Of a DNA stretch of 64,000 nt, positions 1-64,000 are shown in pieces. Source of the stretch: Trissonchulus latispiculum (lineage: Eukaryota > Nematoda > Enoplea > Enoplida > Ironidae). The DNA is taken from NCBI GenBank assembly GCA_030248195.1, contig JASAND010006748.1:1-64000 (forward strand), in the 5' to 3' direction. The stretch's first letter is position 1; the number at the start of each line of letters is the position of its first letter. The translations under genes and the position numbers were made by a program. The notes beneath the pieces are model-generated. The model was not told the DNA's origin and ran no database searches. It saw only the letters and a list, made by a program, of their open reading frames with translations.

Positions 1-158
1 TACACATATACATTGCCTTCTAAGCCTTCTTATAAATACGACCTAAGTTTGTACCCGCATTATTTGGTTTTACACTCTTAGTACTTGAACTTCATCTTAT
101 CTTTGCTCTCACTTCTTTTGTTCTCACGTTCTCACTTCTCATGCATATGACCAAGAGT

Positions 159-789
159 TTATAATACCAAGAGTAAGACACTCAGCTCTTCCTAATAAAA
201 TAAGCTTGCAAGATGCTGGAAACATTAAGGCCGAAATCTCGGGGGGGGGGCTTCTCAGCGTGTAAACATACACCGCTGACATTTTTAAAAACGGGCGTTT
301 TCGACAAGTTAAATACTATAACTCGAGCTAGGAACATCGTACAGCAATCATTTTTATATCATTATGTTGCGTAGAATGAGATGTTTTTTAACGATTTAAA
401 AAATATATAGTTCGGTTTAGGTAATCTATTATATAACCTGCAACAAAGCATCCTTGCCGCGAAAATTCTGGGAATTTCATCATTTCTTAGAAATGCCTTA
501 CGTTGTCGCTGAATTTATGAGGGATTGCCCAAACTGAACTATATAATTTTTATATCGTTCAAAAGATCTCGTTCTACGCAACATAATGATGTAAAAATTA
601 TTGCTGTACGATTTTCCTAGGTCAAGGTATAGTATTTAATTTGTCGAAAACGCCCGTTATTAAAAATGTTAGCGTTGTATGCTTACACGCTGAGAAGCCC
701 CCCCCCCGAGATTTCGGCCTTAATGTTTCGAGCATCTTGCAAGCTTATTCTATTAGGAAGAGCTGAGTGTCTTACTCTTGGTATTATAA
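159..789. mobile_element. Foldback element with ~255-bp inverted arms
   Basis: The left arm (about 159-419) is mirrored by the right arm (about 530-789). Matching landmarks include TTATAATACCAAGAGT at the outer ends, a G-run at 241-250 opposite a C-run near 700-709, and GTAGAATGAGAT opposite ATCTCGTTCTAC. No reading frame lies inside. This is a foldback/MITE-like element of unknown superfamily; no clear target-site duplication was seen. The arms have many substitutions, so it is old. Confidence 0.7.
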
Positions 790-914
790 CTAAGCTAGAT
801 CTCTGAACTGTTCTCAAAATTTGGTTTGCATAAACTGTTTTAAGACAGGTTCAATTTTCGAAATTTACGGGGGGGGGCAATGAAAATACCAATGTCATAG
901 GGCCTTTTCGTAAA

Positions 915-1160
915 AAGCTTAAACGGCTTAGCTTAAACGGCTTAGCTTAAAAGGCTTAAACGGCTTAAAAAATCCTTTTCATAAATAGTTGGCTTAAATG
1001 GCTTAAACGGCTTAGGCGGCTTAAACGGCTTAGCTTAAACGGCTTAATTTAAGCCGGTTAAGCCGGTTAAGCCGATTATTTATGAAAAGGATTTTTAAGC
1101 CATTTAAGCTAAGCCGTTTAAGCTAAGCCCTTTTAAGCCGTTTAAGCCTATTATTTATGA
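915..1160. repeat. Subterminal array of GGCTTAAACGG words
   Basis: The word CTTAAACGGCTTA is repeated many times, first in one orientation (to about 1050) and then in the other (TAAGCCGTTTAAGC, to about 1160). The spacer TTTTCATAAATA and its complement recur between blocks. The array can fold on itself and matches the one at 3600-3945. Confidence 0.8.
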
Positions 1161-3599
1161 AAGCATTTTCACTATTAATTAAAGCGAAAGCGGGCTTTCA
1201 TTCTGCATGATTGTAGCTTAATTTTCACTATTTATCTCCCAAATTAAATTTGTCTTAACGACTATAGCAGACACAATAAATTACTGTTGCATTCTGATAA
1301 CTTTAATGTATATAATCACATGTGATTATTTATGTAACCCTGTTTTAAGGTGAGGTCATGTTCACGGTCGCGGTCGGTCAGTCTGCCATCATGACTCGCT
1401 AATGATATTCGTTAATGGGGGTCGGTTTGGGTCAAAAATCGATAGTTACGGATATCGCTCGTTTTCTCAAACAGTAGAGGTGCATATGTTCTCAAAAACA
1501 AAATAATACATTAGTGTTCGAAATCAAACTGTGGCAGAGATATTCAGCTATAAAGTTGGAAAACTTGAAAATCACTGTGATGTGCCCTCCAAGGTCATGT
1601 TGAGACAGAACGACAGCGAAATTTGGGTTAAATAATATGTCACATTAATTCTGTGGGTTGGCTAATATTTCATTACTAAAACGACTCCGGAATATCCAGC
1701 CAGTCGTTCACAGTACATTCTTCAATTGTGAACTGAACCTTTTTCAGCTAACTGGCCCTCAAACTTTAACCTGCTCTAACTTTCAGATACTACATTTCAG
1801 ACACATAGTTCTATCAGAAAAGTTGTTCAGCGCATCATTAGATATCGAATGATACCAATTTGAGTAATTTTGGAAAATTCAAAAATTGATAAATTTGACC
1901 CATATGAGATCAAAGGAACCAATAGGGCAAAAAGTTCAACCTTGAAGCATTTGCAAATACCACAATATTTGACAGATATTGAAAGACTTGCCATATTTGG
2001 TGGCTTTCGAATGGATAATGAGTAAGAAATTATTTAAAAAACGTGAAAGTTGTGGAAAATTACGATTTCTGGCAAAATTCGCACATTCTGTGGCAAGTTT
2101 CTTGAGGGCACTACAAGTGGTAAAATTATGCGACTACTGTCTTACAAATTCTGTATATGCGCAGAGTGCTATTTAAAAGCCATTTCTGTAGCTTTTGTCA
2201 AATTCGTGCAGGAGAGACCAAAATGTTTTGCTGGCCCTGCTTTTCATGGTACAAAAAGCACCAATTTTCCAAAATTTTGAAAAACCGCTAAAAATCCTCT
2301 ACTCAACAGAATTGTACCAGAAGGGTTACTTGCACTTATGTCCTAAACATGTATGCAATGTTGTATCACTGTATCTTGTATACAGCAAAAAATTTTCTGC
2401 CACAAAATCTTTAACTTAACTTTTTCATTTTCCTATGTTTAAAACATGTCAAGGTCACCTTTAGAACGATAGAAATAATATTACCCAAAACGCTCTTATC
2501 TTGTTTTGCGGACTCGTTGGGACTGGGAGTATAAAATATGCAAAAATGAGCAAAATCGGAGAAGGTCGAAAAATCGGCCAAAAAGCGACCCACCCCTAAT
2601 TGCTGTAAGCCGAATCCAGACCTGCTTCACACACTTCATTCATTAGACAGGGCTAGCGTTGTTCCACGTGCCGATCTTAGTATTGGTCAAAGGTATAGTG
2701 GGCAACACAAAATAATTTTAGTCACCGCAGAAATATAGTATCAGCTTAATTCTCAAGTTTCTGCTTCACTCCGTATTGTATTGCCTTATTCACTTGTATA
2801 AGCTGAACTTGAAGATTGGTCAGCCTCTCCTAAACCACAAAATCAACAGAATCGCAGCTTATAACCTTAAAATTGTCATGTCTAAAAGGAAAGACTTTTG
2901 CCAGTTTCAGTCCACGTTTCAGTATCTTTAGCTAACCTAATTTTCAGTTGCAAAGGCGACATAAATTTGCCAATATCTCCTGCTATTCTTCCCAAATAAG
3001 CTTCAGTTTACATAGGTGTCGATTGGCGTCGTACTAAAACTGAAACCTGCCTGCAGAAACTAGAAACAAGTTGCATTTTTTGCGTTTGAAGTTAAGTATA
3101 GGGGCCAAATTATCTTAAACAGTCCTGTCGTTCTGTATGTGGAGTCCTCGGATAGAAGAAACGTTTGTCCGATATCTCCAACTCAATAATAATATCTTTA
3201 ACAGTAATCATGAAGACAGATAGGTAAATTGAACGGTTATCAGCAAACAAATAATACAAATAAAACAAATTAACGATTGACACTTTTGCTGGATATGTCG
3301 ACAGCTTTGTGTGGATTACAAGGCTGGAGCATTCATTTATAATCAGTAAAGATATAGAATAACTTAAGTTGAGTTAACAAAAAGTATTTTTTAACTTTAT
3401 AAAGGTGGTATAATACTGTATCGACCAGCATAGACGACGATTTATCAATTTGGGACTACTTTTTAAATATTTATCTATAGTTAAAATTGTAGGACCATTG
3501 CCACTGGATTCTTCTCATTGTGAGCTTCATTTTGATATAAATAGTGTTGATGTACTCCGAATATTAAGAAAGTTACGTGCGTTTAAATATGACTACTAC

Positions 3600-3945
3600 C
3601 ACGATTTAAGCCGTTTAAGCGCGTGATTTTACGCGGCTTAAAAACAGTCAATTTGCACTGCATTTTAAGCCACCGGCTTAAACGGCTTAAACTATAACTA
3701 TTTACGAAAAGGAGGTCGGCTTAAACGGCTTAATTTTAAGCTGCTACATTTTTAAGCCGATGTGCTTTTTATGAAAAGGATTTGGCTTAAAATTTAAGCC
3801 GATGGTTATTTATGAAAAGGTCGGCTTAAACGGCTTAAATTTAAGCCGTTTAAGCCATTTAAGCCGTTTAAGCCGTTTAAGCTGAGGTACCTTTTTGTAA
3901 ATAAATGCAAGTTTAAGCTAAGCCGTTTAAGCTCTTTTTGCGAAA
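3600..3945. repeat. Right subterminal array of GGCTTAAACGG words
   Basis: This is the mirror array of 915-1160, with the same word in both orientations and spacers of the type TTTATGAAAAGG. It abuts the right terminal sequence ending at 3951. The reading frames that cross it (runs of Asn-Gly-Leu on the minus strand) are products of the repeat. Confidence 0.8.
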
Positions 3946-4150
3946 TGGCCCATAGAAATTCTTGCATAAGGGGAAAATGCCTGCCTCCAGGCAGAACGAA
4001 AATTAAAAACACTCTCGGATTGGCTGTAGCCTTCAGCCAAACAGACCACAGCAATTTCGTCCCATGGTTTCCACAAATGCAACTTATCTGATTGACGTTG
4101 CAGTCTACAGAGAGCACCAATGATATAGAGGTTATGTGCTCTTCTCTCCT

Positions 4151-4222
4151 GGCTCCGTGGTGTAGTGGTTGCACGCCTAACTGCAGTTCGGGAGGTCCGT
4201 GGTTCGATTCCCGGCGGAGCCA
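4151..4222 (+). tRNA. tRNA-Cys(GCA)-like unit 1 in tandem repeat
   Basis: The 72-nt segment has a perfect 7-bp acceptor stem (GGCTCCG with CGGAGCC), discriminator A, a consensus A box (TGGTGTAGTGG) and B box (GGTTCGATTCC). The anticodon loop CTGCAGT places GCA (Cys) after U33. The T stem has two mismatches and the anticodon stem one, so it is more likely a Pol III-competent tRNA-derived repeat head (SINE-type) than a working tRNA. Confidence 0.5.
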
Positions 4223-4463
4223 AATCTTTACACTAGCTAGGTTTAGCGTGGTTTAGCTCGGTAAGTAGGGACTTTAGGGTCTAGGCTCTGTGGTAAAGTA
4301 GTGAGTTAGGTTTCACTCATTTCTGGTATTTCCTAATTGGCGAGGCTAGACTGGTTGTTTCCCTGTGTTTGGTCCTTGTGCGGCTCGGGGCGAGCCTCTC
4401 GTAAGCGAGGGAGAGATTTACAGAGAGTACCAATGATATAGAGGTTATGTGCTCTTCTCTCCT

Positions 4464-4535
4464 GGCTCCGTGGTGTAGTGGTTGCACGCCTAACTGCAGT
4501 TCGGGAGGTCCGTGGTTCGATTCCCGGCGGAGCCA
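4464..4535 (+). tRNA. tRNA-Cys(GCA)-like unit 2
   Basis: Identical to unit 1 over the 72 nt, 313 bases downstream. It has the same intact acceptor stem and boxes A and B, and the same defective T stem. Confidence 0.5.
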
Positions 4536-4776
4536 AATCTTTACACTAGCTAGGTTTAGCGTGGTTTAGCTCGGTAAGTAGGGACTTTAGGGTCTAGGCT
4601 CTGTGGTAAAGTAGTGAGTTAGGTTTCACTCATTTCTGGTATTTCCTAATTGGCGAGGCTAGACTGGTTGTTTCCCTGTGTTTGGTCCTTGTGCGGCTCG
4701 GGGCGAGCCTCTTGTAAGCGAGGGAGAGATGTACAGAGAGTACCAATGATATAGAGGTTATGTGCTCTTCTCTCCT

Positions 4777-4848
4777 GGCTCCGTGGTGTAGTGGTTGCAC
4801 GCCTAACTGCAGTTCGGGAGGTCCGTGGTTCGATTCCCGGCGGAGCGA
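4777..4848 (+). tRNA. tRNA-Cys(GCA)-like unit 3
   Basis: Same as units 1 and 2 except that the base after the acceptor stem is G rather than A (GGAGCGAAA instead of GGAGCCAAA), which weakens the last acceptor pair. Boxes A and B are intact. Confidence 0.45.
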
Positions 4849-4849
4849 A

Positions 4850-6055
4850 ATCCTTACACTAGCTAGGTTTAGCGTGGTATAGCTCTGTAAGTAGGGACTT
4901 TAGGGTCTAGGCTCTGTGGTAAAGTAGTGGGAGTGAATTAGGTTTCACGATTTCTGGTATTTCCTAATTGGCGAGGCTTGTCGAGGTTGTCCTGGAACTA
5001 TCTCCAGTCCAGGTTGCGTATCCAGCCTTCAGCGCACATCACCCCGGTAAAGTGGTTTGGTCGCCCAATTACCAGTCTCTGGGGCCAAAACTTTACAGCA
5101 GCTCAGCCGTAACTTTGTATATTTCCTGAGAATTCCATTTCAAAATCAAATTTTTTTGCAAAATATAGCTTTTAGGTCAATCAATAAACGTCAACAAGTC
5201 ATTTCTATGTCATTTGGCAAACATTTCGCTGAAAATTTCCTTGCCATTTCTAAATTCAATTTTAGAGCAAACTTTTTTCAAATTTTAGTTTTTGTTGCAG
5301 TTACATTTGTTGTGCTATTGTTGCTGTCGCCTTAAGTTTTTCGGACCACAATAGGCCTTTTATGCCCATGGACTCGGTTTCCCAGTTTAGTGTCATTGTT
5401 CACGTATCATAATTGGTTTTTTGTTTTGCATAGTGTGCACAAACCAAATAATCACTGCCTTCTCCCTAAAGCAATGCATCCTAAAGCATATTTCACTAAA
5501 GCAGTTCTCCGTAACTTAAGAGTTTGAGGTATTTTTTCAAAATATTTCTCACTGAAAATTTCAAAATATATGCAGCTACAGCTGAACTGCAGCATGAATC
5601 AGATATGTGAAATAATTAGTAGTGCGTCAAACGTACCATTAGTTTTACATTTATTCCTGTTTTCGCGTGGCTTCTTCATAATAGTAAGAGACTGACAGGG
5701 CAATACAGTGTAGCAATACAACAATACACTATCAGTGCAAGTTAAATAATTAGGAGATAATGTAATTGTGCATTGTAAAATGATAGAAGTGTACACACAT
5801 ACATATGTAAAGTTTTAGCCCCAAAGGATAGATAGATGGGCGACCAACACACTTTACTGGGGTGCTGTGCGCTTTAGACTGGATACGCGACCTGGACTGG
5901 AGATAGTTTTCCAGGCCGACCTCGACAAGCCTCGCCAATTAGATAAACCCAAGAATCGTGAAACTTAAGCTCAACCCACTAAGTAACCCCAAAACCTAGG
6001 CCTTATGTATCCCTACTTACCGAAACTAAACAATCTAAACCCTAGCTAGAATACT
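4850..6055. repeat. Inverted repeat made of the tandem-repeat tail
   Basis: About 4850-5075 (the tail of the third unit plus CTATCTCCAGTCCAGGTTGC) is mirrored at about 5830-6055 (CGACCTGGACTGGAGATAG and onward). The two arms enclose about 750 bp with no gene I recognise. This suggests two oppositely inserted copies of one tRNA-derived element, or one element with long inverted ends. Confidence 0.65.
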
Positions 6056-6233
6056 ATAGGCCAAGTGGCCGTGTTACAATATTTACTTTAAAGACTGGAG
6101 GGGGTTATACAGTTGACAGAAACCGTTTACACTTACAGATTGAATCCAAAGATTGGCATAGAAGAATTACAGACAGGCAGTTGGACCATAAAATATAGTA
6201 AATATAAATGCAATACGCCCCGATAGCAGATAT

Positions 6234-6252
6234 TTGGGTGTCCCCCACCCAA
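6234..6252 (+). other. Hairpin, 7-bp stem
   Basis: TTGGGTG pairs with CACCCAA around the loop TCCCC. Confidence 0.5.
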
Positions 6253-6872
6253 CCTATCACCAGAGTGGGTGGTCTTTACTAGTCTAGCCCGACGTTCAAG
6301 ACACTAGGGGACCCCAAAAATGCGATAAAGAATACAGGAAATAGCATAAAATTTGGGCCAAGAAAGCGTAAAAGAAAACCGACCGATTTACTCAAGCGCA
6401 GAACTAAGACTGACTGGGCTTTTTGAAATAATGAGAGAACGTGCAATCACGCGATCACACGTGACTTGCCCAGCCAATCAAATTTTGACAAACTTTTGAA
6501 ATATGTAATGGAATGACTTAGATCTTGTGTTTAAAAGTGGTTAAAAAGCTAGTTTCTAATTGGTCATCGTTCCAAAAGAAGTTTCTACACAAAACGGAGT
6601 CTAAAAGATCTTGCCTGTGTTAAGTTTTAGTTTTGATATTGTGTCCAAGCCATAATTAATTGTTATTGTATAATTGCTAAAATCAGAGTTGCCAGCCCCA
6701 ATTGAGTATCCAATCTTCCTTACGAGAGGAAAAGCCTTAAATTACTCAAACATTAACACAAGAGAAGGGCACTTACAAGCTTAGTTTGGATTAATCAGTC
6801 TAAATAATGAATTACTACACACGAAGTAATAGAAATCATAACAATAAGGTCAATTCCAAAATTCCCCTTTCT

Positions 6873-6892
6873 GAAAGGACAGGTGTCTTTTC
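6873..6892 (+). other. CNGGTG-loop hairpin 1
   Basis: Stem GAAAGGA pairs with TCTTTTC (one G-U pair) around the loop CAGGTG at 6880-6885. The loop fits the CNGGN(0-3) consensus of Smaug/Vts1 SAM-domain recognition hairpins. Confidence 0.5.
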
Positions 6893-6896
6893 CCTC

Positions 6897-6917
6897 AGTG
6901 GCCCGGGTGCGGTCATT
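6897..6917 (+). other. CNGGTG-loop hairpin 2
   Basis: Stem AGTGGCC pairs with GGTCATT (7 bp, two G-U) around the seven-base loop CGGGTGC at 6904-6910. It lies only 4 bases after hairpin 1. Confidence 0.5.
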
Positions 6918-7417
6918 TTCCCCTTCCATTGCTAGAGGTTAATAAGAACGGAAGAATAGTAAAACTCTAGAAATCCTAGTGTGGGCGTGAAAGTAAAACT
7001 TATAATTACTATGATAAGAAATTCAACATTTCTAGCTGAAAAGAATACGCTAATCCTTGTCAGCAGTGTTTTAAAAGCCTTTTCAATGTTTAATAACATC
7101 TATTAGAAGATGGTTTGATAAAATAATCACATAATTAGGTTATACGTAAGAAATTAAAAGCTATAAGTACCTACGTGTGTTTACTTGCAATAATTTGTGT
7201 TTTCCAATGTTTTAGGGCTTTAATTTGTTATTAATTATGTTAACTTGTGTTAGTTAGGCTTAATTAATGTTAATTAGCTAATTATTACGTAAGAAACGAA
7301 ATTTTGGTCTGTGATGCAACTTAGGCTCATATGAAAGAGAAACTTCTCCCCTTTCCAAAAATGTAATCCCCACGTTTTAACTCCCAAAATTGAATGAGTT
7401 ATAAGCGAAAATGTTTT

Positions 7418-7449
7418 AGTAAGATTAGCTTTTATTTTCTAATCTTACT
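7418..7449 (+). other. Hairpin, 11-bp perfect stem
   Basis: AGTAAGATTAG (7418-7428) pairs perfectly with CTAATCTTACT (7439-7449); the loop is 10 T-rich bases. Confidence 0.65.
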
Positions 7450-7533
7450 TTGCTTAAAAGGAAAGTCCAAAAAGGGGACTTCTAAAAAACCTTTATGTTA
7501 ACTCTCTTTTCTTCCTCCCTTCCTTCTTTCTTT

Positions 7534-7560
7534 GTCTGGGAGGTTGTCTACCTCCCAGAC
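7534..7560 (+). other. Hairpin, 11-bp perfect stem
   Basis: GTCTGGGAGGT pairs with ACCTCCCAGAC around TGTCT. It is GC-rich and thermodynamically strong. It follows a pyrimidine-rich run (7503-7533). Confidence 0.7.
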
Positions 7561-7565
7561 TACAA

Positions 7566-7584
7566 GGCAGCCAGGTGCGCTGCT
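7566..7584 (+). other. CNGGTG-loop hairpin 3
   Basis: Stem GGCAGC pairs with GCTGCT (6 bp, one G-U) around the loop CAGGTGC at 7572-7578. It begins 5 bases after the preceding 11-bp hairpin. Confidence 0.55.
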
Positions 7585-7608
7585 GTTTCCCCTTTTCTTT
7601 CATCTTTT

Positions 7609-7724
7609 CCTACGTACGCTAGGCTTGTCCTCAGGTGAACTTTTGTTGGGCCTAGTCCAACAAGAAGAGGACAACAAAAGTTCGCCTCCAGAAAAGAAAA
7701 GAGGACATAAATTTAACACGTAGG
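7609..7724 (+). other. Composite hairpin with two exclusive folds
   Basis: The outer stem is CCTACGT (7609-7615) with ACGTAGG (7718-7724). Inside, 7633-7648 can pair with 7672-7687 over 16 bp with one G-U. Alternatively 7625-7632 pairs with 7667-7674 (8 bp) together with 7643-7649 and 7657-7663 (7 bp). The two folds use overlapping bases and exclude each other. The alternative fold leaves a CAGGTGA (7632-7638) largely unpaired. Confidence 0.55.
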
Positions 7725-8074
7725 TAAAGTTCGGAGGGGGCTTCATTAATTTCCCCCAATTAAAATTATTATAAAAATTAACTAAATATGTCTAGTCAAG
7801 TACGTAGAGTGTCAAGAATTCCATCCTTAGTCCTCAGAACTTGTGTAGATTGCGTAAAAGTTAGAAACAAGTCCCAAAATTCATGTTATTTCCCCTTTGG
7901 TTATGTTTACATGTTAACCAAAATTTTGCAAAGTTTTGCAGAATTTCAGCATCCAAAATTAATCAAAAAAGAGGTCAGTTGGGGGCAATATGTCCCCATT
8001 ATCGTTAATCTTCCCTCCCTCGGGCTGGCCGGTCCGGCAGGCCGCTGGACTGGCCTATGGTAGAGATAGCAAGC

Positions 8075-8102
8075 TTCTAGAAAGTTCTAGAACTTTCTAG
8101 AA
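8075..8102. promoter_or_regulatory. Six-unit heat-shock element (HSF site)
   Basis: Three TTC and three GAA triplets alternate with exact 5-bp spacing: TTC at 8075, 8085 and 8095, and GAA at 8080, 8090 and 8100, each pair separated by TA. This is the canonical nTTCnnGAAn array bound by HSF trimers, here with six units. It lies inside a 36-bp perfect palindrome (8071-8106), so it has no orientation. No TATA box at an obvious distance was found; ATATAG occurs near 8301. Confidence 0.75.
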
Positions 8103-8156
8103 GCTTTAAGCTAAAATGAAAGAGGAATTCCGCCTCCAGTCCGCTAATGACCTGTC

Positions 8157-8187
8157 ACCGAGCTGTCAGCAAAACTGTCAGCTCGGT
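8157..8187 (+). other. Hairpin, 9+3-bp stem
   Basis: ACCGAGCTG pairs with CAGCTCGGT. A T-T mismatch then separates it from CAG pairing with CTG around the loop CAAAA. Confidence 0.65.
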
Positions 8188-8223
8188 CCCCAAAATTTTC
8201 AGCTTCCTCAGTGTTCGTTTAGC

Positions 8224-8243
8224 AGCGACTGAGAGCAGTCGCT
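8224..8243 (+). other. Hairpin, 8-bp perfect stem
   Basis: AGCGACTG pairs with CAGTCGCT around the tetraloop AGAG. Confidence 0.6.
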
Positions 8244-8261
8244 TTATTCCCCTCTTCCCCC

Positions 8262-8317
8262 GACGTGTATTGTTTCTCGGACCACTGGTGTGGTACGGGA
8301 ATATAGCAATACACGTC
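8262..8317 (+). other. CNGGTG-loop hairpin 4 (two-storey)
   Basis: The basal stem is 11 bp (8262-8272 with 8307-8317, GACGTGTATTG and its complement), followed by an internal loop. An upper stem CGGACCA with TGGTACG (one mismatch) carries the apical loop CTGGTG at 8285-8290. The loop has T at the variable position of CNGG. Confidence 0.6.
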
Positions 8318-8341
8318 CCCCTTTAGGACGCATTTTAGGGA

Positions 8342-8367
8342 CCTTTCTGGCCCACAGGCCAGAAAGG
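8342..8367 (+). other. Hairpin, 11-bp perfect stem
   Basis: CCTTTCTGGCC pairs perfectly with GGCCAGAAAGG around CACA. Confidence 0.7.
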
Positions 8368-8706
8368 AAGATTGAGACAAAACACACGAACACTTCAACT
8401 TGAGGAGCCAAATGGATCTTCTATATCCGGCTCAGGAATCCTGCCTAGGACAAAAATATTAGGAATATTTGGCCCTTTTTGGCCTTTATTTTTTTTATGC
8501 AATTTTCGGCCTCCGGGCCTTATTTTTTTATTATGTGATTTTAAGCCTTTATGGCCAACTTTTTATGAAGTATTTTGGGCCGATTGAGCCCCCGATTCTA
8601 CAGTATTTTGGGCCTAAGGCCACCCTTTTATGTTCCATAGCATGTTGGGCCTCCGGGCTAGTTTTATTTCATTTTTATTTTATCATTTGATTAACTCAAA
8701 AATCAA

Positions 8707-8757
8707 GGGCAGCTCATGTAAACCCCTCCTGTGCGATGGAGGTCTTGAAGCATGCCC
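8707..8757 (+). other. RAAAC-internal-loop hairpin 1
   Basis: The basal stem GGGCA/TGCCC is followed by a short second stem, then an internal loop with GTAAAC on the 5' side and TCT on the 3' side. The apical stem CCTCC/GGAGG holds the loop TGTGCGAT. It has the same architecture as 9670-9717 and 9802-9850, with different stem sequences. Confidence 0.5.
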
Positions 8758-9003
8758 ATTTTTCTCTTCTTTTACTTTCTCATTTTAATTCCGTTTTATT
8801 TACCAAGCCACGGCCTCTTGGCCTAAAAATTAGTAGGCCTTTATGGCCTGAAAATACTCTCTTTATTTGTCACTTTTGGGGTTATTTTTCGTAGTTTTCT
8901 TGGGTTTATGAGTGGGATCCCAAATCCGTAGTTCTGAGCTAGAGAGCCCCTTAATTACGGCTCTGAAATTAATAAGCTAGTTAGAGAAAATAACTCCCCA
9001 CAG

Positions 9004-9024
9004 CCGGCAACTAGGAGTTGCCGG
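9004..9024 (+). other. Hairpin, 9-bp perfect stem
   Basis: CCGGCAACT pairs with AGTTGCCGG around AGG. Confidence 0.65.
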
Positions 9025-9514
9025 CCATGCTCTTACAAAAAAAGCCTATATTGTCTCAAAATTTCCATAGTCTGTATCATGTTTTATTTCAGCGTTAGGT
9101 CGGCATTAAAATCATTAGGTATTAAAAATTATAGGGCATTCTAAAGCCAATTCTTAAAATCTGAGTCGTTTTACGTCTAATTTAATTAATTATTAAACAG
9201 TCGTTTAAGAGGAATGGCCGGCTTCCTCAATTGTCGTAGTTTTAATTAATCGTGTATTTAGTTTACTTGACTGTTCTTTGTTGTTAGTAATAATTGCTTA
9301 GCAATTATTACTCACTGGCTTTCGTCAAAATCCAAGTTAAAATCTTTTCCAAAACTTACTAGGTTTAAGTTTTTCACAAAATTTCTTTTATGGGCAATTC
9401 CAAGGAATTGCAAAACCGTCAAATCTGCGCACAACAAAGTTCAAAGTTCTCAAACTTCTTACACCGATGAGCCTAAGTGTAACTTATTAGTTAGTCTAAG
9501 TAGCTAGATAGTTA

Positions 9515-9650
9515 TCAGTATGAATGTGTTGCATAATTGAAGTGTGAATGTTTTGTAAGTCTGAGGTGTGAATGTTTTGCAAGCCTGAAGTATAAATGTT
9601 TTGTATAATTGAAGCGTGAATGTGTTGCAAACTTAAGGTGTGAATGTGTC
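9515..9650 (+). repeat. Degenerate ~29-bp minisatellite
   Basis: About five tandem copies of a unit of the type GTGTGAATGTTTTGCAAGCC, length varying between 28 and 33 bases. GAATG continues to recur more loosely to about 9900. The function is unknown. Confidence 0.6.
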
Positions 9651-9669
9651 CCTAAAAAGTACCTAAGGT

Positions 9670-9717
9670 GGTTATTCGGGTAAACCCCTCATGGAGCGTG
9701 AGGTTCCGAAATTAACC
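9670..9717 (+). other. RAAAC-internal-loop hairpin 2
   Basis: Basal stem GGTTA/TAACC, a two-base 3' bulge, second stem TTCGG/CCGAA, internal loop with GTAAAC opposite TT, and apical stem CCTCA/TGAGG with loop TGGAGCG. Confidence 0.55.
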
Positions 9718-9801
9718 AAGTTTCAAGAATGTTTGGTTGAATGATTGTAGAATGCCCTGATTTGTATGCATGTAGAATGAATGTTTTAGTATAATTGTGA
9801 T

Positions 9802-9850
9802 GGCAACTCACGGAAACTCCCCTTGTACGATAGGGGTTGTGAGGATTGTC
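9802..9850 (+). other. RAAAC-internal-loop hairpin 3
   Basis: Basal stem GGCAA/TTGTC, a two-base 3' bulge (GA), second stem CTCAC/GTGAG, internal loop with GGAAACT opposite TT, and apical stem CCCCT/AGGGG with loop TGTACGAT. The loop differs from copy 1 by one base while all stems differ. Confidence 0.55.
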
Positions 9851-10062
9851 AAATCAGTATGAATGTCAATGGAATGAATGAGTATTAATAATGTAGTTAT
9901 TAATATTGGGATAATCCGGGAAGCCTAGAGTTTAACAAATTGTAGTAAACTCTGCCAACAATTATTAAATTACAAATCACATCAAACTCCACGTTAATTA
10001 AAGATAGCATTTCAAACAGTCTAAAAATATCAGTCAATACGGATTATCTCAACACATGATAA

Positions 10063-10104
10063 TTCACTGGTTCTCATCCGGTGCATGAGGCCAATACTTG
10101 TGAA
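10063..10104 (+). other. CNGGTG-loop hairpin 5
   Basis: Apical stem CTCAT/ATGAG with loop CCGGTGC (10078-10084) and a lower stem TTCAC/GTGAA with TGG/CCA between. The variable loop position is C. Confidence 0.55.
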
Positions 10105-10307
10105 ATTGTCCTAAAACTCCTGTATTAGGCAGGAAAATGGTGTGAATGTGTATAAGTGTGTGTTTGTTGCTGAATGCTCGCTGATCTGAGGGATATGAGT
10201 GTGACAAACAGTGTGAATGAGTACCTACTTCAGTATTAGGGTAATATGCAAATTAGGTAGCTAATATGATCCAGGGTCACGGAGACCCCCAGGATAAGCT
10301 GATATAA

Positions 10308-10388
10308 CCAGGTGGTCCTCGATTCGTCCACGTAGGTATGCCCGCAAGAAGGGAGTGGACGAATCGCAAATGAAGGACTTCGTGCTGG
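10308..10388 (+). other. Multi-storey hairpin, 12-bp core stem
   Basis: The core stem is 10320-10331 (CGATTCGTCCAC) with 10355-10366, perfect over 12 bp. Outside it, GTCCT (10315) pairs with AGGAC (10374) and CCAG (10308) pairs with CTGG (10385). The terminal loop is 23 bases. Confidence 0.65.
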
Positions 10389-11028
10389 TTTGTCTTACCT
10401 GTTTAGAGCCTAATTTTGTCCTAAAATTTGTAACATGAATTAGCTAAGTCTGTCCATTGTTTTGTATTAATTATATGTGTTAATTAGCTAGATCTGTGCC
10501 AGTAGATCCATCTCGAGCTAGTAATCCTCGCAGTACATCACAAAATAACTCATGCGCTTTGTCAGTCTTTAGCATAAAAGGCAAAAGTCAACTTTAGTCA
10601 AAATTGCAGGAATTATGTTAAACTTATTATTCTTGCCCTCACTGGTTCTCGCTAACGGGTCAACTAATTAGGTTGTAGTTTACATTTTCGTAAAGTATAT
10701 CATCTGTACAGTTTAAACCTTTTATGTCAGCCAGTTACTGCAAAGGGTAAACGCTTTTACGTCGAAAATACTATCCAAATCTGACAGTAAGCACCAAACT
10801 GTACTCGTTAATCTATGTAAGCAAGTGATTATGGGATCTAATGGCACACACGGTGAATATCTTTACGTAAGCATCAAATGAACCGAAAATCACATAAAAT
10901 AATAGTTAGGTAGCATAATAATATTGTGTAATTACATGAGAATTGAGGATTATAACGAAACCATCTTCTAATAAGCTTAAAAGGAATAATCTTGCAAATA
11001 TGCGTTTCTATTCTTGTGAACTTGTTAT

Positions 11029-11051
11029 ACAGGAAACAGGTGCTTTCCTGT
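11029..11051 (+). other. CNGGTG-loop hairpin 6
   Basis: The perfect 8-bp stem ACAGGAAA/TTTCCTGT carries the seven-base loop CAGGTGC at 11037-11043. The loop is the same as in hairpin 3 on an unrelated stem. Confidence 0.6.
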
Positions 11052-11087
11052 CGTGAATCTTACGCCTAAAATCTAATTATGTGTAGA

Positions 11088-11171
11088 CCGAATATGATTG
11101 CAGAGAATATATGTTGAATCGGCGATTTCCGGCATTCCGATGCAGGAAATCGCCCTAAAACTCATATTCGG
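11088..11171 (+). other. Nested hairpin, two 10-bp stems
   Basis: The outer stem CCGAATATGA (11088) pairs with TCATATTCGG (11162). The inner stem GGCGATTTCC (11121) pairs with GGAAATCGCC (11145). Both are perfect over 10 bp. Confidence 0.65.
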
Positions 11172-11943
11172 CAAAATTTTATCCATATCAAGCCAATATC
11201 GCCTAATTAGTCACATTTCGTCCCGCGAAAACAGTCAGAGTATGTTAATTCTGTCTTTCAAGCAAAATCTTAATCAGAATTAATTAAAGTTCTAATTTTC
11301 TTCTCCGAAAGCCACAAAAGTGAGTAATAGTTGCTGGGTTTGATTCCCACACTTGTATCCTGTATTAATGGGTTTTAACCCATTTGATTCAGGTTCTTCG
11401 AGAGGCCAACATCCTGCTCTGATTCGTAGTCTGTGGAACCTGATCCGGAGAGCTTCTGTACGATTGAACCAGTGACCAGTGAACAGAGAGTGATATTATT
11501 AAGTGATTAACCGATTTGCCCAGTTGAAGACAGTTCGAATTTACGAAGGTACTTGGGAATTGGAATCCTATATAGATTGTAGTCTAGGGCAGAGACAATA
11601 GCCTCCGTGAACCTGGTCAATTTGGGAAAACTAAGCCGATCCTTGCCTGTTACTGTTATTGAACTGTTTTATATTTCGAACTCATTTTAAAGAACCTACT
11701 CAAAATGTATCCTATTGTCGCCTTGATTGCTAGCCGTCCGGGAGCACAGGCTCCCCAGTTGTCTCTGGTTTAGGCCACAGTTAGAACTGATCAGAAGAAG
11801 TCATCAAAGGAAATCCTAACGAAGCAATCTCATTAACTTTAGTCATTTAATTTTATTTAATAATAACATTTACAGCCATCTCCCGGTACCACCCCGCCTA
11901 GACCGACCCCTATATTGTTCTTCAGTCCGACTGTCCGAAACCA

Positions 11944-11973
11944 CTCGTGAGGTTGCAGGTGTAACCTGGCGAG
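11944..11973 (+). other. CNGGTG-loop hairpin 7
   Basis: Basal CTCG/CGAG, a 2x2 internal loop, then AGGTTG/TAACCT (one G-U) around CAGGTG at 11956-11961. Confidence 0.5.
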
Positions 11974-12437
11974 ATCACCCAACTTCTAGACCGGAACTGT
12001 AATATCCGACACTCTGTTAAATTTAGTTAATTATCTGTTATATTGAACCTGTATTGTAGTTTTCTGTAAAGGACGAATAGAGAGTACAGTTGAGTTAACG
12101 CACACAATACGCAACACACCTAACGTGCCCAGTCATAATACCTGAAGAAGAGAGCCAATAAACTAGTCTCAAGTTAATAGTTAACCGGTCAGTCACTAAC
12201 TTAGTTAATTTAATATTTGGAAATCCTCAGTTCCCTAAAATAATCCATTCTCCCCAATCAAGGGCTGGCAACTCTGGTGAATCCAGTAATCTGTATTGTT
12301 TCACTGTTATAACTCAAGCCACTATTGATAATTGTTGTGTAACTCTCCTGTCCTCCGTTATTGTAAGTATAGTATTCTTAGCCAATAAATTAATCTTGTT
12401 GCGTGTAAATCATAGTCTGCATTTCAGTTGCTGAAAA

Positions 12438-12456
12438 GAGATCCAGGTGAGATCTC
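12438..12456 (+). other. CNGGTG-loop hairpin 8
   Basis: The perfect 6-bp stem GAGATC/GATCTC carries the loop CAGGTGA at 12444-12450. Confidence 0.6.
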
Positions 12457-12481
12457 CCAGGGATAATAATAAAGGTAAACT

Positions 12482-12510
12482 ATTCAGATCCAATTAAGCT
12501 GGATCTGAAT
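12482..12510 (+). other. Hairpin, 11-bp perfect stem
   Basis: ATTCAGATCCA pairs with TGGATCTGAAT around the seven-base loop ATTAAGC. It lies 26 bases after CNGGTG-loop hairpin 8. Confidence 0.65.
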
Positions 12511-12568
12511 CTCAAGTTGAAGACTAACTGTCTTATTTTAGTTTTTGACCTGTTGCGTCGAAACAATC

Positions 12569-12597
12569 CTATCCATACTCCAGGTGCGATTGGATAG
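12569..12597 (+). other. CNGGTG-loop hairpin 9
   Basis: The 7-bp stem CTATCCA/TGGATAG is followed by an asymmetric internal loop, then TC/GA closing the loop CAGGTGC at 12581-12587. Confidence 0.5.
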
Positions 12598-12858
12598 AGC
12601 CTAACCCCCCTCCAATTAAACGAACTCACAATAGTACCCCTAACAGGTTAGCTGTAGGGATCCCTGATTTTGGTAAACCACCTTTCAGGAATCCAGTACT
12701 TAAGTTTGCCTGCCTAGGCAAACGCGCTAACCTTCCGTGTGATTGAACTTCAACCTAAGCGACCCCACTTTCGAAATCAAATTAAATTGGTCAAGTTTTT
12801 CCATCCTAATTTTCACACAGTTCATTACATGTATTACTAATAGCCTTAGCTTGTCTAC

Positions 12859-13667
12859 CAGGGATGGAAACTGGGTGATTATGTTTGACCCATGACCCAC
12901 TTGACCCAAACGCAAATTTGACCCAGACCCAAGGCGACCCATGAAATTTGAAAATTCCGTGACCCAGACCCAAATGACCCAATGAAATAACTCGACCTTA
13001 ACTGAATTTACATTATCCTTTTATGAAGTGATTTTGAAACGATATAACTTGATTTTTGAAGTTGGGTAAGTAGTAGGTATACCTATACATACCGATTTGT
13101 ATAGTTTGCAGGTTCATAGCTCCTCAATTTTGTCATTTCCATTATTTCAGTAATAGTTATTTTACTTGGAAGATCTGATTGGTTGATGTAGCAAAGTATT
13201 TAAAATTTTAAAATCTATGGAAGTGTACATGGCTTTTGTTACGTGAACCGGCGAAAACATAATGACCGGACAAGGCACAGCTAACTCTACCGAATTCGGA
13301 GAAGCAATACTAAATTCAATGAGAGAACAAACGGAACTAAGATTGTCACTACAGCGCAATTTAAATTTAAACTCAATTTAAATTTCACGCCCATTTAAAA
13401 AATTTTTGTAGCGGCGACAGTTTTACGTAATTGAAACAATCCCAGATCATCGAATCTGAAATTTGGTAAGACCCTGTGACCCAGACCCAAAATGACCCAA
13501 TAAAAATTGCTGACCCAGACCCAAACTGACCCGCAGGAAGCTTGACCCAAACCCACACTGACCCAAACGGTTTAGAAAATTGGTGACCCAAGACCCAGTG
13601 ACCCAAGCAAAAATGGCGACCCAAACGACCCATGACCCAGTGACCCATGACCCAGTTTCCATCCCTG
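12859..13667. mobile_element. hAT-type MITE with exact 8-bp TSD
   Basis: The terminal inverted repeat CAGGGATGGAAACTGGGT at the left is matched by its complement ending at 13667. Both ends are flanked by TTGTCTAC (12851-12858 and 13668-13675), an exact 8-bp target duplication characteristic of hAT transposition. The 809-bp body carries no transposase; its two ends are arrays of the word TGACCCA (about 12890-12980 and 13475-13650). The reading frames on the minus strand (GSWVTGSWV type) are translations of the array. Confidence 0.88.
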
Positions 13668-13675
13668 TTGTCTAC

Positions 13676-14345
13676 ATACTTCAGTACAATGGAATATAGA
13701 CGAGAAGCAATAATACACATTTAACTGAACTGGCTAAATGGAAACACTTGTTAACTTCCTTTGCCCATTGACCTTTGCCTTTCGTCAATGCGAACAGTTC
13801 GAGGTGGCCTGTTCTGTACGCCAAAAAACGCTTTGTCCAATTACTTACACACGTTTAAAGCAAACTTCATTTATAAACGTAGAATTTTATATACATAGAA
13901 TTCATATACATTTATGAATCAAATCGTGTCAAATTGATTTACATTTAAATCAGTGATCAATGATTAGTATAATAAGAGCTTTTTTGAAGGTTATCTAATT
14001 TTCTCCTATTAGCTAAATTATTACAATTTTAAGACCAGTTGATGCAGCTGTAAAAGTTCAAGTTATGCCAGGATTATTTGACTACAATTGTGTACTGCCT
14101 TCTAATATTAAATCCTGAGCTTTGTCAAAACAGAAACAGTATTGTTTACTGTTAGTTTTGGTTCAGTCAAACTCAAAATTATGTTATCAAAAACATTTCA
14201 AAATTCAAAAGATATAATGATCAAAAGAGCTTTCCGTCTTCTGAGAAGATGCGGTAACAGATATAGTTTTTGAAGATTAGATTTCACCAATTTGGGTTAG
14301 AAGTTTAAATGTAAACTTATTTTTCGATACAGCCTTTCTACAAAA
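13676..14345. other. No gene recognised
   Basis: AT-rich sequence between the MITE and the first Hog gene. It presumably contains that gene's promoter. No motif was identified. Confidence 0.4.
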
Positions 14346-14415
14346 ATGAAGGACCCAACGTTACGGTTTGCAAGAGTACTCGGCACAGTGTTATTGCAAA
14401 TGGTCAAAGTCGAAA
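14346..14415 (+). CDS. Candidate signal-peptide exon 1 of Hog gene A
   Basis: An ATG at 14346 opens MKDPTLRFARVLGTVLLQMV, a basic start followed by a modestly hydrophobic stretch. A GT after 14415 (CGAAA|GTGGA) gives phase 1, which joins in frame to the Hint exon at 14505. The hydrophobic core is weak, and this exon does not resemble the signal exons of genes B and C, whose sequence is not found here. It may be a replacement exon created by the duplication, or the true exon 1 may lie elsewhere. The donor site is not a strong match. Confidence 0.3.
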
Positions 14416-14504
14416 GTGGATTCGAAATAAATGGTTTACCTTTCACAAGAGAATATTACAGCAGCAACCATTCGTGCAAATTATCTTGCTTTAAATATGT
14501 TTAG

Positions 14505-15268
14505 GTGGCTTTTGCGAAGACTTTTGTCGAGAGTTTGGAATAAATGATATTACGTGCCCACCTTGTCCACCTCCAGCGCCTGCATGCATTTCTGGAAACA
14601 GCTTTGTTCGAACAACAGCTGGTCCCCTTTCAGTGGCTTCGTTGATAAATGCTCCCAATAGGGTAAAACTTTTGGCCATTTCTGAGGAAGGCTCACTGAT
14701 GTGGTCACCAATTAGCTTCCACTTACATCCCCCTAACAATCGAACACAAACTGGTATAAGGCTTTGTGTAAAAAGAAATATTCAGGTGGATTTAACTACG
14801 GAACATCAATTATTCACATGTGATTGCAGGAGCGGAATTATTCATGAAAAGTCAAGATCTGCAAAGTTTATAAACGTGCAGTCTTGCCTTGTGTTACCGA
14901 AACCTAGTGGTTATGAATGTGTTAGTGTGGAATCAGCTCAATCAGTTGAAATAGGTGGTCTTTATAGTCCAATTACGGCAGACGGAACAATTGTAGTAAA
15001 TGGAGTTGGACTATCGTGCTACTCTTACATTGACCACAACACTGCCCATAAATTATTTAGCAGAATTTATACGCTGTCGTCGGGCATGAAACATTGGATT
15101 CAGCAAGTATTTTATCGCCTGAAATGGTATGAATGGACTCAGTGGATGAACTTTTATTTATTGAAATCAGGTATGTTCCAGCATATCTCAACGAAGAACT
15201 ATGATAGCCACATGCCGATTTCAGAGGACTCAGAACTGCATGAAGTGCATGAATTAATGCGTAAATAA
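14505..15268 (+). CDS. Hog (Hint) domain protein A, main exon
   Basis: This is a secreted-type protein consisting almost only of a Hedgehog-type autoprocessing Hint domain. In order, exon 2 encodes a short Cys segment (GFCEDFCREFG then CPPC), the Hint start CISGN with the expected nucleophilic Cys, LAISEEG, the TTEHQLF block (TxxH), GLYSPITADGT and VGLSCYSY, the Hog-specific C-terminal motif. In Hedgehog, these residues carry out the thioester step and sterol transfer; that activity here is inferred. The exon follows an AG at 14503-14504. The C-terminus runs about 26 residues further than in genes B and C because the aligned stop codon reads TCA. ATTAAA at 15314 may serve polyadenylation. It is the first of four loci on the same strand. 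Confidence 0.85.
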
Positions 15269-15313
15269 TTAGTGTACCAGTCAAAATACTATAACACTTT
15301 ATATCAAAGGCAA

Positions 15314-15319
15314 ATTAAA
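15314..15319 (+). terminator. Variant poly(A) signal ATTAAA, Hog A
   Basis: It lies 46 bases after the Hog A stop, at the position homologous to the AATAAA after Hog B (27591). Confidence 0.5.
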
Positions 15320-16495
15320 CTGCATTCACTTACAGCGTTGTCTTAGATTCAACTTGTTTGAGAATATAGGGAAAGATCACATCCCACATATAGAAGGCGA
15401 ACGATCCTAGAGCCAACTCAGTAGAGTGCGCCAAATATGATAGTTTCTAGGCAAGAAAGCAATTTGTATTGGATCTCTTCAACACTGTTGCATCCTACTC
15501 CCTAAGCTCCCGGTACTTGTAGTGCGTCAATGAGCTCAATCTGCTCCGATGCTTCCGGTAAATTAGGTAATCGTGTACCTCTTAGGCCTCTAAACATATA
15601 CAAGATTCTCTTGACTGCTACTTTTTTAGAAAACGACTTAAAAGTTTTATACCCTGTTTCCACAGCCAGCCTTTCAGCAGACCTGAGCACAACAAGCTAA
15701 AGTCTGGCGGAAAGCAATTTAACAAACTTGCAATATCTGATTTTCATTGTTCTCTTTAAACTTTTACCAGACTTCGAGTGTGTAGCCAAAGCAGCCACGA
15801 TTAGACACAGTTCACTTATTGATTTTACTGTTTACTCGATTTAGCACAATAGTGTCTCATTCCGTCTCACAATAACTTTTGATCTTGTAATTTCTTGCCT
15901 ATTTTGCGATTCCGTTGAGCATGTGATAAGAAATGAATAATGAAGAGTTTGCTTTATTTCTGGAGTAACAGTTGCTACTTAAAAGATTAAAACACGTTCA
16001 GCTAACGTATATATTCTTTAAGCACATGAATGTACAAAAAACTTTTTAAGCATTGGTCGGCTACGCCAGAAACGAGAGAGAACAACTTCCAAACGAAGAA
16101 GAAACTAGACATGCTTACACGCCATCGGATTAATTAGATTCCTCTAATCTCGACTATTATTTTCTGATATTAAAAATCCTTTGATCTTTGCCGCTTTTTC
16201 GAAATTGACTGACTCGTGGCTCGCTGAGTGCACGAAATTATTGTTTTTGTTTTCAGGACCGCCCAGGCGTCAGCTTTGACCTGACTTGTGCTTAGACGTA
16301 TATGTAATGTAGTATTTCACAATTTGAACGTCTGTTTTTTCGATAAATTCCGGTTTTTGACCCAAACTTTCGGCATAGCGATTCTAGTGAAAGTGAGTAA
16401 AGATAGCATAATCATAGAGCTCAATCTGAGGTCAATTCAACGATATAGAGTTTTCGTGGCTATGACCTACATTTCGCCAGCAATGAATTTTTAAA

Positions 16496-18058
16496 CAATT
16501 CCCCTTAGTTCAGCTGCTTCGTGTAAACTTTTATATGCTAGTCGCAAGCGAATATCAGATAAAGTAAAGACTACAGGATCGAAAGTGTGTGCATGTCTGA
16601 TTACTCCTAATTCCGCTTACCCTACAGACCGACTCGCCGGCAATCTATTTTAGTACCGCAAGTTTATTTTTCAAAAGGGTGCAAGATAGTAATTTGTAAC
16701 CGAATACAACAAGAGACAAAATTGTAACGCAGCAAGGTATAGCTTTTCCAAATAATGAAATAACTACAAGTTTCACAATAAAAAAGAACCTAATTCAATT
16801 ACAAGATAACCAAGCGAAAAGGGTCAAACAATTCCGGAGTAGAACCCAAACGATGGTCCCCCAATCCACTAATCCGGACAATTGTCATATAAACCAATCT
16901 ATTCGTAGAAAAAGGTAGTACCACACGGACTGCAAAATGGTCGGTCAACCCAACTTTTGAATATTAGCTACAGAGACTGAGGTTCATACACAGAAAAATG
17001 AAGTTTCATTTATGTTCATGAAGATAGCATTGCACTTTAATAATTTTGAATTGAATTCGAGGAGAATGTTATGAAATATTCCACAGATTACCCCCTCTTT
17101 TGAAACGCGCGCCCTCGCCGCAGTCGCCAGGCAGAATTAGTTAGTAAAACAGGGGTGTGGGGCAACAACCGAGGATATGATAACTTTTGTTAGATGTAGA
17201 AAATATTTCAATACGGAAATTAAAACACTTTCTTACTTGCTGTATGCTTCAGCTAATCAGGCCACAGTCATTCAGTCCCATGGTTTTCACTAGTAAAACC
17301 TATATGATTTATATATGTTGCAGCTCTGCTGTTGCAAATTATATTTGTTGAAAATTTCAGATAAAATGAAAGCAAATATACTGATACATCAAACTTTTAC
17401 GTTAAACAAAAAAATGTCCGCAAATCAATTCCATTTCAGTTGACAAACCTTTTTGCGAAAATGATCGGTTTTTAATTTCAATTTAATATTTATATTTAAT
17501 GTTATACAATTTCTTCACATTTGTCCTTAATATATATAACTAGACCTAAAACTGGTCCCTATAAAGTCTCTAGTCCCTAAAAGTCCTAAGTCCCTAAAGT
17601 CCTAAGTCTAGTCCCTAAAAAACTTTTTAGGGCATATATATATGCCTTAAAAAAGTTTTTTAGTACACCGGTTTTACAAGTTCCTTAGTAAAGCATTACC
17701 TATCAAATGGCGAAGCCTCTTAAATATTCTCTGGCGTGATTCAGAACATAATTGCATAAAGGAAACTGAACCTTCGAAATAGTTTAATGCCCAGACTGGC
17801 CAACTCAAGGCTTAATGTAGTTTTAGTTTCACCAACCAGCCTTCGCGCCTCACATTACAACCAATATTTTTGCTTTACAAATTAGGTTGAAAGTGAGACA
17901 CCCTGGTTGGAAAGTGAGACAGGGAAGGTTACAAAAAGAGACATAATCAATATGTAAATCTATAAAATTTGCTAATACTTGTATTTTTGAAAACTGACAT
18001 TTGGCTAAACCTAATGTAGCCTAATACGATAGTATCTGCAACAGTTTTTACTATTAAG
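16496..18058. other. No gene recognised; small word-repeat foldback
   Basis: AT-rich sequence. At 17540-17665 the word AGTCCCTAA is repeated next to a hairpin in which CTAAAAAACTTTTTAGGGCA is mirrored across ATATAT. This resembles the word-array MITEs elsewhere in the window. Nothing else is supported. Confidence 0.45.
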
Positions 18059-18300
18059 GTGGATATTGTGAAGATTATCGTCGCGATCATGGCACAAATG
18101 AAATCACATGTCCACCTTGCCCGCCACCAGCATCGTGCATTTCAGGAAACAGTTTAGTAAGGACTGCATCAGGCTCGTTCCATGTATCTTCATTAACACA
18201 GATTTTTTTATAATGAAAAAGTGTTAGCTGTTTCCAACGATATGGTCATCAATCAGCTTTCCATGCACCAACCTAACAACAGAACACAAATAGATTGATT
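18059..18300 (+). pseudogene. Hog pseudogene, 5' half of main exon
   Basis: After a plausible acceptor AG at 18057-18058 the frame reads GYCEDYRRDHGTNEITCPPC and CISGNSLVRT, clearly homologous to the starts of the Hint exons of A, B and C. The second Cys of the Cys segment is Arg. The frame ends at a TAA after about 50 codons. Decayed homology (LAVSNDM-like and QPNNRTQ-like segments in shifted frames) continues to about 18290. No signal exon is recognisable upstream. Confidence 0.8.
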
Positions 18301-18841
18301 GATTAATTGAACCGCAGAATGATCAGTTACTTATTACCCCATAAACTGTTTCTATACGATAACTCATTCCGTACATGGTTCTAATTCTAGGCTGTTTGCT
18401 CAGCAATGGTTAATTTTTGGTCCTCCTTTTTGGTCACTGTCAGTTGGTCCGTGGTTCGATCCCTCTCTGGTCGGAACGTCACTCTTCCGACCAGACTCAT
18501 CAACAGTGTCATCGTTCGTGGACTCTCTTCTTCACATCTTTCAATCCTGATTTCACCTCTCCACACCAGAACCGTCGACTGCCGAAACTTCCCCCTGTGG
18601 CGCCCCACGTTGGCATCCGCCGACTTCCCTGACCGACGGCACACATAACGCCGCGGTACTCACTCCCTCTCCCCCCCACCAGTACCGTCTCAACCGAACG
18701 CAACAACGGCACGGCGCGGATTCCTACCCGCCGGCCAGCCCAACTGGAATCTCGTGTCCTCAGGGTGGCAAGCTTGCACCCACTCCTTCCTTGGCCGATG
18801 TGAACTGTTACCGGCCGCCAACCACTGCCGCTGACTGCAGC

Positions 18842-18945
18842 CTGGAGCTCTGACCGTCGTAGGTCCCTCTCCGGTCATCTCCCCCGTCCTCAACCCCTGG
18901 AGCTCTAGCCGTCGTAGGTCCCTCTCCGGCTATCTCCCACAGAAG
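18842..18945 (+). repeat. Short tandem duplication (~54 bp)
   Basis: CTGGAGCTCT followed by CCGTCGTAGGTCCCTCTCC occurs twice in direct orientation, starting near 18842 and 18896. Confidence 0.7.
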
Positions 18946-19750
18946 TCACTGTCCCACCCCCTGCTGCACTGCCAATCCAGACTCACCATTAGCCTGGACT
19001 GCTACTTTCACTGCAACCATTACCGACAGGAAGATCTGATGAACTAGAAAGTTTTGCGAACAATATAATCGAATGCCTATTTGTACAGTTGAGTTGTCTA
19101 GGTTGGAATTTTAAGTATACCCTATCTGTAATGTTTGTTCACGACTAATCTATGCTGTGATTGACTGTTTTGCTTTGCTATACTTCCCCCCCTAGTAAAA
19201 ACCTACCACATTTTTTGCGGTGGAGAGTGTGGAGGATAGAAAATTTGTAATACTAGGGTCGGGCCGAAATGTGTGAGATATGACTAGAATTAGTGAAAAT
19301 TAGTGAAATAATGATTGGATTTTTGGTTGATATTGAATTGATATTGAACTGATTTCTATACCTTGCATACTTGACTTTTGTAACTTGACTTTTGTATTTT
19401 ATACCCTGACTTATACTTCTGACACAAATTTCGTATATCTGTGGTCATATCCTATTCTATAGTTAGCTATGTATTTCTTTGCTGGCTCTGTTGAACGTAA
19501 AGTTAAAAGGTATTTTGGTCTTTGAACTGTGACTGTCGTCTTTAGTATTCGGTCTCTATTTGAAGTTGATTGTTGTTCACTATTTGAGAAGTTTTGACAA
19601 AGAAGTTAGAAATTCTAGCTGTTTCGTGATGGACATTTTTATTTGCAAAACGAATCCAAAATTGGGTACTTATCTCCCCAGGAAACTAAGTGGGGTTAAT
19701 GCGTCCAAGTTTGGGATTTTTGGGAGCCTCCTTCACCCCTAGAGCTGGGT

Positions 19751-19778
19751 TCATACGTCACTGGTAAGTGACGTATGA
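19751..19778. other. Hairpin with 12-bp perfect stem beside (AC)n
   Basis: TCATACGTCACT pairs perfectly with AGTGACGTATGA around GGTA. It contains two inverted TGACGT (CRE-like) sites. An (AC) run of about ten units follows at 19782-19802. Confidence 0.65.
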
Positions 19779-20994
19779 TGGTACACACACACACACACAC
19801 AGAACGCACTACACGAAAGGGAGCCGCAAGCTCCGCCTTACACGTCACGCACACATGATTGACAGGTCTTCCCCAAAACCAAAAATTTTCCCAAATTTTG
19901 AGATCAGTCGTGGTTGAGCTGCCCGAAAACTCAGTCGTGTTTTCGCTGTCATTTTGCTGACTTACTAGTCCGAGTGGATTTTGTGACCGAGGGCCCGTGA
20001 AGGGATAGACCGGTCGGTCAATTTTGGATTGTGTGTACGGTCTTTATATTGACCGGTACGTTCAGGCTTTACTTGTTGGGGGCTAGCCACGACTCGTCTG
20101 TTTTCTGCTATTTTTACTCTGTGATTACCTTCCCGATCTGCTATTTCCCGTGTTTACCTTTGGCCTTATCCTTGGGAGGACCTGTCAACTGATCACATCC
20201 ATCACACACGGAACCGGAGCATACAGGTAACTCGGATCGTGAGTTTGATGAACCAGGAGGGTTAATATTGTCCTGAATTAGCGTGAGACTTTAAAAGAAC
20301 GCGTTGTCTAAAAATTGAGGTTAAAAGGATCTTTGACTCTTGATTGACACTAGCCAATTATATTGTACTTGTGTATCCTTGTATGATTTTGTGTTCTGTA
20401 CTTGCCTACCTAGATGTCGGTATCCTTGTATTCTAAACTGTAGATAATGCTGTACTATGTATAATCATAATCGTGACTGTCTCATTAAACTAATAATTTA
20501 ATTTAATTAAGACGTGAATTGGCTTTACCTGCTCTTGAGCGAGAGATAGTTAAAAGAGAGATCCTTAGATCGCCAGAAATTAGGAAGCAACTGGGAACCG
20601 AATATCTAGATTTATAGTTAGTTAGATTAATATGCTGACCCCTGTGCATGCCCTTGAATGACTGGGGAATAGCACGTAGAAAGCCAGAGCTAAACGTGAG
20701 TCTTCCGGGATTTGTATCTAATTTTGTAGAGAAAAGGGGATCAAAACGACCCCCAGATACCCTTTTCTTTACATATATAATATAATACAATTTCATGATA
20801 ATAACGATCATTAATAATAAAAAATAATAATCATTATAAATTAACATTGTTAATTAATTTTTGCACGAAATATTTATTTATTTACAAGATCCAATTCATG
20901 TTAATTATTATTTATTTATGTTTTCAAAAATTTATTTTTGTCGTATTTCGTCCAGATACGTTGCAATTCAACATTGAGAATATTGTAGTGCTCA

Positions 20995-21268
20995 TGTGAC
21001 TCCCAGTTTCAGTTTTCGACCAATCAGCACAGAGCAAGCTTGTTTTGATTGGAAGGCACTGAAAGCACAACTCAAAATGTTTGACATTGTCAAACATTCC
21101 CAAAGCACACCGAAAGCACTAAAGCGCAAAGCACAAAGCACAAAGCACAGAAAACCATCATGAACCGGGAAAGCACAAAGCACAAAGCATTGTGCTTTTC
21201 AAACCATCATGAACCGAGAAAGCACAAAGCACAAAAACACAAAGCGCAAAGCACACCATCGTGAACCG
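20995..21268. repeat. Word-array MITE fragment (AAAGCAC word)
   Basis: AAAGCACAAAGCAC is repeated from about 21100 to 21260, interspersed with ACCATCATGAACCGGGA, and ends in GTGAACCGGGCTTA at the junction with the Hog 3' half. No matching left end was found, so it is partial. It resembles the MITE at 35114-35379, which ends in GTGTGAACCAGGC next to TTAA. Confidence 0.55.
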
Positions 21269-21447
21269 GGCTTATCATGCTACTCTTCATTTACTACAAC
21301 AAAGCTCATAAATTGTTCAGTAGAATTAACTTCCTGTCGTTGGAGACGCAACATTGGTTTCAGCAAGCATATTTTCAACTAAGTGGACAAGAATGGACTC
21401 AGTGGATGAACAAATACTTATTGAACCGAACCGTTCAGACTTTTTAG
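21269..21447 (+). pseudogene. Hog pseudogene, 3' half of main exon
   Basis: The sequence starts at TCATGCTACTCT (the SCYS of the Hog C-terminal motif) and matches the last ~60 codons of genes A-C: CATAAATTGTTCAG, ATTGGTTTCAGCAAGC, GAATGGACTCAGTGGATGAA. It ends at the homologous stop near 21447. A one-base deletion shortly after SCYS breaks the frame. With 18059-18300 it forms one disrupted gene. Confidence 0.8.
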
Positions 21448-23354
21448 CATATTTCATGAGATTTGGACGGACAACTTTAATGAACATGCGTGTGAATTCC
21501 GGCACCTTTTTCTTAATACCAGGCGCAGTTTAGCAATTTTTACAAGGACTTAGTTTTGGTAATATATGATTGTTGTGCCCAATTATTGTTAGAATTTGAA
21601 ATTAAAAGTAATCGGAAAATATGTTTAACTGCAATGTTCGTCTCTTTTGGCTTGGGCTCCTGTTCTGAGATTTGTTGGAATCAAAATTTCAACCTATAAT
21701 TATTTATTTTTGAAACTTTAAATGTTGAAGCCATTCGCCATTGCTCTGTTCTAAGCTTGACCGCTCCTATAACCAATCAAAATGCAGGCAACGACCTTCT
21801 GCTTTGATGCGAAGTCGATCCACATCTTCGTGCTTTTAGACCTAGGAATCGACAAATTGCAGTACAGTGCTGGCTACGTGTTGTTTGTTAGTGTACCAAA
21901 AAGTTGTAAACATCGTTAGCCAATAAACAAAGAACCAGACTATTCAGTCTGCAGCAAAGCTAGTTCGACAACAATCGCTATTACTGAGAGTTAGGAAACA
22001 CTTATTGTAATTCTCTTAGAAGTTCTTAGAAGCGTAACGTTGCACAGTAAGGCAACAAGTGGATGGATGCTTTTTGCCAACGCACAGGCTTTATAATCGT
22101 ACTGAAATTAAATCAGTTCGAAAGATATTTGGCAAATGTTTAGTCGCAACCCGCCCTAAGTAGTGTTTCCGGGACTACATTCAGCAGTTGGACACATCAA
22201 TACAAGTTTCCGTTTAAACAGCCGACATAACTGAGAATTTGAAGTACAAGTAGAAGATTGTCTGGTTGATGGTATGCTGTTCATTAGCAATGGTTTTGGA
22301 AAGAACGAGCAAATTTGCGTGATTGGGCTGCCGCTGTCAGTTTTTTCTTACGGGAGCGCGGGGCGCCAAAAATAACGTTTCCGTGAGCATAGCGCTTCGG
22401 CCCCATCACAACTATTCATCAACTCAACTACAGGTTTCGCATAAGATCCATATTATGCTGATTCCATAATATTTCACAACTTTGACTCTATAACCATCCA
22501 GTATATAATTGTGTACTTACGAACTGTTGTATATGTTGTAACGAACGAAATGTAACTGAAATATAGTTGTACTTCAGATGTCCGAGAATACTTCACTGCA
22601 GTGGTCGTTTGCGCCCTTTCAATTTTGAAGTACAGAGTACTTTCGCATGTCGCATCGAGGACAGTCCCCCATATGTCAGTTAGCACATTCATCCCACGAA
22701 TGTTCCCACATGTACAATTTTGGCCAAATCGGTAGAGTCAAAAAAGCTTACAGGGAAGACACATCTGGCAAGAATGTAATGATAATAATAAGGGACATAT
22801 ACACCCAAATTAAGGGGTTGGCTTGTATTGAGAAAAACGCGTCTACCCAATAAAATTAAGCCTTGAAATGGTACCAATTACATAGTTTGGTTTCTAACTT
22901 ATTGAGAACTAAAATATTTGAATTCGTTACTTCAGAGTAAGCATAGCGAAGGAATACAGTATATGTTCACTGAACCGGGTAATCTTGTTTTGCGACATCA
23001 AAGTCAACACACAAACAAACAAAGCCGAATCGTTTTATCGTATGTGGACTCAGCATGGAGGAATGGATATATACTGATTCAACGAATAACTGTCAGAATA
23101 TTGACCAGTTGTGAAACAATGGCAGGCAATTTTGAGATTTTACTGTATAGGAATAGTGTTATACATTTTTGTTCTAAGCTGCCTTGAGCAAGATTCATGG
23201 TAAAGAGTTCACGCTCTCAAGGCTTGAAAGCGGAGTCAGAAATCACGCTCCTAGACAGAATTAATTTCCCATTTATGGATACCTGATAGCAATAATCACA
23301 ACAACAAACAAAACAACAGCAAAAAGATTCCAACCACTTTGCACATGTTTAGAT
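21448..23354. other. No gene recognised
   Basis: Short overlapping frames only, none with a recognisable domain or splice structure. Confidence 0.4.
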
Positions 23355-25290
23355 TAGTGCTGGGGCCGGTTTCAAAAAAACCGGTAGAACCGGAACCGGA
23401 ACCGGTGGGATTTTTAGAACCGGAACCGGAACCGGTGGCTTTTGGAACCGGCCGATTCTGGTGTTAATTTAGGCTGTTTGAAACTTCAATCAAGGTTTAT
23501 TTTGTAAAATTTTGAAATTTTCTTAGAATTTGAATTTAGCATTTAGAATTTAACTTTATTTTGGTACTTCTATTAGATATAAAATTTTGTTTTTGAAATG
23601 TTGTGTAAATGGCAGAAGATTTGATATCAATTTGACGATGTCTCTACTAACAGTTTTCAGTCAATGTTTTAAGTTTTCTGAAAAGGTTATAGAAAAGGAA
23701 AAACTAAAGTGTATTCAGTGTTAACTCTTCTTTAAGGTGATGACAAAGGTAAGCATTAAGGATTTGATGCTTTACGGAATCTCTTCCAGGTTTAGCTGTT
23801 GCCACTGCAATTTTTGTGTGCAAACTTCAACTGAAGCAAACCGGCATACTGAAGGCGCAACTCGAGATTAAGGGTTAAGCTGAGCAACAGTATCCCTGAG
23901 GAGGTACCGTTCTTATTTAATTAAGAGCAATTGGCTAGCGCTACCGAAAAAAGAATGCCTTTGATGGTCTATTAAAAATATTCATATTTCATAGTCATAT
24001 TTTAGTACTTTTTGCTTATATATGGGTTTAGGATTTGATAGGGAATAGCGCTCTTTTGTTACAAATTTGTTTATTTTAGCTACAAAAATTAAAACAAATT
24101 GTATATAAAATAAAAACAAAAACTTAGCAGCTTGATTTATTGTAACATACAATTTTTGGTTTTAAAGGTATGAAGTTAGCTGTTACCTGTGTGCTGCATA
24201 AGCGCTCGAAAAGTTTTAATTTAGTGTTTTAGAACGACCGAGTTGAACCGGCCGGCGGCAGGCCGCCGGCCACCGAAAAATGTCACCGGCCGGCCGCCGG
24301 CCAACGGCCGGCCGGCCGGTGGTTGGCCGTTCTCGGCCGGCGGCCACCGGCCAGCCGGCCGCCGGCAGGCCGGCGGCTAGCCAGACATATTTTTCAGTGT
24401 TTGAAGGCAACCTCAGACAGAAGTTGCAAAATATTTATATTATGCATGACAAAGGCAATGGAATCGGTTTTTACTTTATATATTTGGAAAAAGTTACATT
24501 CAGTCTTGGATTTGTTTTGTAAACATCTGCTGTTCTGGTCAAATTGCTGTGTTAACTACAAATATTTGTGTTAAGCCGGCGGCCAGCCGCCGGCCAATGA
24601 CCGGCCGGCGGCCAGCCGCCGGCCAATGACCGGCCGGCGGCTGAACGGCCGGACGGCCAACGGCCGGCCGCCGGCCGAACGGCCAGACACTCAGCCGGGC
24701 CGGCCACCGGCTCAAAAGCCGCCGGCTTCCCGGCCGTTCTAAAACACTATTTTAATTCTCGTTCAACGATTTTACCCAATGTTTTCTGCTATAGTTTTCG
24801 ATCTTAAAAAATCTTCGACCCCGAGATGAGCTTAGCTGCTTTTTCAATGATTAAGCTTTGTAATGTGTAACTGTAACTGTTGAATCGATAAGCAAATTTT
24901 ATTGGACTGCTTGAAATTAATCGAGGAAAGTTTTGTTCGCTTTCTGAAGGGCAGTAGCTAAATGTTTATCTAGATTGAGAATACTTAGTATTTTGGTAAG
25001 CTCTGGTAGCTAAAATTTCCCCAACATATTATTAAAAATGAAACAGATCATATCTTGTTCACAGTAAATATTTGTATATAAATAGTAAATAGTAAGCAAA
25101 AACATTGTTTAAAAACACGTTCATAGCTTTGTGCAGTTAGCAATTGTCAAAAAGTAAAAAAAACTCGTGTGATTTTAGCTTTTTTATCAAAAATACCAAT
25201 TGGAACCGGAACCGGTAGCTAGAACCGGAACCGGTAGTCAAGAACCGGAACCGGAACCGGTTTCAAAAATCGGAACCGGTCCCAGCACTA
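23355..25290. mobile_element. hAT-type MITE, 1.94 kb, host of nested MITE
   Basis: The left end TAGTGCTGGGGCCGGTTTC is matched by the complement at the right, ending CCCAGCACTA at 25290. The flanks GTTTAGAT (23347-23354) and GATTAGAT (25291-25298) agree in 7 of 8 positions, consistent with an aged 8-bp hAT duplication. Both ends carry arrays of GGAACCGGAACCGGT. No transposase is present. A second MITE is inserted at 24222-24749. Confidence 0.83.
24222..24749. mobile_element. hAT-type MITE, 528 bp, nested, exact TSD
   Basis: Terminal inverted repeats begin TAGTGTTTTAGAACG (left) and end CGTTCTAAAACACTA (right). They are flanked by the exact 8-bp duplication TTTTAATT (24214-24221 and 24750-24757). 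Just inside each end are very GC-rich arrays of GGCCGGCGGCC-type words. The reading frames across these arrays are repeat products. Confidence 0.9.
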
Positions 25291-25734
25291 GATTAGATCA
25301 CCACATACAGTATTCTTAAAGCCCAAATGAGTTGCCGTTTGTTTTTCTTATCACTGTTTAGGTATTATATAGAACAAATTGGGTAATTATTTAATTTAAA
25401 CAGCTTCCTCTATAATATGAGGTTACGTTCAATAGAATACTTCAACAGTTAAAGCTAGTTCTTATGCATAAATTCGAAAACTCTGGGGGTCTTGCACTTA
25501 TACAGGGCCATGATGGAAGGAGCAGGATGTAATCCATGTCTTGGCAGGGTTTGAATGAAACATCCACATTCCAACGAACAGGTACACGAGTGGAAATAAA
25601 AAGCGCAAAAAATAATATTTTTGCCTTTTGTTTTTGTGAATAAAAACACTTCTGTAAAGTGCTGCATTTGTTAGTGCTGGATGCATGCATTCAATTGGTG
25701 AATAACTATGGAATTTTAATAACAGGATATTGCA

Positions 25735-25935
25735 GGCGTGCACTCCGACGGCACATTTGAAGGTTCTTGTGATTAGACGTAATATACAGGCTTTGCATCA
25801 GTTGCAAGCAAAGGATTAGTTTTTGCCAGTCTAATAAATTTTTGCTGTAATAATTTATAACCTTCTAAATAAAGGTTTCGCAATGAATGGAACTTAATAG
25901 TATGATTTTAAGCATCAGTTTGAGCATTTGTTACT
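25735..25935 (+). promoter_or_regulatory. Paralogous upstream module, Hog B
   Basis: Shared with 32395-32670 upstream of Hog C. Both contain GACGTAATATACAG, a TTGCATCA(T/G)TTGCA segment, TTTTTGCTG followed by AATTTATAA, and ACTGCAGA in the same order. It lies about 0.7-0.85 kb before the signal-peptide exon. Retained homology outside the exons may be leftover from duplication or a conserved control region. Confidence 0.5.
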
Positions 25936-26404
25936 GCAGAGTGGCTGACCATTTAACAGTGTACTATTTTAGATAAGGCCAGTTTAGGACTCAGCGAGAA
26001 GGCGTGCCTCCTAACATTAAATTTGTTCCAATATATTTCCTTCGAAACTTTCGCATCAAAACTGCACCAACAAAAACCAAAATATCTTTATAAATTTCTG
26101 TCTCCCGAAGCTCTCAGTAACTACAGTGTTACAAGGTGATTGCTCTCCTGTAATATTGCATTGTTCGCATTCAAAATTCCAAAAACTGTCCAAATGCATA
26201 TTTTTAACTAACAAACTGCGCTGCACACATACTAAGTTCAGTTTTGCGGAAGCCTGATTCCTTCACACTGACTTGTCTAGAACACTAACCAGTAATGACT
26301 ATCAATTTAGTACAAAACCGCATTACAAATTTGTTCAAAGATAAAAATTAAGCTGTCTTTAGCCTTTGAAGAGTAGATCACAGAAATCAATTGAAGGACG
26401 GACT

Positions 26405-26470
26405 AGAAAACCAATTGGAGTATGGAATAGAAAACCAATTAGACTATGGAATAGAAAACCAATTGGAGGA
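26405..26470 (+). repeat. 24-bp tandem repeat, ~2.7 units
   Basis: AGAAAACCAATTGGAGTATG and its near copies recur with a 24-base period, just upstream of the Hog B signal exon. Each unit contains CCAAT. Confidence 0.65.
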
Positions 26471-26599
26471 TACACTGTAAATTGATGTTAAAAGGGCATT
26501 CATCCTGCTAAAATACTACATCATTTTTGGTTTTAAGCATTGCTGGGTTTTCCGTGACTTGAGCTGGTTGGTAAATTTTTTACAGGCTACATTGGATTA

Positions 26600-27472
26600 A
26601 TGATTGCCATAATATTGATGCTCAGTGATCTGATATGGATTACTGCAGGTAACGCTTTGTTTTTCATGTTCCGTGTTAAACTCGTGCATTTTAATTTGCT
26701 AAACAGTATATTCTGTACTTGGCATGTTGCTGTAACTAGAGTTGTACAACAAATCGTGCAAATTATGTTTTCTTAAATATGTTAAGGTGGCTACTGCGAA
26801 GACCTTTGTCGTGATACTGGAATAAGTGACATTACGTGCCCACCTTGTCCACCGACGCCTGCCGCATGTATTTCTGGAAACATGTTTGCTCGAACAACAG
26901 TTGGTCCCCTTCCAGTGGCTTCGCTGATAAATGCTCCAAACAGGATAAATGTTTTGGCCATTTCCGAAAAAGGTTCGCTTGTGTGGTCACCAATTAGCTT
27001 CCACTTACATCCACCAAACAATCGAACACAAACTGGTATCAGGCTTCGTGTAAAAAGAAATATTCAGGTGGATTTAACCACGGAACATCAGTTGTTTGCC
27101 TGTGATTGCAGGAGCGGAAAAATTCATGAAAAGTCAAAATCTGCTAAGTTTATAAACAGGCAGTCATGCCTTGTTTTGCCGAAACCGAATGGTTATGAGT
27201 GTGCTAGAGTGGAATCAGCTCGCTCGGTTGAAATAGTTGGTCTTTACAGTCCGATTACGGCAGACGGAACTATTGTAGTAAATGGAGTTGGCCTATCTTG
27301 CTACTCTTACATTGACCACAGAACTGTCCATAGACTTTTTAGCAGAATTTACACCCTGTCAGCGGATATGAAACATTGGATTCAGCAGGTATTTTATCAC
27401 CTGAAATGGCATGAATGGACACAGTGGATGAACTATTGTTTACTGGATTCTGGTATATTCCAGCATATCTGA
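26600..27472 (+). CDS. Hog (Hint) domain protein B, two exons
   Basis: Exon 1 (26600-26648) encodes MIAIILMLSDLIWITA, a clear hydrophobic signal peptide. GT at 26649 and AG at 26785-26786 bound a 138-base intron; exon 2 is 26787-27472. The joined frame gives 244 residues. After the signal come C20, C24, C34 and C37, then the Hint domain from C44 (CISGN). TxxH is at 114-117, GLYSPITADGT starts at 168, and the SCY cysteine is near 188. By homology with Hedgehog, Hint would cleave before C44 and release a ~27-residue four-Cys peptide, possibly modified at its C-terminus. No Hedgehog signalling domain is present. All expected Hog motifs are intact. It belongs to the same-strand cluster with A and C. 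Confidence 0.88.
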
Positions 27473-28470
27473 AGGAAGAATTAAGCTAGCATATGGCGAT
27501 TTCAGAGAATGACTTAGAACTTGTACATGAATAAATGCGTGAATAATTTGTGTACTAACCAAAACACTATAACACTTTATTTCAAAGGAAAATAAAACTG
27601 CATTCACTTACAGCGTTGACTTAGATTCAACTTGTTCAACTCTTGACTGGATACAGATATACAGATGCTCTTAACTGCTACTTTTTTTAGAAAAAGACTT
27701 AAAAGTTTTATACCCTGTTTCCACAACCAGCCTTTCATCAGACCAGAGCACAACAAGCTAATGTCTGGCTGAAGGCAATTTACAAACTTGCGATATCTGA
27801 TTTTCATTGGGCACTCTTTAAACTTTAACCAGACTTCGAATGTGTAGCCAAAGCAGTCACGATTAGACACAGTTCACTTATTGATTTTACTGTTTACTCA
27901 ATTTAGCACAATAGTGTCTCATTCCATCTCACAATGCGAGAACTTTAGATTTCGTAATTTCTTGCCTATTTTGCGATTCCGTTGAGCATGTGATAAGAAA
28001 CGACTAATGAAGAGTTTTTTTATTTCTGCAGCAACAGTTGCTATTTAAAAAATTAAAACATGTTCAGCTAACCCGTATTTTCTTTAAGCACATGAATGCA
28101 CTGAAAACTTTTTAAACATTGGTCGGCTACGCCAGAAACGAGAGAGAATAACTACAAAACGAAGAAGCCTGGTCAGACTAGACGTCCTTGCACTCCATCG
28201 GATTGAAATTGACTGGCACCTACTCGTGACTCCCTCAGAGTAAAAAATTATTTGCTTTGATTTTCAAGACCGCCTAGGCGTCAGCTTTGACCTGACTTGA
28301 TGTATATGTACTATTTCAAAATTTGAACGTTTTTCGAAAAATTCCGCTCTCTGATCTAAAATTTCGGCATAGCAATTCTAGTAAAGTGAGTAAGGATAGC
28401 ATAATCATAGAGCTCAATCTGAGATCAATCCAACGATATAGAGTTTTCGTGGCGACAGCCAAAGAATAGC
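26750..28470 (+). repeat. Segmental duplication, copy 2 (Hog B locus)
   Basis: Paralogous to 14470-16495 (see that entry). Copy 2 ends within a sequence that is then mirrored at about 28470-28640 (AATTTTTAAACAATT, CTATATCGTTGGACTGA), so the duplication boundary abuts an inverted repeat. Confidence 0.8.
27591..27596 (+). terminator. Poly(A) signal AATAAA, Hog B
   Basis: A canonical AATAAA 118 bases after the Hog B stop. Confidence 0.6.
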
Positions 28471-28640
28471 AGAAATAAGGCAATTGTTTAAAAATTCATT
28501 GCTGGCGCAATATAAGTTGGAGCTATATCGTAAAACTCTATATCGTTGGACTGACCTCAGATTAAGCTCTATGAGTATGCTAATTTACGCCTTTTGCTAG
28601 AATCGCAATGCCGAAATTTCGGGTCAAAAAGTGGGTTAGT
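28250..28640. repeat. Inverted repeat at duplication edge
   Basis: CATAGAGCTCAATCTGAGAT and CCAACGATATAGAGTTTT (about 28406-28455) are mirrored at about 28525-28570 (AAAACTCTATATCGTTGG, CTCAGATTAAGCTCTATG). A further inverted match to the left part (CGCCTAGGCGTCAGCTTTGA) occurs near 30110-30135 (TCAAAGCTGACGCCTAG), so a related element probably brackets 28640-30060. Confidence 0.65.
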
Positions 28641-28804
28641 TGTTGGTGTATTCAGAGTAGAAATGTAGAATGCAAAGGCATAAGTGGTGTCGTAAACTGA
28701 TTACGACAAATTTTCTGAGGGGGGAAAGATGTGGACGCTGTGTCGTTTTTTATTGTGCGTGTCCTGGTTTAAATTGTGGTGGTTACCATCTTGTTTGTGC
28801 TTCC

Positions 28805-29820
28805 GTGAGTGTGTCCTACCATGCTCTAAACTATACATTCTACATGACAGGTAGACATGCAGACGTCCCAAAGCATAGAGACTTCGGAGAGACAGAGACT
28901 TTGGAGAGAAAGACCGACAATAGCCCAAAAAATGTGTCCACATACATGTCGGAATGTGTAAACATGTACACATGTATAGGAGTATACTTGTCCTAGTGAG
29001 CATTGAGCTCTAGCAATATGGATTACACCGAACATCCCCAGAGCCAGACAGCCACTATTTATGTGTACATTTACATGTTGACACATGTATACATGGACAC
29101 ATGTGTACATGGATACATGTATACATGGACACATGTATACATGGACACACGTATACATGGACACACGTATACATGGACACATGTATACATGGACACATGT
29201 GTACATGGACACATGTGTACATGGACACATGTGTACATGGACACATGTGTACATGGACACATGTATACATGGACACATGTGTACATGGACACGTGTATAC
29301 ATGGACACATGTATACATGGACACATGTATACATGGACACGTGTGTACATGGACACGTATATACATGGACACAGGTATACATGGACACATGTATACATGG
29401 ACACATGCGGGAACATGTACACATGTATACATGTATGTATATGTATACATAGAAAGTGGGAGTCTGGCTCTGGAGGAATTTGGTGTAAACCAGATTGCAA
29501 GAGCGGTTAGAGCTTAATGCGCTCTAGGGTAGGCGTACATCTACACATGTGTACATGTTTGCACCTGTGGACATGTAGATGGACACATTTTTGGGGATGC
29601 TGTCGCTCTGTCTGTGTCTCTCATCTCTTTCAAGTGTGGTCTGGGGTCTACATGTCTATATTTCTGACCATGTAAATGTAGACATGTATCTTCGTTGGGC
29701 CTCTAAGTTGGGGCATTCCCTCGTCTCTTTTTCCCTTCTACGCATAGGTCTTGGACGGGTAAACCCTTGCACATATGTAGAATGTATAGTTTAGAGCGCG
29801 GCAAGACACACTCACATGGA
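28805..29820. mobile_element. Foldback element with minisatellite core
   Basis: Outer arms: 28824-28845 is an exact inverted copy of 29775-29796 (22 bp), extended on the outside by GTGAGTGTGTC opposite GACACACTCAC. Inner arms near 29020-29055 and 29455-29495 are also mirrored (CCAGAGCCAGAC opposite GTCTGGCTCTGG). The core is the 16-bp minisatellite at 29081-29400. The long open frames on both strands (His-Val-Tyr-Met-type repeats) come from the repeat and are not genes. Confidence 0.75.
29081..29400. repeat. 16-bp minisatellite, 20 uninterrupted units
   Basis: Twenty head-to-tail copies of ACACATGTATACATGG with no indel across 320 bases. Variation is limited mainly to A/G or C/T at positions 5-9 of the unit. 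The unit is close to self-complementary (CATGTATACATG) and mostly alternating purine-pyrimidine, so hairpins or Z-DNA are possible. A 16-base unit has no stop in several frames, which explains the open frames. Confidence 0.95.
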
Positions 29821-31550
29821 CAAACAAAAAATTAAATCGTCGGAGAGCTGTCTTATGTAACAACTAACAGTTTGGAAACCAGCGTAACAGCGTAATTGTC
29901 TTCAAAGCTGTAAACTTTAGAAATTTGGTTCACCAGAGCCTTTATTTTTCAAATTGTCGTAGAATTTGCGCTTCCTTCTTTTTTAGTTTGTCGTAATGTT
30001 GGAAGTATACATTATACGCGTGTCCATTGTCGTTAGGTTTGAATACATGGAAAAACAACCAAAAAGTGGCATTCTTCAAAAAATCTACTTTCATATTTTG
30101 AAATACTATATTAGGTCAAAGCTGACGCCTAGCCTGTCCCGAAAATCTAATCCAAAAATTTGTGCAGTTGACGAAATAGTTGCCAGGTATAGTTGCCAGT
30201 CAAACTCGAAAAACGGCAAAGATCCAAGAATTTTCACTATAAAAAATAGAATAACTCACGCAATATCCAAATGAAAATGTTGACATTTGGAGTGTAGGGC
30301 CTTCAGACAAGGGATAATGTTTCCTGAAAAAATCGCCGTAGTACGATGTAACAAACGTTCTGGCCAAAGAAAAGCGGTGCCCTTTGAAAACTTAAAACTT
30401 AAAAACATTTTCACAAAAAGAAAGATATCACCAGTCCGGTTCAGAAAATATATACTTTATGATAGCTATTGAAGCGCATTTGAGACATAAAGAAAACAAT
30501 TTCGCTTTCTACTTTTTTTGGTCAGACTTTAGCCACCAAATGTATCAAGTTTTTGTTAAGATAAAGTGACATATGAATCGATATGACGAACATATTAATT
30601 ACCAACACATGAATTAATATCATGTGAATTATGCAATGAAATTATATAAAATCCATGTCAATGTTTAGTTCTTTAGTGCTCGTTGTAGCTGATCGCAGTT
30701 TTTAAAGCCCATTTACAGCTGCTTGAATTACGCAAGAAATTTCATAGTTAAAGCAATCAATGAGTATCAAATCAAAACCATACATACATGAATTTTCCTA
30801 TTTTAAAAGTACAGAATTTATTTGCAAGACACAATTGATCAACGCAGAAAGCCAAGCGGTCAGGTATCTCGTTATTTTCATGCACTAGTAAACATTAGCT
30901 ATTGTGTTGCTTGCTATTCAGTGAATATCTGTCAACATGTTAACCTGCTACTTCTTCGATTTGGTGGGGTTACCCTTGGAGAAGCAGGACTAGATGCATT
31001 CCAGCTAGACGATGCTTCTAATGGGTGTAGGTTTCTTGTCAGACGTCGTCCTTTAGTGTTGGGTTTCCCTCTAGTGTACAATTGTTTTATCCTCCTTCTC
31101 TATATCTATCATCTGTTGTTTTCACTGCACTGGATGATATGGCCAGTTGGTATCTGATACGGTGACGGGGCTTCGCCTTTTTGTGAGTCTGTGTGTTATG
31201 TTTATGTATTGTGTATATTTGTTTGATTGTCGGGCCACTAAACTATATTAGTATTTACTCTTCCTATCTTCGCTATATTCTATTTAAATTTATTAGGATG
31301 CTACTTTCGTAGGTTTTCGGGCTCCTAAGTTAGTTTGAGTTAGTCTGTTTATTATTTTAAGGTGAGTCGTGTGGTTCCCGCTCGCTGAACTATTCAAATC
31401 TAGTGGGGCTATCCCGGATGTTTCCTCTTCACTTATAACTGATGTCCTCGTTTCAGTTGCCTTCGCGGGGTAACGGTGTCATCGTATTCGTTTGGTGTAA
31501 ACAGGCCCTCTAATTGCAGCCTTGCCTACACTCACAACTCTACATGTTTG
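29821..31550. other. No gene recognised
   Basis: Short frames without domains. Part of an inverted repeat with 28250-28640 lies near 30040-30140. Nothing else is supported. Confidence 0.4.
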
Positions 31551-32160
31551 TAGGTACAATTATGAGAGCTATACTACAATTGTATATATTGTAATTACAA
31601 TTTTCTGAAGTTGTTTTTACAAATATACAAATGTGCAATTGCTTAAATATATTGTTCACTAACTATGCTACTAATCGTTTAAATTTAATTTGACATTTGC
31701 ATCAATAATGGGATTTTCATTAGTAATACAACTGTTCGGAGAAGGAAGTCACATTAAATACTATAATAGTAGTTTGTAAATTCTTATTTTTCTGCTAGAA
31801 CTGTAAAATGGCGCTACAACTCTATGATTTAATAAACAACGTACAGCGATAACATCTTTCCCAAACGCAGCCATTTTGTGGCATCTACAATCCTTTTTGG
31901 TATTTATGTATTGTAGTAGAATTTTACAACAGGAAATTGACGAAAAAGAATTGGCCCAGTATAGTTCTTTTATGAAATGCACAGCATTCTACAGTTGTAT
32001 GGCAACAAGTGGAGTGATTGTTATATGAATCTGAATATTCTATACAATTGTAATTACAATTCTTACGATAAGACAGCTGCAGGTCAGATAGTTGGTCTAT
32101 GAAACCCAATCTGACTACAATTGTGGGTATTGTAGTCAGCAATTATTTTATGAAATAGTC
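31551..32160. repeat. AT-rich word-repeat foldback (ACAATTGTAATTACAATT)
   Basis: TACAATTGTATATATTGTAA near 31572 and ACAATTGTAATTACAATT near 32042, plus CTACAATTGTGGGTATTGTA near 32112, form mirrored word clusters at both ends. This is the same layout as the other word-array MITEs. Ends and target duplication were not resolved. Confidence 0.45.
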
Positions 32161-32394
32161 CCCTGACATTGGATTCCGATTGTTCTTACTCCATCGATTC
32201 TGGAAAAGTGAGGTTTTCAAATTTTTGTATCCAAATCCCAACTTTGGCTTTCGGAAATATAATAAATTATTTATTCAGCGTTATATCCACAAGGTTTATG
32301 ATAATACTGTTGGTCCTGTTAATGTGTTTCGCAACGACATCCGCTAGATATTGAATTCTTTCGTGCTGACTGATTTTTGCACCAGCGCAATAAA

Positions 32395-32670
32395 TATTGC
32401 AGGAGTGTTCTTCAAAACGCACTGCCAGATTTTTCTTATTAAGACGTAATATACAGCTCTTGCATCATTTGCATTTTATAAATCTGTTTTTATTTGTCTA
32501 CTAGATTTTTTGCTGCAAGAATTTATAATCTTGAAAAGTGATTATATGTTATATGTATGTTATATGTTACTTTTTAAGTTATATGTTTATATAAACCTAA
32601 GCGATGTTATAGATGATAGTTAACACTAAGATTTAAAGCACCATTTTGCGATTGTAATATTACTGCAGAA
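32395..32670 (+). promoter_or_regulatory. Paralogous upstream module, Hog C
   Basis: Counterpart of 25735-25935 with the same ordered landmarks (GACGTAATATACAG, TTGCATCATTTGCA, AATTTATAA, ACTGCAGA). It lies about 1.0-1.3 kb before the Hog C signal exon. Confidence 0.5.
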
Positions 32671-33164
32671 TCACTTAAGTTGTTACTATTATACAGTACA
32701 ACGCATCTGACAGGAGTGGAATCGGTTTTCGCCACCGTAAGGATAGGGTTGGGGGTAAAATTACTCAGCTGAGCCAGCATATTAGCTACAAAAACTTCCA
32801 GTTTTAAAGAATCCTTCATCCTCAAAGAGAGGGAGTTCTTAAAACGGGCTGCTTTTTCCGTAATTTTCCAAAAGTGACTTGCATAATTGAAACCAGGACA
32901 GGTGAGAACATCTACCACTGTCACCTACACCACTGTTGGAACAAATAAAACCCGACGTGACAGAACGCAAAATTTAAGATTTTTGGGCATGGATTTTGTG
33001 TATCGTTTTCTTTGGTGACACTTCATGAAAAATGTGCTCACCTGCCTTGTCAACGGTCAATATGCAAATTGAAAGCCAGTTTTCAGGTGAATGTGGGTGT
33101 TGATGTTTTCGAAACAAAGTGTAAATAATAAAATATTTCCGTAATATGCAACTCGCTGAACCCG

Positions 33165-33300
33165 AGTCTGAAGTCCGTTTTTCAAATCAGCTGTAAATTT
33201 TAAAATTAGCTCAGCATAAGCTTGCATCGTTAGCTTATTCCAAGCTAGCGAAAAGCTGAATCGAAAAACGGACTTCAGATTCATGTTCAGCGACACAGAA
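33165..33300. repeat. Small palindromic repeat
   Basis: TCTGAAGTCCGTTTTTC near 33170 is mirrored by GAAAAACGGACTTCAGA near 33257-33273, with GCTTATTCCAAGCTAGCGAAAAGCT between. It is related in sequence to the centre of the foldback at 51555-52176. Confidence 0.6.
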
Positions 33301-33695
33301 AACCTCTATATGCAACTTTTCAGCCAAGTCGGCGAAGAACTTTTCCGGTCCCCTTGACAATCAAAAAACATGGAATCCCTCGAAATCAAAAATCTTATGA
33401 TACTTGAACTCAGCGTGGTCGAAAACATACCCATGCCGAATTTCAGCTCAATTGGTCAAGTTTATTTATTCAGAGTGGTGGGGGTATTCTGGAAGGGACC
33501 GCAGAATTCTTCTTCCAACAGTTTGGAAGAAAATTAGAAAGGGTTTGCAGGTTTGCAGGTTAGGCTGTAAATTAGTAAACTTGGGTGGGTAAGCCAACTT
33601 GTCTTTTATACGTTTTATGTTTTGAAAGTCATCTGGACGACTTTTGTAACTAGACCTGGCAATTCTCAATTTGAAGTAACATTCTATACGAATTT

Positions 33696-34888
33696 ATGAT
33701 TGCAACACTACAGATAGTCAGTGTTCTGATATGGACTGCTTCAGGTAACGTTTCGTTGTTGTTTGTGTCTTTATATACAGGAGTTTTCATCCTTTCTATA
33801 TGTTAAGAATATGCGCAAACGTGGATTTACAAGAGTAGAAGCAGAAGCTAAGTCAGACGTCGTTAGACATGCTAACCACTACATGTCCGAATCAGCTGAA
33901 CTTTAATGTTTCTTGTCATCAATGCTTCTTATGCCTGCTTTCCCTATAGAGTATATTTTGACTCCAGTTTGCACGTTTCAAACTAGTACAACTTAGCTAA
34001 CTTGGTAAACTGTAAAAAGATGCCGATATGTACCTGATTCAAAAACCTCCAATTTTGCCTATATTTACCGAATCACATAAGTTGCAACCAGACGAAATTA
34101 ACGGATGCATAAAATTTATTGTGGAGGAAATGGATACTTGCAATGCCCAATATTAGCTTAATATTTGGATTTACAATCAATTCGTAAACATTTTAGGCGG
34201 ATATTGCGAGGACACCTGCCGCGATTTTGGTCTCACTGAAATCGGATGTCCACCGTGTCTGCCGCCGGCAGCTTGCGTTTCTGGAAATAGTTTAGTCAGA
34301 ACACAGTTAGGTTTAGTTAGGGTGGCCTCATTAGCCAAAACTCACAGCAGCGAAAACGTTTTAGCTATTTCAAAAGGAGGATCACTGATATGGTCACCAA
34401 TTAGCTTCCATTTGCATCCACCTAATAACAAAACAGCTAATGGTATTAGGCTGCAAGTCAAGCGGAATATAAGTTTAGAGATAACGACAGAGCATCAGCT
34501 GTTCACGTGTGATTGTAGCACTGGCTTAATTCTTGAAACGTCTAAACCTGCAAAGTCTGTAAACGACGAGACATGCCTAGTGTTGCCTCAACAAAGCGGG
34601 TATGCTTGTGCTAATGTGGAATCTACTCAACCGACTGAAATAACTGGTCTTTACAGCCCAGTTACTGTAGATGGGACTATTGTAGTGAATGGAGTTGGGT
34701 TGTCATGCTACTCTTACATAGATCACAACACTGCTCATAAATTATTTCGCGGAATTCACTCCTTGTCTTCGGACATGCTATATTGGATTCAGCAAGTGTT
34801 TCATCAACTAAATGAAAACGATTTTACACGTTGGACGAACAATTATTTACTGAAGGCAGAAACAGTACAGACATTTCAGCATATTTAA
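33696..34888 (+). CDS. Hog (Hint) domain protein C, two exons
   Basis: Exon 1 (33696-33744) encodes MIATLQIVSVLIWTAS, a strong signal peptide. The phase-1 donor GTAACG is identical to that of gene B. A 452-base intron ends in AG at 34195-34196, and exon 2 runs 34197-34888; the protein is 246 residues. The four-Cys segment is C20, C24, C34 and C37, with the Hint Cys at C43 (CVSGNS). The TTEHQLF block, GLYSPVTVDGT and VGLSCYSYIDH are intact. It ends at the same FQHI as gene B. It is the most diverged copy. The charged and polar residues between the cysteines vary while the cysteine spacing holds, as expected for a selected secreted peptide. Sterol-transfer activity is inferred only. Confidence 0.88.
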
Positions 34889-35113
34889 ACAGACAATGGT
34901 AATAACCATGTATTTATGTATCTGTCATGTGGACGGTCTAGTACTGAAGAGAAAACTAGCAACTGGACGGTGCAACGACTTTATTTACACACTAACTCCA
35001 TAAGCTGATGCTCCAAAATAAGACATGCCAAAATCGTATCAACAAAATCTAGATAAAACCAGATAACCACAACGTAACGCCCATAAAAGCCAAATACATC
35101 CAGATAGTCTTAA

Positions 35114-35379
35114 GCCTGGTTCACACTGCTGTCTTATGTCTCTTGTCTTAGGCAGCACTTTAAATCTTTTCAACCAATCAACTTGACAATGCTAGACTAG
35201 CTGCAATGTGATTGGTTTATCCCTTAAGACATAAGACAAAAGTTGAGCCTAGCCCAAATCTGCCTAAGACAAAAAGACATAAGACAAAAGACATAAAACA
35301 CCAGTGTGAACGCCTTAAGACAAAGACATAAGACAAAAGACATAAGACATAAGACATAAGACACCAGTGTGAACCAGGC
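35114..35379. mobile_element. TTAA-flanked MITE, 266 bp, ATAAGACA words
   Basis: GCCTGGTTCACACTG at the left and CAGTGTGAACCAGGC at the right are exact inverted repeats. TTAA flanks both (35110-35113 and 35380-35383), as in piggyBac-type insertion, although the palindrome CTTAAG makes the exact boundary ambiguous. The right half is an array of ATAAGACA/AAGACAAA words. Confidence 0.75.
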
Positions 35380-35383
35380 TTAA

Positions 35384-36220
35384 GTGTTAATTCAATGTCA
35401 ACAAGAGTCAGAAACAACCGGATCATCCCAAATGAATGTAGACAAAAATGACCACCACCATCCAGTAAACATGTCACGCCATTTCAGCCGCACATAATGT
35501 AAACAATGAAGGCTTTTCGTTAAATTCCCGACACTCCGGCGAGAAAGTGTAAATGTCAATGATGTTATAAGGTAGGTATGCATTCATGCAAGTAAAGTGG
35601 ATCCTTCATTAAACTTCGTTGATCCGGGGGTTATCTTTTGATCTTCCAACGACAGTGAAAGAGACTAAGACGGAGTCTTTTTGTCCCAATATCGAATCAT
35701 TTGCCAGAAGCCATTAGGCATTAAGGTGTTGGCTCGGGTTCGTGTAGTTTTGGACTTTAAAAGGACAACTGTTGTTGAAATTCATTCAAATTTGCTACAA
35801 TTACATCATTTAGCCTAGAAAACATGTAAACACTGATTTCCTGTTTGTGTTTAAATTTACTTTCTTCTTGAATTTAATTTCTAACTTGAGTTCCAAGAAA
35901 GCAGCTGAAAATTATGCCGTTTTTAGTGTAAACTCTTAAAACCACCAAACTCCAAGCCATGTAAAATTTGTGGGGAGGGAAATGCAAAGGTCAGGTAATG
36001 ACCTCTCTCTTTTTCGTTTTGCAGTCAGTGTTCAACCATCCCAGTTGGGTGCCTCTTAAAGACTAACCAAGCTTAAATAGAGTCACTAAGTTAGTTCCTC
36101 CCCGCACATTTTACAAAAGCCCTATATTCTAACGAAAAAAACATTAAATAAGCAGTTTGTGCTCCATAGCTAAAACAGTGCCAAATGTATAAGGAAAGTT
36201 AAGGGGGGGCTACTATAGGC
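35384..36220. other. No gene recognised
   Basis: Intergenic sequence with only short frames. Confidence 0.4.
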
Positions 36221-37445
36221 TATTCTGTGTTTAAGGAACTAGGAATACTAAATACTACAAACAACAACACTTATTTTGAAATTCAACCAGATAATGAAAA
36301 TAGTATAATAAATAAAATAAATGCATTTTGAAACCTCTTAATATCAGCTGTAATGACAACAATAAACTACCATTTATCTATATAATTCCAAAATTTCTTA
36401 AAGCTCCTATAAAATTCAGAACTATATAGCTAGTCGTAACACTTCTTGTAGTCCTCTTTCAATTACTCTAGATAAAATACTCAAGCTTATTTCCATAAGT
36501 AGAAAAAGGCGAAGTAAAATATTAGAGTGTACTACAAACTGTAATCCTTTTTGGATCATCGATAGCAATAAGCCTATACTAAAAACAGTAGCACAGTTAA
36601 ATGGAAATAAAATGGCCAAAACAATTAATACTTACGACTTTACTACCTCGTATACTACATTGCAGCATAATACTATCGTTTCTGCTTTAAGCCATACAAT
36701 AAACAACGAAGTGACTAATCGTATTCATATACGATATGGCAAAGCGTATTGGGGAAACGGTGCACCTAAATATACTACATACACTAAAACCGATATTATA
36801 AATATGTTACAGTTTTTAGTAGAAAACACTTACTTTAAAATGGGCAACAAATTGTTTCTTCAACAAATTGGTATACCAATGGGAACAAATGCTGCCCCAA
36901 CTATAGCTAATCTAACCTTAAACTTTTTTGAGCATAAATTTATAACCGACAAAGATAATTCACACCTGGCTAAGTTTCTTATCTACGCATATAGATACAT
37001 TGACGATATCACAACCATTAATGACCACAACGTCTTGGAAACAAATCAAACTAAAATTTATCCGCCAGATTTAGAACTAAATAAAGTTAATTCAAGCAAT
37101 AAAGAAGCTAATGTACTTGACTTAAACATAAGTATCTCTAATGAAACTTTCACTACTAAAATGTATGACAAAAGGGAAGATTTCTATTTTTGTACTTACA
37201 AATTCCCTCCCGCAGACTCTAATATATCCAGTAAAATCATGAAAAATATAATAATCTGTCAATTAACACGAATCTGTGAAATAAATGACAAATTAATTCA
37301 TCTCAGAAAAAACCATAAAGATCTATTTGAAACTTGTCTGAATAGAGGACATTCAAAGAAGATGTTCTTACGCAGCTTAGACAAAACACTTAAACAGCAA
37401 ACATGGATCAAAGAAAAATTCCAACTTACTGATAAACTAACGTAA
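36221..37445 (+). pseudogene. Penelope-type reverse transcriptase relic
   Basis: The longest intact frame (36612-37445, 277 codons) contains QQIGIPMGTNAAPTIANL and the catalytic YRYIDDI box, then TKMYDKREDF and a C-terminal region typical of the 'GIPMGTN..RYIDD' RT group of animal genomes. I place it near Penelope-like elements; the family assignment is not certain. Coding similarity continues upstream: FWIIDSNK in the same frame, then IPKFLKAPIKFRT after a frameshift near 36427 (an apparent extra TA), and a more N-terminal segment before another shift near 36331. No GIY-YIG endonuclease domain was found downstream. The element is 5'-truncated and dead. Confidence 0.8.
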
Positions 37446-37997
37446 GAACACATTATTTACTAATTAATTAAGAATGTATGGTATTTATTTGACTTATTTC
37501 AAGATATATTACGCCTTGTGCGTACTACTTACCAGGCTTGCCTGGAAATACTCTCTACTTTACTCTTACCTGTCTCAGCAATGAGGTCAGGGTCTATGTT
37601 TTTTGTTTGCATGTAAACACTAAACAACACGTGCGAATGGGACCACAGGGCAGAAACGCGTTTCAATTCCTTTTCAATCAGGGGGCTCAAAAACCTAAAG
37701 CTGCAACTAGTATTTCGGTACGCCACTGACGACGCCCGCTGAATACTAGTATGTTCAGTATAATCAGTCTGGCAGAGTGGTCAGCGAGTGAACGCACCTA
37801 ACTTGTATGATTGTGTCTGTAGCACATCGTAGTGAGTGATTCACATGTGTTATCCATCGTATTCTCAGTTTTTTGGGTAGCAAGCATGTACAGAATAATT
37901 GCAACCCAAGAATATCTTATGCATGTATCATATTGTGTCACTTATTGGCCTATATGTATGTTCTTGAATTGGTACCTATCGTTCTAACCTTTTCTCT

Positions 37998-38372
37998 TTG
38001 CCCCGACTTTGTCCGATTGGTCTACTTTTTGGCGAAGATATAGAGCATTGGTTTGGTCAAAACATATCGGGTACTGAGATCTTAGCTGCCTTCCAGCCAT
38101 GTGCAGCCGTCGGGTTTATCCCGACCCCACGTTTTTCACAACTACCAACATAATTAAAAATCTCTGCTATCTGCAAAACCCTAGCTTCAAAGTTGCCATT
38201 TGCAAATATGGCATTTGCAAATGCAGATTTGGCGAATGTGCCCCTATCTGCAGAAAAATACTAGACGTCTGTATCTTATCTGCATATCTGGAAAAACGAT
38301 ATTTTTTCACCACACCAATGCTCTACATCTTCGCCAAAAGGTAGATCAATCGGACAAAGTCGGGGCAAATCG
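37998..38372. repeat. Foldback, ~55-bp arms
   Basis: GCCCCGACTTTGTCCGATTG at 38002 is mirrored by CAATCGGACAAAGTCGGGGC ending near 38367. CTTCGCCAAAA and TTTTGGCGAAG match inside the arms. The interior repeats ATTTGCAAAT-type words. Confidence 0.7.
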
Positions 38373-38743
38373 ATTTTAATAGCCCCCCTTAAGCTGAACT
38401 ATGAGTAAGCAACTATTTAATGCCATGATTTCACAGGTCAAATAGATGTTCTGACTACGGTTGTATTTATGTTACCTCAAAGGATTAGATTTGTTTTGAT
38501 TTAGTTCGATTTTCGCCTTTGAAAAATCATAAGATTCGATCTAGATCGATTTTTTGCACCGGAAAATTGAATTAATTTGATTCAGTTTAATTTCTTCAAT
38601 TTGAAAGACTTCTGATTTTGGTGCAGTTTTTGTCAAAATTGAATTTTCATGCGATTTCTGATTTTCAAGTTTCAAAGCAAGAACATTTATTTTAATGCTT
38701 TGTTTTGAAAACATTAAATTTTCATTTTTCATAATATTGAATG

Positions 38744-38886
38744 TGTTGTGTTGAGAAAAACATGAAGTGCAAAAAACTTAAAAAGTAAAAGACTTTTGGA
38801 ATTCCGTTCCTCTGTTGTTGTGTAAACGTACTGAAGTATAGTCCTGGTTTTTCTTGACACCACGTTTCTGTTCTTACTACACAACA
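38744..38886 (+). repeat. Possible short 5' LTR of the Gypsy element
   Basis: It begins TGTTGTG and ends CACAACA, the inverted TG..CA ends expected of an LTR, and lies 7 bases before a primer-binding site. At 143 bp it is short, and no matching 3' LTR was found, so this is tentative. Confidence 0.3.
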
Positions 38887-38893
38887 TATATTT

Positions 38894-38904
38894 TGGCGAC
38901 GAGG
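38894..38904 (+). other. Primer-binding site (tRNA-Ser type)
   Basis: TGGCGACGAGG is complementary to the 3' end of a tRNA ending CCTCGTCGCCA, as in tRNA-Ser. It lies directly before the Gypsy gag start. Confidence 0.55.
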
Positions 38905-38908
38905 GCAC

Positions 38909-39337
38909 ATGGATCAATTGCTATCCGGCCCACCTTCGTTTCTTTCTGCCCCCTGGCAACCTCCAGTCCCCTGGAAAGACTGGAAACTTTTATTCATGAA
39001 CTATCTGGCTGCTTGTGCAGCTTTTCTAACGCATGAAGGTTTATTTCAATATAAAAGATTGCCGATGGGTCTAAGCTCCTCAGCATCAGCTTTTCAAAAA
39101 GTCATTGAAATTGTGCTAGCTGGAGTGTCCGCTGTAGTCGTCTATCTGGATGACATTCTCATCGGCGGCAAATCGAAAGAAGAACATGATGTTCGTCTGC
39201 ATAAAGTTCTATCTAAATTGGAAAAAAGCAACGTCCGGTTGGAAATGAGCAAAGTTGAACTGAACCGTTCGTCAGTGAAGTTTCTGGGTCACATCATTTC
39301 TTCCGATGGAATTCAGTTAAGCCCGGAAAGAGTGTAG
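38909..39337 (+). pseudogene. Ty3/Gypsy gag start fused to RT by deletion
   Basis: The frame opens MDQLLSGPPSFLSAPWQPP, a gag-like N-terminus (about 35 codons, PPVPWKDWKLLFMNYL). It then passes directly into the reverse-transcriptase palm: LFQYKRLPMGLSSSASAFQK, the catalytic VVYLDDILI, and KFLGHIISSDGI. All of gag's remainder, the protease and the first RT motifs are missing, so a large internal deletion joined the two parts in frame. The frame stops at 39335-39337, and pol continues in the same frame afterwards (LLRRFLGFCSYCLKFLPDF). Non-functional. Confidence 0.85.
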
Positions 39338-40974
39338 GCTATTATTGATACGCCTCCACCCACTACTACTGATCTATTACGTCGATTTCTCGGGTTCTGT
39401 TCCTACTGCCTAAAGTTTCTACCTGATTTTGCCACGGTTGCAGCTCCTTCGCGACATCTCCTCCGGGAAGATGTTCTTTTCCTATGGTCAGGAAAGAACA
39501 GGGAACATTTCAGAAAATAAAGGAGATGTTACGAATTGCACCAATTTTGGCACCTTTCAATTCTCGAGCTCAAACAATTGTCACCGTGGATGCCAGTGCT
39601 TACAGATTGGGAGCGACACTGTCTCAAATTCACGATGGTCAAGAGAAGGTCATCGCGTTCGCTTCCCACACATTCACAGATGCTCAAAAGAAGTACTCAA
39701 TTGGAGAAAAAGAAGCTTTAGCCTGTGTTTGGGCCATTGAACGATGGCACATCTTTACATGGGGTCGACGGGTAATCCTTCGAACCGATCATCAGGTCTT
39801 GGCTGTGCTTTTGGGTGGCACCAATGGCACTGGTCGAAAACCCATGAGAATTGGTAGATGGTACGCCAGGTTGCTCCCCTATAACCTCGAAGTTGAATAT
39901 AAACCTGGTCATATGAATACTCTGGCCGATATGATGTCGAGATTGCCTTCCAAAGAAGAACATATTTCGGAAGACGAAAACTATTTGATTTCTTCTATTC
40001 AACTTTCTGCCATTTCATTCGACGAATTTCTGAAAGCTACCTCAGATGATCCAATTCTTAGCCGTGTCAGGGAATACGTCCAATCTTCCTGGCCTAATCA
40101 GGCAGAAGATGAGTTGAAGCCTTACTACAAAATTAGAAGTGACCTATTCCTATGGAAAGACGTCTTGTGCAAATCAGAATCAAGAATTATTGTTCCCATA
40201 GAGCTACGACAGAGAATTACTGATCTAGCTCACGAAGGACACCAGGGCATTGTTCGAAAAAAGCAACGAATCCGTGAAGCCTACTGGTGGCCTAATATGG
40301 ACAACGACGTGGAAGAACAAGTCCGCAGTTGCCACATTTGCCGTGCTACGGATAAATCTGCCAAGTTATATGCGCCTCCAGTGCAGCCAGTCACCTCTCC
40401 GTATGGGCCATGGAAGAAGGTGGCAATCGACATTCTTGGTCCATTTGCGGCAGCACCTCCTTCCGAACGATTTCTAATAGTCTTAGCCGATTACTACTCA
40501 CGGTGGCCTGAAGCGTGCACCACTAATCAGGTAACTTCCGCTGTGGTGATAAAGTTCCTGAATTCTTTGTTTAGCCGTTTCGGGTTGCCGTATCAGATCG
40601 TAACCGACAACGGTCCTCAGTTCACAAGTAATGAATTCAAAGACTACTTAAAAGATAGAAACATTAAGCACATCCGGACAGCTTTATACAACCCTTCCTC
40701 CAACGGTTTAGTTGAAAGATTAAATAGAGTTCTGAAAGAAGGATTGCAAACCGCTTCTATAGAAAGGGCAGATTGGAGTGACAGCCTCCAAACTCTGTTA
40801 TCTGCCTACCGCTGTACGCCTCACCGTGGAACAAAGATCAGTCCGGCTGAACTTATGCTCGGTCGGAAAATTCGGAAGTCGGAAAAAAATAGGAGCAAGG
40901 TTCACCTGCCTATTCATTGCACCAAGCCAAAAGGAACCTACGATGTTTCCCGGAACGTCCTTGAATACCAAAAG
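39338..40974 (+). pseudogene. Ty3/Gypsy RNase H and integrase
   Basis: After the in-frame stop and one frameshift near 39493, an open frame from 39484 encodes RNase H (TVDASAYRLGATLSQ, GEKEALACVWAIERW, RTDHQVL, YKPGHMNTLADMMSR). Integrase follows: an HHCC zinc finger (HEGHQG then CHIC) and the DDE core (AIDILGPF, VTDNGPQF, NGLVERLNR). The region continues to PAELMLGRKIR and about 35 more codons, where a foldback element interrupts it at 40975. The last ~27 codons of the 523-codon frame come from the foldback. The catalytic residues are intact, so loss of function comes from the upstream deletion, the stop and this insertion. Confidence 0.88.
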
Positions 40975-41942
40975 TCGATTTCGGGCTATACCTTATCCTG
41001 CTTGCCTGTTGCTGGACTGCAAGTATCTGGTCATTTAATAGCATCAGGAATCTAACACAGCATAATACAAGACAAATAGCACTAAGAGCCCGTGCCTGTG
41101 ACAAGTGTGAGGTAAACTATAACATTTGGGAACATATACATAACTCGATAAATATACCAGAGAACCCGAAATACTGAATTACCCTTGCACTCAACAGCAA
41201 AGCAACCCTGGAAAGCTCAAAATCATAACATCAAATTTATTTAACGTTAAGACAGTAAACAAACCTAAAAGGCAAAAGTAAAATGTTTGCAACCCTGGAG
41301 TGTGGCAAGATAAATAAGAAGGTCAAAAAATTCAAAACAACAGGATCAAAAAATTTCAATATAGGGAGATGTATTTAAATTATAGCGAACACGTAATAAG
41401 CACGGGAAGATTGTGTCAATGTTTGGGACAAACTTAGAGGAAACTATAAAAAGTTTTGACCCCACATTTATGCGCATAGCGGAGTGGCTGCACTTTTCTT
41501 GGAAATTTGCCCCGATTTTGGTTTCTTGAGCTCTTGATTTTTTCGCACGCACGGTTTTTTCGCATTTTTTGATCCTGTTGTTTTGAATTTTTTGACCTTC
41601 TTATTTATTTTGCCACACTCCAGGGTTGCAAACATTTTACTTTTGCCTTTTAGGCTTGTTTACTGTCTTAACGTTAAATAAATTTGATGTTATGATTTTG
41701 AGCTTTCCAGGGTTGCTTTGCTGTTGAGTACAAGGGTAATTCAGTATTCCGGGTTCTCGGGTATATTTATCGAGTTATGTATATGTACCCAAATATTACA
41801 GTTTATCTCACACTTGTCGTAGGCACGGGCTCTTGGTGCCATTTGTCTTGTATTATGCAGTGTTAGATTCCTGATGCTATTAAATCACCAAATACTTGCA
41901 GTCCAGCAACAGACAACAGGATAAGGTTTAGCCCGAAATCGA
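40975..41942. mobile_element. 968-bp foldback inserted in Gypsy integrase
   Basis: The left arm (40975-41353) is mirrored by the right arm (41566-41942), with TCGATTTCGGGCTATACC at the outer left and GGTTTAGCCCGAAATCGA at the outer right. The loop is about 212 bp. The arms are nearly identical along about 375 bp, so the element is young. No convincing target duplication was seen. Confidence 0.85.
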
Positions 41943-42260
41943 AACGAAACAAATAAAAAGACACCCTGGCGAACAAAGAAAAATTAAATCCAGTCAGGCA
42001 CAACCAGTTATGCTCACGTGAAATCAAATGATCAAACAAAATTTCGAAAATGAAAATTTCACAAACAGCTCAACTTTTTAGTCGCAACAGCAGTCGGATT
42101 AGAGTGTTTGGTGAAGGTTTGGGTGAAGGTTTGGGAGAACAGCTACATCCATCACCGCAGCGGGTGCCGCCGGAAATGTCTCTGCGCTCCACCTCAGATT
42201 CAGCTGTGCCGGTGCCGGAGACAAGGGAAATTCGGCTTTGTAAGTTTTTCTCGTGACGTA
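41943..42260 (+). pseudogene. Possible 3' remnant of the Gypsy element
   Basis: The sequence after the foldback (AGACACCCTGGCGAAC onwards) may continue pol, and LRSTSDS near 42181 resembles the basic tail of some Gypsy polyproteins. Similarity is weak and no 3' LTR was found. Confidence 0.25.
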
Positions 42261-44040
42261 AAATTTTTTGTGAATAGGAAATAAACAATACATTTTAGTC
42301 AAATTTGGCTTACATTCAACAAAATTGTGGAACGGCTTAAAATAAACAATGACCAACAGTTTGTAGTCCCAAATCCTAAATTTAGTATCTCCAAATAATA
42401 AGTAGGATTGACTTTCGTTCGTTTGTCGTACTATTTCCTAATTTTGGTCAGTCAAGAAAGGAAATAAGCTAACAATCCTATTTGCTAATTTGGAATTACT
42501 AGTTTCAACCACGTTGGCGGATTCATCCCCGGACAGAGATGCGCCAAAATGCGATGGACAAAAGCGAAATAAGCTTAAATGCTCAGAGATGCAACTTATG
42601 AATTGGCATTACTAGTTTCCGAATTTGATTCCGTCTCACATTTATTCACCTTTTACTATGTTTTGGAGTTGTGATCTATCGAAGTGAACCAAAATTTTAA
42701 GCAAAAGTTTGTTTTGGGTGTTTCAAGAATTTGTTGTATAGACAGACAGACCGTTTAATCAGTTACGTCATTTGTCATTTTAGTGCCTGTTAGAAATGAC
42801 GCCATAATAAATATTACATTATAAAATTGATGGAAAATACAAATTCATATCACCGTAACCTTTATTAATTTGTTTATTGACGTCATATATCCGTTTCAAA
42901 ACTTCAAATTCGCTTTACATGCTGAGAAGCAATAATGGGGAACTTTAGCACAACTTACTTGAGGGTGCGACAAAAATTCAGGGGCCCCAACTTTGGTGAA
43001 TCGGCTTAAATTCTTTCAGGCATATATATAGTATTTGTGGCCAAATATACTGGGTTGTTGGCACACTGCTGGCACTCAATAGCTCACCCGGCATTTGAAG
43101 AACACCTTTGATTGAATATGACATCAAATACAGTTATTTAAAAATTTCTGCTTGCAGTTTGGTTCAATGGAAAACTCAACGCTTTGACACAATGAGAGAA
43201 GATATATCGGAACAGGAACCCTGACACACGCCATTAGCTTTGTGGTATTCCTAACATTTTAGTGCCAACTGACTAAACCTGAACAACCGTCCATAATTTG
43301 GAAAATCTTTGCCGCTGAATCCAAAAATTCAGTTCTGATGTAAACCTAGAAGCCAACGTGGTCATAGCTAATCTCATAGCTCATAGTTCGTTAACCTTAG
43401 ATTCTCAGGACTTGTGTCAAATATGAAGGAATTTGGCAAGAAAAATATTTTATGCCACTCCATACAGGTGCAAATGTCAATTTTGATCTGGTGCAGAATA
43501 TGAGACAGATTCAGTGTTCTAAAATGCTCTTTTTGCCTCCACTTTCGTATACGCTTTGTCCACAAACGAGGGCGTTTCTGAGAACTAGCCTAAGAGGGAC
43601 AGTTTGGGTTCGCGTCGGGATTCCGCGGGACAAAGAAATCGTTTCATTTTCATGAAAATTTGAGATTTTTTGGAAACTGCAAAACAAATTTAGTCACTTA
43701 TTCTATTATTTAGGTCATTTATTTACTGTCACAGCTCAAATTATTCAATATATGATTCGAATTTAATACCATGCTCAAGAATTTGAAGTTTGTTTAATTT
43801 TGAATATAATGAAGATAACAGCTTTTTAGTCCATTTCGAAATTATAAAGCACCTATATATTTTCATGTCTTCATGCCAAGTTTTTGTGTCTCAATTTAAC
43901 GATAGAACACAAACAGTTGTATAATACAGTATTTTTATTGAACTTTGAACAAGCAAAGGTTATCTGCAACCTTGCAAAAAAAGTTGCACACGGATTTTTT
44001 CAATTAGATAATTGAAACTAATAATAATAATTTGAAAATG
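42261..44040. other. No gene recognised
   Basis: Short frames only. Confidence 0.4.
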
Positions 44041-44044
44041 GTAA

Positions 44045-44130
44045 TGTTATCCTAAGCCACACGGGTAGCGATGCTAGCTACAGCCACCAGCAATGGACAG
44101 GTTGACCATTCGCAAAATTGATCCGTTACA
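44045..44130 (-). repeat. Fragment of the palindrome-centre repeat
   Basis: AGCCACACGGGTAGCGATGC and the following bases to GATCCGTTACAG are a diverged inverted copy of 54800-54870 (GTAACGGATCAAGGTTGG, GGCTAGCTACCCGC), and so also match 56030-56090. Confidence 0.65.
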
Positions 44131-44637
44131 GATATAAAGAAAAATATTTTGCACACTAAATCTATGAACAATTTCAGTTGCTATGATCCTTAAATTTTAT
44201 ATTTGGTCGAGAGCAGTGCATTGCATCTTGGGAAACTGTTGGCATGTGGGCTTTTATATGCATACATACATTAACACGGGATCCAATTCTGGGTGGTCCA
44301 CCCCGATTCTGGCGAAGGGTCTACCCCTAAAAAATTCCAAAATGTTAAGGGGGTTTACCCCAAAATTTGCAAAAATTGATAAATTTTAACAGTTTTGGTC
44401 AAACATTACTAAAAAAGATAATTTTTAGTGAGTTTTAACAAATTTTTGGAAAACACGCTGAAATTTGCTAGAAAATGAGCAATTTTTGGTAAAAATCGCT
44501 GACGCAAGGGTCTACCCTTCTTTTCTTCTGGACGAGAGGGTCTACACTTTTTCCCTTCTCAAGGGGTCTGCTCTTTTTTGTCGGTCTGAGGAGTCTGCAC
44601 CTCCCCATTTCCCCGCACGTTATCTTATGATTACATA

Positions 44638-45199
44638 GGCCCTATTTCTTTAAAGATTAAACGGATTAGATTAAAATTAATCCGCATTAAAGAAACAGCA
44701 CCTCCGATTAAACGGATTAAAATTTAATCCAGCGAGTTAAACGAGTTAAACGGATTAATTTTAATTCTACTTCTTTAATGCACCTAGAATTAAAATTTTA
44801 ATCTAATCCTGTTTCTTTATTCACACTTCGGATTAAAAACTCAACGAGTTAATCTTAATCAGACCTGCTTAATCGCTGTTTCTTTAAAGATTAATTTTAA
44901 TCCGTTTAATCCTCCGCCTGTATTTTCAACTAACTTTTAATCCTCATGCAGCTACGCGGATTAAACGGAATAAAAGTTGGCGGATTTAAATTTTTAATAG
45001 CTGTTTCTTTAATGGCGGATTAAATGGATTAAAATCAACTCGTTTAATCCGCGGATTAAAAATGGTCGGACTAAACGAGTTAATTTTAATCTGTTTAATC
45101 CGTTTTATCCATCATTAAAGAAATAGCAATTAAAATTTTAATCCGGCTGATTTTTAATCCGTTTAATCCGACCATTTTAATCTTTAAAGAAATAGGCCC
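44638..45199. mobile_element. ATA-flanked MITE 1, ATTAAACGG word array
   Basis: It begins GGCCCTATTTCTTTAAAG and ends in the near-complement, with ATA on both sides. The body is an array of GGATTAAACGGATTAAAA words in both orientations, punctuated by TTTCTTTAATG. There is no coding content. The ends resemble those of the 900-3951 element. Confidence 0.65.
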
Positions 45200-45245
45200 A
45201 TAGAAGATCTTTTTAAACAAGCATAGCTTGACGGACACATTGACA

Positions 45246-45246
<1 letters not shown>

Positions 45247-45278
<32 letters not shown>
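45247..45278 (+). repeat. (CTA)n microsatellite
   Basis: About ten and a half CTA units between the two inverted MITEs. Confidence 0.95.
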
Positions 45279-45279
<1 letters not shown>

Positions 45280-45302
45280 ATGCCTATGCACATGAGTTCA
45301 TA

Positions 45303-45864
45303 AGGCCTATTTCTTTAAAGATTAAAATGGTCGGATTAAACGGATTAAAAATCAGCCGGATTAAAACGTTAATTTATATTTCTTTAATGCAGGATTAAAC
45401 GGATTAAACGGATTAAAATTAACTCGTTTAATCCGTCCATTTTTAATCCGCGGATTAAACGAATTGATTTTAATCCATTTAATCCGCCATTAAAGAAACA
45501 GCTATTAAAATTTTTAATCCGCCAACTTTTAATGCGTTTAATTTGCGTAGCTGTATGAGGTTTAAAAGTTAGTTGAAAATGCAGGCGGAGGATTAGACGG
45601 ATTAAAATTAATTTTTAAAGAAGCAGAGATTAACAAGGTAGGATTAAAATTAACTCGTTGAGTTTTTAATCCGAAGTGTGAATTAAGAAACAGGATTAGA
45701 TTAAAATTTTAATCCTAGGTGCATTAAAGAAATAGGATTAAATTTAATCCGTTTAACTCGTTTAACTCGCTGAATTAAATTTTAATCCGTTTAATCCGAG
45801 GTGCTGTTTCTTTAATGCGGATTAATTTTAATCTAATCCGTTTAATCTTTAAAAAAATAGGGCC
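45303..45864. mobile_element. ATA-flanked MITE 2, inverted copy of MITE 1
   Basis: It is oriented opposite to 44638-45199, with matching blocks in mirrored order (for example AACAGCACCTCCGATTAAAC at 44695 and its complement near 45785). It is flanked by ATA. The pair forms a 1.2 kb inverted repeat around the CTA run. Confidence 0.65.
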
Positions 45865-46534
45865 ATACTGGGTTAAATCTCGGCTTGATCATTTGAGCTA
45901 TATAAGGACGATAAAGATGTCCTGAGCATTTATCCCGATATTAATAATAACCATAAGAATTCTGACTTTCAAAAATGACAACGCATGGAGAATGTGCAAA
46001 CTTGTGAATGAAGGACAAAGTTTTTGGCTGTGTTTGGCTTCCCTATTTTTGATATAATTTATTCCTAAAATAATAAAGTAAGCTGGTAATCCAGCAGAGC
46101 TAACATTACATGCTCTTGTTGCGCTTTTGTTGTTAACGATTTCCCGCAAGGATGCTATAAAATTTGTAATTATCATAGTTTCCTGAATATTGTGTTTTTA
46201 TGTATTAAATTTTGTGTAGACTTCATAATTCACAAATTGACAGCAACAATTACACATCCAAGTAACTTTACAGCACAACAAAAATTAATAAAATAATTTA
46301 GCAGTAAAGCTGTTGCTAACTAAAAATATTACAGTTAAGCACAACAGTGTAAGCTTGTTATCTTCGTGGCAGGATGCTCTTTGAGTGTAAACGTCAAATC
46401 TGTCTAAAACACAAAGTACAGCAATTGCTTCAAAAATGTATAAATTCCAAGGCAATATCTGTATTCTTCATGTAGACATTTCAGCACCAGAGCAAGCATG
46501 TTGAGTGTACGAGCTAGCTACACTTGGACTTGGC
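45865..46534. other. No gene recognised
   Basis: AT-rich sequence, no supported feature. Confidence 0.4.
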
Positions 46535-46632
46535 TTAAGTCTAACTTTAGACAAACAGACAAAAGACATAAAACAGCAGTGTGAGTGAACTCCTAAAGAC
46601 ATAAGACAAAAGACATCCGTGTGAAGACAGGC
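46535..46632. mobile_element. Relic of the TTAA MITE family
   Basis: AGACAAAAGACATAAAACAG and GTGTGAAGACAGGC next to TTAA match the right part of the 35114-35379 element. The left end is degraded. Its right TTAA (46632-46635) overlaps the esterase stop codon. Confidence 0.55.
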
Positions 46633-49600
46633 TTAATAGTTTACTATATGTATATTCTTTTCAGCATATGCATGTATAGACGCGCCAACATTACCTCTTT
46701 CTTTGGAAATGGAACGCAATTCCCTCCAAAATTCAATCTCAGTCTTTTTCAAATCCTCACCAACATATATATCGTTGGTTCCAATAACCAAAAACTGCAG
46801 TCGATTTTCTGGCATCATTTCAGGCCAAACGCCAGGTGCAGCCGGTCGACTATAACATAAAATCTGAAGCATAGTTCGACTCTTCATTCAAAAATTAATC
46901 TGTTCGCTCTCTACGCTTACCCGCTTAAAGCTTTCGTCGTACACAATATCAAGGGGTAATAATTCTTCTAAATGCCAAAGCCAAACTCTCCACCGCCAAA
47001 GATGGATTTTGGATATTATCACTCCCCAAAACGGGGGAACATTCGCGTATTGTGCTCTCAACCCATTCATGCAAAGAAGTAAATGGAAGCTCTCTAGTGG
47101 CTTACTGTTCTTGTAAAATTTAGTGCAACTATGCACTCTTGATAATTTTCTGACCTTTGTGCTACTTTGTAAAGTTAAATGTTGCTTACAAACAAGCAAA
47201 ATACACACCAAATTTTGTACGAGCAACCTTACAAAAACGGCAGGTTAAGTTATCTTACAAATATTTGCGGTGCGGTCACCCGTTAGCGAACAAAGCATTG
47301 TTTTTGCTCTTATGACAGGGAGCTTTGAGAGAGTAGTGAGTGATTGAGTGAGAGAATTAGTGGCACACTCTTATATTATGTACTCTTGGTATCTATGTAA
47401 GTATGCATGAATAGTGCTGCTTTACCCATATTTAGCAAAGTTAGCCCAAAAATGCATGATCTTCATCGAAAATTCCTCCTCAAATTTGGAAAACTTGTCA
47501 GGAGCTGTGACTGGCCTCCCGAAAATGTACGGAATTTCGTAGCCATGCATGGCGCCCATCCATTCAGGCCAGGGGTTGTTGGCGACTCGTTTCTCCATAT
47601 AGTACATAAATACGGAGCCTTGCTCTTTAATCTTTTTCTTGTACTCTTTGCCAAAGTCAACCACATCCACAGAGAAGAAGTGATCACCCAGCATATGATT
47701 GGTGGCATTTCGGAGGAATTCGCCCTGCTGAGAAATGGATTCACAGTTGGCTATATTTCCATACTGATAACTGATGGATTTTATCAGTATGGGATTGTAG
47801 TAGCCTTTGAAGAGGAGCCGCGCGCAGTCGGAGAATGACTGTCGACTGAGCAAACTGGTGGACTGATTGTCGAAGTATGTAGGCAAATAGTAGGGAAGCC
47901 AGAAGCTTCCCTCGTCCTTCATAATGCCTGAAACAAGTTTTCTTATCAAGTATATAAGCTATTGACCAGAATAAAAGAGCTTGTGCCACTATGTTCTGCA
48001 GTTCGACATTTCGTTCTGTTCTAAGCGGTTTGCATATCAATAAACCTATCCCTAGAAAGCAATGTTGTTAGATGTACGCGTTCCAAGTAGCGTTGTTGCC
48101 CGGCCGGTTTTATGGCTCGACCGAGCTTGATAACATGGCAGACCGCCTCGTTGTGTGATGTAATCCATAGTGCCGGTACCAGTTTTGCCCTGTTTTTGGT
48201 GTCTTTTACAAAAGTTTTTGCACTAATGATGCATACAGTTATTCCTGGTTATGTGTAACAGATAATCCCACGTATTGGCTGGCTTCTAGCTGAGTCTAGG
48301 TCAGCCTAATTCGGCCTCAGGATAATCTCAAGGACCAAGTTTCAGGCTCAATCACGCTGCTTTGCTATCCCGATTAACACTTGCTTATTCATAAGAGTGG
48401 AGTAGCTAATGGATGGTATACCTAACTTAGTGTCACTGAAACAGCCAGTATCGTCGCACTTTGACAAGCATAAAAATTTGAAAATGAATATGTATCATTA
48501 ATCAAAGTTAGTTAGTTAGTTAAGTTGTTAATTTACAGCTGAGTTAGATAAAAGGCTAGAACACCTTTTCGTCTCATGGGTAATGTAAGTGCTGGGAACT
48601 GGGATGCATGTCTCCCCTTATACAGACAAAGCAGGTAGATCACTATCAAAGATAAAATAGGGTAGACATTAAAGCAATTTTGATAGAAACTGCATAATTT
48701 GGACCATTTATATTTGCCAAATTCTTGCAGACAATTTTTAATTTCTTGAAAATGAAAAATATAAGTTACCAGATTTGTATACATAGTCATTATTAGTTTT
48801 TTAAGCTAAATTTCGGGGGGATATGATAAAGCTTCGTAACTTGGAATTTTGAGCTTTTAATGCTAGGCTCTTTTGGAAATTGGGCACTCATGGAAATATA
48901 TGTTCCTGGATTAATTAATCAATTAGTTATGTGCAATCCTCTTTCTTTACTATAACAAAAAATTCAATACCTATTATGATCGATGTTGGCTTAAACTGGC
49001 CGCGTCTGACGGCACTGTGCACATCAGTAGTAAAGAAGTAGGGGTCCTGACACACGGGTGGGAAGGTGAAGTCCATGGCACGAACCTCCACCTTACTGAC
49101 AGCTGCGCTGACTTTCTCCGCTGGCTGCTCGCGTACACATTCAATGATGTTGGCTAGCGGGGTATCGGGGCCGACCGGGCAACCAAGCAGTTCTGCCAGC
49201 CTTTGTGACCTATGATAGGCTTTGGACGGAGGTAGACAGGCCCAGGTGTTCAGCATGACGCCGCTCTGCAAAATGGCGTAGCGAAACAGCGGCCAGCTTG
49301 GCTTTGAGATCATGTGAGCATGAACGCTGGCACTGCCCGCGCTTTCACCGAATAGGGTGATCTGGTCCGGGGATCCGCCGAAATTTATGATATGATTCTT
49401 CACCCACTGGAGTGCCAGTCTCTGATCCAGCAGTCCCACGTTTCCTGGGACGCTGGTGGTGTTGAAGTAGAGGAAGCCGAATGCTGATACTCTGCAAAAT
49501 GAAGATATATATATATATATATAATTATTAGTTGTAATAATTAAAATCTTGGTTTGATACACTTTTTTAGTTTAGTGGCAGCACTCAAATCAAATATCGA

Positions 49601-50386
49601 AGAACCTAGATTAGGCTTCCTGTTAATAAAAAATAAAATGGTCAACAGGAAAGTTTTGTTTATGCTGCGTTCCAACACCTTAGAAGCAATTTAGTAGTCT
49701 AGATAGCAAAGTTTGAATTATACGTAATCTAAAGTCGAGAACAGATGATTAATATTCATCAGAAAGCATAAAGATTATTCCATTGGTTAATTGACTTAAA
49801 ATTAGCAGTCAACAATAATCGAACGGGCTCCTGATTAGTAGTGCAATGTTTAATGCTTCTCCGTGTTGACACACCTGTAATTGTGTTACCTGTAATTAAT
49901 ATTAACGACAATCACATTTTCCACTGACGCCAGCATGGCTCCATCGTAGAGGTCTAGAGAAGGACTCCCAGTCATAAAGGCGCCGCCAAAAATCCACACC
50001 ATAACTGAGGCATTGTAGGCATTGGCAGGGCGCCAAATGTTAAGATACAGACAGTCTTCAGTGATCTTTTCGGCATTCCAGGCATCGCTGCCCTGAAATC
50101 CGGGGAAAACCCGATCACGTTCCTGGAAACAACCTGGAGCTTTTTTGACAGCCTTGAACCGCTCAACCCAGGGTTTTGGCGGCAGGGGCGGCTTAAAGCG
50201 AAGCTCATGTACGGGCGGGAGGGCGAACGGAATGCCCAAGTAGGTCTCAATTAGTCGACCGCGAACATTGGACAGTTTTCCTTCAATTTCACCCAAATCA
50301 GTGTAAACTACTGGTCTATCGGAACCTGACACGGTGAGGTAGCAAAAGTGTAGAATAAAACCAGCCGGAAACAGAATTGTTTTCAT
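46633..50386 (-). CDS. Cholinesterase-like carboxylesterase, 4 exons
   Basis: Exons on the minus strand are 50386-49890, 49491-48971, 47927-47426 and 46849-46633. All junctions are GT-AG and phases match, giving 578 residues, a normal cholinesterase length. A signal peptide (MKTILFPAGFILHFCYL) starts exon 1. Triad: S216 in TLFGESAG, E345 in MKDEGSF, H467 in MGAMHGYEI. W103 in SDAWNAE matches the choline-binding Trp84 of Torpedo acetylcholinesterase, and cysteines for two of the three conserved disulfides are present (C86-C112 and the pair near 270-284). The third pair is absent at both positions. The oxyanion hole reads FGGAF rather than GGGF. Predicted role: a secreted serine hydrolase of choline or other esters; substrate unproven. 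No membrane anchor is evident at the C-terminus. Confidence 0.9.
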
Positions 50387-51554
50387 CGTTATAAGTGGTA
50401 GGCTTGTGCTAATCGGGTGGATATGTTTTGCGGAGACGCGAACCGATCATAGTGTTTTAGGATGGTTACCAAATTTCTCCGTGAAATCTAAATAAAACAT
50501 CACATTCGAGCTGACTGTTACACTCTAAGTCACGGAGGTGAAACTGAAGTAGAAATAATGATGGCGTGTACCAAATCGATACAAATCCCCTGACCAAAAA
50601 ATCATTAAAGATATGCGATACCTTACGGCATTGATTGATACCTTGCCTGACGATTTACATTTTAGACTCAAGACGGGACAGATTTTAATGTGCTATTAGC
50701 AGTTTAACAAAAGCTTAAATTACGTTCTGATACTACTACATATTTAAACACGGACCGCGAACTTGGAATACTGTGTATTGGTGAAACTACGTACTGAACA
50801 AACCGTGTTTTGGTCGCTTAAAGCTGTCGTAAAACGAAGATATTCCATAAGATTTGAATGATTAAATAAGGCTTAAGCCGCTTTTTATTTCCAGTTCCTG
50901 TCTTGCTCACTGCTCGCAGCATTGCGTGAAAAGCGAAGATCAAAGGCTCATGCGATTTCAAAAGCACCTCGGCGGCAGCGTACTAAATTTAGACACTTAA
51001 GTGAATATTGAAAAATTAAGTGAAATATTGAACGCATAAATTTCAAAAGTCAATCTGTCAGCGAGCCGTTTAAGACGCAATTGGTTAAAATGGTTAGGCT
51101 AGTATTTAACACAGACAACAGGGTGGCAACTTATACCACCCAAAATTGAAACGTCAAACTTTTTGCGGCAAAGTTCATGTTTTGCACTTGGCGCGCACGA
51201 AAACAAAAAACCCGTCCGTGCATAATTCAACCAGCCAGCCCAAAATGGCGACAGTTGGTTTGTTTGTCCCCCTGAAAAAAAGATTTGGCATAATCTTAAA
51301 TAAACAGCTGTTTCCTTGCGTTTTATCAGTTGATTAGAAGTCTGTTAAAAGTGACAGTGTGTTGACGCCAGTCCTAATAAAGTGAAACAGATCGCACAGA
51401 ATTGAACAGGGTTAGTATAAACTTTTCTAAATACTGTTTTTACACCAAAAGATAAAAGTTAATTTCATTTTAAACTTGATGCTTCATCATTGACCATTCT
51501 GCACGGACAAGTTTTTGAAAATCAGGGAGTGAGGATCAAAATCCAAAAATTTAC

Positions 51555-52176
51555 GGGTCTTTCCCATTATCTCTCCCACAGCTCCGTAGAAGTACCGAAG
51601 AAGCAAAATTTGACTGATTGAGTTGAAATTTAGTGGAGGTAGGTTTTCGGACCTGCTGATTTCAAAAATGCAAGAATTTTAAAATTTTTAAAACATTTTA
51701 AAAATTTTAAAATTTTAGTTTGGTAAGGGGAACCGAAAAATTTTTTGAAAAAAATTTTGCTGAAAACTTGCGTACAGGGGTTTTCTGGGGTGCTGATCAC
51801 GAATCTGAAATCAGTTTTTTTCTATTCAACTTTTCGTTAGCTTAATATAAGCTAAAGTTTTAAGCTTAAGATGTAAGCTTATCCTGAGGTAACGAAAAGC
51901 TGAATCGAAAAACCGATTTCAGATTCGTGATCAGCACCCCAGAAAACCCCTGTACGCAAGTGTTCAGTAAAATTTTTTTCAAAAATTTTTTCGGTTCCCC
52001 TTGGTCCCCCCCTTACCAAACTAAAATTTTGAAAATTTTCAAACTTTTTAAAATTTTTGCATTTCTGAAATCAGCAGGTCCGAAAACCTACCCCTACCAA
52101 ATTTCAACTCAATCAGTCAAATTGTGCTTCTTCGGTACTTCTACGGAGCTATGGGGGGGATAATGGGAAAGACCCA
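51555..52176. mobile_element. Foldback element within the left arm
   Basis: GGGTCTTTCCCATTATC at 51555 is mirrored by GATAATGGGAAAGACCC ending near 52175. ACTGATTGAGTTGAAATTT and TGATCACGAATCTGAAATC match inside. The centre (51840-51890) is a further near-palindrome. It is related to 33165-33500. Confidence 0.75.
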
Positions 52177-52726
52177 AATTTACTAGACAGTTTCAATGAT
52201 AATATGTGGTAAGGTTATCTCAGTTACGCAGCACGAACACACCTATTTTAAATTGTAGAAACCCTGTAAACCTTTAGATTTTTGGTGACTTCCAGCTTCA
52301 CTGTCCAATCCAATTATTCCCATTTCCGGCGCAATTTGGAAAATCAAACCAGACAGGAGCTCTGAGTCTGGCTTAGTAGCCATTTTGCAGTATTAATCTG
52401 ATAGGTTTTGTTTAAATTAAGCTTGAATAGACTAATTACCCGTGCCCTAAGCTTGATATTTACACAGGAAAGACTACGTCCTGATTGCTTCAAGTCAGCA
52501 AAAATTGGAAGTACGCCACGTTGAAAAGAATTGATTTGGATGTACGAAGGCTATTTGGTTTTTCCAAAAGGAATTCGCTTTCGAATTTCATTTTTCAGAA
52601 GTCGTTAACAGTTTTGTGACATAACTTTATGCAAAATTTCATGATCTGTTATTAGAATAATATTCAGCAACAACCACGGAGTATCAAAATTAGGTGATTT
52701 AAAGATATTAAAAACATATTTATTCC

Positions 52727-53068
52727 TTGAAAATCTTTAGTCAAGAATTTACTCAGTATTATATTGGGATTTATAAAACCAGGTTGAGTTTCACCCCGAG
52801 ACTTTCAAGTGTGCCAGTTATAAGTGGATTTGCCCATTCAAGATTTGAAACCAGTTATTTTGACAAAGAAAAAAATCTGACGCCCTTTGATTCAACAATT
52901 GCCGCCTTATCGGTTTCAACATTTGTAAATATGCCAAGAAGATGCTTCGATGCAAACAATTTTCTAAGTTACGTTTTAGGACACCGGCACCAATTCTGTC
53001 GATTTTATTCAGAGGGCAGAAACGGGTTTCGAAATCAGAAAGAAGTCTGGAAAGAGTCGAAATTATAG
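52727..53068 (+). CDS. Hypothetical ORF, 113 codons, doubtful
   Basis: The frame starts MKIFSQEFTQYYIGIYKTRL. No domain is recognised. The homologous stretch in the right arm does not keep the frame open, which argues against coding. It may be part of an old insertion. Confidence 0.15.
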   Translation: MKIFSQEFTQYYIGIYKTRLSFTPRLSSVPVISGFAHSRFETSYFDKEKNLTPFDSTIAALSVSTFVNMPRRCFDANNFLSYVLGHRHQFCRFYSEGRNGFRNQKEVWKESKL

Positions 53069-53193
53069 TCTGGATTTTGCTTGTTTGGGTTTGTGATTTA
53101 ACTTCAAATCATTACAGAAGCTAAACAGCGTTCGAAAGGCTGAAATTAGTCCAATAAGCTAGTCAACCTGCCTCAGGTGCTAAGCTGGATTCT

Positions 53194-53466
53194 TTGAATC
53201 AAAATCTGTGGGTTGTTTCCCCACTTGGACACATTTCTTCAATTCATTCAATCATCCCAGGCTTTCACACGGAGCATAAAATTAAAGATTCTGTAAAAAT
53301 AGTTTCAGCGAAAGTAGGTAACGATGTTGTTGACGGTATATTAGCAATACGAGCGAATGTTGCGATGTCCCTGTTGTGCCTGGTCAACCATAGATATGTT
53401 AACTACTTCATTCGTAATACAACAAACTTTCATATGCTACAGATATTAAATATCATAAGGAAATAA
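53194..53466 (+). CDS. Hypothetical ORF, 90 codons, doubtful
   Basis: The frame contains HTEHKIKDSVKIVSAKVGND. The mirrored copy (57439-57711, minus strand) is also open over 90 codons with the same ends, but a stretch of about 13 residues near the start differs by compensating frameshifts. No domain is recognised. The paired openness probably reflects recent duplication rather than selection. Confidence 0.2.
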   Translation: MNQNLWVVSPLGHISSIHSIIPGFHTEHKIKDSVKIVSAKVGNDVVDGILAIRANVAMSLLCLVNHRYVNYFIRNTTNFHMLQILNIIRK

Positions 53467-53469
53467 TGA

Positions 53470-53615
53470 AAAAAGCCTGCCTGCAGTCACCACGGGAAAG
53501 CCTTAGCCCGAAAGAGGAGAGAGCCAAGAGGGCACTGTGCACCCAGGAAGAATTAATCCCTGGAGCTCCTCTGGTTCTCTCCTATTTCGAAATAAGTGAC
53601 TGCAAGCAGGCATTT
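53470..53615. repeat. Short foldback (~145 bp)
   Basis: GCCTGCCTGCAGTCAC near 53476 is mirrored by GTGACTGCAAGCAGGC near 53597-53612. GGAGAGAGCC and GGTTCTCTCC match inside. It is repeated in the right arm near 57290-57430. Confidence 0.65.
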
Positions 53616-53775
53616 TCAGTATTTCTTTATGATAATTGCCTTGTACCCTTCGTGTATCCGCTTGCAAGTCCGCGTTTATCTCATTTTCTTGATGTAATTG
53701 AGATATTAAATACCAACAAATCACGTGAACTTCAAAAAATGGAAATTAGCGCAACACCCTAGGCAATAGGTTCGA

Positions 53776-53843
53776 GGGCGTAGCTCAGTAGTAGAATGTT
53801 TAACCTGGAGATTCGAAACTCGGCCGTTTGATTCCCGTCCTGA
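53776..53843 (+). repeat. tRNA-derived SINE head, left arm
   Basis: An A-box-like TAGCTCAGTAGTAGAATG and a B-box-like GTTTGATTCC are spaced as in a tRNA, but no acceptor stem closes. It is distinct from the tRNA-Cys-like units at 4-5 kb. SINE assignment is inferred. Confidence 0.55.
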
Positions 53844-54784
53844 ACACGTTTTTTCACATCTGCAGTCCTGATTTCATCCTTTCACCTAACACCCAATATC
53901 CCTTAGACGTACTCCGTTATTCACAGAATCCAGTCGTCCAGTGGGTGTGCAACATGCAAAATTATGTATTTTGAGCAAAAGGAAACATCTCGATTTTGAA
54001 ACCAGCAGATATTAGGCGGGATAAACTGGATGAATTTTTCGAACCTGAGCCTACCTACGGACAAGCAGAGTAACAACTGAATTTCACAGCCTCAGGATCT
54101 GAGGCAAGAGAACAGACAGAATCTTCTTTGCACTTTTAGGCTGTCCTAATAAGATTAATTAAGCAAAAAGACAAGTTCTAATTATATTAGGTTTGTCCTA
54201 GGCTTTTAGTAGTCATAGAAAGTATAAAAACGCACAAGACTGTGCAAGTGTTTGGAAAAGGTGTGAAATGGAATTCGGCTAGGAATAAAATTTGTTGGGA
54301 AATGAATTATTTATTTACAAATTTAATAATCAAATTGTCCGTGAATTAATTTGTCGACAAATTTATGGAAAACTATGCAAGATGTTTTTGACAGAGAAAA
54401 GAATAGTTTCCCACATTTTATTTTCTAATTTTGATCAGAATTAAACATCGGGCGAGGAGTTGGCTTCATTCGTTTTCAATCTTACTTAACTTAACTTTAA
54501 CCAAGAATATATAGATAAGAGTATGACACTCTTAAGCTAGCACGTATGTAGAAATCATGCTAGATATGCTCGGTTCATTAACTCGGGACCCCTTCCTAAC
54601 TCAGCACGAATTACACGCTTTTATATAAGCGTGTGTCTGCTCGCTAATTGGCCCATTAGCATACGGCTTACTGTAGGTAGTTTACTAGTTAATTTAATTA
54701 ATTTTCAGGTTCAGCATTCCGGTTCAGCTTTTCACTCGTCATGGAAAGTTGAGAAGTGAAAAAACTCCGGAGCAGACAGGCTAA

Positions 54785-55312
54785 GCAACTACACCACAGT
54801 GTAACGGATCAAGGTTGGAATGGTCAACCTTTCCGTTGCTGGCGGCAGTAGCTAGGCTAGCTACCCGCTTGGCTTCCTATATCAACATCACCTTGGGCTG
54901 GGACACGTTTGCAAGTCACGTAGCTTCCCCAACGTGTATGCGTGGGATTGGGTGGGTTCCCCCCCTCGTGACTTTGGGAGCTACGTGATTGGGGGAAATT
55001 TCCACTAGGGGGCGCTCGTGGGAGGGTCCAACCCAACACTCGCTTCCCCCTTCCATTCTGTATATTTCTGTCAACGTGAGCGCTTGCTATTTCTATTGCT
55101 ATTCTCCCCATTTATTTCTGTAAATATTCTGTGTGTCTCCCTCAGCTCTCCCCAGAGCTTGGTACGTTGGCTGACCCCCGTCAGCCCTACAACTGTAAGT
55201 CTATTACATTGTGTTTGTTTGTGTTTGTCTGAGGGTTCATCCCAGTATTATTTTGTATTGTTATAACTACTTATAACTTGTTGTTTCTACCTTTATTAAA
55301 GTGTATTTAGCT
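54785..55312 (+). repeat. Repeat adjoining the palindrome centre
   Basis: The stretch CAGTGTAACGGATCAAGG through CTTTATTAAAGTGTATTTAG occurs in both arms and, as a fragment, at 44045-44130, so it belongs to a dispersed element. The style (CTGTATATTTCTGTCAACG, then a pyrimidine-rich stretch) resembles an LTR promoter region, but this was not confirmed. Confidence 0.45.
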
Positions 55313-55574
55313 AGGTCTAGTATTTCTGAGCTCCTGCTAGGTAGGTAGTTCAATTCTGAGTGAGTGAGAGTGCGAGTCATCTCGCCCTTAGGATTGGGTT
55401 ACCCCTGCATATATTGTTTGGCGAGGCTGCCCGACCGTCTCCTGTAGTCGGTCTGTTATCCATCTGTGCCACGGTCTCCACGTCCGCTACGTCAGGGCGT
55501 GGTAACGGTGTTAGTACGTAGGTAAACCTACTAGCCCCGCTACATTAGGCTGCCAGAGCCTGGAAATAGACTCA
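55313..55574. other. Unique loop of the giant inverted repeat
   Basis: About 262 bases that are not mirrored, containing GAGTGAGTGAGAGTGCGAG, TTTGGCGAGGCTGCCCG and GGCGTGGTAACGGTG. They presumably remained single-copy when the palindrome formed. No gene. Confidence 0.7.
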
Positions 55575-57061
55575 GTTAAATACACTTTAATAAAGGTAGA
55601 AACAAATTATAAGTAGTTATATCAATACAAAATAATACTGGGATGAACCCTCAGACAAACACAAACAAACACAATGCAATAGACTTACAGTTGTAGGGCT
55701 GACTTGGGGGTCAGCCAACGTACCAAGCTCTGGGGAGAGCTTGAGGGAGACACACTGAATATTTACAGTAATAAAATGGGAGAATAGCAAATAGAAATAG
55801 CAAGCGCTCACGTTGACAGAAATATACAGAATGGAAGGGGGAAGCTGAAAGTGTTGGGTTGACCCTCCCACGAGCGCCCCCTAGTGGAAATTTCCCCCAA
55901 TCACGTAGCTCCCAAAGTCACGAGGGGGGAACCCACCCAATCCCACGCATACACGTTAAAGTTTACTTTTCTTGCAAACGTGTCCCAGCCCAAGGTGATG
56001 TTGATATAGGAAGCCAAGCGGGTAGCTAGCCTAGCTACTGCCGCCAGCAACGGAAAGGTTGACCATTCCAACCTTGACCTGTTACACTGTGGTGTAGTTG
56101 CTTAGCCTGGTCTGCTCCGGAGTTTTTTTTACTTCTCAACTTTCCATGACGAGTGAAAAGCTGAACCGGAATGCTGAACCTGAAAATTAATTAAATTAAC
56201 TAGTAAACTACCTACAGTAAGCCGTATGCTAATGGGCCAATTAGTGGCGAAGCAGACACACGCTTATATAAAAAGCGTGTAATTCGTGCTGAGTTAGGAA
56301 GGGGTCCCGAGTTAATGAACCGAGCATATCTAGCGCTGATTTCTACATACGTGCTAGCTTAAGAGTGTCATACTCTTATCTATATATTCTTGGTTAAAGC
56401 GGTTAAGTAAGATTGAAAACGAATGAAGCCAACTCCTCGCCCGATGTTTAATTCTGATCAAAATTAGAAAATAAAATGTGGGAAACTATTCTTTTCTCTG
56501 TCAAAAACATCTTGCATAGTTTTCCATAAATTTGTCGACAAATTAATTCACGGACAATTTGATCATTAAATTTGTAAATAAATAATTCATTTCCCAACAA
56601 ATTTTTATTCCTAGCCGAATTCCATTTCACACCTTTTCCAAACACTTGCACAGTCTTGTGCGTTTTTATACTTTCCATGACTACTAAAAAGCCTAGGACA
56701 AACCTAATATAATTAGAACTTGTCTTTTTGCTTAATTAATCTTATTAGGACAGCCTAAAAAGTGCAAAGAAGAGATTCTGTCTGTTCTCTTGCCTCAGAT
56801 CCTGAGGCTGTGAAATTCAGTTGTTACTCTGCTTGTCCGTAGGGGTAGCCAGGTTCGAAAAATTCATCCAGTTTATCCCGCCTAATATCTGCTGGTTTTC
56901 AAAATCGAGATGTTTCCTTTTGCTCAAAATACAGAATTTTTTGCATAGTTGCACACCCACTGGACGACTGGATTCTGTGAATAACGGAGTACGTCTGAGG
57001 GATATTGGGTGTTAGGTGAAAGGATGAAATCAGGACTGCAGATGTGAAAAAAAACGTGTTC

Positions 57062-57127
57062 AGGACGGAATCAAACGGCCGAGTTTCGAATCTCCAGGTT
57101 AAACATTCTACTACTGAGCTACGCCCT
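57062..57127 (-). repeat. tRNA-derived SINE head, right arm
   Basis: Inverted counterpart of 53776-53843 with the same A- and B-box-like segments (GGAATCAAAC and CTACTGAGCTACGCCCTC on the plus strand). Confidence 0.5.
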
Positions 57128-58735
57128 CGAACCTATTGCCTAGGGTGTTGCGCTAATTTCCATTTTTTGAAGTTCACGTGATTTGTTGGTATTTAATATC
57201 TCAATTACATCAAGAAAATGAGATAAACGCGGACTTGCAAAGCGGATACACGAAAGGTACAAGGCAATTATCATAGGGAAATACTGAAAATGCTCAGCTT
57301 GCAGTCACTTATTTCGAAATAGGAGAGAACCACAGAGGAGCTCCAGGGATTAATTCTTCCTGGGTGCAATGCGCCCTCTTGGCTCTCTCCTCTTTCGGGC
57401 TAAGGCTTTCCCGTGGTGACTGCAGGCAGGCTTTTTCATTATTTCCTTATGATATTTAATATCTGTAGCATATGAAAGTTTGTTGTATTACGAATGAAGT
57501 AGTTAACATATCTATGGTTGACCAGGCACAACAGGGACATCGCAACATTCGCTCGTATTGCTAATATACCGTCAACAACATCGTTACCTACTTTCGCTGA
57601 AACTGATTTTACAGAATCTTTAATTTTATGCTCCGTGTGGAAAGCCTGGGATGATTGAATTAATTGAAGAAATGTGCCAAGTGGGGAAACAACCCACAGA
57701 TTTTGATTCAAAGAATCCAGCTTCGCACCTGAGGCAGGTTGACTAGCTTGTTACTTGGACTAATTCCAGGCCTTTCCGAACCGTGTTTAGCTTCTGTAAT
57801 GATTTGAAGTTCAATCACAAACCCAAACAAGCAAAATCCAGACTATAATTTCGACTCTTTCCAGACTTCTTTCTGATTTCGAAACCCGTTTTGCCCTCTG
57901 AATAAAATCGACAGAATTGGTGCCGGTGTCCTAAAACGTAACTTGGAAAATTGTTTGCATCGAAGCATCTTCTTGGCATATTTACAAATGTTGAAACCGA
58001 TAAGGCGGCAATTGTTGAATCAAGGGCGTCAGATTTTTTTCTTTGTCAAAATAACGGGTTTCAAATCTTGAATGGACAAATCCACTTATAACTTGGCACA
58101 ATTTGAAGTCTCGGGGTGAAACTCAACCTGGTTTTATAAATCCCAATATAATACTGAGTAAATTCTTGACTAAAGATTTTCAAGGAATAAATATGTTTTT
58201 AATATCTTTAAATCACCTAATTTTGATACTCCGTGGTTGTTTGCTGAATATTATTCTAATAACAGATCATGAAATTTTGCATAAGTTATGTCACAAAACT
58301 GTTAACGACTTCTGAAAAATGAAATTCGAAAGCGAATTCCTTTTGGAAAAACCAAATAGCCTTCGTACATCCAAATCAATTCTTTTCAACGTGGCGTACT
58401 TCCAATTTTTTGCTGACTTGAAGCAATCAGGACGTAGTCTTTCCTGTGTAAATATCAAGCTTAGGGCACGGAGTAATTAAGTCTATTCAAGCTTAATTTA
58501 AACAAAACCTATCAGATTAATACTGCAAAATGGCTACTAAGCCAGACTCGAGCTCTGTCTGGTTTGATTTTCCAAATTGCGCCGGAAATGGGAATAATTG
58601 GATTGGACAGTGAAGCTGGAAGTCACCAAAAATCTAAAGGTTTACAGGGTTTCTACAATTTAAAATAGGTGTGTTCGTGCTGCGTAACTGAGATAACCTT
58701 ACCACATATTATCATTGAAACTGTCTAGTAAATTT

Positions 58736-59360
58736 GGGTCTTTCCCATTATCCCCCCCATAGCTCCGTAGAAGTACCGAAGAAGCACAATTTGACTGATT
58801 GAGTTGAAATTTGGTAGGGGTAGGTTTTCGGACCTGCTGATTTCAGAAATGCAAAAATTTTAAAAAGTTTGAAAATTTTCAAAATTTTAGTTTGGTAAGG
58901 GGGGGACCAAGGGGAACCGAAAAAATTTTTGAAAAAAATTTTACTGAAAACGCATACAGGGTTTTCTGGGGTGCTGATCACGAATCTGAAATCGGTTTTT
59001 CGATTCAGCTTTTCGTTACCTCAGGATAAGCTTCACATCTTCCAGCAAAACTTTAGCTTATATTAAGCTAACGAAAAGTTGAATAGAAAAAAACCAGATT
59101 TCAGATTCGTGATCAGCACCTCAGAAAACCCCTGTACGCAAGTTTTCAGCCATTTTCTTTCAAAAATTTTTCGTTCATCTACGGGCTAGAACTCTAAAAT
59201 TTTTAAAATGTTTTCAAAATTTTAAAATTCTTGCATTCTCAAAATCAGCGGTTCTGAAAAGCTACCTCCACTAAATTTCAACTTCAATCAGTCAAATTTT
59301 GTTTCTTCGGTACTTTTTCACGGAGCTGTGGGAGAGATAATGGGAAAGATCTGTAATTTT
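58736..59360. mobile_element. Foldback element within the right arm
   Basis: Counterpart of 51555-52176. The outer ends read GGGTCTTTCCCATTATC and GATAATGGGAAAGATC. Confidence 0.7.
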
Positions 59361-60531
59361 TTGGATTTTGATCCTCAATCACTGATTTTCAAAAACTTGT
59401 CATTGCAGAATGATCAATGATGAAGCATCAAGTTTAAAATGAAATTAACTTTTATCTTTTGTTGTAAAAACAGTATTTAGAAAAGTTTATACTAACCTTC
59501 TTCAATTGTGTGCGATCTACGTTTCACTTTATTAGGACTGGCGTCAACACACTGTCACTTTTAACAGACTTCTAATCAACTGATAAAACGCAAGGAAACA
59601 GCTGTTTATTTAAGATTATGTCAAACCTTTTTTCAGGGGGACAAACAAACCAACTGTCGCCATTTTGGGCTGGCTGGTTGAATTATGCACGGACGGGTTT
59701 TGTGTTTTCGTGCGCGCCAAGTGCAAAACATGAACTTTGCCGCAAAAAGTTTGACGTTTCAATTTTGGGTGGTATAAGTTGCCACCCTGTTGTCTGTGTT
59801 AAATACTAGCCTAACCATTTTAACTAATTGCGTCTTAAACGGCTCGCTGACAGATTGACTTTTGAAATTTATGCGTTCAATATTTCACTTAATTTTTCAA
59901 TATTCACTTAGGTGTCTAAATTTAGTACGCTGCCGCCGAGGTGCTTTTGAAATCGCATGAGCCTTTGATCTTCGCTTTTCACGCAATGCTGCGAGCAGTG
60001 AGCAAGACAGGAACTGGAAATAAAAAAAGCGGCTTAAGCCTTATTTAATCATTCAAATCTTATGGAATATCTTCGTTTTACGACAGCTTTAAGCGACCAA
60101 AACACGGTTTGTTCAGTACGTAGTTTCACCAATACACAGTATTCCAAGTTCGCGGTCCGTGTTTAAATATGTAGTAGTATCAGAACGTAATTTAAGCTTT
60201 TGTTAAACTGCTAATAGCACATTAAAATCTGTCCCGTCTTGAGTCTAAAATGTAAATCGTCAGGCAAGGTATCAATCAATGCCGTAAGGTATCGTGATAT
60301 CTTTTTTAACGATTCTTTGGTCAGGGGATTTGTATCGATTTGAGTACATGCCATCATTATTTCTACTTCAGTTTCACCTCCGTGACTTAGAGTGTAACAG
60401 TCAGCCCGAATGTGATGTTTTATTTAGATTTCACGGAGAAATTTGGTAACCATCCTAAAACACTATGATCGGTTTTTCGCGTCTCCGCAAAACATATCCA
60501 CCCGATTAGCACAAGCCTACCATCTATAACG

Positions 60532-63500
<2,969 letters not shown>

Positions 63501-64000
63501 AAATATGGGTAAAGCAGCACTATTCATGCATACTTACATAGATACCAAGAGTACATAATATAAGAGTGTGCCACTAATTCTCTCACTCAATCACTCACTA
63601 CTCTCTCAAAGCTCCCTGTCATAAGAGCAAAAACAATGCTTTGTTCGCTAACGGGTGACCGCACAAAAAATATTTGTAAGATAACTTAACCTGCCGTTTT
63701 TGTAAGGTTGCTCGTACAAAATTTGTGGTGTATTTTGCTTGTTTGTAAGCAACATTTAACTTTACAAAGTAGCACAAAGGTCAGAAAATTATCAAGAGTG
63801 CATAGTTGCACTAAATTTTACAAGAACAGTAAGCCACTAGAGAGCTTCCATTTACTTCTTGCATGAATTGGCTGAGAGCACAATACGCGAATGTTCCCCC
63901 GTTTTGGGGAGTGATAATATCCAAAATCCATCTTTGGCGGTGGAGAGTTTGGCTTTGCATTTAGAAGAATTATTACCCCTTGATATTGTGTACGACGAAA

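Follow-up and report, generated by a model that had tools for sequence, protein, structure and literature searches.

Hog proteins in which only a short stretch separates the signal peptide from the Hog cysteine have been described from enoplean nematodes, with predicted N-terminal products of 15 and 25 residues in Xiphinema Shog1 and Shog2, respectively, and of 34 residues in Trichinella Xhog3 (Burglin 2008, PMC2362128). According to the main text of that report, these short N-termini do not obviously resemble one another or other proteins, and short enoplean N-termini are argued to have diverged from a progenitor. The same text describes C. elegans Hog-1, whose N-terminal domain has been lost, and the adjoining Trichinella genes Xhog1 and Xhog2, a neighbouring pair with an upstream motif of six cysteines. 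On the basis of Shog1, Shog2 and Xhog3, the minimal layout that the first-pass annotation of the locus studied here had believed to be without precedent was already published. In the 64,000-nucleotide stretch of Trissonchulus latispiculum DNA that we analysed (hereafter the window), two predicted genes, B and C, have this layout, with 27 and 26 residues, respectively, between a signal cleavage site placed by eye and the Hint cysteine, comparable to the ~15-34 residues in the described short forms. By this match in layout, B and C are of the short-N-terminus type of Hog protein, as in enoplean nematodes.

The window copies differ from these relatives in several respects. Compared by description with the published short-N-terminus proteins, they carry four cysteines with fixed spacing in copies A, B and C, and the Cys-bearing motif upstream of Hint in the Enop-motif Xhogs has six conserved cysteines rather than the four found here. 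Nema-Hog proteins (warthog, groundhog and quahog) resemble the window copies in having a Hog domain without Hedge and extra central Hint cysteines, but Pfam reports no Wart, Ground or Qua family for the window exons. The extra central cysteines number four in the window copies and are described as a pair in the Nema-Hogs. With regard to motifs K and L, by which Nema-Hogs are told apart from Hh, the window tail looks unlike Hh by eye. The main text of PMC2362128 (figures and supplements aside) reports neither a four-Cys mini-peptide conserved across paralogues nor a His at the general-base position, an absence that carries little weight.

The locus comprises four Hog gene copies on the + strand across ~20 kb, in the order A, pseudogene, B and C. 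As predicted, B and C are two complete two-exon genes, A is probably decaying and the fourth copy is a pseudogene. Gene B consists of a signal-peptide exon (26600..26648, 16 codons plus 1 nt), a GT..AG phase-1 intron of 138 nt (26649..26786) and a second exon (26787..27472) that encodes the four-Cys peptide (26787-26866), the Hint Cys (codon 26867-26869), the remainder of Hint, a C-terminal tail and the stop. Gene C is built in the same way, with its signal-peptide exon at 33696..33744 (16 codons plus 1 nt), a GT..AG phase-1 intron of 452 nt at 33745..34196 and its second exon at 34197..34888, including the four-Cys peptide at 34197-34273 and the Hint Cys codon at 34274-34276. The Hint/Hog exon of gene A, with its four-Cys segment, lies at 14505..15268 (Hint Cys codon 14585-14587). 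The 5' part of the pseudogene (18059..~18300), identified by tblastn and three-frame translations, retains a four-Cys segment, in which the second Cys is replaced by Arg, and the start of Hint, followed by a frameshift and stops. A C-terminal Hog remnant at 21268..21453 (tblastn E 1.2e-12 versus residues 184-246 of C) probably belongs to the same pseudogene, which, judging from these pieces, was split by ~3 kb of inserted DNA. Pieces of transposons are found close to the Hog copies. The window has a GC content of ~39%, compared to a published 36% for Romanomermis, and a likeness to that nematode on GC and repeats is speculative. The only Rfam matches in the window are three tRNAs. A cholinesterase gene neighbours the Hog copies; its best named matches are from nematodes (13 of 13 named ones within the first 18 of 120 listed matches), the highest identity among these 120 matches is 46%, and its placement in a tree is without support (72/40). 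A nematode, or a close relative of nematodes, distant from annotated proteomes would suit these matches and be in keeping with the enoplean precedent.

Several observations indicate that the predicted signal exon of B and C is real, as the first-pass annotation had proposed. The predicted spliced precursors begin with a 16-residue hydrophobic signal that is joined in phase 1 to exon 2, and the exon 1 donors of the two genes are identical (CAG|GTAACG). Exon 1 is identical at 38 of 49 nt between B and C, while the matches in the 20-nt flanking windows drop to 3-9. The best ungapped 49-mer between the upstream regions of B and C has 39 identities, a value that none of 300 Markov shuffles (0/300) reached, the highest among them being 31. 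Moreover, a fixed exon rule (ATG, 9-residue hydrophobic core and a phase-1 G|GT donor near consensus) selected these two exons alone in the 1500 nt preceding genes B and C, and 6 of 400 random 600-nt stretches contained a candidate by this rule. Together, the shuffles and the fixed-rule background rule out a chance origin of this exon. Since 9 of the 11 differences between the two exons (16 codons each) are non-synonymous and 2 are synonymous, only the general form of the signal is shown to be kept.

By contrast to B and C, gene A has no convincing signal exon and so lacks the mini-peptide layout. The first-pass annotation had begun gene A at 14346, a placement that does not hold: the candidate exon there (14346..14415, +) has a weak hydrophobic core (1.9) and a poor, non-consensus donor (AAA|GTGGAT), and was found by a relaxed rule only, which also matches 44 of 400 random 200-nt stretches. 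The fixed rule gave no candidate upstream of A or of the pseudogene, and no further copy of the B/C signal exon was found on either strand of the window, the best other matches being 28-30/56. Sequence comparison, including tblastn, places the beginning of the homology between A and B ~40 nt upstream of the A exon, which puts the breakpoint of the duplicate between the two exons. In addition, B and C stop directly after FQHI, a stop that A has lost, so that its frame extends for another 26 residues. On the basis of the missing signal exon and the lost stop, gene A is probably decaying, even though its Hint exon is still conserved.

The first-pass annotation had counted three intact Hint exons and one pseudogene on one strand, and a profile search, which it had proposed as a check, supports the Hint exons, of which A has lost its stop: PF01079 (Hint) matched A, B and C with 76.3, 79.5 and 84.4 bits, respectively, above the cut-off of 29.7. 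In B the best-scoring stretch starts at residue 55, after the catalytic Cys. The Hog motifs that it had reported as intact are indeed so, with Cys1, TTEH (TxxH) and GLSCY present in all three copies. In the corresponding columns of 125 public Hog sequences, Cys1 is found in 102 (the other 23 have a gap), T in 122 with S in the remaining 3, H in all 125 and the SCY Cys in 120. The window Hint domains have the Hint fold, and the best structural matches were 6TYY, the engineered Drosophila Hedgehog D46H (D303H), tied with the wild type 1AT0. No Hedge domain (PF01085) was detected in a Pfam scan of the second exons, in which Hint alone passes the cut-off, exon 1 being 16 codons long. Matches below the cut-off were a herpesvirus helicase-primase family in B (E 0.022), TAFA in C (E 0.069) and, in the four-Cys segment of C, the Cys-rich inhibitor family TIL (E 0.95, 10.1 bits versus 24.5). 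A larger N-terminal domain between the signal and Hint exons was rejected for B, whose intron is 138 nt, and is still conceivable for C, whose intron is 452 nt. Thus, the window copies resemble Hedgehog in the Hint fold, Cys1, TxxH and SCY, but they have no detected Hedge, a His instead of the D46/D303 Asp, an Ala instead of Gly before the Hint Cys, and a divergent tail, of which ~55-60 residues after SCY were modelled at a pLDDT of 37-50. At the D46/D303 general-base column, A, B and C all have His, compared to Asp in 116 of the 125 public Hogs and His in the other 9, a count that could be 8 because the His call of P0004 is flanked by an alignment gap and an Asp. The four extra central cysteines are present in A, B and C, and their columns hold Cys in 0/125 public Hogs.

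These 125 sequences are the best 120 of the 228 proteins that a wider profile (A2) retrieved at E<=0.001, together with 5 from a first profile (A1), for which E<=10 gave 6 proteins. Named nematode Hogs are absent from the matches listed (best 120 of 228) and from a tree of 30 sequences, in which the window copies group on a single long branch of their own. For some rows the length before the Cys is available, and a short stretch also occurs in matches on short contigs (14 residues in P0007, 27 in P0008, 27 in P0009 and 18 in P0021), which is a point against rarity of the layout. P0021 clusters with insect Hedgehogs in the tree, and we read rows of this type as putative Hedgehog exon pieces on short contigs.

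The gene structure of B and C, the Hog membership and the predicted peptide are supported by the sequence and argue, with somewhat better than even confidence on our part, for a tandem family of Hog precursors that would release a four-Cys peptide of 26-27 residues outside the cell. The signal peptide would direct the precursor into the secretory pathway, where the Hint fold may form a thioester at the Ala-Cys junction by means of the Cys, TTEH and SCY, as these residues do in Hedgehog. A sterol, a thiol or water could then resolve the thioester, the Asp base being replaced by His. Engineered fly Hedgehog D46H/D303H, a laboratory mutant with the same base that is natural here, kept activity and widened its sterol tolerance (Zhao 2019, as told in reviews), and a similar consequence might be expected for the window copies. 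Once released, the GGYCED-CR...CPPC peptide could contain two disulfides at most and may act extracellularly, as a signal or as a factor of the cuticle, in the manner of other Hh-related N-terminal products of nematodes. Most likely, then, self-cleavage of the precursors sets free a disulfide-rich mini-peptide that perhaps carries a sterol. The first-pass annotation had assigned a secreted, perhaps sterol-modified product to each gene; this remains likely for B and C and falls for A, and the sterol step is less certain owing to the His at D46/D303, the poorly modelled tail and the Ala before the Cys. That Hog precursors with the natural His are lax in their choice of sterol and couple it to the C-terminal end of the four-Cys peptide, yielding membrane-tethered peptide signals, is an idea that we put forward tentatively and hold to be doubtful.

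The spacing of the four-Cys segment, C-x3-C-x9-C-x2-C, is present in B and C as first annotated, and all three copies retain the four Cys together with GG.CED.CR and CPPC. Such retention would not be expected if Hint or its cleavage were what matters and the segment were a linker left from a lost or shrunken N-terminal domain with no role as a ligand, an explanation that we regard as unlikely, even though it accords with the progenitor divergence of short N-termini and the domain loss in C. elegans Hog-1 described in the text of PMC2362128. Pairwise Nei-Gojobori estimates (A-B, A-C and B-C), a comparison of Cys and Hint segments that had been suggested at the outset, gave a divided answer. Between A and B the peptide evolves faster than Hint (dN 0.165 versus 0.070), as a linker might, with a peptide omega of 0.356 that is based on 9 non-synonymous changes and 7 synonymous ones. 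Against C, where synonymous sites of the peptide are saturated, peptide dN (0.194 for A-C and 0.244 for B-C) does not exceed that of Hint (0.226 and 0.249), so that the two segments are alike. Omega values for Hint (0.199 for A-B, 0.185 for A-C and 0.201 for B-C) indicate that this segment is under purifying selection; tail omega is 0.25-0.40. The 26-27-codon peptide is, by these estimates, probably under purifying selection as well.

It is also conceivable, though improbable, that the peptide is a regulator and not a signal, with a junction-side Cys bonding the catalytic Cys such that autoprocessing is redox-gated. CPPC ends 6-7 residues upstream of the catalytic Cys and the structural matches include, going by its title, an intein 'with N-extein in redox trap' (3NZM), but the spacing in that trap differs from the one here. 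Finally, the pseudogene, the missing signal exon and stop of A and the transposon pieces nearby could be taken to mean that the whole tandem family is dying and that its degenerating copies hold remnants of function; with B and C intact and a Hint omega of ~0.2 in all three pairs, we consider this very improbable.

If the self-cleaving precursors do release the four-Cys peptide, the Hog module would be a general means of producing peptides with a lipid tag, beyond ligands of Hedgehog size. The natural His base would provide wild enzymes in which the result of the engineered base swap could be tested. The genes would enlarge the small set of described short-N-terminus Hog genes, and they bear on how nematodes diversified their Hedgehog-related secreted products.

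Beyond the Hog-domain genes, the window carries three tRNA-Cys (GCA) genes within a 313-bp tandem repeat (4106-4900) whose later copies are 97-100% identical to the first. Very GC-rich blocks of GGCCGGC repeats, recognized by eye, occupy 24233-24740 in the interval between the Hog pseudogene and gene B, and a large palindromic array of TACATGGACACATG-like 8/16-bp units (28907-29613), which sits within longer inverted arms and leaves several reading frames open, is probably a foldback element or satellite. Retroelement-type sequences include a reverse-transcriptase ORF (36402-37445; RVT_1 score under the cut-off), judged by eye to be perhaps Penelope-like, and a broken gypsy-like element with RVT_1, RNase H and integrase (38858-41055). 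A cholinesterase-like gene (PF00135; 47426-50386, minus strand), modelled with three clear exons up to but not including its C-terminal end, shares at most 46% identity with public proteins among the matches listed, and a partial, inverted copy closely resembling it lies at 61491-63436 (plus strand).

Among the public Hog-domain relatives, P0110 from Diaphorina citri combines PF01085 with PF01079 and has His rather than Asp at D46, the sterol-activating general base of Hedgehog; P0107 is nearly identical to it. P0110 is apparently a genuine insect Hedgehog, and its His would be a natural counterpart of the base swap engineered in fly Hedgehog (D46H/D303H).
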